Assembly (NCBI GenBank): GCA_009920665.1
Contig: RFZL01000015.1
Span: forward strand, 1 to 51,736
DNA: 51,736 nt
Direction: 5' to 3'
Source of the DNA: Alphaproteobacteria bacterium
GTDB lineage: Bacteria > Pseudomonadota > Alphaproteobacteria > Puniceispirillales > Puniceispirillaceae
The notes under the pieces were generated by a model. The model saw only the letters and a list, made by a program, of their open reading frames with translations. It was not told the origin of the DNA and searched no databases. The translations under genes were made by a program, and so were the position numbers. This document shows positions 1-51,736 of this stretch, piece after piece; the first letter of the stretch is position 1, and every line of letters starts with the position of its first letter.

Positions 1-1293
1 ATGGCGATTGAGAGATTGCAGCTGAAACTGCTTCGCGCGATCCGGCATCGCATTGGTGACGATGTCGATCTGCTAATCTTCAATACGCATGGTGAATCGC
101 TTGGCAGAGGGGGCATGCAGGCACCAATGGCCGACCGCCAGGCCTGGCTGATGACGCCCTATGTCCGGCATGAAGCCATGCAACTCGGTGTCGGCATCTA
201 CCATCAGTCAAGTTTTCAGGGTGGTGACGGATATCGTCTGTTCGGCACGGCCGAGCTTGCCGCATCGACGATGCGGGGCCTTCTTGCTGCCGAGGCGGCG
301 CCGGCGCCGTCAGGTTGCGCGGATGATATTTTCTATCAGAAGACAGATTTCTCCCTCGATCTGTTTCTGGAACTCAAGACATGGCACGAGGCCCTTGTTG
401 CGGACCCGAATTATGGTGATCTGATTGATCTTTTCGGTAGCAATCTGTTGCCACCAACGGGGTCACGGCCAACGAAACGGGTGGTGCAGGCCGGGGGTGA
501 GCGGCGTGGCCCGTCAAAAATCCGCGCTATTGCGCATAACGCCATCCTTCAGCAGATCGGGTTTCTGGCCAATGTCATTTCCGGCATGGGTCGGGCGGCG
601 ACGGTTGATATTGATGAATTCGTCGAGATTCACCGGCACTCACCGCGCCTGCGGCAATGTCTTGATCATGTGCTTACCGGCAAGGCGCTTGGCTCGCTGA
701 ATACGGTGCTTGCCTATTGCCGGCTCGCCGATCCCGGATTCTGGGTAAACCGCGCCTATCATGGCAAGCAGCAGCGCAACCAGCGGGCGCTGCGCCGGCT
801 GGCCCAGCATCTTCGCGGGCGGCCGCGCTTCCGTGATATCAAGCAGACTGTCTGGGCATTGCGGGATGATCTCGTTGATCTCTACCGGCTTGTTGACAAG
901 GTCGGTGAGGACAATGCGCGGGTCACCGGCGAGCGACGCGGCGCGCTCGACCTGCTTCACGCCATCAGGCTTGCCGTCATAACGGACAGTCTGATGATCA
1001 TCTGCCGGACGCCTAATCTTGGCGAAAGCAACCAATACAGCAATGATGACATCCTCGCCCTCGGCCTGTCGCTTGACTTTACCGGCGTTGCCGGGATCAT
1101 TCAGGACGCATTCAGCCGCAAGCCACGCGCCGCCATCGGCGATACGCTGGATGAGCCCGAAACCTACAGTGCCGAAAGTGATGGCAATTTCGCGGCCATC
1201 GAGAGGGAAATCCTTCACCCGCTGCGTGAAAACCAGACCCTGATCGACCGAATCACCCAGATGGTGTCGGCCCATTACGGGGCGCATGGCTAG
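1..1293 (+). CDS. Divergent phosphoenolpyruvate carboxylase-like protein, C-terminal part
   Basis: The 430 residues seen look like the C-terminal half of a divergent PEP carboxylase (HCO3- plus PEP to oxaloacetate, anaplerotic). The opening HGESLGRGGM resembles the PEPC glycine loop HGRGGTxGRGG, and the following SFQGGDGYRLFGTAEL block sits where PEPC has its EQGEMIRFKYG region. The rest is helical with HPLRENQTLIDRI near the end. The canonical loop sequence is not strictly kept, so catalysis is uncertain. The ATG at base 1 is probably an internal Met and the gene most likely begins upstream of the window. Family assignment is from motif placement only. Confidence 0.5.
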   Translation: MAIERLQLKLLRAIRHRIGDDVDLLIFNTHGESLGRGGMQAPMADRQAWLMTPYVRHEAMQLGVGIYHQSSFQGGDGYRLFGTAELAASTMRGLLAAEAAPAPSGCADDIFYQKTDFSLDLFLELKTWHEALVADPNYGDLIDLFGSNLLPPTGSRPTKRVVQAGGERRGPSKIRAIAHNAILQQIGFLANVISGMGRAATVDIDEFVEIHRHSPRLRQCLDHVLTGKALGSLNTVLAYCRLADPGFWVNRAYHGKQQRNQRALRRLAQHLRGRPRFRDIKQTVWALRDDLVDLYRLVDKVGEDNARVTGERRGALDLLHAIRLAVITDSLMIICRTPNLGESNQYSNDDILALGLSLDFTGVAGIIQDAFSRKPRAAIGDTLDEPETYSAESDGNFAAIEREILHPLRENQTLIDRITQMVSAHYGAHG

Positions 1294-1634
1294 ATGCCGG
1301 CATCGAAAACCCCGCGATATTCCGCCGGATAACGGGCAGACAGGCGTCGGATGCGCATCCAGGGCGCAAGATCGCTTTGATCATTGGACAAAAACCTGAC
1401 AGAGTGATCGGGGCCGTTAGGGTAACGCTGACGGTTCATCCGTCGACGGTTTGCTTGCAGGGCAGGCCGGGCAGTCCGGAAATGATTGCCGCTACCGTCT
1501 CTGAAGCCGTCGCCGGGGAAAGAAAATTGCATAGCCACGACAACAAAACAGCACTGTTCAATCTCACATGAATCCAGCGCAATGGCATGCATGACGCGCC
1601 AGCAACATGGTGCCGAGACTTGGGAGTTAACATA
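1294..1634. other. Intergenic region without a confident gene
   Basis: These 341 bases separate the PEPC-like gene from the ABC operon. A perfect 12-base palindrome GATGCCGGCATC lies at 1293-1304, directly at the upstream stop. On the minus strand a 49-codon frame (1290-1439) could start at an ATG and share the stop-codon bases of the PEPC-like gene, but it has no good ribosome site and I do not recognise it. No TPP riboswitch core was found ahead of the NMT1/THI5-type gene. The GGGAG ribosome site for the next gene is at 1622-1626. Confidence 0.5.
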
Positions 1635-2648
1635 ATGATCAGACTAATCGCTAAATCACTCGCGGTGGCCCTTCTGGGTGTTCTCGCGTCGGCGTCGAGT
1701 TTCGCCGCCACAAAGATCCAGTTCGCGCTGGACTGGAAATTCGAGGGACCATCGGCCCCCTATTTCCTCGCCATCGACAATGGCCATTTCGCCGCCGCCG
1801 GCCTTGATGTCGAGATTTCCCCCGGCAAGGGCTCGCTTGACGCCATTCCAAAGGTGGCGACAGGTGCCTTTCCTGTCGGGTTCGCCGACATCAACTCGCT
1901 GATCAAGTTCCTTGACCAGAACCCCGGCGCGCCAGTCACCGCGGTAATGATGGTTTATGACAAGCCACCTTTCGCCGTCGTTGGTCGCAAGTCGCTTGGC
2001 ATTTCCGGGCCGTCGGACCTTGAAGGGTCGGTTCTCGGTGCGCCGCCGCCGGATGGCGCCTGGGCCCAGTTCCCGTCCTTTGCCAAGGCCAACAATCTCG
2101 ACATGGACAAGATCAAGGTCGAGCCTGTCGGCTTCCCGACCCGCGAGCCGATGCTGGCCGAGGGCAAGGTGGATTCGGTCACCGGATTTTCCTTCTCCTC
2201 CTATCTGAATCTGGTGCGCCTCGGTGTGCCGGAGGATGACATTTCGACCATCCTGATGGCCGATCACGGGCTGCAGCTCTATGGCAACGCGATCATCGTG
2301 AATACCGAGTTCGCGGCTGCGAATGCCGATACCGTCAAGGACTTCCTTGGTGCTGTCGCCGCCGGGTGGAAGGATGCCATTGCCAACCCGTCCGCGGCTG
2401 CCGATGCGCTGGTGAAGCGCAACCCGGCCGCCGACGCCGCGCTTGAGCAACGCCGTCTGAGCCTGGCCATCGAGGCCAATGTGCTGACCGACAATGTGAA
2501 GGCGAACGGCATGGGAGGCATCGATAACGCCCGCTTTGCCGCCGCCATCGAGCAGCTCAGCGAAACCTATGAGTACAAGGGCACACCGGATGCGTCGCTG
2601 TACTTCACGAATGCCTATTTGCCGTCCGGCGGATTCGCGCTGAACTGA
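1635..2648 (+). CDS. ABC transporter substrate-binding protein, NMT1/THI5 type
   Basis: Periplasmic solute receptor for the importer encoded by the next two genes. The start at 1635 is chosen because it gives a clean signal peptide (MIRLIAKSLAVALLGVLAS, cleavage after SFA) and is preceded by GGGAG at 1622-1626. The mature protein opens with IQFALDWKFEG, then APYFLAIDNGHF, the standard start of NMT1/THI5-like receptors that bind pyrimidines, nitrate, sulfonates or related small anions and heterocycles. Length of 337 residues is typical. The ligand cannot be read from the sequence. The ATPase gene follows after a 142-base gap carrying a 16-base tandem repeat. Confidence 0.85.
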   Translation: MIRLIAKSLAVALLGVLASASSFAATKIQFALDWKFEGPSAPYFLAIDNGHFAAAGLDVEISPGKGSLDAIPKVATGAFPVGFADINSLIKFLDQNPGAPVTAVMMVYDKPPFAVVGRKSLGISGPSDLEGSVLGAPPPDGAWAQFPSFAKANNLDMDKIKVEPVGFPTREPMLAEGKVDSVTGFSFSSYLNLVRLGVPEDDISTILMADHGLQLYGNAIIVNTEFAAANADTVKDFLGAVAAGWKDAIANPSAAADALVKRNPAADAALEQRRLSLAIEANVLTDNVKANGMGGIDNARFAAAIEQLSETYEYKGTPDASLYFTNAYLPSGGFALN

Positions 2649-2713
2649 CAAATCAGGGGCAGGGCGGTGCCTGTTGGCGCTGTCCTGTCCCTTTCCGAGG
2701 CAATATGTTTGCC

Positions 2714-2777
2714 TTGGCCGGATGAATCGCCGGCCAAGTGAATCCCCGGCCAAATAAACACCCGGCCGAATAATTTC
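2714..2777. repeat. Four 16-base tandem repeats between receptor and ATPase genes
   Basis: Units begin at 2714, 2730, 2746 and 2762, each with GGCC at the same place; three start CCGGCC followed by an A-rich stretch (for example CCGGCCAAGTGAATCC). The units differ at several positions, so the array is old. It ends 13 bases before the ATPase start. It is transcribed within the operon and each CCGGCC/GGCCGG is self-complementary, so it may affect mRNA stability, but that is inference. Confidence 0.75.
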
Positions 2778-2790
2778 TGTGGTCGATTAA

Positions 2791-3609
2791 ATGGCAAATA
2801 TTCCAGAGAGCAAGACAGGCGACGGCGATCTCATCGTCATTGACGGTGTCTCGCATACCTACAAGACGAATACCGGCCCGCTTCCCGTCCTCGATGATCT
2901 GACGATCCGTGTGCCGCGGCATGGCTTCAGCGCCATTGTCGGCCCGTCGGGGTGCGGTAAATCCACCGTGACACGCCTTGTCGCCGGTCTGATGAAGCCT
3001 GACTCCGGCACTGTCTGGCTGCATGGTGAGTGCGTGGTGTCACCTCGGTCGACCGTCGGGATGGCGTTCCAGAATCCGGTTCTTCTGGAGTGGCGGAGCA
3101 TTCTGAAAAACGTCATGTTGCCGCTTGAAATCGTGCCAAGCAAGCTCGACGCCGCCGCCAAGGAACGCCGCGCGCGCGACCTGCTGAAACTTGTCGGTCT
3201 GGCCGGATTCGAGGACAAGCGCCCGTCAGAATTGTCCGGCGGCATGCGCCAGCGGGCCTCGTTGTGCCGCGCTCTGGTGCATCAGCCTGAGGTGCTGATC
3301 CTCGATGAACCCTTTGGTGCGCTTGATGCCTTCACGCGCGAGGATCTGTGGCTGACGATGCACCGGCTTCGCGCCGAGGAGCCCTTTACCGGCGTGCTGA
3401 TCACGCATGACCTTCGCGAGGCCATTTTCCTGGCCGACGAGGTTATCGTCCTGTCGGGGCGGCCGGCGACGGTGCAATACAGCCTGCAACTGCCCGACAC
3501 CGGGCCAAGGACCCTCGATCATCTCTATACAAGTGAGGCGACGGAAACGCTGAATGTGTTGCGTGACCAGATCAGGATTGCCCGTGAAGGCGAGGAGGCC
3601 GGCCAATGA
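2791..3609 (+). CDS. ABC transporter ATP-binding protein (SsuB/TauB-like)
   Basis: Cytoplasmic ATPase of the importer. It carries Walker A GPSGCGKST near residue 52, a Q-loop within GMAFQNPVLLEW, the signature LSGGMRQRASLCRAL near residue 150, Walker B VLILDEPFGALDAF, and the switch His in VLITHDLREA. The 272-residue length and the RxRASL signature variant match the nitrate/taurine/pyrimidine-precursor (TauB, SsuB, ThiZ) group. It overlaps the permease start by 4 bases, so the two are translationally coupled. The substrate is unassigned. Confidence 0.9.
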   Translation: MANIPESKTGDGDLIVIDGVSHTYKTNTGPLPVLDDLTIRVPRHGFSAIVGPSGCGKSTVTRLVAGLMKPDSGTVWLHGECVVSPRSTVGMAFQNPVLLEWRSILKNVMLPLEIVPSKLDAAAKERRARDLLKLVGLAGFEDKRPSELSGGMRQRASLCRALVHQPEVLILDEPFGALDAFTREDLWLTMHRLRAEEPFTGVLITHDLREAIFLADEVIVLSGRPATVQYSLQLPDTGPRTLDHLYTSEATETLNVLRDQIRIAREGEEAGQ

Positions 3610-4361
3610 GACAGGTATTCGTGCCGCTGCTGGCTATCGTCATTTTCCTGCTTTTCTGGGAGGCGCTTGTCTGGGTCAATGACTGGCCGAACTACAAGAT
3701 GGCCTCACCAAGCGATCTCTGGCCGGCATTCTGGCGCTTCAAGGGGCTGTTCCTGACCTTTGGGTGGGAGACCTTGTGGCGAACCGTTGTCGGGTTGCTG
3801 ATCGCCATCGTTGTCGGCGTGCTTTTCGGCATGATCATGGGGTTCTCGCGGGTCATGCGCGAGGGGCTCTATCCGCTTCTGGTTGGCTTCAACGCCATCC
3901 CTAAGGCCACCGTGGTTCCCATCGTCGCGCTGATGTTCGTTGGCCAGCATGATTTGAACACGGTGCTGATCGCGTTCATGATTTCCTTCTTCCCGATCGC
4001 CGTGTCGGTCGCGATCGGCCTGTCCACCCTGGAACCGGAATATCGCGATATCCTGCGTTCGCTTGGCGCATCCAAAATCACCATCTTCTGGAAGATCGCG
4101 CTGCCAAAGACGCTGCCGGAATTCTTCGGCGCGCTGAAGGTAGCGGTGACGCTTGCCTTCATCGGCACGAATTTGATGGAGATCGTGTCGCCGCACGGGC
4201 GTGGGCTTGGCGCGCTGTTTGACAGTGGCAAGACCAATTCCGACTATCCGCTGATGTTCGCCGTGCTGATTGCGCTCGCCGTGCTTGGCATCGCGCTCTA
4301 TTATGTTGTTGTCATGCTCGAGAAGATTTTTGCCGGATGGGCGGAACGCTCGGCTGAATGA
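3606..4361 (+). CDS. ABC transporter permease (SsuC/TauC-like)
   Basis: Inner-membrane channel subunit with about six membrane helices, the first being VPLLAIVIFLLFWEALV. The coupling loop is visible as YRDILRSLGASKITIFWKIALPKTLPEFFGALK, wherein the EAA-type LRSLGASK...IALP contacts the ATPase. At 251 residues it has normal length. It completes a three-gene importer starting at 1635. A homodimer of this protein would pair with the ATPase dimer. A weak hairpin follows the stop, and the next gene runs toward it on the other strand. Confidence 0.9.
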   Translation: MRQVFVPLLAIVIFLLFWEALVWVNDWPNYKMASPSDLWPAFWRFKGLFLTFGWETLWRTVVGLLIAIVVGVLFGMIMGFSRVMREGLYPLLVGFNAIPKATVVPIVALMFVGQHDLNTVLIAFMISFFPIAVSVAIGLSTLEPEYRDILRSLGASKITIFWKIALPKTLPEFFGALKVAVTLAFIGTNLMEIVSPHGRGLGALFDSGKTNSDYPLMFAVLIALAVLGIALYYVVVMLEKIFAGWAERSAE

Positions 4362-4366
4362 TCCCG

Positions 4367-4396
4367 ATCACACTGCTCAACAAAGCGTGATATTTT
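4367..4396 (+). terminator. Weak candidate terminator after the ABC operon
   Basis: ATCAC (4367-4371) can pair with GTGAT (4387-4391), with an additional GCT/AGC pairing inside, followed by ATTTT. The stem is interrupted and short. Its place between convergent genes favours a terminator, but the structure is poor. Confidence 0.3.
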
Positions 4397-4430
4397 ACAT
4401 AAATATCGAATTCTAGATATCTGAATTAAA

Positions 4431-5495
4431 TCACTTCCATATCCTGTGAAGGAAGGAGAGCCAGTTTTCAACGCACAGTTTGGCGATCAGCTCTTCACCG
4501 AACCCATGTTGACGCATCGCCGCGACAAGGCGGGGCAGGTCGGCTGTGCTGGTGAGAGTCTCCGGCATCACCGCACCGTCATAATCCGAGCCGAGTCCGA
4601 CATGATCCTCGCCAAGAATGCCGATCATATGGTCGAGGTGGCGCAGCATCAGATCCAGCGGCACATCCGCCAGCATCCTGCCATCGGGTCGCAGAAAAGC
4701 GGTGGCAAAATTCAGCCCGACCATCCCGCCGCTGTCGCGAATGGTGCGCAGCTGGTCATCGGTCAGATTGCGTGCATGCGGGCATATGGCATGCGCGTTG
4801 GAATGCGTTGCAATCAGGGGATTTCTCGAATGCCGTGCGACATCACGGAACCCGGCCGCATTCATATGCGACAGATCGATCAGGATGCCAAGCTCGTCAC
4901 AGCGTCTGACCAGGCGAAGCCCGGCCTCGGTCAGCCCCGGCCCGGTATCAGGGCCGGACGGGAAGGCAAAGGGAACGCCATGGCCGAAAATGGTCGGGCG
5001 GCTCCAGACCGGGCCCAGTGACCGCAATCCGGCGGCATGAAGCACATCCAGCATCTGAAGGTCGGCGTCGATGGCCTCGGCGCCCTCGATATGCATGATC
5101 GCGGCGATCCTGCCGGCCGCCATGGCGGCCCTGATATCTGCCACGCTGCGGCAGATGCTCAATGCCCCTTGTCGCTCAAGCTGCAGAAGGATATTGATCT
5201 GCGCCATCGCCACCTCGACGGCATGTGGCCAGTCAAGCTGCGGTGGCAGTGGCAGATCATAGCTGTCGGCCATCATCGCGGCGGTGCGGGCGGCCCGGTC
5301 GACCTCCAGCGGCGGGATATAGACCGCAAAGAAACCGCCGGCAAAACCGCCGGCACGTGATTTCGGCAGGTCGATGGCCGCCTCATACCCATCGATGAAG
5401 GCCGCCGCCGGATCATGCGGATGAATGGCATGGAGTTTTGAAAGAACGTCATTATGCCCGTCGAAGATTGGCATGGTGGTTTCAGGGTTTTTCAT
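4431..5495 (-). CDS. Membrane-dipeptidase family (M19) dipeptidase
   Basis: Zinc dipeptidase of the renal dipeptidase family, which hydrolyses dipeptides including L-X-D-Y types. Metal and substrate motifs are all present: FDGHNDVL near the N-terminus, IMHIEGAEA, IDLSHMN, IATHSNAH with the following RNLTDDQLR, and GLGSDYDGA. No signal peptide or membrane anchor is seen, unlike the mammalian enzyme. The start at 5495 is preferred because AAGGAG sits 6-7 bases upstream; an in-frame ATG at 5513 also exists. The gene overlaps the end of the GH84 gene. In this locus a natural role is cleavage of L-Ala-D-Glu from murein; that substrate is inferred. Confidence 0.85.
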   Translation of the reverse strand: MKNPETTMPIFDGHNDVLSKLHAIHPHDPAAAFIDGYEAAIDLPKSRAGGFAGGFFAVYIPPLEVDRAARTAAMMADSYDLPLPPQLDWPHAVEVAMAQINILLQLERQGALSICRSVADIRAAMAAGRIAAIMHIEGAEAIDADLQMLDVLHAAGLRSLGPVWSRPTIFGHGVPFAFPSGPDTGPGLTEAGLRLVRRCDELGILIDLSHMNAAGFRDVARHSRNPLIATHSNAHAICPHARNLTDDQLRTIRDSGGMVGLNFATAFLRPDGRMLADVPLDLMLRHLDHMIGILGEDHVGLGSDYDGAVMPETLTSTADLPRLVAAMRQHGFGEELIAKLCVENWLSFLHRIWK

Positions 5496-6663
5496 CTGGT
5501 TCTCCTTCATCACCGGTGGTGGATCCGGTCAGTCGCCGCTGCAGCGGCGCGGTCTGCGTTTTGGCGATTCGCAGCGCCGGCAACTCGCCGGACGCAATCA
5601 GCAGATCATGTTTCAACCCGAACAGGAACGGGTACCATTCCCGTGCCAGCGGCGTTTTCCAGCGCCACAGAAGTGTTTCGATGGCATCGAACGCGGCTTT
5701 GTCGGCTGGCGGCGGTGCGGGTGGCACCATGTCGGCTGTGACCGGACCATCGAACCAGTTGGCAAGCTCGTGAAACGCCTGCGGCACGCCGGCCGCGGCA
5801 AGCGCCTCGCGCCAGGCCGCTTTGTTGTCACCTGCCGCCATCAGGCCAAGCAGAAGCATGTCCGTTTCCACCATACCAGTGCCATTCAGCATCAGGTCGC
5901 GCACGCCGGTTCGGCCGGCATGGCGTCCGACAAAAAGCCGGCGCGGGCAATAATCATTACAATAGTGATTGTCCCACAGGATCAGCCGTTGATGGAAACT
6001 GTTCGCCGCCGGCGTGGTCGAGCCGGTTAGCGGGTCGGTACCGGCGACGATATGTGAGCCGCAATGGAAGAGCGGCATGTCGGCGGGCAGGGCGGCGGCA
6101 AGGGCACGGTAGCTGTCAGGCGCCGCTTCGCTGATTTCATCGGCATAGATCCGCGGCACGACAATTGTTGGCACATCAAGGCGTGCCGCGAGGCGGCCAG
6201 CGATTCCGGCATGAAGGTCGATTTCGTTGGCCAGCGTCGGGTCAAGCGTCGGTGAGGGTGGCTCGATATCGTCAAACATCACCACAATCGCATGCGCGCC
6301 GGCAGCCTGTAGCGACAGCGCCTTTGCCAATAATGTTTCGAATTCCGCAGTGTCGCGGTTCGGGTCGTAATCGAGACCGGGGGCGATTCCGGCGAGCACC
6401 ATGACACCGCCCGCGGCAGCGGTGTCGCACATCGCGGTAAATTCACTCATCCAGTCTGCCGGCCAGGCATTGCGCCAGTTCACACGGTGACAGGGGTCTT
6501 CCTTCGGTGCGTAGAGATAGGCGTTCATACCAAGCGCGGCCAGCCTCGTGATGATCCTGCGGCGGTCCTGCCAGGTCAGCAGACGACCGTAATAGCCCTC
6601 GATATAGCCGCGTATCGGAGTCTCCGGCAGACGGGGTAGCCTTATCCTGTCGGCATCTGTCAT
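5482..6663 (-). CDS. Cytosolic GH84 beta-N-acetylglucosaminidase (O-GlcNAcase-like)
   Basis: Family GH84 hydrolases remove terminal beta-GlcNAc by substrate-assisted catalysis. The N-terminus IRGYIEGYYGRLLTW (residues 17-31) and NAYLYAPKEDPCHR (47-60) are the GH84 hallmark blocks; the catalytic Asp pair is Asp131-Asp132 in VMFDDIEPP; WDNHYCNDY (230-238) supplies the Asn/Asp pocket residues and Asn260 lies in LMLNGTGM. There is no signal peptide, so the enzyme is cytosolic. It overlaps the YkuD gene by 4 bases upstream and the dipeptidase downstream. GH84 homologues are known in alphaproteobacteria (Oceanicola granulosus). The operon suggests GlcNAc-anhydroMurNAc cleavage, the job usually done by NagZ (GH3). 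Confidence 0.85.
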   Translation of the reverse strand: MTDADRIRLPRLPETPIRGYIEGYYGRLLTWQDRRRIITRLAALGMNAYLYAPKEDPCHRVNWRNAWPADWMSEFTAMCDTAAAGGVMVLAGIAPGLDYDPNRDTAEFETLLAKALSLQAAGAHAIVVMFDDIEPPSPTLDPTLANEIDLHAGIAGRLAARLDVPTIVVPRIYADEISEAAPDSYRALAAALPADMPLFHCGSHIVAGTDPLTGSTTPAANSFHQRLILWDNHYCNDYCPRRLFVGRHAGRTGVRDLMLNGTGMVETDMLLLGLMAAGDNKAAWREALAAAGVPQAFHELANWFDGPVTADMVPPAPPPADKAAFDAIETLLWRWKTPLAREWYPFLFGLKHDLLIASGELPALRIAKTQTAPLQRRLTGSTTGDEGEPDEKP

Positions 6664-7199
6664 GAAGACGACTTTCCCCGGTTGCCATGGCCAATATGCA
6701 GGATCGTGCCGCTGTCTGCCCGGCGCAGCAGCGTGACCATGTCCTGCCTTGTCACGGCGACACAGCCAGCGGTATGGCGGGTATCATCCTCGCGAAGATG
6801 CAGGAAGACAGCGCTGCCAAGCCGGGGAACCGGCGGCGAATCATTATGTCCAAGGACCACGATCAGGTCATAGAGCGTGTCCTCTCGCCACAATTTTTCA
6901 TGGCGTGCCGCATAGGGAAGCCCGACCGGCCGGTTATATTCCAGATCCGCGGGATCATCGCACCAGCCCATATCGGGGGTGAGGGGCATGACCGTCAGGC
7001 CGGTATCCGGCGGCGGCATCCGGTCAGGTCGGTAATATAGATGGCGTAGCGGCCAGGCACCGACGGGTGTCGCCATGTCACCCTCGCGCTTGTCATCACC
7101 GGCGATGAAACCTGCCTTTCCGACAAGGCACTCACAGCCATGATGCGGCGCTGTCAGCCGGTATCCCTTGCCGGAAATGGTTACGGTCCAGTCATTCAC
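6660..7199 (-). CDS. YkuD-domain protein, putative cytosolic L,D-carboxypeptidase
   Basis: A 179-residue protein with the YkuD/L,D-transpeptidase active site: His134 in FLHLRED, the nucleophile Cys146 in HTAGCVAV and Arg151. No signal peptide, transmembrane segment or LysM/PG-binding domain is present, which is unusual for a cell-wall crosslinking enzyme. Signal-less YkuD proteins such as ElsL of Acinetobacter act as cytosolic L,D-carboxypeptidases in murein recycling, replacing LdcA; the operon here fits that role. The start codon is GTG at 7199 with AGGA just upstream; an ATG at 7195 is out of frame. It is first in the ykuD-GH84-dipeptidase operon. Confidence 0.8.
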   Translation of the reverse strand: MNDWTVTISGKGYRLTAPHHGCECLVGKAGFIAGDDKREGDMATPVGAWPLRHLYYRPDRMPPPDTGLTVMPLTPDMGWCDDPADLEYNRPVGLPYAARHEKLWREDTLYDLIVVLGHNDSPPVPRLGSAVFLHLREDDTRHTAGCVAVTRQDMVTLLRRADSGTILHIGHGNRGKSSS

Positions 7200-7326
7200 C
7201 TTGTCCTGTCTCCCGAAATCAGCTCGCCTCTCTGAAAATCGTGAGGCCGATATAATTTGCCTTTATTGGACAACACGGAATAGCCTGATCACAACCATAA
7301 AGACATTCAGGTGCTGGGAGGTTTAA
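7200..7326. promoter_or_regulatory. Divergent promoter region between ykuD and ampG
   Basis: The 127 bases between the two outward-facing starts must carry promoters for both directions. GGGAGG at 7316-7321 is the ribosome site for ampG. No convincing -35/-10 pair or inverted repeat could be picked out by eye. Confidence 0.45.
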
Positions 7327-8715
7327 GTGGTTCACCAGGAAACGGTCCGGTCCTCGGGCCTTATTTCGGATTTGTTCACTTCCTATCTCGAACGCAGGAT
7401 GGCGCGGATTCTCCTCTTGGGGATGATCAGCGGCTTTCCGTGGGTGCTGATCGGAAGTTCACTGTCACTCTGGCTCAAGGAGGATGGCCTGTCGCGAAGC
7501 GCCATCGGATGGGCCGGGCTCATTTTCGGGGTCTATGCCTTCAACTTCCTGTGGGCACCCCTCATTGACAGGCTGCGCGTGCCGGTGCTGACCGACAGGC
7601 TTGGCCACCGAAAAGCGTGGATCATCACGCTTCAGGCGGTGATCCTCGCCTGTCTTCTGTTCTGGAGCACGATCGACCCGACCACGTCACTGGCGCTGGT
7701 GATCGGCGCCGGCCTGATCATCGCCATCTGTTCAGCTACACAAGACATCACCATCGACGCACTGCGGATCGAGCAGATCGACAAGGATGACGCAAAGGGC
7801 ATGGCCGCCGGCGCCGCCGTGGCGGTTGTCGGTTGGTGGTCGGGCTATAAGCTTGGCGGGATGATCGCGCTGTTCCTTGCCGATCATCTGCAGACAAGCG
7901 GAGTCGAGAATTACTGGCAGATGACCTTTGTCGCGCTCGGCATTCTTGTGGTGCTGTGCAATGTCGGTCTGCTGTTCATTCCGGAGACCGGAACAAGGGA
8001 GCGTGCTGCCGACCAGCGCAACGCGCAACAGGCCATGGCCGCCCGCATGGGCGGCAAGGGGGCGCTCGTCCAGCTTGTCAGCTTCCTCACCACGACGGTG
8101 ATTGAACCCCTGTGGTCATTCTTCCGCAAGAACGGCCTGCAGATCGGGATGATGATCCTGGCCTTCATCTTCCTGTTCAAGATTGGCGAGGCCTTCATGG
8201 GCAAGATGTCGATCATCTTCTACAAGGAAGTCGGCTTCTCGAAATCGGATATCGCGATCTATTCCAAGGGCCTTGGCTGGATCACGACCGTGGTCTTCAC
8301 GCTGATTGGCGGATTGTTCGCGCTGCGCACAGGTGTTGTCAGGGCGTTGCTGGTTTCCGGCATCGCCATGGCGGCAACGAACATCCTGTTCAGTGTCCTG
8401 CACTGGGTCGGGCAGAATGAACTGATGTTCGCCATCGCGGTGATCGCTGATGATCTTGCCGCGGCCTTTGCCACAGTGGCCTTCGTCACCTTTATCTCGC
8501 TTCTGGTCGATCGCAATTACACGGCGACGCAATATGCGCTGCTGGCCTCGATCGGCACGCTCGGACGAACCTTGCTGGCCTCGTCATCGGGGGCGCTGGT
8601 CGACTGGCTGAATGGTGATTGGGGCATTTTCTTCATCATCACGGCGGTGATGGTGATCCCGGCGCTGGCCGTGCTGTGGATGCTGCGGGACAGGCTGCTT
8701 CCTCAGTCCGGCTGA
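7327..8715 (+). CDS. ampG: Muropeptide MFS permease AmpG
   Basis: Inner-membrane major facilitator that imports GlcNAc-anhydroMurNAc and its peptides from the periplasm. After a short cytosolic N-terminus, LLLGMISGFPWVLIGSS and the loop FLWAPLIDRLRVPVL followed by DRLGHRKAW are the AmpG hallmark segments; SATQDITIDALRIE in helix 4-5 is also typical. At 462 residues with about 12 helices and a hydrophilic central stretch it has normal size. The start is GTG at 7327, five bases after GGGAGG. It sits between the salvage genes on the other strand and overlaps the tail of the amidase gene by 13 bases, supporting a muropeptide substrate over other MFS cargo. Confidence 0.9.
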   Translation: MVHQETVRSSGLISDLFTSYLERRMARILLLGMISGFPWVLIGSSLSLWLKEDGLSRSAIGWAGLIFGVYAFNFLWAPLIDRLRVPVLTDRLGHRKAWIITLQAVILACLLFWSTIDPTTSLALVIGAGLIIAICSATQDITIDALRIEQIDKDDAKGMAAGAAVAVVGWWSGYKLGGMIALFLADHLQTSGVENYWQMTFVALGILVVLCNVGLLFIPETGTRERAADQRNAQQAMAARMGGKGALVQLVSFLTTTVIEPLWSFFRKNGLQIGMMILAFIFLFKIGEAFMGKMSIIFYKEVGFSKSDIAIYSKGLGWITTVVFTLIGGLFALRTGVVRALLVSGIAMAATNILFSVLHWVGQNELMFAIAVIADDLAAAFATVAFVTFISLLVDRNYTATQYALLASIGTLGRTLLASSSGALVDWLNGDWGIFFIITAVMVIPALAVLWMLRDRLLPQSG

Positions 8716-9932
8716 TTGCCAAGCCGCAGGATTGTAGCAGGCGCTTGCGAGGCGGCATCGGTGCGCGGCAACGCGTCTGACGCCGCCTCGATTGTCACTG
8801 CATGGTGATGCGCGTTGGCGTGAAGAAACCGGTCCGCCGACTGGAATATCCCGACATGGCCCGGCCAGAAGGCGAGATCGCCGCGCTGCGCCTGTGACGG
8901 CATGATGGTGGTTGTTCCGGTGCGGGCACGCGCCCATTCGAATTGCGGCCCGCTGTCGCGTGGGCAGGCAATACCGGCCGCCTGCAGCGCCAGTTGCAAC
9001 AGGGCCGAACAGTCGATCCCGGCGGCGCTGCGCCCGCCCCAAAGATAGGGGGTGCCGATCAGACGCTCGGCAACGCTGACGAAATCGGATTCGGGGATGT
9101 TGACCGGTATGGCGGCGCGGGACGGCACATATGCAGTGCCGCCATCGGGAAGGTTGATGCTGGACCAGTCTACCCCGGTATCGCTGACCGATACCAGCGC
9201 CCCCATCGACAGTCGCCATATGGCTGGCGACTTTACGTCCGGCGCGGTGAGGGCGTGGACCGACGCCGCGGCGATCCGATGTGTTGGCGGGATGCAGGTG
9301 CGCAATGTACCGTCGCAGCGGATCCAGCCCTCATAGGAATCCGTTTCTAGCCGAACCCGTGCATGGCTGCCCGCCTGTTCGATGATCTCGACCGTCTCGC
9401 CATAGAGCGCCTCGGTGTCGAGCGGTGCCTTGTCCGACGGGTCCCGCCGGATCGGCAATGAAGGCACGCAAACCATTATTGATGTGCCGGCATCCCGTGT
9501 CCGGCGTTGCTGCCACCAGGCGGCAGCATCGAAATTCGGGCATGTCTTGTGCGTTTCGACGGCATCACGATGACCGACGACGCGCGCCTGCGGATATCGT
9601 TGCTGCCATTCCGCCAGAAGCGCGGCGAGGCTGTCCATCTGCGCGGCGGTAAAATTGTGCCGGCCAATCAGGCAGACGCCAAGGCTGCGGTCATTGACGC
9701 CGCGGACATGCGCGCCGCGCCAATATTCAGGGCGCCCTGCCTCGCACAGCCCGTCACGCCCGATCACCCGGTGATAGCCGATGCCATCCCATCCGAACCC
9801 GAGATGCATGGCCTGGATGTCGCGCGCCCGCAGAGGTTCATCATCGGGCGTGTCGGAACAATGCACAACAAGCAGCTCGATAGCGTCACTGTCGAGAAGG
9901 CCGTCAATGGAATGGGGATTCGTGCCGTTCAT
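8703..9932 (-). CDS. Fused N-acetylmuramoyl-L-alanine amidase and NlpC/P60 endopeptidase
   Basis: Two muropeptide-cutting modules in one 409-residue protein. Residues 15-140 form an Amidase_2/PGRP-like zinc amidase: His24 in VVHCSDTP, His75 in GAHVRG, then GHRDAVETHKTCPNF with Lys129 and Cys131 as third metal ligand, the T7 lysozyme/PGRP arrangement instead of the AmpD Asp. Residues 150-275 hold two SH3-like domains (LYGETVEIIE..., PTHRIAAASV...). Residues 283-385 are NlpC/P60 with Cys308 (GIDCSAL), His359 (GHVGIF) and His371. No signal peptide is present, so action in the cytosol is likely. It overlaps anmK by 4 bases. Expected cuts: MurNAc-L-Ala and D-Glu-diaminopimelate. Confidence 0.88.
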   Translation of the reverse strand: MNGTNPHSIDGLLDSDAIELLVVHCSDTPDDEPLRARDIQAMHLGFGWDGIGYHRVIGRDGLCEAGRPEYWRGAHVRGVNDRSLGVCLIGRHNFTAAQMDSLAALLAEWQQRYPQARVVGHRDAVETHKTCPNFDAAAWWQQRRTRDAGTSIMVCVPSLPIRRDPSDKAPLDTEALYGETVEIIEQAGSHARVRLETDSYEGWIRCDGTLRTCIPPTHRIAAASVHALTAPDVKSPAIWRLSMGALVSVSDTGVDWSSINLPDGGTAYVPSRAAIPVNIPESDFVSVAERLIGTPYLWGGRSAAGIDCSALLQLALQAAGIACPRDSGPQFEWARARTGTTTIMPSQAQRGDLAFWPGHVGIFQSADRFLHANAHHHAVTIEAASDALPRTDAASQAPATILRLGNQPD

Positions 9933-11089
9933 GTGCTGTCTCCTGACCCGGCCAGCCTAGCAGACGGGTCCGGCGCGGCAAGTCGCCCGGCCGGCATGGG
10001 AGCGGGCGCGCCGGTCGTCTGCGGGTGGCTCACCGGCAGGCCGGCCATATGGCGGGCCGCCAGATAGGCAAAACATTCGGCTTCGACAGCGTCACTTCGC
10101 CAGCCAACACTTTCCGCCGGATCGGTTGTCACTCCGGTTGCCGCGGTGATGGCCTTCATCAGCGTCGGGTTATGGCGTCCACCGCCACAGACAATCAGCC
10201 GTTCCACCTGTGTCGGCAGCATGTCCAGCGCCCGCGCCACGCCGGCCGCGGCAAGGGCGGTCAACAATGCGGCGCCATCCGAAAGTGACAACCCATCAGC
10301 CATTGAGAATGAAAAATCATTCCTATCCAGTGACTTTGGTGGCAAAGTTGAGAAATAGGGTTTGGCCATCAACCCGGTCAGCCGGGTGTGATCAACCGTT
10401 CCATTGGCGGCAATCCTGCCCCCGTTATCCATGGTGCCGGCGTTGTGACGCCGCACCCAGTCATCGATTGGCGCGTTTGCCGGCCCGGTATCGAACCCGA
10501 TGAGCCTGCCATCCTTGCCCTGCCAGGTGATATTGCCGACGCCGCCGAGATTGAGCACGGCCACGCTTTCATCCATGCCGGCACGTTTGAGCAACGCCGC
10601 GTGATAGCTGGGGCAAAGCGGGGCACCATGCCCGCCCGCAGCCACATCGGCAGAGCGAAAATCAAATACCACCGGTCGCCCGATCATCGCCGCCATCAAC
10701 CCGCCATCGCCAAGCTGGCGTGTCCGGCCCGTCTGGCCGGCAGTGGGAGGTCGGTGGAGGACAGTCTGGCCGTGGAATCCGACAGCGGTAATATCGTCAA
10801 ACTTGAAAGCGTGGCTGTCTGCCGTTGCAATCACCGCCTGCGCCTGCGCGCCGGTCAGAGCATGTTCCGCCACAGCGAAGATCGCCGGTTCCGGTCCATC
10901 GAAGTTCCAACCCTGCGCCGCGGTGACGGCTTCGGTAATCAGCCTGCGCACATCATCAGGGTAGGGAATAATTGCCGCCGGGCCGAATTCCAAGATTCTC
11001 TCGCCATCGGTCTTCAGGAAGGCGATGTCGATCTCGCCATCGAGAACCGTTCCGGTCATCAGGCCGATATACCATCCGGGTGCGGTCAT
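9929..11089 (-). CDS. anmK: Anhydro-N-acetylmuramic acid kinase
   Basis: Cytosolic kinase that opens the 1,6-anhydro ring of anhydroMurNAc and phosphorylates it to MurNAc-6-phosphate using ATP. The N-terminal GLMTGTVLDGEIDIA is the nucleotide-binding motif of AnmK in its alphaproteobacterial form; VAVLNLGGVGNITW, GFDTGPANAPIDDW and IVCGGGRHNPTLM are the other conserved blocks of the ASKHA fold. The 386-residue length is normal. The ATG at 11089 is preceded by GAGG at good spacing. It is first in the operon anmK-amidase. MurQ, which would turn the product into GlcNAc-6-P for NagA, is not in this window. Confidence 0.92.
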   Translation of the reverse strand: MTAPGWYIGLMTGTVLDGEIDIAFLKTDGERILEFGPAAIIPYPDDVRRLITEAVTAAQGWNFDGPEPAIFAVAEHALTGAQAQAVIATADSHAFKFDDITAVGFHGQTVLHRPPTAGQTGRTRQLGDGGLMAAMIGRPVVFDFRSADVAAGGHGAPLCPSYHAALLKRAGMDESVAVLNLGGVGNITWQGKDGRLIGFDTGPANAPIDDWVRRHNAGTMDNGGRIAANGTVDHTRLTGLMAKPYFSTLPPKSLDRNDFSFSMADGLSLSDGAALLTALAAAGVARALDMLPTQVERLIVCGGGRHNPTLMKAITAATGVTTDPAESVGWRSDAVEAECFAYLAARHMAGLPVSHPQTTGAPAPMPAGRLAAPDPSARLAGSGDST

Positions 11090-11302
11090 GTTATGTCCTC
11101 ATTCGGTGCAGAGGTGATGAAGGTGTCGCTGGCCGGTCGCTGTCAGGCAGGCAGACTACATCATGAAACGCGGCGGGTGCCATGCGCAAGCCACGGCATG
11201 GCTCGCCGAACGGGATCGTGCTGGCGACAGGTGTCCTGCAGAGCCCTGAATGGCTTGACGCATCCTCGTCACATTGTGTCATAACCGGGGTGCGGTATAA
11301 GA
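11090..11302. promoter_or_regulatory. Divergent region between anmK and nagA
   Basis: About 210 bases between outward-facing genes, so promoters for both should lie here. The GAGG ribosome site of anmK is at its left edge. No clear operator, hairpin or consensus promoter was recognised. Confidence 0.4.
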
Positions 11303-12535
11303 TTGGCGCGCGCATCTGCAACAGGGACCAGGTCCATCTTGGCTTCACATGAAAATCATATCGCTGATGGCCTGATAATCAGGGCAAGGAGGATGTTTCC
11401 GGGTGGAGGCGCGGTCCCGTTGCGTGACCGGATCATCACCATCAGAAGCGGCGTCATCGTGGATATCATGCCGGCGAACGGGCTTCGGGCCGAAAATAAG
11501 TCCCCGCCAGTCAGGCATTTCGATATCATCGCCCCGGGTTTCATCGATTTGCAGATCAATGGCGCTGGCGGCGTGATGTTCAATGACACGCCTGATACAG
11601 CAACGCTGGCGCGCATGGTGGCCGCCGCCCGCAGCGGCGGGACATGCCATATGTTGCCGACTTTCATCACCGCGCCGGGTACCGCCTATACAGCCGCCCT
11701 TGATGCCGTTGCGGCATGGGATGGCCCGGAAATTCCGGGGGTTCATCTCGAAGGCCCGTTCCTGTCGTCGGCGAAGCCCGGAATCCACCCACGCGAGGCC
11801 ATCAGACGGATGAATGATGGTGACGTTGCCATATTGGTGGCGTTCGCCAAGTCCTTCGCGGGGCGTCTGCTGCTGACGCTGGCACCCGAAGAGGTGGATC
11901 CGGCGCATCTGGAAACGCTGCACGCTGCCGGTATCATCCTGTTTGCCGGCCATTCGCAGGCCACCGGCAGCGAGATTGCCAAAGCCGCCGAACGCGGGCT
12001 TTGCGGCGTAACGCATCTTTTCAACGCCTGTTCGCAGATCACTGCCCGCGATCCCGGTGTAGCTGGCATGGCACTGACTGACTGCAGGCTTGTGGCCGGC
12101 ATCATCGCTGACGGGCATCATGTCGATCCGGTCAATCTGGCGCTTGCCGCCAGGATGATGAAGGGGCGCCTGTGTCTGGTGTCTGATACGATGCCGACCT
12201 TTGGCAGTGCCATGCAGCACTTCAGCATCGGCGAACGGCAGGTCAGGCTCGTTGATGGCCGTCTTCAGGCCGGGGATGGCACGCTTGGCGGCGCGCATCT
12301 CGGCCTTGACGAGGCTGTCCGGATGATGGTTTCGCAAGCCGGAATATCACTGGAGGCGGCGCTTGACATGGCAAGCGGGGTGCCGGCCGACATCCTCGGT
12401 CTTCAGGACCGCTACGGCCGAATCGAGGTGGGGCGACCCGCCAGCCTGACCTGTCTCGATGAGTCTCTGGCCACGCAGGCGGTGCTTGTCGATGGCGAGA
12501 TGTCAGGAGGTGAGGGCGGCGACACAGGCGCGTGA
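11303..12535 (+). CDS. nagA: N-acetylglucosamine-6-phosphate deacetylase
   Basis: Amidohydrolase converting GlcNAc-6-P to glucosamine-6-P and acetate, feeding salvaged amino sugar back into metabolism. Visible motifs are FIDLQINGAGGVMFND, the metal Glu in GVHLEGPFLS, the His ligands in FAGHSQA and GVTHLFNACS, and SDTMPTFGS with the catalytic Asp. The start is uncertain: the longest frame begins at a TTG (11303), another TTG lies at 11339, and no ATG with a good ribosome site precedes the conserved region. It overlaps the end of uxuB by 33 bases tail to tail. Confidence 0.88.
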   Translation: MARASATGTRSILASHENHIADGLIIRARRMFPGGGAVPLRDRIITIRSGVIVDIMPANGLRAENKSPPVRHFDIIAPGFIDLQINGAGGVMFNDTPDTATLARMVAAARSGGTCHMLPTFITAPGTAYTAALDAVAAWDGPEIPGVHLEGPFLSSAKPGIHPREAIRRMNDGDVAILVAFAKSFAGRLLLTLAPEEVDPAHLETLHAAGIILFAGHSQATGSEIAKAAERGLCGVTHLFNACSQITARDPGVAGMALTDCRLVAGIIADGHHVDPVNLALAARMMKGRLCLVSDTMPTFGSAMQHFSIGERQVRLVDGRLQAGDGTLGGAHLGLDEAVRMMVSQAGISLEAALDMASGVPADILGLQDRYGRIEVGRPASLTCLDESLATQAVLVDGEMSGGEGGDTGA

Positions 12536-13927
12536 GCCGTCACGGCCAAGCCGCTCATAGGCCGCGCGGACAGCTTCGACAAATGCCCGCTGTGCGTTGA
12601 GTTCAGGTTCGAAGATGCTGTCCATGGCAAGAACGGCGCCGACCGGATCATCTGTCCCGGTGGCAGTCTTCAGGCTGTCCGCAAGCGGGTCTCTGACATC
12701 GATCGGTGCGCCGGATTCATCCTGTCCTCCGACATAGCGAATCCATCCGGCGACGACCAGGCACAGGCCTTGCGGCACCACCCCCTGAGCCAGTCTGTCG
12801 GCAATCGTGCCCAAAATCCGCTGTGGCAGTTTCTGGCTGCCATCCATAGCGATCTGCCAGGTGCGGTGCCGGATCGACGGATTCTGATAGCGCGCCATCA
12901 GCGACTGGCAATAACGCGGGAGGTCCTCGCCCTCGGGTGTTTCCAGTGTTGGCAGGATTTCCTCCTGCCACAATTCGGTGCACAGCGCCTCGAATGGCGG
13001 GTCGGCCACGGTGTCGGCAATCGTCTCATGCCCGGCAAGATAGCCGAGATAGGCCAGCGCTGAATGGGTGCCATTGAGACAGCGAAGCTTCATCAATTCA
13101 TGTGCTTCTACGTTGGACACAAACTGGACCCCGGCTGTGGCCCAGTCGGGATGACCTGCTGTGAAGCCGGTTTCGATCACCCATTGGCGGAACGGTTCAT
13201 GGATCACGGCGGCTTCGTCCAGATACCCGGCGCTACTGGCCAGCGCGTCGATATCCGGCGGCGTTGTCGCCGGGGTGATCCGGTCAACCATCGTACAGGG
13301 AAAGGCGGCGTCCGTCTCGATCCAACCGGCGAGATCCGGGTCGATCTCATTCGCGAAGGCCGTCACTACCTTGCGCGCCATCCGGCCATTCATCGGCAGA
13401 TTATCGCAGGTCAGAACGGTGAAGGGCGGCAGATTTCGTTCCCGGCGCGCTTTCAGTCCGGCAACGATGAAGCCAATGGCTGAAACCGGATTGTCCGGAT
13501 TCGCCAGATCATGCCGGATATCGGGGTGATCCTGCAGCAATTCGCCTGTTTGCGGATCGCGGCAGTAACCTTTCTCGGTAATGGTGAGGGAGACAATCCT
13601 GATGGCGGGATCGGCCATTTTTGCGATGACGGACGCCGGATCCTCGGGCGCGACCATCACCTCGGTTATGGCATCCACCCGGCGCGCAATATCGCCACCC
13701 GGCCCCCGTTCCACCGCGGTATAGACGCAATCCTGCGGGGCCAGCCGGTCCCGCGTGCCTGATGATTGCAGGCTGACCGCGACAATACCCCACTCGCCTC
13801 CGGCCAGTTTCATCGCCTCGTCGGTCCAGGGGGCAAGGAAGGCCCGAAAAAAAGCACCGGGCCCCAGATGCACAATTCCCGGGGCGGGTGGTTTGCCTCG
13901 CCGTTGCAATCGCGGTGTGTCTGACAT
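12503..13927 (-). CDS. uxuB: Fructuronate reductase / mannitol dehydrogenase family
   Basis: NAD-dependent polyol dehydrogenase family member, expected to reduce D-fructuronate to D-mannonate after UxaC. The Rossmann start GIVHLGPGAFFRAF, the VSLTITEKGYC block and the catalytic-site KLRCLNGTHSAL (Lys, Asn, His) are present. The ATG at 13927 is chosen: it lies 19 bases after the uxaC stop and follows a GAGGG ribosome site, whereas an upstream start would extend into uxaC. That gives 474 residues, normal for the family. Pairing with uxaC favours fructuronate over mannitol or tagaturonate. No uxuA or kdgK is nearby. Confidence 0.82.
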   Translation of the reverse strand: MSDTPRLQRRGKPPAPGIVHLGPGAFFRAFLAPWTDEAMKLAGGEWGIVAVSLQSSGTRDRLAPQDCVYTAVERGPGGDIARRVDAITEVMVAPEDPASVIAKMADPAIRIVSLTITEKGYCRDPQTGELLQDHPDIRHDLANPDNPVSAIGFIVAGLKARRERNLPPFTVLTCDNLPMNGRMARKVVTAFANEIDPDLAGWIETDAAFPCTMVDRITPATTPPDIDALASSAGYLDEAAVIHEPFRQWVIETGFTAGHPDWATAGVQFVSNVEAHELMKLRCLNGTHSALAYLGYLAGHETIADTVADPPFEALCTELWQEEILPTLETPEGEDLPRYCQSLMARYQNPSIRHRTWQIAMDGSQKLPQRILGTIADRLAQGVVPQGLCLVVAGWIRYVGGQDESGAPIDVRDPLADSLKTATGTDDPVGAVLAMDSIFEPELNAQRAFVEAVRAAYERLGRDGSRACVAALTS

Positions 13928-13946
13928 CGTAATCGGCACCCTCGGG

Positions 13947-15353
13947 CTAGAGATTATAAGCCTGTTTGGCAAGATTGTAGGTGAGCTCCCGCGCCACTTC
14001 AAACGCCTCCGATTCGCGCAGCCTGCCGGTGCCGACAAGATTCGCCAGATAGGCGCAGTCCGACCGCCGCGCCACATCATGTCGCGCCGGGATCGAGCAG
14101 AAGGCCCGAGTGTCGTCATTGAAGCCGGCGGTGTTGTAGAACCCGCATGTCTCGGTCACCGCCTCGCGGAATTTACGGATCCCCTCGAAGGAATCGAAGA
14201 ACCACCAGGGTGGACCCAGCCTCAGCGCCGGATAGACACCGGCAAGCGGGGCCAGTTCGCGCCCATAGGCAGTTTCGTCAAGCGTGAACAGAATGATCTG
14301 CAATCCGGGTTCCAGCCCGACAGCATTCAGCAGCGGTTTCAACTCGTCGACATAGTCGGTGCGCCCGGGGATGTCGAAGCCCATGTCACGCCCATGCCAC
14401 GCCAGAATTGCTTCATTGTGATTGCGGTGCGAGCCGGGGTGGATCTGCATCACCAGCCCGTCATCAAGGCTCATTCGCGCCATTTCGGTCAGCATCTGAC
14501 CACGGAACAGATCGGCTTCCTGTAGGGTGCAGCCCCCCTTCAGCGCCTTCTGGAACAGCGCTTCGGCCTCGTGCCGGGACAGATCGGCGGTCCGCGCGCT
14601 GGCATGGCCATGATCGGTGGCGGTGGCGCCAAAGCTCTTGAAATATTCACGGCGGCTGCGATGCGCCGCCAGATAACCGTCCCAGCTTGCGGTGTCCTCG
14701 CCGGTCATCTCGCCAAGGCGCGCGACATTCGCGGCGAACCCCTGAAAATCCGGATCGATCACGGCGTCCGGACGGTATGTCGTGATGATCCGGCCGGACC
14801 AGCCGCTGTCGCGCATTTGTTGGTGCCAGCGCAAATCGTCGGTGGCGGCATCCGTGGTGGCCAATAGCTCGACATTGAAATGCTCGAAGAGCGCGCGGGG
14901 CCGGAAATCATCTCGCTGGAGGCAGCTGTCGATATGGTCGTAATAGGCGTCGGCGGTTTCGGCGGACAGCACCTCCTCGAGGCCGAACAGATGTTCGAAA
15001 GTATGATCCAGCCACAGCGCCGAAGGCGTGCCGCGAAAAAGATGGTAATGCGCGGCAAAGCAATGCCAGATCGCACGCGGATCGGATTGCGCGTCGCCGC
15101 CATCGGCGCGCGGGATACCCAGATCGCTCAGCGCGACCCCTTGGCTTGCCAGCATCCGGAACAGGTAATGGTCGGGAATGACCAGAAGTTCAGCCGGGTT
15201 TGGAAAGCGGTTGTTCTCGGCAAACCAGCGTGGGTCGCAATGGCCATGCGGGCTGATGATAGGCAGGTCACGGACCGACTCATAAAAGGCACGCGCCATG
15301 TCGCGAAGCCGTTGGTCTACGGGAAACAGGCGGTCCGGATCGGTCAGGGGCAC
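13947..15353 (-). CDS. uxaC: Glucuronate/galacturonate isomerase
   Basis: Cytosolic isomerase of the amidohydrolase superfamily converting D-glucuronate to D-fructuronate (or D-galacturonate to D-tagaturonate). The N-terminal LPIISPHGHCDPRWFAEN carries the HxH metal motif; DHYLFRMLASQGV, the RDMARAFYE start and FNDDTRAFCSIPARHD near the C-terminus are typical. The 468-residue length is standard. It is the upstream partner of uxuB. It follows ureG in the same direction after 84 bases, so read-through from the urease operon is possible, though functionally unrelated. Confidence 0.93.
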   Translation of the reverse strand: MPLTDPDRLFPVDQRLRDMARAFYESVRDLPIISPHGHCDPRWFAENNRFPNPAELLVIPDHYLFRMLASQGVALSDLGIPRADGGDAQSDPRAIWHCFAAHYHLFRGTPSALWLDHTFEHLFGLEEVLSAETADAYYDHIDSCLQRDDFRPRALFEHFNVELLATTDAATDDLRWHQQMRDSGWSGRIITTYRPDAVIDPDFQGFAANVARLGEMTGEDTASWDGYLAAHRSRREYFKSFGATATDHGHASARTADLSRHEAEALFQKALKGGCTLQEADLFRGQMLTEMARMSLDDGLVMQIHPGSHRNHNEAILAWHGRDMGFDIPGRTDYVDELKPLLNAVGLEPGLQIILFTLDETAYGRELAPLAGVYPALRLGPPWWFFDSFEGIRKFREAVTETCGFYNTAGFNDDTRAFCSIPARHDVARRSDCAYLANLVGTGRLRESEAFEVARELTYNLAKQAYNL

Positions 15354-15437
15354 GTCATCAACCTCACGTCATTGTCACATTCGGAAGATCGCAGAAAACG
15401 GCATCTTTGACATCTCCATTTTGTCGTTGTGAAGGTT

Positions 15438-16088
15438 TCAGCGCCGGGTCAGGCCACCTTCATCGATCAGGAAGTCGACAAGCTCATCAACCCCGACACT
15501 CTTGCGCATCGAACCGAAGATGAAGGGAAGGTCGCGCCGGCCGGCTGCCGTATCGGCCCGCATCCGGTCGAGATCGACCTCGACATAGGGCGCCAGCTCG
15601 ATCTTGTTGACAACCAGCATGTCGGATTTCAACAGCGCCGGCCCTTTCTTGCGCGGGATGTCGGCGCCCATGCAGACATCAATGATGTAGATCGTCAGAT
15701 CGACAAGTTCGGGACTGAAGGTCGCGGCCAGATTGTCGCCGCCGGATTCGATCAGGATCAACTCCAGATCGGGGAAGGCGGCGTTCAGGTCGGCGACAGC
15801 GGCGAGGTTGACCGAGGCATCCTCGCGGATTGCCGTATGCGGGCAACCGCCGGTCTCAACCCCCCTGATCCGTTCCGCTGGCAGCGCCTGCGCGCGCAAG
15901 AGATAATCCGCATCCTCGCGGGTGTAGATATCATTCGTAATCACTGCCATCGACAGGTGCGGCGACAGCGCCCGGCACAATGCCTCGGTCATGCTTGTCT
16001 TGCCGGCTCCGACAGGGCCGCCGATGCCGACACGAAGCGGCCCGTGCTTGAGTGTCGCAGTAGGATTGGATATCGCGCTGCTTGTCAT
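15438..16088 (-). CDS. ureG: Urease accessory GTPase UreG
   Basis: SIMIBI GTPase that couples GTP hydrolysis to nickel delivery into apo-urease. P-loop [10 protein letters not shown], the metal-binding Cys-Pro-His element in [17 protein letters not shown] and the [11 protein letters not shown] segment are intact, as is [11 protein letters not shown] (guanine recognition NKxE-like). The 216-residue size is normal. It is the last gene of ureDABCEFG and overlaps ureF by 4 bases. The following 84 bases before uxaC hold no gene. Confidence 0.96.
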
Positions 16089-16777
16089 GTTCGGTAGATC
16101 CGCTGTTCGGCTGCTTCATGTTCAAGTGATGCCAGTTCTGCGCCTGTTGCAAAGCTGCCGATCTGATCGGCCGGCGTCGCAAGGGCTGTGTTGGCAGCTG
16201 CGTCAATCTCGGGCATCAGCGCGACAAGACATTGCTGCCCGTCAAGCTGGCCGATGGGAATGGCGCGGACCGCCACTGAAATCTGATTGGTGCACCAGGA
16301 TTGCAGGAATGCCCTCACAAGCTGACCTTGACCCAGACCGACTCTGGCCCCGGCATGGCCGACCGCGACCGGATAGACAAGGCCGGCGGTCAGCTCCAGC
16401 CCGTGCGTCGCGTTGACAATCTGCGTGAACGCGCGCCCGAGTTCGGTTGTCTCAAGATGGCGCTCAGCGCCGGCACAGAGCGACAAACACAGATCATTCA
16501 CATCCTCGCCTTCAAAGGCACGGGCGACGATGACAGCGTCGGTCTGCGCCGCGCCATGATGCAGTGCCATGGACAACCATGACTGCAACTCCTGCCGACT
16601 TCCGACGCTGCCGTTGGCGATGGCTGTTTCAAGCCCGGCCGAATAGCTGAAAGCCCCGATCGGGAAGGCCGGCGAAAACCAGTTCTGAATGATCTGTTGA
16701 TGAAGGGCGGCCGTCATTGCTTGATCCGTCATTGTTTGATCTGTCATTGTTTGATCCGTCAGTGCATGATCCGTCAA
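16085..16777 (-). CDS. ureF: Urease accessory protein UreF
   Basis: UreF forms the UreD-UreF-UreG activation complex on apo-urease. The conserved start [21 protein letters not shown] and the [13 protein letters not shown]-type helical core are present. The frame opens with a TTG at 16777 that overlaps the ureE stop, then three in-frame ATGs (16747, 16732, 16717), each starting a 15-base repeat unit, so the true start is ambiguous; the conserved protein proper begins after 16717. Length is 210-230 residues depending on start, usual for UreF. Confidence 0.92.
16717..16777 (-). repeat. 15-base coding repeats at the ureF 5' end
   Basis: On the minus strand about four units of the form ATGACNGATCAANCA run from near 16777 to 16717, encoding MTDQT-like pentapeptides (the first unit is degenerate). 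The period of 15 keeps the frame, and every complete unit supplies another ATG start. Confidence 0.8.
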
Positions 16778-17217
16778 TGCTGATGCCCGTGGGTGCGGCC
16801 ATGCCCGAAGGCGCCGCCCTCGGGGCGGAACGGGGCGGTGAGGGGGCTTACAGTGGCGCCAAGTCGCTCTAGCATCGCCTGTAGCACCGAATCATCGCGG
16901 ATGAGCAGATGATCACCGCAGATCTGGCAGGGCGTGTGGCGGTTGCCGATATGCCAGGCAATTCGTGGCAGATTTTCGTGGCGTACGGCCAGCAGGGATT
17001 CACTGGCGGCGCGGATGGCGATCACCCGCCCGTCATCAAGCTGAAAGCCTTCGCCATCATTCACCGAGCGCGTTTCGGCAAGCTCGACCAGAAAGGCCTC
17101 GCCGCCATCACTGGTCAGTTTCTTCCGGCGGATGAACCGGGCCTCATAGTCAAGCGTCACCGTGTCCTGCGCGGTGTCGTCATGAAGATGATGTCTGATG
17201 GTCTGCGCAATATGCAT
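16774..17217 (-). CDS. ureE: Urease nickel metallochaperone UreE
   Basis: Nickel-binding chaperone for urease maturation. The start at 17217 is chosen because GGAGG lies 8 bases upstream, giving 147 residues (typical about 150); an ATG at 17232 is also in frame. The N-terminal domain has the RIRRKKL-like peptide-binding strand region and the C-terminal domain has NLPRIAWHIGNRHTP with the conserved metal His. The tail [14 protein letters not shown] is His-rich, as in many nickel-storing UreE proteins. It is placed between ureC and ureF and ends in a TTGA overlap with ureF. Confidence 0.93.
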   Translation of the reverse strand: MHIAQTIRHHLHDDTAQDTVTLDYEARFIRRKKLTSDGGEAFLVELAETRSVNDGEGFQLDDGRVIAIRAASESLLAVRHENLPRIAWHIGNRHTPCQICGDHLLIRDDSVLQAMLERLGATVSPLTAPFRPEGGAFGHGRTHGHQH

Positions 17218-17237
17218 GACGCGGTCCTCCATTCCCT

Positions 17238-18947
17238 TCAGAACAGGAAATAGCGCTGTGCCATAGGCAGTTCCTCTGCCGGCTCGCATGTCAGCAATTC
17301 GCCATCGGCCCGCACCTCGTAGGTTTCCGGATTGACCTCGATCTGCGGGCAATAGCTGTTATGGACCATATCGGCTTTCGAGATGGTACGGGTCTTCGCA
17401 ACAGCCAGTGTTCTCTTCGCAAGGCCAAGCCTCGTGCCGATATCGTCATCCTGCGCCGCCGCACTGACAAAGCTGACAGCCGATTGCTCGACCGAGCGGC
17501 CATAGGCCCCGAACATCGGGCGCGTATAGACAGGCTGCGGGGTCGGAATCGAGGCGTTCGGGTCACCCATCTGAGCACAGGCAATGCTGCCGCCAAGAAG
17601 CACCATTTCCGGTTTCACGCCAAAGAAGGCCGGATGCCACAGCACCAGATCAGCGCGTTTGCCGATCTCGATCGACCCGATATGGCCGGAAATGCCATGC
17701 GCGATCGCCGGATTGATGGTGTATTTGGCGACATAGCGCTTTACCCGCACATTGTCATTGTCACCGGTTTCCTCGGGCAGTCGGCCGCGCTGTACCTTCA
17801 TCTTGTGGGCGGTCTGCCAGGTGCGGATGATCACCTCGCCAACGCGTCCCATGGCCTGGCTGTCCGAGGCGATGATCGAGAACGCGCCCATATCGTGAAG
17901 GATATCCTCGGCGGCAATCGTCTCGCGGCGGATCCGGCTTTCGGCAAATGCGACATCTTCCGGGATCGACTTGTCGAGGTGATGGCAGACCATCAGCATG
18001 TCCAGATGCTCTTCCAGCGTGTTGACGGTGTAGGGGCGGGTCGGGTTTGTCGAGGATGGCAGAACATGTGGCTCGCCGCAGATCTTGATGATGTCGGGCG
18101 CGTGCCCCCCGCCAGCACCCTCGGTATGAAAGGCATGGATGACGCGGTTCTTCATCGCGGCGACGGTGTTCTCGACAAAGCCGCTTTCATTCAGCGTATC
18201 GGTATGGATCATCACCTGGACATCCATCGCATCGGCGACTGACAGGCAATTGTCGATGGCGCCCGGCGTCGTGCCCCAATCCTCATGCAGTTTCAGTGCG
18301 CAGGCGCCACCACGGACCTGTTCCTCAAGCGCGGCCGGCAGTGAGGCATTGCCCTTGCCGGCAAAGGCAAGGTTCATCGCAAAGGCATCCGCCGCCTGCA
18401 GCATCCGCCCGATATGCCATGGTCCGGGTGTGCATGTCGTCGCCAGCGTGCCATGTGCCGGGCCGGTGCCGCCGCCAAGCATCGTCGTCAGACCGGAATG
18501 CAGCGCGTCATCGATCTGTTGCGGGCAGATGAAATGGATATGGCTGTCAAACCCGCCGGCAGTCAGAACATGACCTTCACCGGCAATGGCCTCGGTGCCG
18601 GGACCGATGATGATGTCGACCCCGGGCTGCGTGTCCGGATTGCCGGCTTTGCCGATGCCGGCGATGACGCCGCCCTTCAGGCCGATATCCGCCTTGAAGA
18701 TGCCGGTGACATCAACGACAAGGGCATTGGTGACCACCGTGTCGACGGCGCCGTCTGCGCGGGTGGTCTGGGATTGGCCCATGCCGTCACGGATGACCTT
18801 GCCACCGCCGAATTTCACCTCCTCGCCATAGGTTGTGAAATCCTTTTCCACCTCGATGATCAGGTCGGTATCGGCAAGCCTTACCCGATCACCCGTGGTT
18901 GGGCCATACATGTCGGCATAGGCCGCGCGGGATATCTGTTTTGGCAT
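17238..18947 (-). CDS. ureC: Urease alpha (catalytic) subunit
   Basis: Hydrolyses urea to ammonia and carbamate at a dinickel site. All catalytic residues are seen, offset by two from Klebsiella: His136 and His138 (DSHIHF), carbamylated Lys219 (ALKLHEDWG), His248, His274, flap residues Cys321-His322-His323 (VCHHLDKS) and Asp362 (IASDSQAMG). The 569-residue length is standard and the C-terminus [10 protein letters not shown] is canonical. It overlaps ureB by one base (TGATG). The subunit itself looks fully functional. Confidence 0.97.
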
Positions 18948-19263
18948 CAGAGGTCTCCCATGATCTGCTGGTTGAAACCGAAAACGCGGCGGCCCCCGGT
19001 GAGCGGGACAAGTACCACCTCTCGGCTCTGGCCCGGCTCGAACCGGACGGCTGTTCCGGCGGCGATATCAAGGCGCAGGCCGCGCGCTGCCGCTCGGTCG
19101 AAGTCGAGCGCCGCGTTTGTCTCGGCAAAATGATAGTGGCTTCCGACCTGAACCGGGCGGTCGCCCGTGTTGGCGACAATGAGGACGGTTTGTCCGGCGC
19201 CGGCATTCAGTGTGATCTCGCCATCCGCTGGCAGAATTTCTCCCGGAATCATAATAGGGGGAA

Positions 19264-19267
<4 letters not shown>
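18947..19267 (-). CDS. ureB: Urease beta subunit
   Basis: Structural small subunit of the (alpha-beta-gamma)3 urease. The conserved [18 protein letters not shown] start and the [18 protein letters not shown] and [10 protein letters not shown] strands, then the terminal [16 protein letters not shown], are present in full. The start ATG at 19267 overlaps the ureA stop by 4 bases; a second ATG at 19252 (MIPGE) would match the most common family start. The 106-residue length is normal. Confidence 0.95.
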
Positions 19268-19524
<257 letters not shown>

Positions 19525-19535
19525 GGCCTACCCTT

Positions 19536-20351
19536 TCATTGCCATACGCGCGGCACCTGAACGCCACCCAATGTTGTCAAAAAATGTCTGAGATCCTGTT
19601 TGCCGGCCATGGTGTCGCGCGCCAGCATCCGCATCACCGCTTTGCCGTTCCATGCCGACATGGCGGCACGCGAAATCATATTGTCCAGCGCCGCGTTCAT
19701 GTCGGCGTGGATCTGCGCGGCGCGGGGGCCGACATAGACGGCCACTGCCATCATCTGTGCCCCGTCTGCGGCGGCGCTGTTGAAAAGACAGCGATCGATA
19801 TCACCGTCCAGGCGCAGCGCTTCGGCATGAACAAGCCGTCCATCACGGTGTATCCGCCAGCGATCAGTGAAGGTGCAGCTGTTCAGCGTTTCGCCCATGG
19901 CATACCGCCCGAACACAAGCGATTCGAGAATCAGGCACTCGCTGTCCTGATCCATATCGACATCGATGCGCCGCGCAAGGCGGCTGTGGTCAAACAGGAT
20001 CGTTTCCTGCGGCAACCAGTGAAGTCTGGCGCCATTCGTTGCGGTGAGTTTCACATCAAGGCGCGCCGCGTCATCACCGCTGCTGCGATAGGCGCGTTCC
20101 GCAGCCTGTGTGGTGACGGTAACGTCGCTGGCATCGGCGCTGGATCGATAGGTGAAACTGTCTCCCCCGGTGATGCCGCCAGCAGTGTTGACAAGCACGA
20201 CCTCGTTTGACGGGGCATGGTTTCGTGGCAAAAGTGCTTTTGCCGAGCCTGAGTGGAACAGCACTTCAAGCGCGTTGTTGCGGAACGCCGTTCTTATTGT
20301 TCCACGCGCCCGTTGCAAAGATTGTGGAAATGTCGCGGTGCCATCCATCAT
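19536..20351 (-). CDS. ureD: Urease accessory protein UreD
   Basis: UreD (UreH) is the scaffold that binds apo-urease and recruits UreF and UreG. The family blocks NEVVLVNTAGGITGGDSF, WLPQETILFDHSRL, LESLVFGRYAMGE and RDGRLVHAEALRLDGD are all visible in a 271-residue protein of normal size. It is the first gene of the operon and ends 11 bases before ureA. Seventy bases upstream lies the end of a decayed dehydrogenase remnant transcribed in the same direction; the promoter must lie in or before that remnant, and none was recognised. Confidence 0.93.
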   Translation of the reverse strand: MMDGTATFPQSLQRARGTIRTAFRNNALEVLFHSGSAKALLPRNHAPSNEVVLVNTAGGITGGDSFTYRSSADASDVTVTTQAAERAYRSSGDDAARLDVKLTATNGARLHWLPQETILFDHSRLARRIDVDMDQDSECLILESLVFGRYAMGETLNSCTFTDRWRIHRDGRLVHAEALRLDGDIDRCLFNSAAADGAQMMAVAVYVGPRAAQIHADMNAALDNMISRAAMSAWNGKAVMRMLARDTMAGKQDLRHFLTTLGGVQVPRVWQ

Positions 20352-20421
20352 GATAAATCCAGACTAAGACTGAATGGCTCCGATTCCAACCTGCCACGGG
20401 CCGGTGAACGGGCCGATACAG

Positions 20422-20870
20422 TTAAACAGGTCCGAAGACTTCCAGTGCATGAGGATATGAAGTCCGGCCAGTGCTCGACACCGCAAAAATCCGGTCATGG
20501 TGCTGCAAAAAACGCAGCATGTAGGAGGCTGATTGCCACAATGCCACACCTGACTGCGCGGCAATATCAGCAAAGGCCTCGCTTGTTGCAGGATTGACGG
20601 GGATGCCATCGACGTGGCGGCGCGTGGCCTCGTCCCATTCCCGGTCGTCGGGGGCCATAACCCGCGCATCATCGCGTTGCGGACTGTTGCGAAGCTGGGT
20701 CAGATAATGGCGCATGCCCGCGCTGAACAGCTCCAGACCGACAAAAGCCGACGGGTCGAGCGCGTTGATAAAAGCCCCGAGCGCGCGCGGTATGGACAGG
20801 TCTGGATCATCCATCGATATCAGATCGGGGGAAATGCGCATGCGGTCATCACGGCCGAGAATAGCTCAAT
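20422..20870 (-). pseudogene. Remnant of an Ldh_2-family (malate/L-lactate/ureidoglycolate) dehydrogenase
   Basis: An open 139-codon frame (20422-20841) matches by eye the C-terminal end of Ldh_2 enzymes: ISMDDPDLSIPRALGAFINALDPSAF, then an RHYLTQLR helix and RRHVDGIPV, comparable to AllD. Full-length members have about 340 residues, so over half is missing. Just upstream the adjacent frame continues with IELFSAVMTACAF (to 20870), like the conserved ElLsgvLtG element; the switch falls at a run of five G (20827-20831) consistent with a one-base indel. The 5' part is absent, replaced by the start of the YaiI gene. This identification is by pattern recognition. Confidence 0.55.
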
Positions 20871-20943
20871 CACCTCACCAGATTGAAATCCGGCAGGTTC
20901 CGGAATGGATGCAAAGCCGGCCAGTATGTCCTATGGTCTGGAA

Positions 20944-21402
20944 ATGATGACGATTTATGTCGATGCCGATGCCTGTCCGGTGAAAGAGGAAGTTACAACC
21001 ATTGCCATTCGCCACGAATGCCGTGCGGTGATGGTCTGCAATGGCGGCATCCGCCCGAACCCGCACCCGCTGATCGACTTGGTAATTGTCGATGATGGTC
21101 CGGACGCGGCGGATATCTGGATCGCCGACCAGGCTGTGGCAGGCGATATCATCATCACCAATGATATTCCGCTGGCGGCGAAAAGCGTTGGCAATGGCGC
21201 CGCTGTGTTGCGTCCGGATGGCAGCCCGATCACCGCCGCCAATATTGGCGCCATTCTGGCGACGCGTGACCTGATGGCCGACATGCGCGCCGCCGACCCC
21301 CTTCACCGGACGGCTCAGGGGCAGGGAAAGCCGTTCTCGAAAGCGGATCGTGGCCGGTTTTCGCAGGCGCTTGACCAGCTGGTGTCGCGGCGATCGGGGT
21401 GA
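20944..21402 (+). CDS. UPF0178 (YaiI/YqxD) family protein
   Basis: A small cytosolic protein of a widespread family with a PIN/NYN-like nuclease fold and no settled function. The diagnostic N-terminus YVDADACPVK, then CNGGIRPNPHP, the acidic DQAVAGDIIITNDIPLA segment and the C-terminal GQGKPFSKADRGRFSQALD are present. ATG codons at 20944 and 20947 are both plausible; a start at 20905 would add residues not seen in the family. No strong ribosome site is visible. It stands alone between the dehydrogenase remnant and a convergent flavoprotein gene. Confidence 0.88.
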   Translation: MMTIYVDADACPVKEEVTTIAIRHECRAVMVCNGGIRPNPHPLIDLVIVDDGPDAADIWIADQAVAGDIIITNDIPLAAKSVGNGAAVLRPDGSPITAANIGAILATRDLMADMRAADPLHRTAQGQGKPFSKADRGRFSQALDQLVSRRSG

Positions 21403-21408
21403 GGGCGC

Positions 21409-22590
21409 TCAGGCAGCCTCGCCGGCGACAAAGCCCGAAGACCACGCCCACTGGAAATTATACCCGCCGAGATGTCCTGTCACATCGACCACTTCTCCAA
21501 TAAAGAACAGGCCGGGCTGCGAGCGCGCCTCCATTGTCCTTGCGGACAACTCGCCAACATCGACGCCGCCAAGCGTGACTTCGGCGGTGCGATAACCCTC
21601 GGTGCCACTTGGCGTGACCTGCCAGCGATTGATCCGGCCGCCAACCCTTGCCAGCGCCGTGTTGGGCTGGTCGGCAAGACGGCCCGAGATCACCATTTCA
21701 TCGAGGATATCGGCGGCGAGACGGCGCGGCAGACATTCACCGAGCGCCGTCAGCACCTCCTGTCGCGGCGTCTGCGTCTTGCGTTCTGTCAGCCAGGCGG
21801 CGGCATCGATGTCGGGCAGCAGGTTGATCCTGATATCGGTGCCTTCATCCCAATAGGAGCTGATCTGCAGGATCGAGGGGCCGGACAGGCCGCGATGGGT
21901 GAACAGCAGCCCTTCGCGGAACATCGTCTTGCCGTGCTGCACCTCGGCATCAACCGACAGGCCGGACAGTGCCTTGCATCTGGCGAGGAAATCAGCCTGA
22001 AAGGTGAGGGGAACAAGCGCCGGTTTTACCGCCGTGACTTTCAGTCCGAACTGTCTGGCGATATCATAGCCGAACCGTGTCGCACCGATCTTCGGAATCG
22101 ACAGGCCGCCAGTGGCGATGACCAGTGACTGGCAGGAAATTGCGCCGTTGTCCGTAGTGACAAGATAGCCGTCCAAGTTCGCCTCGACACGCTGCACGCC
22201 GGTATTCAGGCGCAGTTCGGCGCCGGCATCACAACACTCGTCAAGAAGCATGTCGATAATCTGTTGGGCGCTGTCGTCGCAGAACAGCTGACCAAGCTTC
22301 TTTTCATGAAAGGCGATCTGATGCTGCGTGACAAGCTGCACGAAATCATCCTGGGTGTAGCGGGCAAAAGCGGATTTGCAGAAATGCCTGTTGGTCGACA
22401 GGAAGGCCGCGGGGCTGGAATGCAGATTGGTGAAGTTGCAGCGACCACCACCGGAGATCCGGATTTTCTCGGCCGGCTTGCGGGCATGATCAAGGATCAG
22501 AACTGACCGTCCGCGCCGTCCAGCCACACGACCGCACATCAGGCCTGCGGCACCGCCACCAATGATCACAACATCGCGTATTTCCATCAT
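21409..22590 (-). CDS. NAD(P)/FAD-dependent oxidoreductase, YhiN/HI0933 family
   Basis: Flavoprotein of the HI0933/BaiN family, whose physiological role is unsettled. The FAD fold is clear: VVIIGGGAAGLMCG at the N-terminus, KIRISGGGRCNFTN after it, and VTGHLGGYNFQWAWSSGFVAG at the C-terminus. The ATG at 22590 (MMEIRDVV) is preferred to one 48 bases upstream because the Rossmann strand normally begins within ten residues of the start. Length is then 393 residues. It converges on the YaiI gene with 6 bases between stops. Confidence 0.85.
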   Translation of the reverse strand: MMEIRDVVIIGGGAAGLMCGRVAGRRGRSVLILDHARKPAEKIRISGGGRCNFTNLHSSPAAFLSTNRHFCKSAFARYTQDDFVQLVTQHQIAFHEKKLGQLFCDDSAQQIIDMLLDECCDAGAELRLNTGVQRVEANLDGYLVTTDNGAISCQSLVIATGGLSIPKIGATRFGYDIARQFGLKVTAVKPALVPLTFQADFLARCKALSGLSVDAEVQHGKTMFREGLLFTHRGLSGPSILQISSYWDEGTDIRINLLPDIDAAAWLTERKTQTPRQEVLTALGECLPRRLAADILDEMVISGRLADQPNTALARVGGRINRWQVTPSGTEGYRTAEVTLGGVDVGELSARTMEARSQPGLFFIGEVVDVTGHLGGYNFQWAWSSGFVAGEAA

Positions 22591-22763
22591 GCCTTCATCA
22601 GTTTGGTTACCTTCGGGCAAAGGCCGGTCGACAGGCATCTTTGGGGATGGTGCCTGAGATTCATCAGCTTGAGACCCATGATGGCCATCATTGCCGCGAA
22701 GGGGAGGTGTGGCATCGGGTCATCGCAAGACGGCAGGGCATCGGTCCGGTGAGCACAGGCTGG

Positions 22764-22928
22764 CTAGGCGTCATCCTTGTCCTGCTGAAGCGTTTCCAGC
22801 ACCTGCTTCTGCAACAGGCCAAGCGAAGCGGCGATCAGCATGATCGCCTTGTTTTTCTTCATTCCCTGTTTGCGGTACGCTGCGAACAGCCGTCTTATCG
22901 TTTCAGTCTCGGCGGTGCGAGATGACAT
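22764..22928 (-). CDS. Small hypothetical protein, 54 residues
   Basis: A short frame that reads like a real protein: it starts MSSRTAETETIRRLFAAY, has a Lys-rich middle (QGMKKNKAIM) and a helical LGLLQKQVLETLQQ end, and stops with TAG. Composition suggests two amphipathic helices. A GAGG is about 12 bases upstream, rather far. I do not recognise a family. It sits alone in the roughly 500-base gap between the YhiN gene and the oxygenase gene; nothing else was recognised in 22591-22763 or 22929-23087. Confidence 0.45.
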   Translation of the reverse strand: MSSRTAETETIRRLFAAYRKQGMKKNKAIMLIAASLGLLQKQVLETLQQDKDDA

Positions 22929-23087
22929 GTGAACGGTTTACCTCGTCTGAAATGGACCATCGAAACCCTTGAATGCGAGAGGTCGTCACTTTCAACCTTG
23001 ATTGTCATCATAGTGCAATGGCAGAGACATGAACAGATGTTCGGCAGTCACCCGATTTTGTGGTTCCGATCACAGTTGCCAGTCGTC

Positions 23088-24065
23088 TTAACCTTTGTGG
23101 GACGCTTCAATCTTGAGTCGTATGTGATCGCCTGCCGTGATCGGAGGGTATTGCGCCCCGCTTCCCTCACAGCTTGCAAGACATTCGATCTTCGCGTCAT
23201 AATCCGGATGCATGAAATAGCCGATTGAGATGCGGCGGGACATGGCGTCATGAAGGTTTTCCGGCGTCACGACACGATGCATGGTTGAAACCCATTTGCC
23301 ATTCGTCCAGCGTTGCATCATGTCGCCAAGATTGACCACAAGCGCCCCTTCAGGTGGTGAAACGGGTGCCCATTCTCCTTCACGCTCAACCTCCAGGCCG
23401 CCATTGGCGGTGGTCATGGCGAGGATTGTCAGCGCCCCGTAATCAGTATGCGCGCCCGTGCGGAGCTGGCCAGGCAAGGGCGGTTCCGTCAGGGCCGGAT
23501 AATGATGTACCGACATGATCGAAAAATGTTTCTGGATCAGGGGCGTGAAATGCTCTTCCGGCATGTTGGCCGCAACCGCGAAAATCCTAAGAATGTTGGC
23601 CGAGAGCGTTTCGAAGGCACGGTAGAGATCAAGCAGGGAAGCGTCCAGCCCGGTTGGCGTATCTGGCATGATATTCGGAGCATAGGCAGTTACTGCCTCG
23701 GGAATATGGGCAAAGTCGGCGGCATGATCATCTATCGGCCCGAGAAACAGGCTTTCGCGCAAGTCCTTTGGTGCATCCTTGCCAAGTGTCGCGGACAATC
23801 CGCGTGTCGCCAGGCCGTGATAACCGCGCTGCTTGGCCGGACCGGACGGGTGCCATTTCGCCTTTTCATCATCAGGCAGATCAAAAAATTCAAAGCCCTT
23901 GGTGAACGCCGTTTCGAGGAGCGATTGCGGGATGCCATGCCCGGTCAGGACAACAAATCCAATGCTTCGCGCGGCGCTGGCAACTTCTGCCGCAACCTCT
24001 TCCTTGCCACCGGCATCGCCGGCAAGGAAAGGAGCTATGTCGATGGTGGGAATTTCACAGGTCAT
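23088..24065 (-). CDS. 2-oxoglutarate/Fe(II)-dependent dioxygenase (isopenicillin N synthase family)
   Basis: Non-heme iron oxygenase. The iron triad is His206-x-Asp208 (GAHTDYG) and His263 (STMHRVV), and Arg278-x-Ser280 (RRISIGYF) would bind the 2-oxoglutarate carboxylate. The DIOX_N start IPTIDIAPFL and GFVVLTGHGIP are classic. At 325 residues it has normal size. Relatives in bacteria act on uracil, thymine, xanthine or amino-acid-like compounds, but the substrate cannot be read. It overlaps the upstream binding-protein-like gene by 4 bases and belongs to the minus-strand operon running from 26351, so it may hydroxylate a heterocyclic substrate. Confidence 0.88.
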   Translation of the reverse strand: MTCEIPTIDIAPFLAGDAGGKEEVAAEVASAARSIGFVVLTGHGIPQSLLETAFTKGFEFFDLPDDEKAKWHPSGPAKQRGYHGLATRGLSATLGKDAPKDLRESLFLGPIDDHAADFAHIPEAVTAYAPNIMPDTPTGLDASLLDLYRAFETLSANILRIFAVAANMPEEHFTPLIQKHFSIMSVHHYPALTEPPLPGQLRTGAHTDYGALTILAMTTANGGLEVEREGEWAPVSPPEGALVVNLGDMMQRWTNGKWVSTMHRVVTPENLHDAMSRRISIGYFMHPDYDAKIECLASCEGSGAQYPPITAGDHIRLKIEASHKG

Positions 24066-24949
24066 GATGTTTCCAATCTGGCGATCACATGGTCATAGGG
24101 AATGTCAGTTGTAATCAGGCCGCCTGACAGCAGGGCCGATTTCAGCTTTACAAAGGCGGCGACGGGCAGGTCGGTCTGTCGCGCCCAGAGATTTGACGAT
24201 TGATAGCCTGCTATCGCGGCGGCCAGAATGGTCAGCGGCACCTCTGGAAACAGGGTGCCGAGCTCGGCCGCGATATCGTCAGCTGGTTCTATGGTGAGTG
24301 CGTCGAGTGCACGGCCAACGCCTGTCAGCAGCGATTGGCAAATAGCACGGTTGTTCTGAAAATAACTGCGGGTCGTGTAGAAGCTTGTATAGCCGATATC
24401 GCCGCGGTCGGCGAAACGATGCCATATGTATGCCTTGCCATCCGCAAGCGCGCTGGAGGCATAAGGTTCCAACACCTGGGCAACGTCGATCTCGCCAGTC
24501 GCCAGTTTGCCGGGAAAGGTACTCATTGCGGCACGTTCGGCGATATCGAGATTCGATGGCTCGATGCCGGCGCGGGTCAGATCATCCTGGAATGTCATCC
24601 AGGGGGTTGGAACCTCCTCGGATATCGCCAGCCGTTTACCGCGCAGATCGTGAAAGTGAAAATCCGGATTTGGCTCGTGGCCGATCAGGATAAAGGGGTC
24701 GCGCGCGACGATCTGCCCGAAGGCGACAAGCTGACAGTCCGGATCACGATCATGGTGCAGCATCACGCGCATGGGGCCGCCCCATGAAATGTCGGCCCGG
24801 CCGGCAAGCAGCCCCTCGGCGGTCTCTACCGGGTCCGGTGACAGGTGAATGGCGACATCCAGGCCCTCATCCCTCCAGAAACCGCGGCGGTCAGCCAGAT
24901 AGAATGGTGTGTAGACAATGGTACGCAGGTTTTCATAGAGAGTGATCAT
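24062..24949 (-). CDS. NMT1/THI5-like substrate-binding domain protein without signal peptide
   Basis: Periplasmic-binding-protein fold of the NMT1/THI5 group: TIVYTPFYLADRRGFWRDEGLDV at the N-terminus, DISWGGPMRVMLHHD and DLRGKRLAISEE follow. The ATG at 24949 places the fold directly at the N-terminus with no signal peptide or lipobox; the longer frame to 25060 adds a polar, non-secretory extension. No ABC ATPase or permease gene is adjacent. It may be a cytosolic ligand-binding protein or enzyme of the THI5 type, or an importer receptor exported differently. It overlaps the dioxygenase gene by 4 bases. Confidence 0.75.
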   Translation of the reverse strand: MITLYENLRTIVYTPFYLADRRGFWRDEGLDVAIHLSPDPVETAEGLLAGRADISWGGPMRVMLHHDRDPDCQLVAFGQIVARDPFILIGHEPNPDFHFHDLRGKRLAISEEVPTPWMTFQDDLTRAGIEPSNLDIAERAAMSTFPGKLATGEIDVAQVLEPYASSALADGKAYIWHRFADRGDIGYTSFYTTRSYFQNNRAICQSLLTGVGRALDALTIEPADDIAAELGTLFPEVPLTILAAAIAGYQSSNLWARQTDLPVAAFVKLKSALLSGGLITTDIPYDHVIARLETS

Positions 24950-25077
24950 GGACCGCTTGCTGTCTGTTCCTTGTAAAGGTCGCAAATTCACCTTGTCGCT
25001 TTTGGCCGCGACAGTAAACAGCTTCCAGCAGTTATTCACGATGCCACTGCTTGTGGCCATCCTGATGGCCCGCTTGG
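24950..25077 (-). promoter_or_regulatory. Operon spacer with two inverted repeats
   Basis: Within an otherwise tightly packed operon, 128 bases separate the SnoaL-like gene from the binding-protein-like gene. Two inverted repeats lie here: GGCCATC-CT-GATGGCC (25055-25070) and TGTCGC-8 bases-GCGACA (24994-25013). Neither is followed by a U-run, so an mRNA processing or stability role, or an internal control point, is more likely than full termination. Confidence 0.35.
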
Positions 25078-25467
25078 CTAGCTTTTGATGCTGTTGGCGC
25101 CGGCCATATAGACACTGATCCCTGTGATCTTGCCATCACGCATGGAAAATACATTCGCATTGGATTTCGGCTCCGGCGCCGCCGGGCCGGAATAGGTTAC
25201 TGTGAACTGGCTGGCGATGCGCCCACAGGATGCTGACGGCGAATGGGTGAAGTCGTGATGCCGCGCTTTCACCATCATATCCGGCGACACCTCCCAGCGC
25301 GCCGCAAAAAGCGAACGAATTGCCGCCCTGCCATGGTGGGTGATGTCGTGGGTTTCGATGCGTAGCACGCAGTCTTCGGCCAATATGTTGGCAAGGGCGT
25401 CACTGTCGCGATCATCCAGCACTGTGAAATAGCGCATTGCCAGCTGGATCAATTCTTCATCTGTCAT
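25078..25467 (-). CDS. SnoaL/NTF2-like protein
   Basis: A 129-residue cone-shaped NTF2-like protein. The helical start ELIQLAMRYFTVLDDRD, the ETHDITHHGRAAIRSLF segment and the C-terminal VFSMRDGKITGISVYMAG are family features. Members serve as small isomerases, cyclases or binding proteins, and the sequence alone does not tell which. It is a clear paralogue of the protein at 43120-43500 (shared ETH...G...IR..F, SN.N.F, and ...VYMAG.N endings). It overlaps the deacetylase-like gene by 4 bases, so it is likely co-translated with it. Confidence 0.8.
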   Translation of the reverse strand: MTDEELIQLAMRYFTVLDDRDSDALANILAEDCVLRIETHDITHHGRAAIRSLFAARWEVSPDMMVKARHHDFTHSPSASCGRIASQFTVTYSGPAAPEPKSNANVFSMRDGKITGISVYMAGANSIKS

Positions 25468-26351
25468 GAAACAGTACCCTCAGGAAGGCTGGTAATGTGA
25501 TCGGTGATACCGCCCGGTGTTGTCAGCCAGAGTTCTGCCCGCTTTTCGAGAATTCTCGTCAAAGCGCGGCGTAGCGCGTGCAGGCGAAAGGGCTGGCCGA
25601 TCACAAAGGGATGCAGGACGATGGTGAACACAAGCGGATACTTTCGCGCCTGCGTCATCATCTCGTCAAAGTGATCGATAATCATCTCCTCGAATTCCTG
25701 CCCTGTATGGTGCCTGAACACCTGAGCCGGGCTGTCATTCAATTCGATCGAATATGGCACTGACAGGATCGGGCCGGCACGCGTTTTCATCCAGAAGGGT
25801 TGATCATCCGCCGGCCAGTCGAGCATGTAGCTGTAGCCGGCCTCCTTCAGCAGATCGAGTGTGACATCCGATTGCACGATATAGGGGCCAAGCCAGCCCC
25901 GCGGTGCGGTTCCGAAATGTCTGGTTATTGCTGCTGTCGTCTCTGCGATCATCGCCCGCTCGGCGGGTTCGTCCATGATGTCCTGGCGTTCCGAATTGGT
26001 TATCCCGTGACCGATCACCTCATCGCCGCGGGCACGGATTCTGTCAACAATCTGCGGGCAGTTCTCCAGAACCGCTGCGTTCAGATTGTGTGATGCTGGC
26101 AGGCCCAATTCATCAAGCAGATCGAACAGGTACCAGAGCCCGACCCGATTGCCATAATCGCGCCAGGCATAGTTGCGGGTCGTCTGCGCGGCGCCCGCCA
26201 CCGTGTGGTCGCTGCCAAGCCCGGTCATGAAGGAAAACCATTCGATATTGTTACAAATGCAGACCGCCAGTCGCTTGCCGCCGGGCCAGTCATAAACAGG
26301 GCGATCAGGGAGGGCGCTGAAGGCATATCTGTCGTGATATTGAATGTCCAT
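25464..26351 (-). CDS. Polysaccharide deacetylase family hydrolase (PuuE allantoinase-like)
   Basis: NodB-fold protein of 295 residues. The typical PuuE-like blocks are RDYGNRVGLWYLFDLLDELG, NLNAAVLENCP, RARGDEVIGHGITNSE, RGWLGPYI and VFTIVLHPFVIGQP. PuuE-type members hydrolyse cyclic ureides such as allantoin rather than sugars, and no signal peptide is present, in keeping with a cytosolic amidohydrolase. It is the first gene of the minus-strand operon deacetylase-SnoaL-binding protein-oxygenase and faces away from the isochorismatase operon. Exact substrate unknown. Confidence 0.85.
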   Translation of the reverse strand: MDIQYHDRYAFSALPDRPVYDWPGGKRLAVCICNNIEWFSFMTGLGSDHTVAGAAQTTRNYAWRDYGNRVGLWYLFDLLDELGLPASHNLNAAVLENCPQIVDRIRARGDEVIGHGITNSERQDIMDEPAERAMIAETTAAITRHFGTAPRGWLGPYIVQSDVTLDLLKEAGYSYMLDWPADDQPFWMKTRAGPILSVPYSIELNDSPAQVFRHHTGQEFEEMIIDHFDEMMTQARKYPLVFTIVLHPFVIGQPFRLHALRRALTRILEKRAELWLTTPGGITDHITSLPEGTVS

Positions 26352-26381
26352 GATGATCCTCTGCCTTGATGGAAGTGCAAG

Positions 26382-26418
26382 GTTGACAAGGTCCTGACCT
26401 TCTCGTCAACTGCTTGAC
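26382..26418. promoter_or_regulatory. Nested palindromes in a divergent promoter region
   Basis: Between the divergent starts at 26351 and 26444, GTTGAC (26382-26387) pairs with GTCAAC (26405-26410), enclosing AAGGTC-CT-GACCTT (26388-26401); a further GTCAA-CTGC-TTGAC lies at 26405-26418. Such stacked dyads are what a dimeric repressor or activator site looks like. No regulator gene is present nearby. Confidence 0.5.
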
Positions 26419-26443
26419 GTTTGTAATGTAAAGGGTGATGCGC

Positions 26444-27133
26444 ATGAAGCCGTGGTCCGGAGTGATAACCGATGAGGAAGAACGACGATACGCATCAGCC
26501 GGTTTTGGTGGCTCTGGCGGATTTGGCAGCCGGCCAGCACTTTTGATCATTGATGTTCAGTACCGCACCGTTGGCACAACCAGAAAGCCCTACTGGGACG
26601 CCATCACCGAATATCCGACATCATGCGGTGAAGTGGGATGGCACGCTGTTGATCGCATCGTGCCGCTGCTCGCCGTTTTCAGGGACAAGGGGTTTCCGGT
26701 CCTGTACCCGCATGTGGCACCAAAGAACGCCGCCACCGATGGCGGGCGTCTGGCCCAGAAAATTCCATCGATCATGGGGATCGATGAAAAGGGGTATGAA
26801 TTCGTTAAAGAGCTTGCTCCTGTCGCCGGAGACGTTCTGCTTCCCAAAAAACACCCAAGTGCCTTTTTCGGCACTCCGCTTACCAGTCATCTGATTGATT
26901 TGGGCGTTGATACGCTGGTGGTCACGGGCTGTACCACTTCGGGGTGTGTCCGCTCGTCGGTAACCGATGCCTTCGCCCTCAACTTCAAGGTGATTGTCCC
27001 CGAGGACTGCGTCTATGACCGGGCGCCAACCTCGCATGCGGTCAATCTGTGGGACATGAACGGCAAATACGCGGATGTGATGCCATCCGATGACGTGGTC
27101 AAAATTCTGCAGGAACGGGAGGCTGCCACATGA
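26444..27133 (+). CDS. Isochorismatase-family cysteine amidohydrolase (N-carbamoylsarcosine amidase-like)
   Basis: Amide hydrolase with the Asp-Lys-Cys triad: Asp37 (LLIIDVQ), Lys136 (PKKHPSAF) and Cys168 (TTSGCVRSS). The N-terminal YASAGFGGSGGFGSRPAL resembles N-carbamoylsarcosine amidase and related ring-amide or maleamate-type hydrolases. The ATG at 26444 is chosen for its spacing from AAGGG; in-frame starts at 26435 (GTG) and 26438 exist. Length is 229 residues. It overlaps the next MmgE/PrpD gene by 4 bases, so it leads a four-gene operon. Likely releases ammonia from an acyclic amide or carbamoyl compound. Confidence 0.85.
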   Translation: MKPWSGVITDEEERRYASAGFGGSGGFGSRPALLIIDVQYRTVGTTRKPYWDAITEYPTSCGEVGWHAVDRIVPLLAVFRDKGFPVLYPHVAPKNAATDGGRLAQKIPSIMGIDEKGYEFVKELAPVAGDVLLPKKHPSAFFGTPLTSHLIDLGVDTLVVTGCTTSGCVRSSVTDAFALNFKVIVPEDCVYDRAPTSHAVNLWDMNGKYADVMPSDDVVKILQEREAAT

Positions 27134-28491
27134 GTGCGGTAAAAGTTGGCGAAAATCTGGATGAACTTGTTTCCTTTCTGATCAGCACTGAATGGACGGA
27201 TATCCCGGCAGCGGTGCAGCACCGCGCGGCGCTTGTTCTGTGTGACGACCTTGGCGCCATGGTTGCGGCGCGCGGCGAGCCGGAAATAATTGCGCTGCAT
27301 GATGGCGTCGCCGCCAGCGCCGGCACCGCCGAGGCAACGGTGTTCAATGCCAGGGGACATCGGCTTGATCGCTATTCCGCCGCGCTGGCAAATGGTTGCG
27401 CCGGGGACTGGGCCGAACTGGATGAAGGATATCGGCGGGTGATTTGCCATGCCGGGGTCTACTGCCTGCCAGCCTTGTTGGCCGAGGCCGAGGCCGAGGA
27501 ACATACCACGCAGGATTTGATGCGGGCGCTTGTGCTTGGCTATGAGGCAGTCGCCAGGGTGGCGCGTGTCTTTACCTTTTCGAACCTTGTTCTTCATCCG
27601 CATGGCAGTCTTGCAGCCATTGGCGCGGCGGCGGCGGTGGCCATGTTGCGACGGGTGCCACAGGATGAGGCGGTCGGGGCGATTTCCAGTGCCGCCACGA
27701 TGGTACTGCCCGGTCCTTACACGCATCCCATTCAGGGATCACTGGTCCGAAATGTCTGGCCCGGTGTAGCGGCGCAGACAGGCCTTCGTGCCGTCGACTG
27801 GTCGCGGATGGGTATTCGCGGCCTGCCATCAGCCCTTCATGATGTCTATGCCGATGCGTTCGGGGCACAGCCTGACGCCTTGCAACTGACCGAGGGACTT
27901 GGCACCGCCTGGGCGATCTCGGATGGCTATCACAAGATCTTTGCCTGTTGCCAGTACGGGCATGCCACCATCGAGGCAACTTGCAAGTTGCTGGAGAGGG
28001 TTTCTGTCGACAGGGTTGAGTCGATACATCTGGAAACCCATCAGAAGGCCTGGATCATGGACAATCCCGATCCAACCACCACGATCGCGGCAAAATTCTC
28101 GATCCAGCACATCGCGGCCACCGCCGCCATTCACGGAGGTGGTGGCGCCGAGGCCTTTTCATCGGAATCATTGCGGAACCCGGATGTGGCTTCGCTTCGC
28201 CACAAGGTCAGCACATCGCCCTATGAACCGCTTCCTGACTGGCCGAATGACCGTCCAACGCGCGTCATCTGGACATTGGACGATGGCTCGAAGCTTACCG
28301 AGGAGGTGCTCAGTGCGCGCGGTGGTCCTGATCTGCCTTTCACACCGGAGGAAATCCGCGCCAAGATTTGCAGCATTGTCGATGTGCCTTATCCGGCCAT
28401 GAGCGATATCACGAACGCAATCCTCGATCTCGACCCGGTCACCCTGTCCCGCGCATGGCACGAGATCGTCGGCGACATGACAGGGTCATGA
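27130..28491 (+). CDS. MmgE/PrpD family protein (first of three)
   Basis: Member of the 2-methylcitrate dehydratase (PrpD)/cis-aconitate decarboxylase/immune-responsive gene 1 superfamily, which adds or removes water or CO2 in branched tri- or dicarboxylates. Typical blocks seen: LVLCDDLGAMVAARG, NGCAGDWAELDEGYR, HPHGSLAAIGAAAAVAML, HKIFACCQYGHATIEA. The 453-residue length is normal. It overlaps the isochorismatase gene upstream and the flavoprotein gene downstream by 4 bases each. It is clearly distinct from the paralogue two genes on, so the two probably act on different intermediates. Confidence 0.85.
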   Translation: MSAVKVGENLDELVSFLISTEWTDIPAAVQHRAALVLCDDLGAMVAARGEPEIIALHDGVAASAGTAEATVFNARGHRLDRYSAALANGCAGDWAELDEGYRRVICHAGVYCLPALLAEAEAEEHTTQDLMRALVLGYEAVARVARVFTFSNLVLHPHGSLAAIGAAAAVAMLRRVPQDEAVGAISSAATMVLPGPYTHPIQGSLVRNVWPGVAAQTGLRAVDWSRMGIRGLPSALHDVYADAFGAQPDALQLTEGLGTAWAISDGYHKIFACCQYGHATIEATCKLLERVSVDRVESIHLETHQKAWIMDNPDPTTTIAAKFSIQHIAATAAIHGGGGAEAFSSESLRNPDVASLRHKVSTSPYEPLPDWPNDRPTRVIWTLDDGSKLTEEVLSARGGPDLPFTPEEIRAKICSIVDVPYPAMSDITNAILDLDPVTLSRAWHEIVGDMTGS

Positions 28492-29843
28492 GCGACACTC
28501 TGGACCTTCTGGTCATCGGGGCCGGTGCCTGCGGGCTGGCCGGGGCGATATCGGCACATGATGCCGGCGGCAATGTGGCGATACTGGAAAGCCGTGACCG
28601 GCCGGGGGGCAATTCGGCGCTGTCAACGGGGTCGATCCCCGGCGCCGGCTCCAGATATCAGCACGCTGCCGGAATCGAGGACAGTCCCGAGCGGATGATC
28701 GATGACCTGATCAGGGTCGCGGGGCACCATGATGCGGATGATCTGACGCGGATGGTTGCCACGGAATGTGGCGCTTTGTGCGAGTGGCTGATTGATGATC
28801 TTGGTGCCTGCATGGAGTTGATTACGGCCTATCGGCATATCGGCCATTCGGTTGAACGCCTTCACGCGCCGCGGTCGCGCCGGGGACAGGATCTTGTCGA
28901 TGATCTGCTGCGGTTTGTGGCCGAGAGGGATATCCCCATCGCGGTCGGGAACAGGGCAGAAAATCTGCTGGTAGATGACGGCAAGGTCGTCGGCGCGATG
29001 GTCGATGGCGAGGTTGTTGCCGCGCGCAAGGTATTGTTGGCAACGAACGGCTTTGCCGCCGACAGGGATCTGGTAGCCGAATACTGCCCCGAGATTGCCG
29101 TGGCTGAATATTTCGGTGCACCGGGCAGCACCGGTGACGCGATACGCTGGGGGCGCGAACTTGGTGCGGCATTCGGCAATATGGGGGCCTATCAGGGTTA
29201 TGCCGCCGTTGCCTATCCGCAAGGCCAGCTCCTGTCCTGGACAACATTGGAAAAGGGCGGGATTCTCGTTGGCAGGAACGGGAACCGTTTCGGTAATGAA
29301 GATCTCGGCTATTCGGGCTTTGCGGCGCATGTGCTGGGTCAGGGAGAATTCGCCTGGGCGATCTATGATGCCCGCATCCACCAGATTGCCGAGGCGGAGG
29401 AGGAATATGCCGAGATGTCGGGGATGGGGGCCGTGACCTGGGCTGATACCCCGGCAGAACTGGCCGAGAAAGTTGGGCTTGATGCTGGCGGCCTGGTAAA
29501 CACCGTTGCTGCCTATAACGGTGCTGCTGGCGGCGAGGGTGATGATGCGTTCGGGCGGACAGCCTTTGCGCTGGCCCCGCTTCAGCCACCCTTTGCGGCG
29601 GTCAAGGTCAAGCCCGGCCTGTTTCACACCCAGGGCGGCCTGCTTGTTGATGCCGAGGCAAGGGTGCGGAAATCGGCCGGTGGAACGGTTCCGAACCTGT
29701 TCGCCGGCGGCGGTGCTGCGGCAGGCATCAGTGGCCGTGACGGGGCCCTTGGCTATGCGTCCGGCAATGGTCTGATTACAGCGCTGGTGCTTGGACGACG
29801 GGCCGGTTTGACAGCGATGAAAGAGATTGCCGCGGGATCATGA
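28488..29843 (+). CDS. FAD-dependent oxidoreductase, fumarate reductase flavoprotein-like
   Basis: Flavoprotein of the FAD_binding_2 group (fumarate reductase, 3-oxosteroid dehydrogenase and related ene-reductases or dehydrogenases). N-terminal LLVIGAGACGLAGAIS binds FAD; ESRDRPGGNSALSTG follows and the C-terminal NLFAGGGAAAGISG with GYASGNGLITALVLG completes the FAD site. The ATG at 28488 overlaps the previous stop as ATGA; no signal peptide, so cytosolic. Length is 451 residues. It would oxidise or reduce a C-C bond next to a carboxylate or carbonyl. A relative begins at 51204. Confidence 0.88.
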   Translation: MSDTLDLLVIGAGACGLAGAISAHDAGGNVAILESRDRPGGNSALSTGSIPGAGSRYQHAAGIEDSPERMIDDLIRVAGHHDADDLTRMVATECGALCEWLIDDLGACMELITAYRHIGHSVERLHAPRSRRGQDLVDDLLRFVAERDIPIAVGNRAENLLVDDGKVVGAMVDGEVVAARKVLLATNGFAADRDLVAEYCPEIAVAEYFGAPGSTGDAIRWGRELGAAFGNMGAYQGYAAVAYPQGQLLSWTTLEKGGILVGRNGNRFGNEDLGYSGFAAHVLGQGEFAWAIYDARIHQIAEAEEEYAEMSGMGAVTWADTPAELAEKVGLDAGGLVNTVAAYNGAAGGEGDDAFGRTAFALAPLQPPFAAVKVKPGLFHTQGGLLVDAEARVRKSAGGTVPNLFAGGGAAAGISGRDGALGYASGNGLITALVLGRRAGLTAMKEIAAGS

Positions 29844-29853
29844 GTGAAGAGTT

Positions 29854-31191
29854 ATGAGCGGGGCTGGCATCATTGCCGATTTCGCCGCACGCACAATGCG
29901 TGATGGCGTGCCGCAGGAGGTGCTGAACGCTGCTCGCCTGCATTTTCTGGATGCCATCGGTGTTGGCATCGCCGCCTCGACAGTGGCTGATAATGCAACC
30001 TGGTCACAGGCTGCCACATCTGGCGGTGCCAGCCTTCTTGGCGGGGGAGCGGCCGAAGCAGGCGCTGCGGCGATGATCAATGGCGCGCTGATCCATGCGC
30101 TTGAATATGACGATACACATATCGGGTCTGTCGTGCATGGTAGTGCTGTCGCTGCCCCTCTGGCACTTGCTGTCTCTCAGTTCTGTGCCGCCAGCGGCCG
30201 CGACCTGATCCGTGCCTATATTATCACCTGGGAGGTGGCCATCCGCATTGGCCTTGCCGGACCGGGCGCGTTTCAGGAAAAGGGGTTTCAGGTGACGTCT
30301 GTCGGCGGTGCCATCGGCGCTGCTGCCGCCGCCGCGCAGATACTGGGACTGGACCGTCAGCAGACAATATGTGCCATTGGCATTGCTGGCGGACAGGCGT
30401 CCGGAACACTTGCCTTTCTTGCCGATGGGGCGATGTCGAAAGCTCTCAATCCGGGATGGGCGGCGCGAACCGGTATCGAGGCTGCGCGGTTGGCGCTGGC
30501 AGGCATGACCGGACCGGCAACGGTACTTGAAAGTCGATTCGGGGTGATGAGCAATTTTGGCCATGGCGCCAGCCAGCTCGACGATAATCTGTTCAATCTC
30601 GGCAATGACTGGTTTCTGAGGGAAGCAGCTTTCAAGCTGTATCCTTGCTGCCACTACATCCATCCTTTTCTCGAGACAGTTGAACAGATTATGGCAGAAG
30701 GTGTCACGGCGGCGGATATTGTCGACCTCACCGCCTTTGTGCCGCCACCGGCAGCGCCGCTCGTGTGCGAGCCCTGGGAGCGCCGGCAGGAACCGGCTTC
30801 AGGCTATGACGGAAAATGGGGGCTTGCCTACTGCATGGCGCTGATGTTTCTGCACGGCCGTGTTGATGTTGCCAGTTTTGAAACACCACCCCTGGCTGAT
30901 GTGATTTCGCTGGCAAGGAAAATGACATGGCAACCGATGCAGAATCACGGTTTCCCGAAACGATTTGCCGCCCAGATTGACGTTCGAACGGCTCAGGGGA
31001 CTGTCAGCGCTGGAGTGCCGCAAGTGCGGGGCGCGCCGGACCGCCCTGTTGATCGGTCCGATATCGTCGCGAAATTCACCGGCAATGCCTCGCGTCGCCT
31101 TGATGCCGCCAGAGTTCAGCAGCTGATGGACATCATCCTCAACATCGACATGATGGCTGACACCGAGGACCTGCAAGGGCTGCTTGCGTAA
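29854..31191 (+). CDS. MmgE/PrpD family protein (second of three)
   Basis: A 445-residue MmgE/PrpD homologue with HFLDAIGVGIAAST, GALIHALEYDDTH, the VHGSAVAAPLALA segment, SKALNPGWAARTG and KLYPCCHYIHPFLE (the conserved lysine-Cys/His region). It starts ten bases after the flavoprotein stop and closes the operon. The flanking of a flavoprotein by two different PrpD-type proteins suggests successive steps on one carbon skeleton. The gene ends exactly next to the convergent TRAP large-permease gene, with no gap between stops. Confidence 0.87.
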   Translation: MSGAGIIADFAARTMRDGVPQEVLNAARLHFLDAIGVGIAASTVADNATWSQAATSGGASLLGGGAAEAGAAAMINGALIHALEYDDTHIGSVVHGSAVAAPLALAVSQFCAASGRDLIRAYIITWEVAIRIGLAGPGAFQEKGFQVTSVGGAIGAAAAAAQILGLDRQQTICAIGIAGGQASGTLAFLADGAMSKALNPGWAARTGIEAARLALAGMTGPATVLESRFGVMSNFGHGASQLDDNLFNLGNDWFLREAAFKLYPCCHYIHPFLETVEQIMAEGVTAADIVDLTAFVPPPAAPLVCEPWERRQEPASGYDGKWGLAYCMALMFLHGRVDVASFETPPLADVISLARKMTWQPMQNHGFPKRFAAQIDVRTAQGTVSAGVPQVRGAPDRPVDRSDIVAKFTGNASRRLDAARVQQLMDIILNIDMMADTEDLQGLLA

Positions 31192-32502
31192 TCACCCCAT
31201 CAGGCTTGGCAGGAACAGGACGATGGACGGAAAGGCGATCAGCAGCGCCAGCGTGAAGATGTCCATGATCAGGAATGGCGTGACTCCGGCGAAAACCTCT
31301 TCCAGTCTGAGTTTGACCGGTGACGCCGAACGGACAACATAGACATTCAGGCCAACCGGCGGCGTGATCAGGCTGATTTCGGCCAGTTTGATCGCGATAA
31401 CGCCCAGCCAGATCGGATCATAGCCGACACTTGTCATGATCGGGAACATCACCGGCAGGGTCATCACCATGATGGCGATCGGATCAATCAACATACCGAG
31501 GATAAGATAGAGGATCGCAAAACCGATCAGATAGGCAATCGGCGAGAGTTCCAGCGCGATCATCCATTCCGAGATATCCCCGACGAGTCCGGTATAGGTC
31601 AGGAAGCGCGCAAAGATGATGCCGCCGATGACAATGATGAAAATCGTCGAGGTGGTGATCCCGGCGTCCTTGAAGGTATCGACAAGCAATCTGCCATTCA
31701 GCTTGCGCTTGGCGGCGACAATCATAAAGGCACCAAACGCGCCGACCGCGCCGGCGTAGGTCGGGACGAAGAACCCCATGTAAATGCCGCCAATAACAAG
31801 AATAAAGAGGAAGGAGATACCCCACACACCCTTCAGGGATTCCCACTTTTCACGACGTGTAATTGTTACATCCGGAATGGGGGCAAGGTCAGGGCGCGCC
31901 TTGGCAACAAAATAGATGCCAAGCATGTAGACGGCGGCAGACAGAAGGCCGGGAAGAAGGCCGGCGACAAGCAGGCGGGCCACCGATTGTTCGGTGATGA
32001 CCGCATAAATGATCATCAGGATCGATGGTGGGATCAGCGAGGCCAGCGTTCCCGAGGCGGCGATACAGCCGGCGGAGAGCCGTTTGTCATAGCCGAATTT
32101 GGTCATTTCCGGCATCGCCATCTTGGTAAAGACCGCAGCGTTCACGATGGTCGAGCCGCAGGCCGCGCCAAAGGCCGCCGAGGCAAGGGTGGTCGCCATC
32201 GCCAGCCCACCGGAAATTTTTCCAAGCCAGTTATAGGCCGCGCGGTACAGATCGGTTGTCAAACCCGCCTGGGTTGCCAGAGACCCCATCAGGATGAACA
32301 GGGGTATGACCGCCAGGGTGAATGAATTGGTTGTCGAGAAGGGTACCGTTGCCACCTGCGCGAAAGCCGCGCGTTCGTTGATTGTAATGAGAATGCCGAT
32401 AAATCCGCTGATCCCGAGACCAACACCTATATGGGTGCCGGTAATCAACAGGAAGACAAGGAGGCATGCGACGATGACACCTGCGGTGGCTGGATCGAAC
32501 AT
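31192..32502 (-). CDS. dctM: TRAP transporter large permease (DctM)
   Basis: Large membrane subunit of a tripartite ATP-independent periplasmic transporter; it couples sodium or proton flow to uptake of carboxylates and similar solutes. About 12 hydrophobic segments are seen over 436 residues, with the family blocks FGAACGSTIVNAAVFTKMAMPEM, SGTLASLIPPSILMIIYAVI and GLNVYVVRS near the end. The gene follows dctQ after 6 bases in the order dctP-dctQ-dctM. It converges on the MmgE/PrpD gene. The most likely cargo is the substrate or an intermediate of the surrounding catabolic genes. Confidence 0.93.
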   Translation of the reverse strand: MFDPATAGVIVACLLVFLLITGTHIGVGLGISGFIGILITINERAAFAQVATVPFSTTNSFTLAVIPLFILMGSLATQAGLTTDLYRAAYNWLGKISGGLAMATTLASAAFGAACGSTIVNAAVFTKMAMPEMTKFGYDKRLSAGCIAASGTLASLIPPSILMIIYAVITEQSVARLLVAGLLPGLLSAAVYMLGIYFVAKARPDLAPIPDVTITRREKWESLKGVWGISFLFILVIGGIYMGFFVPTYAGAVGAFGAFMIVAAKRKLNGRLLVDTFKDAGITTSTIFIIVIGGIIFARFLTYTGLVGDISEWMIALELSPIAYLIGFAILYLILGMLIDPIAIMVMTLPVMFPIMTSVGYDPIWLGVIAIKLAEISLITPPVGLNVYVVRSASPVKLRLEEVFAGVTPFLIMDIFTLALLIAFPSIVLFLPSLMG

Positions 32503-32508
32503 CTGACT

Positions 32509-33045
32509 TTACTCAGCCTTCTGCATGATTGCGGTGGTTTCGGTCTCAATATCGGCGCCGGTCCTGATGCGGACCAGATCCTCAAGCAAGTGCAGGGTCA
32601 GCTGCAGGATCATCAGGGCGCATCCGGCAACAAGGGTGAAACGCGCAGGCCATAACGGGAAGCGGATCAGACCTGTCGTGGCTTCCTTGATCTGGTAGGA
32701 ATATTGCGCCTCCGAAATGGCCTCTGACAGAATCAGGCCAAAGAACATGATGGCCGCAATATCCGTGATGACATCCATGACGGCGCGAACCCGGGGCGGG
32801 GTGTTGAGATAGAGAAGCTCAACCCGAATGTGGGCGCGCCTGATCTGCGCATAGGCGAGAGCGCCGAACACGATCAGCACCATCGTGCTTTCGGTGAGTT
32901 CGCGTGGACCTGGGACCGGGATCAACAGGATTTGCGTGCCGACAATGTCCGCAACACCGAGAAACATTGAAAACAACATCCCAAGGCCGCCGATCAGAAG
33001 GACGATCAGCGCAAGGCGTTCAACAATTTGCGATACAGATTTCAC
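32509..33045 (-). CDS. dctQ: TRAP transporter small permease (DctQ)
   Basis: Small four-helix membrane subunit of the TRAP system, 178 residues. First helix LIVLLIGGLGMLFSMFLGVADIVG follows a short cytosolic start, GPRELTESTMVLIVFGALAYAQIRRAHIRVELL is the conserved loop and second helix. It forms a membrane complex with DctM and accepts solute from the DctP receptor. The start lies 48 bases after dctP, and that gap carries a strong hairpin that may lower expression relative to the receptor. Confidence 0.92.
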   Translation of the reverse strand: MKSVSQIVERLALIVLLIGGLGMLFSMFLGVADIVGTQILLIPVPGPRELTESTMVLIVFGALAYAQIRRAHIRVELLYLNTPPRVRAVMDVITDIAAIMFFGLILSEAISEAQYSYQIKEATTGLIRFPLWPARFTLVAGCALMILQLTLHLLEDLVRIRTGADIETETTAIMQKAE

Positions 33046-33056
33046 AGCAATAAATA

Positions 33057-33085
33057 ACAGCGGCAGGCGCCAGGCCTGCCGCTGT
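33057..33085 (-). terminator. Intercistronic hairpin between dctP and dctQ
   Basis: A perfect 12-base-pair stem (ACAGCGGCAGGC at 33057-33068 with GCCTGCCGCTGT at 33074-33085) and 5-base loop. Read on the minus strand it follows the dctP stop and precedes a T-rich stretch (TTATTTATT), so it can act as a leaky terminator or a 3' stabiliser allowing more receptor than permease to be made. Confidence 0.75.
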
Positions 33086-33093
33086 GTTGCATG

Positions 33094-34104
33094 TTAGTCG
33101 GCGTTGATGATCGCGCGCCAGTAAGCGGCAACCTTGCCAGCATCATCGCCCATGCCGCGCGAGGCCATGTTGTCGACCCAGTTCTGCAACAGGTCAGGCG
33201 CCGCGGCTTTCCACTTGGCAAGCTCGGAAGCCGGGAACGGCTTGATGACACCGCCTGCCTTGACGATCTCTTCGCCAGCCTTTTCCTCGGCTGCCTCGAT
33301 GTTGTCAATGTAGGCTTTGCCGGCCTTCTTGGCTTCTTCCAGCATAATGGCCTGGTCACCTGCAGAAATGTCTGCCCAGACGTCATTGTTGATGACAATC
33401 AGGTGGCCTGTGATCGCCATGACAGGGCCACAGCTATACTTGCCCGGCTCATAGAGACGGTTTGACAGGATGTTGCCACGGTTCAGGAACGAGTAGTCGA
33501 GCGAGCCTGTCTGCAGGGCCTCGTAAACGTCACCGACACCAACTGATACCGGCACGGCACCGACGGCCTCATGCGCCTTCGGGATGTCCGATCCAAACGA
33601 GCGAATCTTCTTGCCCTTGAGGTTGGCAACACTATCGCAATTTTCGTCCGGGCCGGTCAGGTAGTAGCCACCAAGCGGCTGGTGGAACAGGAACTTCACG
33701 CCGAACTTCGTTAGCTCTTCCTCAAAATAAGGAAGGTCCTGATAGGCGGCGGCCGAGATTTCCATCGCCTGACGGGGGCTCTCGAAAACGAAAGGAATCT
33801 GGTAGGCGCGCCAGTAAAGCAGCTGGTCGGCATAGTAACCCGGTACGACAGATGCCATGTCGATGGCGCCACGGCCAGCAAGGGTCAACACCTCGTTGCC
33901 GGCACCAAGGCCACCGGCGTAGGTGATTTCAACCTTCACGCGGCCTTCGGTTCTTTCAGTAACGGCTGCAGCGAAATCCTTCTCAGCCTGAAGGAAGGAT
34001 GAATCGCCAAGATAGTGTCCCCAGCGCAAAGTGACGTCCTTTGCATTGGCGACGCCCGCGGTCAGTGCCGCGGCTACGAAGATACCGGTAAAACGGATCA
34101 ACAT
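33094..34104 (-). CDS. dctP: TRAP transporter substrate-binding protein (DctP)
   Basis: Periplasmic receptor. The start at 34104 is chosen because GGGAG lies just upstream and the sequence begins with a signal peptide (MLIRFTGIFVAAALTAGVA, cleaved after ANA). The mature part opens VTLRWGHYLGDSSFLQAEKDFA, then VKVEITYAGGLGAGNEVL and LKGKKIRSFGSD, the conserved DctP fold; the family Arg that binds the substrate carboxylate would be in the IRSFG region. At 336 residues it is normal. It heads dctP-dctQ-dctM. Nothing in the sequence fixes the ligand, but carboxylates are usual. Confidence 0.92.
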   Translation of the reverse strand: MLIRFTGIFVAAALTAGVANAKDVTLRWGHYLGDSSFLQAEKDFAAAVTERTEGRVKVEITYAGGLGAGNEVLTLAGRGAIDMASVVPGYYADQLLYWRAYQIPFVFESPRQAMEISAAAYQDLPYFEEELTKFGVKFLFHQPLGGYYLTGPDENCDSVANLKGKKIRSFGSDIPKAHEAVGAVPVSVGVGDVYEALQTGSLDYSFLNRGNILSNRLYEPGKYSCGPVMAITGHLIVINNDVWADISAGDQAIMLEEAKKAGKAYIDNIEAAEEKAGEEIVKAGGVIKPFPASELAKWKAAAPDLLQNWVDNMASRGMGDDAGKVAAYWRAIINAD

Positions 34105-34265
34105 GTATGTCTCCCTGTAAAAAGACCGTATTTTTCTGACGGTCAAAAAAGATGATATTCAAGGCCAGCACGACCAGGGAATGATATGCAGACACCGGAA
34201 ATACCGAACGAGTCTCCGCAAGCAACAGGTTGCCCGGGGGCTGTGGTAACCTTCTTGTCGACAAT

Positions 34266-34309
34266 ATGCCTCGCCAAACTGACCTTCCGGTGACAGTCTT
34301 GCGAGGCAT
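34266..34309. promoter_or_regulatory. Inverted repeat in the dctP/nitroreductase divergent region
   Basis: ATGCCTCGC (34266-34274) and GCGAGGCAT (34301-34309) form a 9-base inverted repeat around an imperfect inner dyad (ACTGACC...GGTGACAGT). It sits between the divergent starts at 34104 and 34354, in the leader of the fusion gene, and could be an operator or a leader hairpin. Confidence 0.45.
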
Positions 34310-34353
34310 GGGAATGCTTGTCAACACGACTTTGATTTAGTGAGGATGGATTT

Positions 34354-35730
34354 GTGAGTAACCAGCCCCGTGATGTAGATAGGTCCTTGTCGCGAACTGA
34401 GGAAGCAGATGCGCTCCGTATTCTCGGGAAAATGGCCGGCAGAGCCTCCTGCCGTGAATTTGATGGCAGCGATATCGCGCCCCACATTCTCGAAGAAATT
34501 GTGCGGGATGGTGTTGAGGCACCATCATCCTGTAATCAGCAGAACTGGCATTTCATCATCGTCACCGATCAGGATCGCAAACAGCGCGCGCGCAACATTT
34601 CGGGTGGCAACCACCACTTCGCCGACTGCGCCGCGCTGATCTATCTTTGCTTCCAGAAAGGCTGGACGCATGGCAATTTTTCGATTGTGCAGTCAGTGGC
34701 AGGTGCCTGCTATCATATGATGATTTCCGCGCATCTCCGCGGGTTTCAGTGCATCTGGAATGCTGGTATTGGTGATCAGAGCCAGCTCCGTGAGATGTTG
34801 GGCCTGCCGCTTGCATTTGACGTCATCGGTGCGCTGGCGATCGGTCGGGCGAAGCCGTCAGCACCGCGCGTGAAGGCGCCACGCCGCCCTCTTGAGGAGA
34901 TTTTTTCATGGGAGAAATTTGACCGGCCTGCCACCGCTTGCTACCCGGTGAAGCAGGCCGATACCTATCCCTATTGGGAGATCAGTAACGATCAAAATCC
35001 GTTCGCCGAGTGGAATCCTGCCGCATGGAGCTGGGACCAGATTGCGGATTTCAGAGGTTATTCTGTGTGGGCAAAATCGCCCTTGAGGGGCGTCTATGTG
35101 TCGCGGCGTCAAGGCGACGCCATGGATGTCGAACAGGCGTTGCTACCCGCTTTGAAGGGCGATTCCCGAATTGCTGAAATCATGCCGTGGGGTGGCACAT
35201 CGACAATGGCCCTGTTGCAGAAACTTCCCGACGGGGCATGCCTTTCGGTCGCAGAATTGTCCGACAATAATATCAGCTTCATCAAGGAACGGTTGCATCA
35301 GGAAGGTTCCGTGCCCGGCCGGGTGACATTCGAGTTGATGCAAAATGGCAGATTGCCCTACGAGACATCGACGCTTGATCTGGTGGTGCTTCCCCAGGTG
35401 ATTGAACATATGCCGAACCCGCAGGCGGTGCTGGATGAGGTGAACCGCGTACTGAGGCCCGGCGGGCATCTCCTCGTCAGTGTGCGCAATCTCGATTCCG
35501 CCTATGGCGATCTGTGGCGGACAACGGAATCTCGGGCACAGGTGCCAAACCAGGGGCCTTTCACCCCTTGCTCGGCAAAGGTGGTCGCGGCGTGGTTGTC
35601 TGACCGGTTCGAGATCGAGGAGGATATCGGCATTGGTGCCGAAGCCACGGGTGACGCTGCCATTCTGCGCGGCGAAGCGCGTTTTGGCGGGCGTCTATAC
35701 GCGGCGCGATGCCGGCATATGGCAGCTTGA
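34354..35730 (+). CDS. Nitroreductase-methyltransferase fusion protein
   Basis: One 458-residue frame with two enzymes. Residues about 15-195 are an FMN nitroreductase-fold domain: GRASCREFDGSDI, EAPSSCNQQNWHF, and the C-terminal IGALAIGRAKP. After a linker with WEISNDQNPFAEW, residues about 245-455 are a class I SAM-dependent methyltransferase of the Methyltransf_11 type with the acidic/post-I strand VAELSDNNI, LDLVVLPQVIEHMPNPQAVLDEVNRVLRPGGHLLVSV. The GTG start at 34354 has GAGG 8 bases upstream. The glycine-rich motif I is altered (IMPWGGTST), so SAM binding needs testing. No frameshift is seen at the junction. Its partner and substrate are unknown. Confidence 0.82.
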   Translation: MSNQPRDVDRSLSRTEEADALRILGKMAGRASCREFDGSDIAPHILEEIVRDGVEAPSSCNQQNWHFIIVTDQDRKQRARNISGGNHHFADCAALIYLCFQKGWTHGNFSIVQSVAGACYHMMISAHLRGFQCIWNAGIGDQSQLREMLGLPLAFDVIGALAIGRAKPSAPRVKAPRRPLEEIFSWEKFDRPATACYPVKQADTYPYWEISNDQNPFAEWNPAAWSWDQIADFRGYSVWAKSPLRGVYVSRRQGDAMDVEQALLPALKGDSRIAEIMPWGGTSTMALLQKLPDGACLSVAELSDNNISFIKERLHQEGSVPGRVTFELMQNGRLPYETSTLDLVVLPQVIEHMPNPQAVLDEVNRVLRPGGHLLVSVRNLDSAYGDLWRTTESRAQVPNQGPFTPCSAKVVAAWLSDRFEIEEDIGIGAEATGDAAILRGEARFGGRLYAARCRHMAA

Positions 35731-35747
35731 CCTGATTTACAGGATGT

Positions 35748-37133
35748 CTATTCCAGGGAGCGGGCAATGTATTTTCCACTGCCGACAGCGTCGTCCTGTA
35801 GCGCTCCATCGCGCAACACGAACCTGCCGCGCGACAATGTGTGAATGACACTGGCCTGCATTGTCTCACCCTCATAGATGGAATAACCGGCATCGGTGCC
35901 AAGATTGTCCTTGCCGACAACCCATTTTGCATTCAGATCGATGATGGCAAGGTCGGCGTCGGCCCCGGGACGTAACGCACCCTTGCCGGCCAGTCCCATG
36001 CGCGCGGCCGGGCTTTCGGTCACCAGAGGTACCAGCCTGTCCAGCGGCAGGCCACGCTGATGATGTCCATATGTCAGCAGGACTGGCAGAAAGGCATCGA
36101 GCCCCGGAAAGCCGGGCTGGGCCTTCCAGATGCCGCCATCCTTGCACGAGATTGGTCGGTGAATATGGTCGGTTGCAATGGTGTCGATATCTCCACGTGC
36201 GATGCCGCTCCACAGCGCCTCCCTGTCCTCGGGCGGGCGAAGCGGCGGGTTGACCTTGCCGATTTCACCAATCGGACTGGTCGTATCGTGAGTCAGATAA
36301 TGAAGGCAGGTTTCGATACAGACATCGGATCCGGCTTGCCTTTGCCGAAGGGCGGCGTCAAGCGCCTCACCCGAGGAGGTGTGGACGGCATGCACCGGGG
36401 CATTGGTGATGCGCGCGAAATAGGTAGCGCGTGACAGGGCGTCCGCCTCGACAAAGGGTGGGCGCGTCGCGTTCCATGCCGCAAGTCCGTCCCTGCCATC
36501 GGGATCGGCTGCGGTCACGCGGTCACGAAGAACCCACGCAACCTCGATATTCTCCGGGTGCGGGCAAAGCAGTCCGTTATTGGCGGCAAGCACCTCGAGC
36601 ATCCGGAACATGAAGCCGTCATCGGTACCGGGAAGGCCAAGGCGGACACCCTCATTGCCGCGGATATTCATGAACAGTTTGGCGCTGGGAGCGCCGCGAC
36701 GGATCAATTCGGGAAGTTCGGCAAGATGCTCCTCTGTCGCGATGACGAAATGAAAGCCGAAATCAATCCGCGCGCCCGTCTCGGTTATCTGACAAAGGTC
36801 ATCAAAAACAGGTAGATATGGATCGGAGCTCATCACATAGGAAATGAATGTCGTCACACCGCCAATGGCCGCCGCAGCGGTTTCACTGGCTGCGTCGCCG
36901 GGCTGTCGGGGGCGGGCGATATCCATGCCATGACCAAGATGGATATGCGCATCCACCGCCCCCGGCAGAATTGTCAGGCCGGTGACATTGATGTCTTCAC
37001 AGGCGTCGCCAGCCCCACTTTCGGCGATGGCACCGATCCGGCCATCCCTGATCAGAACATCGCATTCCCGGAGACCGGCACCCGGCAGGAAGGCAACTCC
37101 GCCCCGAAGGGCAAGATCCGCTTGAAAAGACAT
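35748..37133 (-). CDS. Cyclic amidohydrolase (dihydroorotase/hydantoinase family)
   Basis: Zinc amidohydrolase opening a cyclic amide ring. The metal ligands are visible: HxH in DAHIHLGHG, the carboxylated Lys in SAKLFMNIRG, His in CPHPENIE and VHTSSGEA, and Asp in TIATDHIHRP. Start at 37133 is chosen for the GGGAG 8 bases upstream, giving 461 residues. It is closer to allantoinase/dihydroorotase-type proteins than the hydantoinase at 38254. It is divergent from the ICL-type lyase gene at 37342 and convergent with the fusion gene. Substrate unknown; neighbours favour a ureide or imide. Confidence 0.85.
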   Translation of the reverse strand: MSFQADLALRGGVAFLPGAGLRECDVLIRDGRIGAIAESGAGDACEDINVTGLTILPGAVDAHIHLGHGMDIARPRQPGDAASETAAAAIGGVTTFISYVMSSDPYLPVFDDLCQITETGARIDFGFHFVIATEEHLAELPELIRRGAPSAKLFMNIRGNEGVRLGLPGTDDGFMFRMLEVLAANNGLLCPHPENIEVAWVLRDRVTAADPDGRDGLAAWNATRPPFVEADALSRATYFARITNAPVHAVHTSSGEALDAALRQRQAGSDVCIETCLHYLTHDTTSPIGEIGKVNPPLRPPEDREALWSGIARGDIDTIATDHIHRPISCKDGGIWKAQPGFPGLDAFLPVLLTYGHHQRGLPLDRLVPLVTESPAARMGLAGKGALRPGADADLAIIDLNAKWVVGKDNLGTDAGYSIYEGETMQASVIHTLSRGRFVLRDGALQDDAVGSGKYIARSLE

Positions 37134-37221
37134 ACCTGAACTCCCTGAATGAGACGACAAGCATGGACCCTTGGCCAGCAGCAGATCAACCCATTACCGT
37201 CATAACGGCTTTGTAAATTGG

Positions 37222-37247
37222 GGCCGGATCGGGAGGCCGGATCGGGA
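37222..37247. repeat. 13-base perfect tandem duplication in a divergent promoter region
   Basis: GGCCGGATCGGGA occurs twice in direct succession (37222-37234 and 37235-37247), followed by an AT-rich TATAGGATATTATG. It lies between the divergent starts at 37133 and 37342. A TTGACA at 37283-37288 reads toward the lyase but lacks a good -10. Confidence 0.7.
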
Positions 37248-37341
37248 GGATATAGGATATTATGCAGACACACCGTAATTGATTGACAGTGCCCGGTATC
37301 ACGGCCGACAAATGCAGATCTTTACAGGAGGCATAGTTCTG

Positions 37342-38220
37342 ATGGAAACCCTTGCCATTCGGCGTCGCAAATTTCGAGACCAGATGGATTTGCGCAAGGC
37401 CATGATTGTTCCCGGCGCAGGGAATGCGTTGACCGCGAGGGTGATCGCTGATCAGCAGTTCGATGCTGTCTATGTCACCGGTGCCGGCATTGCGAACACC
37501 CTTCTTGGTGCGCCTGATATCGGGTTGGTGACCCTGACCGAACTTGCTGGCACCGTCTCCACCATTGCCGAAATCTGCCACCTGCCGCTGGTGGTCGATA
37601 TCGACACCGGCTTTGGCAACGCTATCAACACGCAGCGTACCGTGCGGTTGATTGAACGTGCCGGTGCCTTTGCGATGCAAATTGAGGATCAGGTTTTTCC
37701 AAAGAAATGCGGTCACTTCTCTGGCAAGGCTGTTATTTCAGTTGAAGAAGCTGTTTCCAAAGTCAAAGCAGCGACAGATGCCCGTGAGGATGCGAATATG
37801 ATGATCATCGCCCGCACCGACGCCCGTGCCATCGACGGGATCGACGCTGCGATTGACCGGGCAGAGGCGTTTATCGAGGCCGGGGCCGACATGACATTTG
37901 TCGAAGCGCCGCGCTCGGAGGATGAAATGCGGATGATCACAAGCCGACTGGCTGTTCCGCAGGTCGCCAATATGGTTGTTGGCGGCAAGACACCGCTGAC
38001 ACCACAATCACGTCTTGCCGAACTTGGCTTTTCCCTCGTGCTTTACGCCAACACGCCGCTCCAGGCGGCGATGCGCGCGATGAGCGAGGTTCTCGGCACC
38101 CTGAAGGCCGACGGTGATATCACGGACGTCATGGACAGGCTGGCTGATTTTGATGAAAGGCAGCGGCTCGTCGACAAGGACAGCTATGACAGGCTCGAAG
38201 ACCAGTACCGCGTGAAGTGA
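37342..38220 (+). CDS. ICL/PEP-mutase family C-C lyase (first of two)
   Basis: Isocitrate lyase/PEP mutase superfamily barrel that cleaves 2-hydroxy- or methyl-dicarboxylates. Motifs: IVPGAGNALTARVIAD, the metal-binding VDIDTGFGNA, the active-site IEDQVFPKKCGHFSGK loop with Cys, and IIARTDARA. The ATG at 37342 follows AGGAGG by about 10 bases; upstream in-frame starts are weaker. Length is 292 residues, in the range of 2-methylisocitrate lyase and 2,3-dimethylmalate lyase. The KKCGH loop indicates a lyase rather than a mutase. It has a paralogue at 45958-46827. Confidence 0.87.
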   Translation: METLAIRRRKFRDQMDLRKAMIVPGAGNALTARVIADQQFDAVYVTGAGIANTLLGAPDIGLVTLTELAGTVSTIAEICHLPLVVDIDTGFGNAINTQRTVRLIERAGAFAMQIEDQVFPKKCGHFSGKAVISVEEAVSKVKAATDAREDANMMIIARTDARAIDGIDAAIDRAEAFIEAGADMTFVEAPRSEDEMRMITSRLAVPQVANMVVGGKTPLTPQSRLAELGFSLVLYANTPLQAAMRAMSEVLGTLKADGDITDVMDRLADFDERQRLVDKDSYDRLEDQYRVK

Positions 38221-38253
38221 CCAGGCAGGGACTTCGCTGCGTGGTGCAGGCTG

Positions 38254-39705
38254 CTACAGCTTTGCGTTGAAATTATGTATCGGATTGAGTTCAACCACCG
38301 GCTGCCCGCCTTTGCCTGTCAGATCAATCGGCGCGCGTTTGACGAACTGTCCGGCCCCGGGTTTCGCCAGCAATTCGCCGTTTTCCACGATCCGTTTGCC
38401 TCGCCCGAGGACAGTTTTTGGCCAGCCGGTGATCTCCATGCCGGCAAAGGGGTTGTAATCCATGGCGTCATGCATCTCACCGGCGATCCGGGTCTCGTTC
38501 GGGTCCCATATGGCGATATCGGCATCAGCGCCAATGGCAAGTGTTCCCTTGGTCGGCAGCATGCCATAGATGCGGGCGGCATTCGTCGATGACAGGGCAA
38601 CAAAATCGTGAAGACTGATTCGACCCTTCACCACGCCTTCCGAAAATAACAATGGCAATCTCATTTCTATGCCTGGCATGCCATTGGCGATCTGCCGGAA
38701 ATTGATATCGCGGCCGGCATTGAACTTGCCTGTGTCATCATAGCGATAAGGAGCGTGATCCGAGGAGACCAATGACAAGGTTCCGGCCTGTACATGCCGC
38801 CAGAGTTCTGCCTGGGTGCCCGTATCACGAAGTGGCGGCGAGCAGATGAATTTCGCACCTTCCATCCCGGGTTTGTCCAGATCCTCGCGCGTCAGAAACA
38901 GATATTGCGGACACGTCTCGGCCCATACCTGACCTCCATTGGCGCGCGCTTTGGCGACGATTTCCGCGCCCCCCGGCGTCGACACATGAACAATGAACAG
39001 GGGCGCCTGTGCCAGTCTTGCCAGTGAAACCGCCCGGTTGATGGCTTCTTCTTCTGCCAGTGCCGGGCGTGATGGCGCATGATAGCGCGGGGCAAGATTG
39101 CCTCCCTCGACAAGCCGGCGTCCCATCCAGTCCAGCATGTCGTGATTCTCGGCATGCACCATCGTCAACCCGCCATGCCGTCCGGCTACCGAGAGAATAT
39201 CCAGAAACTGCGCGTCCGATACTCGGGTGGCATAGGTCATGAAGACCTTGAATGACGTAATGCCCCTGGCAAACACATCGGGAAGCTCTTCCAGAACCGC
39301 AGGCGTGGGGTCGGTCAGAATCAGATGATAGGACCAGTCCAGAACTGATTTCGGCACCGCGCGCTCATCATAGGTGCGGATGGTGTCGGCAAGGCTCTGC
39401 CCGGTTTTCTGCGCGGCGAAGGGTACAAAGCAGGAATTGCCACCAAAGGCCGCGGATATCGATCCGGACTCATAATCATCGGATGTCATGACCCCCATAC
39501 CGCTTTCCTGCGCGATATGACAATGCGCCTCGATGCCGCCGGGCATTACGATCCTTGCTTTTGCATCAATCACGTCATCTGCGTCGGTGATGTCCTCGGC
39601 AATGGTGACGATTCGACCATCGCGGATGCCGATATCAGCCTGAAAGCTCTCGGTTGCGGTGGCGATCAGGCCGCCGCGGATTGCCAGGTCATGTCGCATC
39701 ATCAT
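38254..39705 (-). CDS. Dihydropyrimidinase / D-hydantoinase family
   Basis: Binuclear zinc hydrolase that opens hydantoin or dihydropyrimidine rings to N-carbamoyl amino acids. HxH in GGIEAHCHIAQE, the carboxylated Lys in SFKVFMTYA, His in MVHAENHDM and IVHVSTPGG, and Asp in LVSSDHAPY are in place, and the protein is full length at 483 residues. It overlaps the carbamoylase-like nitrilase gene by 4 bases, the classic hydantoinase-carbamoylase pairing. HCHIAQESG after the first metal motif differs from the standard DVHTHL, so substrate preference may be unusual. Confidence 0.9.
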   Translation of the reverse strand: MMMRHDLAIRGGLIATATESFQADIGIRDGRIVTIAEDITDADDVIDAKARIVMPGGIEAHCHIAQESGMGVMTSDDYESGSISAAFGGNSCFVPFAAQKTGQSLADTIRTYDERAVPKSVLDWSYHLILTDPTPAVLEELPDVFARGITSFKVFMTYATRVSDAQFLDILSVAGRHGGLTMVHAENHDMLDWMGRRLVEGGNLAPRYHAPSRPALAEEEAINRAVSLARLAQAPLFIVHVSTPGGAEIVAKARANGGQVWAETCPQYLFLTREDLDKPGMEGAKFICSPPLRDTGTQAELWRHVQAGTLSLVSSDHAPYRYDDTGKFNAGRDINFRQIANGMPGIEMRLPLLFSEGVVKGRISLHDFVALSSTNAARIYGMLPTKGTLAIGADADIAIWDPNETRIAGEMHDAMDYNPFAGMEITGWPKTVLGRGKRIVENGELLAKPGAGQFVKRAPIDLTGKGGQPVVELNPIHNFNAKL

Positions 39706-40640
39706 CCCTTCGTACCATCAGGGTAGATCACACCGGTTTGCGATCCAATCCGGCCATAATGTTCGATCCTGCGGTGGCGTTTGAAATCAAACACCGTTGT
39801 CTTGCCGAATGTTGTCGCGTCCATATCACAATTATGCACAAGAAGTTCATCACCAAGGGTTTCGGCTTTCTGCATGATCACCCCGTCAGGTGATACGATG
39901 ACGCTGCCGCCATTCAGCGGGTGGCCATCCTCGTCGCCCGCCTTGGCAACCGCCACGACCCAGGTGGAATTCTGATAGGCACCGGCCTGCACCGACAGAT
40001 CGGAATGGAAGGCGCGAAGCTCGGCGCTTTCATCGGCATTCTGCGAATTGCCGGACGGTGTGTTGTAGCCAAGCATGGTCAGTTCGACGCCCTGCAGACC
40101 CATCTCCCGATAGGCTTCTGGCCAGCGTCGGTCATTGCAGATCAGCATGCCCATCCAGGCATCCATGTTGCGGAACACGGGAAAACCCAGATCGCCTGGT
40201 TGGAAATAGCGCTTCTCGAGATGCTGGAAGCTGCGGTCAGGATCGAATTCATCATGACCGGGAAGATGGATCTTGCGGTATTTTCCAACAATTCGGGCCT
40301 CGGTATCGGTCAGGATCTGCGTGTTGAAATGTTGCCCAGCCGGCGTTAGTTCGGCATAGCCGAGAGATATCGCGATGCCATAATCACGCGCCCGCTCAAA
40401 TAGCGCGTTTGTGGCCATATTCGGCATGTCGGCCTCAAACCAGCTATCCACTTCCGCCTGATCCTCAATATACCATCGCGGGAAAAAGGTAGTCAGACAA
40501 AGTTCAGGAAAAACAACAAGGTTGCATCCCGCACTTTTGGCTTCGTCCAGCAGGGCGAGCATCCGTGACACCACATGCTCGCGGGTGTCCGTGCGCTGGA
40601 TTGGTCCCATCTGGGCACCACCTATGACGATTTCTCGCAT
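39702..40640 (-). CDS. Nitrilase-superfamily N-carbamoyl-D-amino acid hydrolase-like protein
   Basis: Carbon-nitrogen hydrolase with Glu46 (VFPELCLTTFFPRW), Lys123 (GKYRKIHLPG) and nucleophile Cys168 (LICNDRRWPEAYR). The ICNDRRWPE motif and FDPDRSFQHLEKRYF are those of D-carbamoylase, which turns N-carbamoyl-D-amino acids into D-amino acid, CO2 and ammonia. The ATG at 40640 follows AAGGGA; a longer frame reaching 40778 would overlap the PrpD gene and is rejected. Length is 312 residues, as for known D-carbamoylases. It is co-transcribed with hydantoinase downstream and PrpD upstream. Confidence 0.9.
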   Translation of the reverse strand: MREIVIGGAQMGPIQRTDTREHVVSRMLALLDEAKSAGCNLVVFPELCLTTFFPRWYIEDQAEVDSWFEADMPNMATNALFERARDYGIAISLGYAELTPAGQHFNTQILTDTEARIVGKYRKIHLPGHDEFDPDRSFQHLEKRYFQPGDLGFPVFRNMDAWMGMLICNDRRWPEAYREMGLQGVELTMLGYNTPSGNSQNADESAELRAFHSDLSVQAGAYQNSTWVVAVAKAGDEDGHPLNGGSVIVSPDGVIMQKAETLGDELLVHNCDMDATTFGKTTVFDFKRHRRIEHYGRIGSQTGVIYPDGTKG

Positions 40641-40674
40641 CACCCGATTCCCTTGCAATTTTTGAATGCACATA

Positions 40675-42027
40675 TCATTGATCGCCCCGTGGCGCCTTTG
40701 CCATGGCCGAAAGCAAGGCATCAACAGACCCGGCCTTGTCAAGATCGCGGACCATATCCCATATCCGGGAAGCGTCATCTTCGCGCCACAACCGCGTTGT
40801 CAGGGACATATATTTGTCGTGGATCTCTGTTAGCGGGTGGGGCGCGGACCAGTCACCACGGTTTGTCTCGGTGGAGGCCTGTAACCTGTCTCCGGATTGC
40901 AGGCTGACAGTGACCCGCGCCGGGCGTTTGTCAGGAAGGCAGGCCGTCATCGCCGGGTCCTCGACGAGCGTCACCCGCTTTGCCAGATCGAGGATCATCG
41001 GGTTGATGACATTCGGCATGGTGAAACTGTCAACGCCGGTCGACCCGTTCACCAAGGCGGTGGCCATCGCGAAGGGCACGGAAAACTTGCCGGCAAGCAC
41101 ATTTTGCGGGGCCGGATCATCAAGCTCTACAGCCAATGAGTAAGTTTCAACAAGAATGCTCTCGATGGCTGTGTGATCAAGCGTTCCATGGGTTTCCTGC
41201 ATGATCGCCAGAGCGTCAAGCGCGGCATGATTGAAGCGGCAGCAAGAATGCATTTTGAAATAATTGCGGCTGACTTCCCAGCGGGTGCCGAGGTCCTTTG
41301 CAAAAGCGACTTCGTCAAACACGTCAGAGACGACATGTCCGAACACCTGCGAGACGCCGTTAATATCACCTGTGAAGCCAGCTGAAATCATGTCGCCGAC
41401 CAGAACACCCATCTGACCGGATACGCCTGCATAGATGTTTCGCACGGTGCCACCTTCCAGCATCGTGCGACGGGAGGTGGACAGGCCGAGGCTGGCCGAC
41501 ATGCTGATGACATGACGCATCTGGGCTGGTGTCGCGTCAAGAATGCGGGCGACTGCGGTCGCTGCGCAGATGGCGCCCCAGGTGCCATGCGGATGCATCG
41601 ACGGGCGAAGTTGTGCGGCAATTCCCACGCGCGCACCGACATCATAACCAATCGCGATGGCGGCTAGCAGCTCGCGCCCGGTGACTTGCCTTCCTGCGGC
41701 AAATGCGAGTGCTGCCGGCACCGTGTGTATGCCGGGATGTCCCTTGCAGAACTGGTTGCCTTCATCCATTTCCAGCGTTGTGCCGGCAGTGCCGTTTAAA
41801 AGGGCCGCGATGCCGGCCGTCCGTGTTTGTGACGTGCCGATGAGAAGCGCCGGCCCGGCGCCTGTCTGCCGTTCCGCCAACGCCGCGACATCAGGTTCCG
41901 CCGCGCCGCCGACAATGGCGCCAATGCAATCCGCCATGATCACGGCCGCGCGCTCCATGACAGGAGCGGGCACATCGCCAGCTTTTGTTGTGGCCGCGAA
42001 ATGCGCCACCCGGTCCAAAGCGTCCAT
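40675..42027 (-). CDS. MmgE/PrpD family protein (third of three)
   Basis: A 450-residue member of the MmgE/PrpD family. Blocks seen: MADCIGAIVGGAAEPD, GTAGTTLEMDEGNQ, HPGIHTVPAALAFA, MHPHGTWGAICAATAVA and FKMHSCCRFNHAALDAL. The ATG at 42027 is chosen for AAGG 8 bases upstream; another ATG at 42042 is in frame. The open frame continues to 42171 through a 15-base repeat array, which would give a repetitive N-terminal tail if used. It heads the operon PrpD-carbamoylase-hydantoinase, so a dehydration step seems tied to ring opening. Confidence 0.85.
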   Translation of the reverse strand: MDALDRVAHFAATTKAGDVPAPVMERAAVIMADCIGAIVGGAAEPDVAALAERQTGAGPALLIGTSQTRTAGIAALLNGTAGTTLEMDEGNQFCKGHPGIHTVPAALAFAAGRQVTGRELLAAIAIGYDVGARVGIAAQLRPSMHPHGTWGAICAATAVARILDATPAQMRHVISMSASLGLSTSRRTMLEGGTVRNIYAGVSGQMGVLVGDMISAGFTGDINGVSQVFGHVVSDVFDEVAFAKDLGTRWEVSRNYFKMHSCCRFNHAALDALAIMQETHGTLDHTAIESILVETYSLAVELDDPAPQNVLAGKFSVPFAMATALVNGSTGVDSFTMPNVINPMILDLAKRVTLVEDPAMTACLPDKRPARVTVSLQSGDRLQASTETNRGDWSAPHPLTEIHDKYMSLTTRLWREDDASRIWDMVRDLDKAGSVDALLSAMAKAPRGDQ

Positions 42028-42040
42028 CACAGTACCTTTC

Positions 42041-42129
42041 ATCCAACTTCCGGCGCATCCAACTTCCGGCCGCATCATTTCCAGAAAACTGCTGGCCATA
42101 AAACTGCTGGCCATAAAACTGCGGGCCGG
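42041..42129. repeat. Two short tandem arrays upstream of the third prpD-like gene
   Basis: ATCCAACTTCCGG recurs at 42041 and 42057 (16-base period), and AAAACTGCTGGCCAT recurs at 42085 and 42100 with a diverged third copy at 42115 (15-base period). On the minus strand the second array reads as repeated ATGGCCAGCAGTTTT (MASSF). The whole stretch lies in the divergent region 42028-42326, which holds no other recognised gene. Confidence 0.75.
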
Positions 42130-42326
42130 ACGACTGATGGTAGGCGTTGGGACCGCGCGTCTGCAAGCCATTCCCGATCCTTTGTCGACGCCGGGTTTGC
42201 CGCACTCGCCTTTTTTGATGGTTACTGCCGGGTCACTCCTTGTTTTACAGTGTCTCTATTGACAAGCTTGTGCCGGAGTGGGCTTGTGGAGGGGTGTTGA
42301 GACGCCAGTGAATGAGGATGTGCGTG

Positions 42327-43091
42327 ATGAAAGATATTCTGGTGATTGTTCCCTTTCCCATGTCCGAGGAAAATTTGGCGGCGCGTCAGTCACAGACGCA
42401 GGCCGTTGAGTTGAGCGGTCAGTTGCGGTTCACCTTTCGGTCAGCCAGAGCGGCGCCGCGCAACTATGTCAGTCAGGCTGATATGGTGCTTGCCGATGTG
42501 GGCATTCTGGAGGTGGGCCAGTCGGCGGAAGAAGAGGGCTTTGCCGCCGTTTGCATCGACACGATGAGTGATTCGGGCGTGGCCGCCCTGCGCTCGGTTC
42601 TCAACATTCCGGTGGTTGGACCTGGGCGCGCCTCGATGCTGACGGCGATGCTTCTCGGCAGACGCTTTTCGGTGATCACCATGTGGAAGCACTGGTTCCA
42701 CCTTTATGAAAAGACCATTGGCGATCTGGGCATTCACGATCATGTCGCCTCGATCCGTTCGATTGATGTCGCGCCGGACAATCAGGGGCTTCTCGGCGGC
42801 AAGGAAGAGGATATATTTCCACTATTGCTGGACGCGGCGGAAGCGGCGATATCGGAGGATGGGGCCGAGGTCATCCTCCTTGGCTCGACCACGATGCATC
42901 AGGCACATGCCTTCCTCAGCGCCAACCTTGATGTTCCGGTGATCAACCCCGGTCCACTGACCTACAAGCTTGTCGAGGCAATGCTGGGACTTGGCCTGTC
43001 ACACAGTCGCGCCGCCTATCCGGTCTCACCGGTTCCGCGCACCGAGATGATCGCGGCGATGATGGCCACCGCGGGCAATTTCGACCATTAA
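42327..43091 (+). CDS. Asp/Glu/hydantoin racemase-superfamily protein lacking the second Cys
   Basis: The fold of hydantoin racemase, maleate isomerase and arylmalonate decarboxylase. The first catalytic Cys is Cys76 in AAVCIDTMSDSG; the second position, usually GC(A/T), reads ILLGSTTMHQAH with Ser187, so no second Cys is available for two-base racemisation. The start ATG at 42327 lies after GAGGA; the frame extends to 42312. Length is 254 residues. Neighbouring hydantoinase and carbamoylase suggest a hydantoin-like ligand, but the single Cys is more in line with a decarboxylase, lyase or one-way isomerase. Reaction unknown. Confidence 0.82.
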   Translation: MKDILVIVPFPMSEENLAARQSQTQAVELSGQLRFTFRSARAAPRNYVSQADMVLADVGILEVGQSAEEEGFAAVCIDTMSDSGVAALRSVLNIPVVGPGRASMLTAMLLGRRFSVITMWKHWFHLYEKTIGDLGIHDHVASIRSIDVAPDNQGLLGGKEEDIFPLLLDAAEAAISEDGAEVILLGSTTMHQAHAFLSANLDVPVINPGPLTYKLVEAMLGLGLSHSRAAYPVSPVPRTEMIAAMMATAGNFDH

Positions 43092-43119
43092 GCCTTTGAT
43101 GATTTGGGACGGGGTGCGC

Positions 43120-43500
43120 TCAGCCTTGCCTGTCGAGGGTGTTCTCGCCGGCCATATAGACCCTGACCTCGGTGAAGGTGCCGTTGCTGGCGGTGAAGAA
43201 ATTGCAGTTGGATTTATAGACCAGACTGCCATCATGAAGCGTGTTGGTGACCCGAAACCGCACCGCGACATCAGAACCGTTGCCGGCATCGACAAAATGG
43301 AACTGATCATGTCTGACAGAAGCATGATGGGTCCACAGCCGCTCAAACATGCCTCGAATCTCGTCATGTCCACGAAGTTTCACCGCGTGAGTCTCGACCG
43401 AGAAAACACAGCCTTCATGCAGTGTGCCAAGAAGGGTGTCAATATCCTGACCGTCAACACCGCGGAAGTAGGTCAGAACCAGCGGCGCTAGCTGGCTCAT
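43120..43500 (-). CDS. NTF2-like (SnoaL-type) protein
   Basis: A 126-residue NTF2-like fold protein: APLVLTYFRGVDGQDIDTLL, VFSVETHAVKLRGHDEIRGMF, then a C-terminal NCNFFTASNGTFTEVRVYMAGEN strand pair. It is paralogous to the protein at 25078-25467. It overlaps the upstream tautomerase-NTF2 fusion gene by 4 bases, so the two NTF2 folds are probably made together and might form a heteromer. No catalytic residue can be fixed with certainty. Confidence 0.8.
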   Translation of the reverse strand: MSQLAPLVLTYFRGVDGQDIDTLLGTLHEGCVFSVETHAVKLRGHDEIRGMFERLWTHHASVRHDQFHFVDAGNGSDVAVRFRVTNTLHDGSLVYKSNCNFFTASNGTFTEVRVYMAGENTLDRQG

Positions 43501-44057
43501 GATGGCCTCATCTCGGCGAGATCGTTCCAGACCATCTGCGATATGATGGTCTCACCCTCAAGTTCGAACCGGTCGATGAACCGGATGCCGCTGAAAGCGG
43601 AGCCGTCCGGCCAGGTGCCCGACAAGGTGCCGAAACAGAACACCGTCGACCGGGTGCCGTGGAAGGCGGTATCGAAGCCGTCGAATGTCTTGCTGATCGA
43701 CTGGTAGCGGGAACCACTCCACGCCACAAGTTCCTCCAGTGCCGCGAACTTTGCATCGCCGGGAAATGTCATGGTGAAATTTTCCGACAAATGGGACTTC
43801 GCGGCTTCGAGATCGCGCGCCTCCAACGACGCCAGAAAATTGCGGACAATATCTTCAGCTTGTCGTGGCGCTGACGCCGGCACCCGTTTGGTCCGGCCGC
43901 GCATGTAATTATCGCTATCGACCTCGCTGATCGTGACGGTCACGAAATCGGCAGCGGCCCCAATCGAGGAACAGGCAGCATCGGTCACTCGCTCGGCAAG
44001 GCGTTGTCTTACATCACTGTCATAGCCCTTGATCAAGGTGCATTCGATCAGCGGCAT
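43497..44057 (-). CDS. Tautomerase-NTF2 fusion protein
   Basis: The start at 44057 is set by AGGAGG 7 bases upstream and gives MPLIECTLIKGYDSD, with the Pro directly after Met that is the catalytic base of 4-oxalocrotonate tautomerase-type enzymes. Residues 2-62 are the tautomerase domain (LAERVTDAACSSIGAAADFVTVTISEV). Residues 66-186 are an NTF2/SnoaL-like domain (EDIVRNFLASLEARDLEAAKSHL, ...IRFIDRFELEGETI). The longer frame to 44138 lacks support. It is the first gene of a two-gene operon with the other NTF2-like protein and is divergent from the hydro-lyase genes. Likely tautomerises an enol acid. Confidence 0.85.
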   Translation of the reverse strand: MPLIECTLIKGYDSDVRQRLAERVTDAACSSIGAAADFVTVTISEVDSDNYMRGRTKRVPASAPRQAEDIVRNFLASLEARDLEAAKSHLSENFTMTFPGDAKFAALEELVAWSGSRYQSISKTFDGFDTAFHGTRSTVFCFGTLSGTWPDGSAFSGIRFIDRFELEGETIISQMVWNDLAEMRPS

Positions 44058-44173
44058 CCTGTCCCTCCTGAAAGTCTGATTGTTGGATTGTAGATATATA
44101 AGTAGTCTGCTCACGCAATCATGACGTGTTAAAAACAAATTACCCTTCCGAATTCTATGCTACGGTTTTGTTT
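44058..44173. promoter_or_regulatory. AT-rich divergent promoter region
   Basis: 116 bases between the tautomerase-NTF2 gene and the aconitase-type gene, much richer in A and T than its surroundings, with GTAGATATATAAGTAG near the left side. It must drive both directions. AGGAGG on the minus strand at its left edge serves the tautomerase; no clear ribosome site precedes the ATG at 44174. Confidence 0.45.
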
Positions 44174-45442
44174 ATGGAAACACTTGCGAGAAAACTAATT
44201 GCCCGCGCGGCGGGCCAATCCGAGGTGACCACTGGTGACGTGGTTGTGTGCGATGTGGATCTGGCGATGATCCACGACTCTGGTGGTCCGCGGCGCGTGA
44301 AACCGATGCTTGAGCGTCTTGGCAGAAATGTCTGGGATAAAGACCGTGTTGTTGTTATCTCGGACCATTACGTTCCCGCGGATTCGGACGAGACCCGCGC
44401 CATTCAGGCGCTGACGCGGCAGTGGGTCCAGGACGAACACATTGACAATTTCTATGATGAACAAGGTATCTGCCATGTCGTTCTGCCCGAACGTGGGCAC
44501 CTGGCGCCTGGCATGTTCTGCGTTGGCGGTGACAGTCACTCTCCGACCGGCGGGGCCTTCGGTGCGTATATGTTTGGCGTTGGTGCCACCGAAATGGCCG
44601 GTGTGCTGGCAACTGGGTCAATCTGGCTTCGCGTTCCCGAGACGATATTGATTGAGTGGGATAATCACCTTGGGAGCTATGTCACTGCCAAGGACATGAT
44701 GCTGGCTGTCTGTGGACGGATTGGTATGGGGGGTGGGCGATATCAGGCGATCCAGTATGCCGGTTCCGCCGTTCGGGACCTGTCCATGCAGGAACGCATG
44801 ACATTGTCAAATATGGCGGCGGAACTCGGCGCGCAGGCAGGTCTGATCGCGCCGGATGATTTAACCGTCGCCTTTGTGAACGAGGCGGGCGGAACGCTGT
44901 CCGATGACTGGCGTGACTACCGGATCGAAATTGCCGATGATCCGGCCGATCATCTGTTGTTTGACGCCGCCGCCCTGTCACCACAGATCGCGGCACCGCA
45001 TTCACCTGCCAACGCTGCCGATGCAGATGAATTTAGTGATACCAATTTTGATGTAGCCTATATCGGGGCCTGCACCGGGGCGAAATATGTCGACCTTGCC
45101 GCGGCGGCCAGTGTGCTGAAAGGGCGGCGCATCGCCAGTGGCATTACATTGAAGGTGGCACCGGCAAGCCGTCAGGACCAGGATCGTGCGGTGCGCGACG
45201 GGGTGATGAAAATTCTGGAGGATGCCGGGGCTCAGTTTCTGCCAAACAGCTGCGGGATCTGCGCCGGTTATGGCGATGACAGACTTGCCGAGGATGATGT
45301 TTGCCTGTCTTCGACAGCACGTAATTTCAAAGGGAGGATGGGGGCGCCGGGATCACGGGTCTATCTTGCATCCCCTTACACCGTAGCTGCGTCTGCGGTT
45401 GTCGGCCGAATGCGCGATCCGCGTGATTTGATGGGGAACTGA
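44174..45442 (+). CDS. Aconitase-superfamily hydro-lyase, large subunit (LeuC/DmdA-like)
   Basis: Iron-sulfur hydro-lyase large subunit of the LeuC/homoaconitase size class. The [4Fe-4S] cysteines are in YIGACTGAKY and in FLPNSCGICAGYG; the substrate-side VVISDHYVPAD and CVGGDSHSPTGGAFGAYMFGVGATEM are classic. The ATG at 44174 gives 422 residues; an upstream GTG at 44126 adds a tail not expected for the family. The small subunit follows after 3 bases. Directly next is an ICL-type lyase, the arrangement known for 2,3-dimethylmalate dehydratase (DmdAB) with dimethylmalate lyase, rather than leucine synthesis, as no leuB/leuA is near. Confidence 0.88.
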   Translation: METLARKLIARAAGQSEVTTGDVVVCDVDLAMIHDSGGPRRVKPMLERLGRNVWDKDRVVVISDHYVPADSDETRAIQALTRQWVQDEHIDNFYDEQGICHVVLPERGHLAPGMFCVGGDSHSPTGGAFGAYMFGVGATEMAGVLATGSIWLRVPETILIEWDNHLGSYVTAKDMMLAVCGRIGMGGGRYQAIQYAGSAVRDLSMQERMTLSNMAAELGAQAGLIAPDDLTVAFVNEAGGTLSDDWRDYRIEIADDPADHLLFDAAALSPQIAAPHSPANAADADEFSDTNFDVAYIGACTGAKYVDLAAAASVLKGRRIASGITLKVAPASRQDQDRAVRDGVMKILEDAGAQFLPNSCGICAGYGDDRLAEDDVCLSSTARNFKGRMGAPGSRVYLASPYTVAASAVVGRMRDPRDLMGN

Positions 45443-45445
45443 GAT

Positions 45446-45961
45446 ATGCCAAGGTTATGGCGTTTTGATGAGACCATCGACACCGATGTGCTGGCCCCGG
45501 GCAAATATATGAAATCACCGCTTGCGGAGATTGCCGCGCATTGCCTCGAGGCCGTCAGGCCAGACTTCGCTGTATCTGTCGGCAGTGGCGACGTGGTGCT
45601 GGGGACGGCTAATTTTGGTGTTGGTTCATCCCGCGAACAGGCCGCCGAGGTGTTGAGACATCTTGGAATAGCCGCGGTAATCGCGCCAAGCTTTGCCGGC
45701 ATATTCTATCGAAACGCAATCAATCTCGGTCTGCCGGTTTTTACTTTACCGGACGATTTGTACCAGCACCCCGGTCTGGCTGATGGCGCTGAACTCATTT
45801 TTGATTTTGATGCGGCAGCGCTGACGCTGACGGCATCTGGAGAAGTGTTGACTCTGGATCCCCTGCCGGTATTTCTGCGTGACATGATCCTTGATGGTGG
45901 CCTGATCCCCCATCTGGAAAAGCGCTTTCAGGCTGACATTGAAGAGAAGGGCGTTTCATGA
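45446..45961 (+). CDS. Aconitase-superfamily hydro-lyase, small subunit (LeuD/DmdB-like)
   Basis: Swivel-domain partner of the previous gene, 171 residues. It has WRFDETIDTDVLAPGKYM, the substrate-binding NFGVGSSREQAAEVLRHLGIAAVIAPSFAGIFYRN block and LPVFTLP, all family landmarks. The GSSRE motif, which contacts the substrate carboxylate, is intact. It overlaps the following lyase gene by 4 bases (ATGA), indicating translational coupling and one pathway. Confidence 0.9.
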   Translation: MPRLWRFDETIDTDVLAPGKYMKSPLAEIAAHCLEAVRPDFAVSVGSGDVVLGTANFGVGSSREQAAEVLRHLGIAAVIAPSFAGIFYRNAINLGLPVFTLPDDLYQHPGLADGAELIFDFDAAALTLTASGEVLTLDPLPVFLRDMILDGGLIPHLEKRFQADIEEKGVS

Positions 45962-46827
45962 GTCTTCGAGAAATGGTGACAGAGGGAGGGATTGTCCTGG
46001 CTCCCGGCATTTATGACGCCTTGTCCGGGCTGATCGCTACGCAGATGGGCGCAAGGTCGGTCTATCTGTCAGGCGCAAGCCTTGCCTATACGCGGTTTGG
46101 CCGGTCCGATATTGGACTTGTCAGCGTGTCGGAGGTTCATGACACACTTGCTGCCATCACCGACCGCATCGAAACGCCGGTGATTGTCGATGCTGATAAC
46201 GGGTTCGGGAATGCGCTGAATGTACAGCGTACAGTTCGCTATTTTGAACGGGCCGGGGCCGCCGCCATTCAATTGGAAGACCAGTCATTTCCGAAGCGAT
46301 GCGGTCATCTTGATGGTAAGAAGTTGATCTCGCGTGAGGAAATGGTTGGCAAGGTAAAGGCTGCACTTGATGCAAGACGCGACCAGTCAACGCTGATTAT
46401 CGCGCGCACCGATGCCCGCGCCGTTGAAGGATTTGCGGCGGCGCTTGACCGAGCCGAGGCGTACCGGGAAGCCGGTGCAGATGTGCTGTTCATCGAAGCG
46501 CCGCAATCACTGGATGAAATGGGGCAGCTATGCCGGCAGTTCAACGGCCGTGTCCCGCTTCTTGCCAATATGGTCGAGGGCGGCAAGACGCCGATCAAAT
46601 CGGTGGCTGATCTGGCCGAACTTGGCTACAATATCGCGATTTTTCCGGGTGGGGCTGTTCGCGCCATCTCACACCATCTTCAGGCCTATTATGGCGGTCT
46701 GCTATCGACAGGCAGCAATACCGGATTTGCTTCGCGAATGCATGATTTCGACGGTCTCAACGGAATCATTGGCACCGCTGACCTAATGCGCCTTGGCGAA
46801 ACCTATGAACCTGACTCTACGGACTGA
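45958..46827 (+). CDS. ICL/PEP-mutase family lyase (second of two), dimethylmalate lyase-like
   Basis: Superfamily barrel of 289 residues: VLAPGIYDALSGLIATQMG, the metal site VDADNGFGNA, the active-site loop IQLEDQSFPKRCGHLDGKK, and IIARTDARAVEG. PKRCGH is shared with 2-methylisocitrate and dimethylmalate lyases, which split a C4-C7 malate derivative into pyruvate or succinate and a second acid. Coupled to an aconitase-type dehydratase pair, it would cleave the hydroxy acid that they form. It resembles but is not identical to the lyase at 37342-38220, so the two may take different chain substituents. Confidence 0.88.
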   Translation: MSLREMVTEGGIVLAPGIYDALSGLIATQMGARSVYLSGASLAYTRFGRSDIGLVSVSEVHDTLAAITDRIETPVIVDADNGFGNALNVQRTVRYFERAGAAAIQLEDQSFPKRCGHLDGKKLISREEMVGKVKAALDARRDQSTLIIARTDARAVEGFAAALDRAEAYREAGADVLFIEAPQSLDEMGQLCRQFNGRVPLLANMVEGGKTPIKSVADLAELGYNIAIFPGGAVRAISHHLQAYYGGLLSTGSNTGFASRMHDFDGLNGIIGTADLMRLGETYEPDSTD

Positions 46828-46833
46828 TTATTC

Positions 46834-48531
46834 ATGACCTCTTCAAAGATGGACCCGGTTACCCTTGCCATTCTGAAAGGACGATTGGAACAGATTGCCG
46901 ATGAAATGGATGCCACTCTGTTCCGTTCGGCTTTCAACCCGATCATCGCCGAGGCGCATGATGCCAGCCATGGCATCTATGACGCGCAAACCGGGGAAAC
47001 CCTGGTGCAGGGTAAGTCCGGGCTACCAATTTTTGTCGGCGTGATGGCCTTTGCCGTAAAGGCGGTGATTGACCGCGTTGAACGTGATGGCGGTGTCGAT
47101 GAAGGTGATGTGTTTATTTTCAATGATCCCTATGATGGTGGCACGCATCTCTCGGACTTCCGGTTGGTCAGGCCGGTGTTCCGGAACGGTGAGATTTTCT
47201 GCTATCTGGCATCTGTTGGGCATTGGCATGATGTTGGTGGCAATGTCCCTGGAAACTATAACCCGCAGGCCACTGAATCCTTTCAAGAGGGAATGCTGAT
47301 TCCGCCAGTGAAGCTGTTCGAGGGGGGTGTGCTCAAATCCGACATTGTGGATATCCTGTCGGCGAATTCGCGCCTTCCCAATTCGCTTTATGGCGATATG
47401 AACGCGCAGATCAATGCGCTTGATCTTGGCCAGCAGAGGCTTGGTGACCTGCTGGATGAATATGGCGAGCTTGAAGTTGCTACTGCGCTGACGTTGCTTC
47501 GCGAACGGGCTGACAAGATGATGCGCGATCACCTTGCGGCGCTACCTGATGGCACCATCTCGGTTGAAGATTATCTGGATAATGATGGTGTCAGTGATGA
47601 TGTGCTGACGCTTGCCGTTGACATGACCATCACCGGTGACCGCCTGACAATCGATTTCAGCCGTTCCAGTCCGGCATGTGCCGGTCCGGTGAATATCTCG
47701 CGGTCAACGACGATTGCCGCCACCTATGTGGCACTGAAACATATCTTTACCGATGTCCCGGCAAATGCTGGCGTCTTGCAGCCTGTGGAATTCATCATCC
47801 CCGAGGACAGTTTCCTGAGTGTCACCGCCCCAAAACCTGTTGGCGGCTATACCGAGACGATTCTGCGCCTGATCGATGTCATGTTTCAGGCATTTCAGAA
47901 TGTCGCGCCGAAACGTGTGAATGGCTGTGCCTATGGCACGATCAACGCACTGTCACTTGCCGGCCATCGCCAGGATGGTAGCCGCTGGGTGATGTTCTCC
48001 TTCTTTGGGGGGGGGCATGGTGGTCATCCCGAAGGGGACGGGCTGAACCATGGTAACGCGCCAATCAGCACCGCCACCATTCCACCGCTGGAAATTCTGG
48101 AGGCCGCGTACCCAGTTGCTTTCACGCAATGGGCCTTGCGGCCGGACTCCGGCGGTGCAGGTCAGCATCGTGGCGGGCTAGGGGCGGTCTATGAAATTGA
48201 ATTGCTGGAGGAATCAGCTACGGCGTTCCTGTTTGGGGAGCGTGGGAAGTTCCCGCCCCCGGGGGTTGCGGGAGGCGGCGCCGGAGCGGCCAACAGATTC
48301 TATTTCGACAGCGATTCACCGGAAGCGGAGAATGGCCGCGAATCACCGCCGCTTGTGTCGAAGATGACAGGCATTAACCTGAAGCGTGGGCAAAGGGTGC
48401 GCCTTGAGACGCCAGGCGGTGGCGGTTATGGCGATGCGGCAACGCGGAGCCGTTCTCGCCATCAGCATGATCTTGATCAGGGTTATGTCACGGATGTGAC
48501 AGGCGGTAAGAGCCGGGGAGCGGCATCATGA
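46834..48531 (+). CDS. hyuB: Hydantoinase B/oxoprolinase family subunit
   Basis: Beta subunit of the HyuA/HyuB family (N-methylhydantoinase, 5-oxoprolinase, acetone and acetophenone carboxylase). The start MDPVTLAILKGRLEQIADEM, the metal-rich ENDPYDGGTHLSDFR-type stretch (FNDPYDGGTHLSDF), VGHWHDVGGNVPG and the C-terminal GERGKFPPPGVAGG with LETPGGGGYGD are hallmarks. Length of 565 residues is normal. It follows the lyase after 6 bases and overlaps hyuA by 4. With HyuA it would use ATP to open a lactam ring or carboxylate a ketone; which one is not readable. Confidence 0.9.
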   Translation: MTSSKMDPVTLAILKGRLEQIADEMDATLFRSAFNPIIAEAHDASHGIYDAQTGETLVQGKSGLPIFVGVMAFAVKAVIDRVERDGGVDEGDVFIFNDPYDGGTHLSDFRLVRPVFRNGEIFCYLASVGHWHDVGGNVPGNYNPQATESFQEGMLIPPVKLFEGGVLKSDIVDILSANSRLPNSLYGDMNAQINALDLGQQRLGDLLDEYGELEVATALTLLRERADKMMRDHLAALPDGTISVEDYLDNDGVSDDVLTLAVDMTITGDRLTIDFSRSSPACAGPVNISRSTTIAATYVALKHIFTDVPANAGVLQPVEFIIPEDSFLSVTAPKPVGGYTETILRLIDVMFQAFQNVAPKRVNGCAYGTINALSLAGHRQDGSRWVMFSFFGGGHGGHPEGDGLNHGNAPISTATIPPLEILEAAYPVAFTQWALRPDSGGAGQHRGGLGAVYEIELLEESATAFLFGERGKFPPPGVAGGGAGAANRFYFDSDSPEAENGRESPPLVSKMTGINLKRGQRVRLETPGGGGYGDAATRSRSRHQHDLDQGYVTDVTGGKSRGAAS

Positions 48532-50579
48532 CGAAATCTATTGTGATCGGCGTGGATGTTGGCGGAACCTTTACCGATATTCTGGCACTTGACGAGGCAA
48601 CGGGTGATGTCCGCGTTGCCAAGGTGCCCTCCACCCACGGTGACCAGTCTGCCGGGTTCTTGAGCGGTATTCAGGCAGCGACCGATGATCTTGGCGCCGT
48701 GTCGACAATCATTCATGGCACGACTGTTGCCACCAATGCCCTGCTTGAGCGCAAGGGCGCCAAGGCAGGCATCATCACCACTGCCGGTTTTCGTGATGTT
48801 CTGGAAATGCGCCGCCGCGACCGACCAACGACATGGGGTTTGTGGGGCCAGTTCACGCCGGTGATTGACCGGCAAAGCAGACTTGAGGTTGCCGAACGGA
48901 CATTGGCAAGTGGCGAGGTAACCACGGCGATTGACGCTGACGAGATCCGCGCCGCCGCGACAACCTTGCTGGAACAGGGATGTGAGGCGGTCTGTCTGTT
49001 CTTCATAAATGGCTATGCAAATGCCGATAACGAGTCGCGTGCCGCCAAAATTCTGCGCGAGGTTTGGCCGAATGATCATGTCAGTGTCGCCACTGAGATA
49101 CTGCCGGAGATTCGCGAATTTGAACGCTGCTCCACGGCTAGCCTGAACGCCTATCTTCAGCCTGTAGTAGCAAGTTACCTATCACGGCTTGAAGACCGCC
49201 TCGCCGCGGAGCAATCGCCGGCAGAAATCCTGATCGTGCAGTCGAATGGCGGTGTAATGTCGGTCGATACGGCAAAGGCGTTACCGGTGCGCACCGCATT
49301 ATCCGGTCCGGCAGCCGGTGTTGTCGCGGCGCGGCAGATTGCCAGCGCTGCGGGTTTTGAGAATGTTATCACCGGCGATATGGGCGGCACCTCATTTGAT
49401 GTGTCCCTTGTTGCCGATGGGCAGAATACGCTGACATCACAGGCCAGCATTGATTTCGGCATGGTGGTTCGCACGCCGATGATCGAGATGACAACCATCG
49501 GCGCCGGTGGCGGTTCAATTGCCCATATCGACGAGACCGGCCTGCTGGATATTGGCCCGCAGAGCGCCGGGTCCAACCCGGGACCTGTTTGTTATGGCCT
49601 TGGCAATGACCGTCCTACCGTAACTGATGCGAATCTGGTGCTGGGCCGTATTGATGCCCGCAATCCTATTGGGGACAAACTTGCCCGGCTCGACAGTGAC
49701 GCTGCCGCGGCTGCGATCAGAACGCATATTGCAGACCCGCTTGGAATTGATGAATTTGAAGCCGCCGAGGCTATCATCCGTGTGGCAAATGCAAAAATGG
49801 CGGGGGCCATCCGACTGATCTCAATTGAACGCGGACATGACCCGAAACGCTTTGCCGCCATGCCGTTTGGCGGGGGTGGGGCACTTCACGCCGGTGCGCT
49901 CGTCAAGGAAATTGGCCTCGCTGCTGCCATTGTGCCGCGCTATCCAGGGGTTAATTCGGCGCTTGGATGCGTGATGTCCGACCTGCGCCATGACGAAGTG
50001 CGCACCCTCAACAGGATGCTTGACACGCTGGACTGCGATGCTCTTGGCGAGATGGTGGCAGAGATCACCGCCGCATCAGAACAGGTGATCCACCGGTCAC
50101 GGGCCAGCATCGACGGCCTGCAAGCCATCATCGAACTGGACATGCTGTATCTCGGCCAGACACATGCCGTGGCGGTGCCGATTTCAACAGATGCCGGCAC
50201 TCTTAGCGTTCAAAATATTCGCGCCGCATTTGACACCAGCTACAAGCGCACATATGGCCGCCTTCTGGAGAATATTCCCGTGCGCGTCCTTAATCTGCGA
50301 TTGTCGGTAATTGGCACGCGCCCACATGTTGATATAGCCGGGCTGGCCCGGGGCGAAAGGGCTGGCAGTGCCGAGGCCTGTCATCTTGTCGAGCAACGGA
50401 TCTATGCTGACGGCACATGGCATGATGGCATTATTATCGACCGGCTGATGCTACCCGAAGGCGCTGTTGTCAAAGGGCCCTGCCTGCTTGTGCAACCGGA
50501 TGCCACAATTTATGTCGATCCGGGTTTGGCGGCACGAGTCGACAAACTTGGCAATATCATCATCAGGGATGAGGGGTGA
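48528..50579 (+). CDS. hyuA: Hydantoinase A/oxoprolinase family subunit
   Basis: ATP-binding alpha subunit, 683 residues. ASKHA-fold motifs: VIGVDVGGTFTDILALDE, IIHGTTVATNALLERKGAKAG, ALSGPAAGVVAARQIA, VITGDMGGTSFDVSLV and IGAGGGSIAHID. It phosphorylates the ring amide (or bicarbonate/ketone enol) for its partner HyuB. GATE-type tail RLSVIGTRPH is typical. It overlaps hyuB upstream and abuts an isochorismatase-like gene downstream, so ring opening is followed by another processing step in the same transcript. Confidence 0.92.
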   Translation: MTKSIVIGVDVGGTFTDILALDEATGDVRVAKVPSTHGDQSAGFLSGIQAATDDLGAVSTIIHGTTVATNALLERKGAKAGIITTAGFRDVLEMRRRDRPTTWGLWGQFTPVIDRQSRLEVAERTLASGEVTTAIDADEIRAAATTLLEQGCEAVCLFFINGYANADNESRAAKILREVWPNDHVSVATEILPEIREFERCSTASLNAYLQPVVASYLSRLEDRLAAEQSPAEILIVQSNGGVMSVDTAKALPVRTALSGPAAGVVAARQIASAAGFENVITGDMGGTSFDVSLVADGQNTLTSQASIDFGMVVRTPMIEMTTIGAGGGSIAHIDETGLLDIGPQSAGSNPGPVCYGLGNDRPTVTDANLVLGRIDARNPIGDKLARLDSDAAAAAIRTHIADPLGIDEFEAAEAIIRVANAKMAGAIRLISIERGHDPKRFAAMPFGGGGALHAGALVKEIGLAAAIVPRYPGVNSALGCVMSDLRHDEVRTLNRMLDTLDCDALGEMVAEITAASEQVIHRSRASIDGLQAIIELDMLYLGQTHAVAVPISTDAGTLSVQNIRAAFDTSYKRTYGRLLENIPVRVLNLRLSVIGTRPHVDIAGLARGERAGSAEACHLVEQRIYADGTWHDGIIIDRLMLPEGAVVKGPCLLVQPDATIYVDPGLAARVDKLGNIIIRDEG

Positions 50580-50581
50580 CA

Positions 50582-51196
50582 ATGTCGGATAGCCAGTTCG
50601 ATCCAGCTTCAACAGCTGTCCTGATCGTTGACCTGCAGAATGACTTTCTGCACCCTGAAGGTGCATACGGCCGGTCTGGAACCACCAGCCCCGAGATTGC
50701 TGCGCTGCCAGCCCGTATTGCACCACTTCTGGGCGCTGTGCGCCGGGCAGGAGGATGGGTAGTTTCAACGCAATTCACGCTTGTTCCGGGACGCAATGGA
50801 TCGCCCTTCATCTCGTCTCATCTGAAAGAACTTCGCCCGTTCCTGACAACAGGTGACTTTACACCTGGCGGCTGGGGAAATTCGCTGGTAGATGAGCTTC
50901 AGCCAGCTGACCTGACAGTTGAAAAAGTCGCCTATTCAGCATTTTATCAGACGAGGATGGAGTATGTTCTAAACCGTGCTGGCATTCGGACGCTGATGGT
51001 CTGCGGTATCGTGACAAATGGCGGTGTCGCGTCGACAGTGCGTGACGCGCATGTTCGTGATTTCGACACCATCACGCTTCATGATGGGTGTGCGGCGTTT
51101 TCTGTCGAGACTCACGATACCGCAATCAAGGCCCTGTCATCTGTAGGCAGGAGTATGAGCGTTGCCGAGGCGCAGGCCCTGTTTGTTGGGAGTTAG
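50582..51196 (+). CDS. Isochorismatase-family protein with the nucleophilic Cys replaced by Gly
   Basis: Rossmann-like isochorismatase fold, 204 residues. Asp17 (VLIVDLQND) and Lys115 (VEKVAYSAF) are present, but the motif TN(x)CV that carries the amidase nucleophile reads VTNGGVAST, giving Gly148. True isochorismatases (EntB, PhzD) also lack that Cys and hydrolyse vinyl ethers, while N-carbamoylsarcosine amidase and RutB need it. The start ATG at 50582 has AGGGG close upstream; a GTG at 50576 overlaps the hyuA stop. It is probably not an amidase, despite its place after hyuAB. The real substrate is unknown. Confidence 0.85.
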   Translation: MSDSQFDPASTAVLIVDLQNDFLHPEGAYGRSGTTSPEIAALPARIAPLLGAVRRAGGWVVSTQFTLVPGRNGSPFISSHLKELRPFLTTGDFTPGGWGNSLVDELQPADLTVEKVAYSAFYQTRMEYVLNRAGIRTLMVCGIVTNGGVASTVRDAHVRDFDTITLHDGCAAFSVETHDTAIKALSSVGRSMSVAEAQALFVGS

Positions 51197-51203
51197 GTAG
51201 CAA

Positions 51204-51736
51204 TGCCAAAGGTGATCGTTAGTGATACATTTGACGCTGAAATCGAGGTTGATTGCCTGATTATCGGGGGCGGGGCGGCCGGGTTGACGGCGGCGCTGGC
51301 AGCAATCGAGGCTGGCGACAGCGTGCTGATCGCCGAACGTGATGCCAAGCTGTCGGGATCCACCGCCCTGTCATCAGGCCTTATTCCGGCGGCCGAGACA
51401 AAGGCCCAGCAAGCGCAAGCCATCAATGACAGCCGTGATGAGTTTTTCAAGGACATCATGGCCAAGAACAAGGATCGTGCGGACCCGGAGCATGTCCGTG
51501 CCATCGTCAACCAGATTCCGAAGACTCTCGATTGGCTGGGGGCAAATCACGACATTCCTTTCAAGGTCCTTGATGATTTTCTTTATCCTGGACACAGCCA
51601 CCACCGCATGCATGCTGTCCCGGAAGTCACCGGGCAGGGGCTTGTGACGCGGCTTGAACAAGCAGTCATGGCAACCGAGGCTATGATCGTGACCGATGCG
51701 CAGGTGACCGATCTGGTGGTAACTGGCGATGGTGTT
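51204..51736 (+). CDS. FAD-dependent oxidoreductase, N-terminal part (runs off the window)
   Basis: Frame open from ATG 51204 to the window end (177 codons). The protein starts MPKVIVSDTFDAEIEVD and then has the dinucleotide motif LIIGGGAAGLTAAL, followed by VLIAERDAKLSGSTALSSG, marking the FAD_binding_2 group (fumarate reductase/3-oxosteroid dehydrogenase-like). HHRMHAVPEVTGQGLVTRL is the start of the substrate-side region of such enzymes. It follows the isochorismatase-like gene by 7 bases in the same operon. It is related in family, though not close in sequence, to the flavoprotein at 28488-29843. Confidence 0.88.

Follow-up and report, generated by a model that had tools for sequence, protein, structure and literature searches.

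A locus of a SAR116 bacterium with a predicted noncanonical muropeptide salvage pathway

The seven genes at 4431-12535 of the window (the whole analysed stretch of 51,736 nucleotides) very probably encode the cytosolic part of a pathway that salvages muropeptides for catabolism, with GH84, YkuD, Amidase_2-NlpC/P60 fusion and M19 proteins in place of the classical enzymes. This reading is based on the genes, their domains and catalytic residues, on profile searches that left the classical enzymes unmatched, and on conservation and co-occurrence in other genomes. Such a joint pathway had been proposed in the first-pass annotation; the present analyses support it, with enzyme activities still predicted. 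NagZ is regarded as the GlcNAc-removal enzyme of recycling, and it ties recycling to beta-lactamase induction. The SAR116 group of the source bacterium is taken here to be the order Puniceispirillales.

Gene organization of the locus

Pfam and NCBIfam searches agreed with the coordinates and families first given to the seven genes (Table 1). From the coordinates, the YkuD/GH84 and AnmK/fusion gene pairs each overlap by 4 bp, as first noted. The M19 gene starts with GTG, and the ATG at 5495 is equally plausible. The four hydrolases had been described as lacking signal peptides; they have no N-terminal hydrophobic stretch, as judged by hydropathy only. In the N-terminal region, Kyte-Doolittle means over 11 residues peaked at 0.38-1.51 in these four proteins and AnmK, and at 2.53 in the positive control, a binding-protein-like ORF at 1587. 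The clustering of the genes is not due to chance, because it recurs in the 40 fetched stretches of GH84-bearing relatives.

Table 1. Genes of the locus, with window coordinates and profile matches
Product	Position	Strand	Length	Domains and scores
M19 dipeptidase	4431..5513	-	360 aa	PF01244 303.4 bits
GH84/NAGidase beta-N-acetylglucosaminidase	5482..6663	-	393 aa	PF07555 140.6 bits, cut-off 25
Leaderless YkuD-domain protein	6660..7199	-	179 aa	PF03734 54.9 bits
AmpG muropeptide permease	7327..8715	+	462 aa	TIGR00901 378.1 bits, cut-off 350
Amidase_2-SH3-NlpC/P60 fusion	8703..9932	-		Amidase_2 16-133, SH3_16/SH3_3, NlpC/P60 293-385
AnmK, anhydro-N-acetylmuramic acid kinase	9929..11089	-		NF007141 462.6 bits, cut-off 352
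NagA, GlcNAc-6-phosphate deacetylase	11303..12535	+		TIGR00221 250 bits, cut-off 225.65

Sequence and structural analysis of the enzymes

The GH84 protein matches the Pfam domain clearly, and it lies far below the NCBIfam equivalog cut-off for full-length GlcNAcases (73.6 vs 1000). Its predicted model (pLDDT 87.8) has the O-GlcNAcase fold, consisting of a TIM-barrel and a helical domain as in OGA; the comparison with human OGA (5m7s) gave Z 35.9 and rmsd 3.0 over 354 aligned residues. The Asp131-Asp132 pair is invariant in 23/23 aligned GH84 sequences, and aligns with the Asp pair of OgOGA, presumably the catalytic residues. The fold and the Asp pair are common to the GH84 O-GlcNAcases (human OGA, OgOGA, CpNagJ, and BtGH84). 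Unlike these solved enzymes, the locus GH84 belongs to a short, apparently cytosolic clade (17-25% identity) tied to AmpG. In the tree, this clade stands apart from the five other GH84s of Alphaproteobacteria. None of nine marker genes was present in the stretches fetched around the SAR86-type (17) and Fibrobacterota-type (11) copies of GH84. Other GlcNAc substrates are known for GH84 enzymes. The clustering and the absent GH3 suggest that this GH84 replaces NagZ. Among the titles and abstract openings found on GH84/O-GlcNAcase together with muropeptides or peptidoglycan recycling, none dealt with GH84 replacing NagZ.

In the YkuD protein, His134, Thr143, Gly145, and Cys146 are invariant in 18/18 aligned sequences. 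No sequence relative was found in the PDB. The nearest folds to its model were Csd6 and Pgp2 by Z-score, and Csd6 and Bd1075 by Foldseek E-value; B. subtilis YkuD scored Z 12.2, a little under Csd6. Csd6 and Pgp2 are L,D-carboxypeptidases of the YkuD type, and Bd1075 is a carboxypeptidase as well. The leaderless YkuD protein is predicted to be a cytosolic L,D-carboxypeptidase in the place of LdcA. YkuD domains are found mostly in secreted L,D-transpeptidases; ElsL of Acinetobacter baumannii, a species without LdcA, is described as a leaderless YkuD L,D-carboxypeptidase (PMC8649774). The locus protein fits the build of the ElsL class, with fewer than 200 residues, a single Pfam family, the catalytic Cys and the His, and also, by hydropathy, no signal peptide. 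This likeness is one of description, and ElsL gives a leaderless YkuD carboxypeptidase a precedent (PMC8649774). However, ElsL orthologues are reported mainly from Gamma- and Betaproteobacteria; in the main text of that paper, "alphaproteobacteria" occurs 0 times (PMC8649774).

The amidase half of the fusion matches PF01510 (70.4 bits), and its VHCS, GHRD, and KTCPNFD motifs align with T7 lysozyme at the T7-lysozyme-type His/His/Cys positions, which are presumably the zinc ligands. The fusion lies under the NCBIfam AmpD equivalog cut-off (NF008758, 28.5 bits vs 143). In the NlpC/P60 half, C308, H359, and H371 are invariant in 11/11 fused homologues, and SH3b domains are present. An Arg-Asp-Ser recognition motif and an SH3b tyrosine are described for YkfC, in which Asp256 recognises the free L-Ala (PMC2954226). 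The PRDSGPQ segment of the fusion is identical in 3h41 (BcYkfC) and covers BcYkfC Arg255-Asp256-Ser257; it corresponds to 3h41 residues 254-260, provided that the chain numbering matches the paper (PMC2954226). The Asp256 position is Asp in 6/11 and Asn in 5/11 fused homologues. Y200 is invariant in all 11; it lies outside the 3h41 alignment, and may correspond to the SH3b Tyr118 of YkfC. Both domains occur in 32 relatives' stretches, fused in 11 and as an adjacent same-strand gene pair in 21. These features suggest that the fusion combines an AmpD-type amidase with a YkfC-type gamma-D-Glu-mDAP endopeptidase. The annotated role of the fusion in place of both AmpD and the endopeptidase is supported, but the amidase half is itself of the Amidase_2 (AmpD / T7 lysozyme) family. 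AmpD has therefore been reorganised by fusion, and not swapped for an unrelated enzyme. The SH3b and NlpC/P60 domains, the Cys/His/His residues, Arg-Asp-Ser and possibly the SH3b tyrosine are common to YkfC / DPP VI; in contrast, the locus version is joined to Amidase_2, adjoins AmpG, and is accompanied by M19 instead of the YkfB epimerase route (PMC2954226). YkfC-type homologues have been placed in alphaproteobacteria too (PMC2954226).

The closest solved chains to the M19 protein are 3ly0 (409.8 bits) and 3fdg (409.4 bits). Its sequence suggests a dipeptidase that may hydrolyse L-Ala-D-Glu. M19 was present in 19/40 of the relatives' fetched stretches. A PIG-L deacetylase occurs instead of NagA in 44/62 GH84-bearing genomes; most GH84-bearing relatives have MurQ within the cluster and PIG-L at the place of NagA. 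Both NagA and PIG-L were undetected in 4/31 GH84-bearing good genomes.

Classical recycling enzymes in the genome

The source genome is an assembly of 214 contigs, 99% complete; the absence calls are not absolute, because of this fragmentation. It had been proposed that the locus substitutes for nagZ, ldcA and ampD, and the search of the whole genome agrees with this: no GH3 and no S66 match was found, and the sole Amidase_2 match was the fusion. Among the GlcNAcase families (GH3, GH20, GH73 and others), this absence covers GH3 (NagZ). GH3 was detected in 280/337 Alphaproteobacteria, vs 2/101 genomes of the relatives set and none of the 43 relatives graded good. S66 (LdcA) was not found in 101/101 genomes; the same search was positive in 6/14 control genomes, E. 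coli included. The missing LdcA says little and is not special to this group, because the Caulobacter control is also without S66. Neither GH3 nor S66 was found in four single-contig GH84-bearing genomes (G016, G023, G061, and G067). The PF01510 search overlooked at least three split amidases that were found by a tailored profile (L032, L034, and L071; genomes G081, G072, and G097).

With E. coli proteins as queries, MpaA was not found in the genome, nor were the epimerase YcjG and Mpl; the single match to Mpl was MurC. Since these three are missing, the peptides are probably degraded completely. MurQ and NagK lie outside the window, as first noted, and candidates for both exist elsewhere in the genome. 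MurQ, a NagK-like kinase, and NagB are located together on contig C113, close to a sugar ABC transporter. With these three genes, the route is complete by gene content.

Conservation and co-occurrence

The gene set is kept in relatives, and most of it in another class. The surroundings of GH84 were fetched for 40/61 GH84-bearing relatives, and contained AmpG (36/40), AnmK (37/40), and YkuD (32/40). Across the 101 genomes, both GH84 and AmpG were found in 59, GH84 only in 3, AmpG only in 5, and neither in 34; the same counts in the 43 good genomes were 31, 0, 2, and 10. For GH84 and MurQ, the 101 genomes gave 55 with both, 7 with GH84 only, 4 with MurQ only, and 35 with neither; for GH84 and Amidase_2, the values were 48, 14, 3, and 36. 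The second class was represented by 11 GH84 loci from the gammaproteobacterial Granulosicoccaceae. Their GH84s fall into the locus clade (support 100/99), and lie at most one gene from AmpG in 11/11 loci. GH3 was undetected in 7 of the 11 genomes and carried by 4, and the YkuD gene was found in 0/11 stretches.

Proposed pathway and alternative explanations

The substrates, the cytosolic location, and the order of the steps are predictions from these data. AmpG would bring in GlcNAc-anhydroMurNAc-peptides. GH84 would remove GlcNAc instead of NagZ, and the YkuD protein would remove the terminal D-Ala instead of LdcA. The amidase half of the fusion would cut anhMurNAc from L-Ala, generating the free L-Ala amino end needed by the YkfC-type NlpC/P60 half, which would cut D-Glu from mDAP. 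L-Ala-D-Glu would then be split by M19. The anhMurNAc may be converted to GlcN-6-P via AnmK, MurQ (on the other contig), and NagA; the GlcNAc may reach GlcN-6-P via the NagK-like kinase and NagA, and NagB would give fructose-6-P. On a broader scale, it seems somewhat more probable than the opposite that in SAR116 and Granulosicoccaceae a dedicated GH84 clade took over from NagZ. Most classical cytosolic steps would then belong to non-orthologous enzymes: besides GH84 and the AmpD-YkfC fusion, YkuD would stand in for LdcA, M19 would substitute for the epimerase/PepD route, and PIG-L would do so for NagA in most GH84-bearing SAR116 relatives. Degradation of the stem peptide would be complete.

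The same enzymes might mainly serve feeding on outside peptidoglycan (dead neighbours, detritus) and not recycling of the own wall, a possible but rather unlikely alternative. Neither an Mpl (the single match being MurC) nor an epimerase was matched, the endopeptidase and M19 dipeptidase would bring the peptide down to amino acids, and a sugar ABC transporter is encoded close to MurQ, the NagK-like kinase, and NagB. For Tannerella forsythia, scavenging of external muropeptides with an AmpG has been described (PMC5388701); in Gram-negative models, however, AmpG imports own-wall fragments released by lytic transglycosylases (PMC9790009). It is improbable that the leaderless YkuD protein is another L,D-enzyme on imported peptides, such as an endopeptidase or an amino-acid exchanger. 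The mostly secreted L,D-transpeptidases with this domain (PMC8649774), the lack of a PDB sequence relative, the Z-score of B. subtilis YkuD close to that of Csd6, and the Granulosicoccaceae stretches without the gene would fit such an enzyme, whereas the absence of S66 from all 101 genomes, the nearest folds (the carboxypeptidases Csd6, Pgp2, and Bd1075), and the ElsL precedent (PMC8649774) argue for the carboxypeptidase.

Action of GH84 on a different substrate (O-GlcNAc on proteins, chitobiose, or some other glycan with GlcNAc), with a coincidental proximity to AmpG and AnmK, is very improbable. Although the solved relatives are named O-GlcNAcases or hyaluronidases, and the SAR86-type and Fibrobacterota-type copies lie in different surroundings, the AmpG neighbourhood and co-occurrence hold across the order sample and a second class. 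The genome also has no GH3 match for the GlcNAc step, and the locus clade is separate in the tree from the five other alphaproteobacterial GH84s. There is hardly any chance that NagZ and LdcA exist and were overlooked by an assembly gap or divergence. The 214 contigs and the split amidases overlooked by PF01510 leave some room for this, but the GH3 and S66 searches were positive in 280/337 Alphaproteobacteria and 6/14 controls, and GH3 was detected in 0/43 good relatives, the four single-contig genomes included.

If the salvage pathway is true, the presence or absence of classical genes would be a poor guide to cell-wall recyclers, with a widespread marine group lacking NagZ and LdcA, yet carrying AmpG, AnmK, and MurQ. 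A GH84 clade, related to the human enzyme that removes a sugar tag from proteins, would also gain a function in cell-wall metabolism. The fusion and the PIG-L/NagA exchange provide concrete and cheap questions at the enzyme level.

Comparison with known recycling systems

The AmpG, AnmK, MurQ, and NagA families and the overall logic are common to the E. coli AmpG-NagZ-AmpD-LdcA-AnmK-MurQ-NagA system. In contrast to E. coli, no GH3 NagZ, S66 LdcA, MpaA, YcjG, or Mpl was found here; GH84, YkuD, the fusion, and M19 occur instead, and the genes are clustered. Caulobacter crescentus, also an alphaproteobacterium, is similar in having AmpG, an AmpD-like amidase (AmiR), and AnmK, with no LdcA and no Mpl (PMC13046382). 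However, it is described with a GH3 NagZ and a MurU shunt without MurQ (PMC13046382), whereas the present genome has MurQ, no NagZ match, and a YkuD protein that may take the place of LdcA.

Gene content of the proposed salvage locus

The first-pass annotation had read this region as a noncanonical muropeptide salvage locus, and Pfam and NCBIfam searches confirmed the observation: all seven genes occur where they had been placed and belong to the families named for them. The 4-bp overlaps between AnmK and the fusion gene, and between YkuD and GH84, were borne out. AmpG lies between the fusion gene and YkuD on the opposite strand, and NagA is divergent from AnmK. The hydrolases had been described as lacking signal peptides; none of them showed an N-terminal hydrophobic stretch in a simple scan of hydropathy, for which a binding-protein-like ORF from the window served as positive control. 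A fructuronate-reductase-like gene (NCBIfam match) overlaps the 3' end of NagA by 33 bp, and the gene after it resembles uronate isomerase by eye. The reductase profile also matched in stretches of two congeners (L056, L057). A putative urease cluster was recognized by eye from UreG, UreF, UreE, UreC, UreB, and UreD-like ORFs.

Location of the features (G000, own genome; C, its contigs; L, fetched DNA stretches)
Feature	Location	Content
Proposed salvage locus	window 4431-12535	M19, GH84, YkuD, AmpG, fusion, AnmK, NagA
Fusion gene	window 8703-9932(-)	Amidase_2-SH3-NlpC/P60 (P60)
Fructuronate-reductase-like gene and following gene	window 12503-15353 region	
Putative urease cluster	window 15438-20351	
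Second amino-sugar locus	G000:C113, L180:7167-9623	NagB-like, MurQ, NagK-like BadF kinase
Second NagA-like gene	C113:67560-68552	
PIG-L example of a relative	L046:7190-7876	

Search for the classical enzymes

The own genome (2.69 Mb, 214 contigs, 99.15% complete) was profile-searched together with 100 relatives. The GH3 family (PF00933), which includes NagZ, had no match in the own genome, 2 in the set of 101, and none in the subset of 43 good genomes; the control rate in an even sample of Alphaproteobacteria was 280 of 337 genomes. The S66 family (LdcA) was found in none of the 101 genomes. Its controls were positive in 6 of 14, including E. coli; Caulobacter was negative too, so a lack of LdcA is common in the class and less telling. 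The single Amidase_2 match in the own genome is the N-terminal half of the fusion. Full sets of nagZ, ldcA, and ampD, whose presence elsewhere in the genome would have spoken against the earlier reading, were looked for and not found; the profile searches and the GH3 control rate make it very unlikely that these enzymes are simply encoded at another site. None of NagZ, LdcA, a separate AmpD, MpaA, YcjG, and Mpl was found in the own genome by profile or E. coli queries, the absence of MpaA, YcjG, and PIG-L coming from single-sequence queries, which are weaker than profile searches.

A joined query (E. coli NagK, Mpl, MpaA, and YcjG plus a PIG-L) returned only the MurC gene and two NagK-part matches in the own genome, one on C170 at 27% identity and a very weak one on C130 (E 8e-4). 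The match on C140 was rejected as Mpl, with 506.8 bits as MurC versus 194.9 as Mpl; by eye, it adjoins a MurG-like ORF. The two GH3 matches in the set were likewise rejected as the ordinary NagZ of the group. The one in G052 is NagZ-like (30% over 220 aa), but it is located where a contig ends, and its genome has a listed contamination of 7% and no GH84 match; the one in G009 shares 29% with NagZ over 95 aa only.

Sequence and structural analysis of the hydrolases

Three alignments (A1-A3) of 23, 11, and 18 chosen rows were used. Asp131-Asp132 and many further positions of GH84 are invariant in all 23 aligned sequences. The AlphaFold model (pLDDT 87.8) has an O-GlcNAcase fold; it aligns with human OGA at Z 35.9 (354 residues, 21% identity), and its best Foldseek match is OgOGA.

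The catalytic Cys146 and His134 of YkuD are invariant in all 18 aligned sequences. Its comparison with PDB sequences gave no match to E 0.1. With the model (pLDDT 93.3), only Csd6 and Bd1075 were found by Foldseek at E <0.001; in structural alignment, Csd6 ranked first (Z 13.9), Pgp2 second (13.2), and Bd1075 sixth (11.8), while B. subtilis YkuD itself scored 12.2. Csd6, Pgp2, and Bd1075 are all L,D-carboxypeptidases; given the score of B. subtilis YkuD, the ranking of the predicted fold supports, rather than proves, such a role for this YkuD. Since ElsL is reported to be a leaderless YkuD L,D-carboxypeptidase (PMC8649774), this part of the locus has a precedent.

The closest match of the amidase half of the fusion is T7 lysozyme, with the VHCS, GHRD, and KTCP positions retained. 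For the P60 half, dipeptidyl-peptidase VI and BcYkfC are nearest, and it shares the PRDSGPQ motif with BcYkfC; this motif includes Arg255, Asp256, and Ser257, if numbered with DCSG starting at Asp237. These residues reportedly line the L-Ala and D-Glu pocket of BcYkfC, with Asp256 reported to be indispensable where the free L-Ala end is concerned (PMC2954226). The Asp256 position is Asn in 5 of 11 fused homologues. Among the 32 stretches with both amidase and P60, the two are fused in 11 and separate genes in 21; all 21 split pairs are same-strand neighbours, overlapping or at most 7 bp apart. The amidase would free the L-Ala end, and the YkfC-type P60 half, needing that end, would act next; the fused or adjoining arrangement fits such sequential action. 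The M19 protein is closest to 3ly0/3fdg.

Downstream steps and the PIG-L proteins

On contig C113, MurQ was identified at 270.7 bits (cut-off 168). It adjoins a NagB-like (glucosamine-6-phosphate deaminase) gene, whose best score of 236.2 bits is under the curated cut-offs. Also adjoining is a kinase of the BadF family; its sole NCBIfam match, NagK_SO3507, is below cut-off (123.6 versus 370 bits). Sugar ABC transporter genes are nearby. Together with the NagA of the window, the path from both sugars to GlcN-6-P and beyond is complete on paper. The second NagA-like gene of the own genome is 33% identical.

A NagA-type match occurs in 10 of the 62 GH84-bearing genomes and PIG-L in 44; none of the 62 has both, and 8 have neither. 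The NagA list (E 1e-10) includes five matches of 28-38% identity (G052, G062, G065, G068, G074), all from genomes without a GH84 match; G000 and G002 each have a second, weak NagA-like match that was given no separate count. The PIG-L gene sits between AnmK and GH84 in most relatives' stretches, and its nearest named family is BshB1, below cut-off. Because PIG-L proteins include sugar N-deacetylases, the BshB1-like protein of the cluster is a likely candidate for a non-homologous GlcNAc-6-P deacetylase. Among the 20 papers listed of 212, none deals with PIG-L as a NagA substitute.

Conservation among relatives

Of the 101 genomes, 62 carry GH84, counting the own genome, and so do 31 of the 43 good ones; among the relatives fetched by name, SAR116 and Candidatus Puniceispirillum are frequent labels. 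Conservation of the gene set was checked with tailored profiles in the stretches around GH84, bounded by contig ends, from 40 of the 61 GH84-bearing relatives. AmpG was present in 36 of the 40, AnmK in 37, YkuD, amidase, P60, and MurQ in 32 each, PIG-L in 31, M19 in 19, and NagA in 3. Gene order and strands differ among relatives, so the grouping has outlasted rearrangement.

Counted as both, GH84 only, partner only, and neither, the 101 genomes divide 59/3/5/34 for AmpG (31/0/2/10 in good genomes), 55/7/4/35 for MurQ, and 48/14/3/36 for Amidase_2 (PF01510), which is undercounted by 3 genomes or more. Fisher p-values for these pairings are very small, with kinship ignored. MurQ was scored present only above 168 bits (59 of 101), a partial match of 111.7 bits in G020 counting as absent; at E 0.001 the profile matched in 98 of 101, many of these being other SIS-domain proteins. 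Genera g2, g7, and g11 have GH84 in none of their 15 genomes, and 13 of the 15 have neither AmpG nor MurQ at cut-off, the exceptions being G033 (AmpG) and G052 (MurQ). The whole salvage module seems to be absent or lost together in these genera.

GH84 in other lineages

From named genome contigs, the best 80 of 580 confirmed GH84 loci were taken; the group counts leave out L134, L141, L157, L158, L159, L161, and the named SAR116 loci. Among these best 80, AmpG is beside GH84 in 8 of 11 stretches from Granulosicoccus/Granulosicoccaceae (Gammaproteobacteria), with only AnmK between in the other 3. The 11 stretches contain P60 (9), amidase (7), AnmK (4), MurQ (3), and M19 (2); YkuD was found in none of them. 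GH3 had no match in 7 of the 11 genomes (completeness not given). The GH3 open frames of the other 4 are 410, 807, 458, and 433 aa; that of 807 aa, the sole one compared with NagZ, shares 27% over 236 aa.

In a tree of 68 chosen rows, the SAR116 and Granulosicoccaceae GH84s group in a single clade (35 rows, 100/99) that excludes those of SAR86, Fibrobacterota, and other Alphaproteobacteria. Several forks are open, and the tree points to neither SAR116 nor Granulosicoccaceae as the donor. Context, co-occurrence, and NagZ absence suggest that one GH84 clade takes the place of NagZ both in a marine alphaproteobacterial group and in a gammaproteobacterial family; this role in two classes is the strongest new statement of the analysis. 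The proposed joint pathway is supported and extended.

Caulobacter is reported to have NagZ and AmpG, and to lack LdcA, Mpl, and MurQ (PMC13046382); A. tumefaciens reportedly uses YejBEF-YepA in place of AmpG (PMC9790009). The sole literature match for GH84 in peptidoglycan recycling is an inhibitor study, in which GH84 denotes human O-GlcNAcase. Queries of GH84 with muropeptide, and of NagZ with O-GlcNAcase and muropeptide, gave three papers each and nothing on GH84 replacing NagZ by title or abstract start, in mostly non-subscription literature. The matches listed for SAR116 or Granulosicoccus with muropeptide terms (20 of 79 and 20 of 129) concern other bacteria.

The SAR86 and Fibrobacterota GH84 loci were rejected as similar loci: among the best 80 of 580, none of 9 marker genes is near the 17 SAR86-type and 11 Fibrobacterota-type copies. 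GH3 proteins were found in all 8 SAR86 genomes tested, with listed open frames of at least 646 aa (E. coli NagZ, 341 aa), and in 1 of 5 Fibrobacterota-type genomes. Fibrobacterota and Chitinivibrionia (L128-L133, L135, L137-L139) carry a related GH84 lineage without salvage neighbours. Many SAR86 bacteria have a short GH84 with no marker gene nearby (L136, L140-L156 minus L141); 12 of the 17 loci are in the tree, falling in two separate clades. In L147 and L149, the ORFs upstream of GH84 resemble release factor 1 and its methyltransferase by eye.
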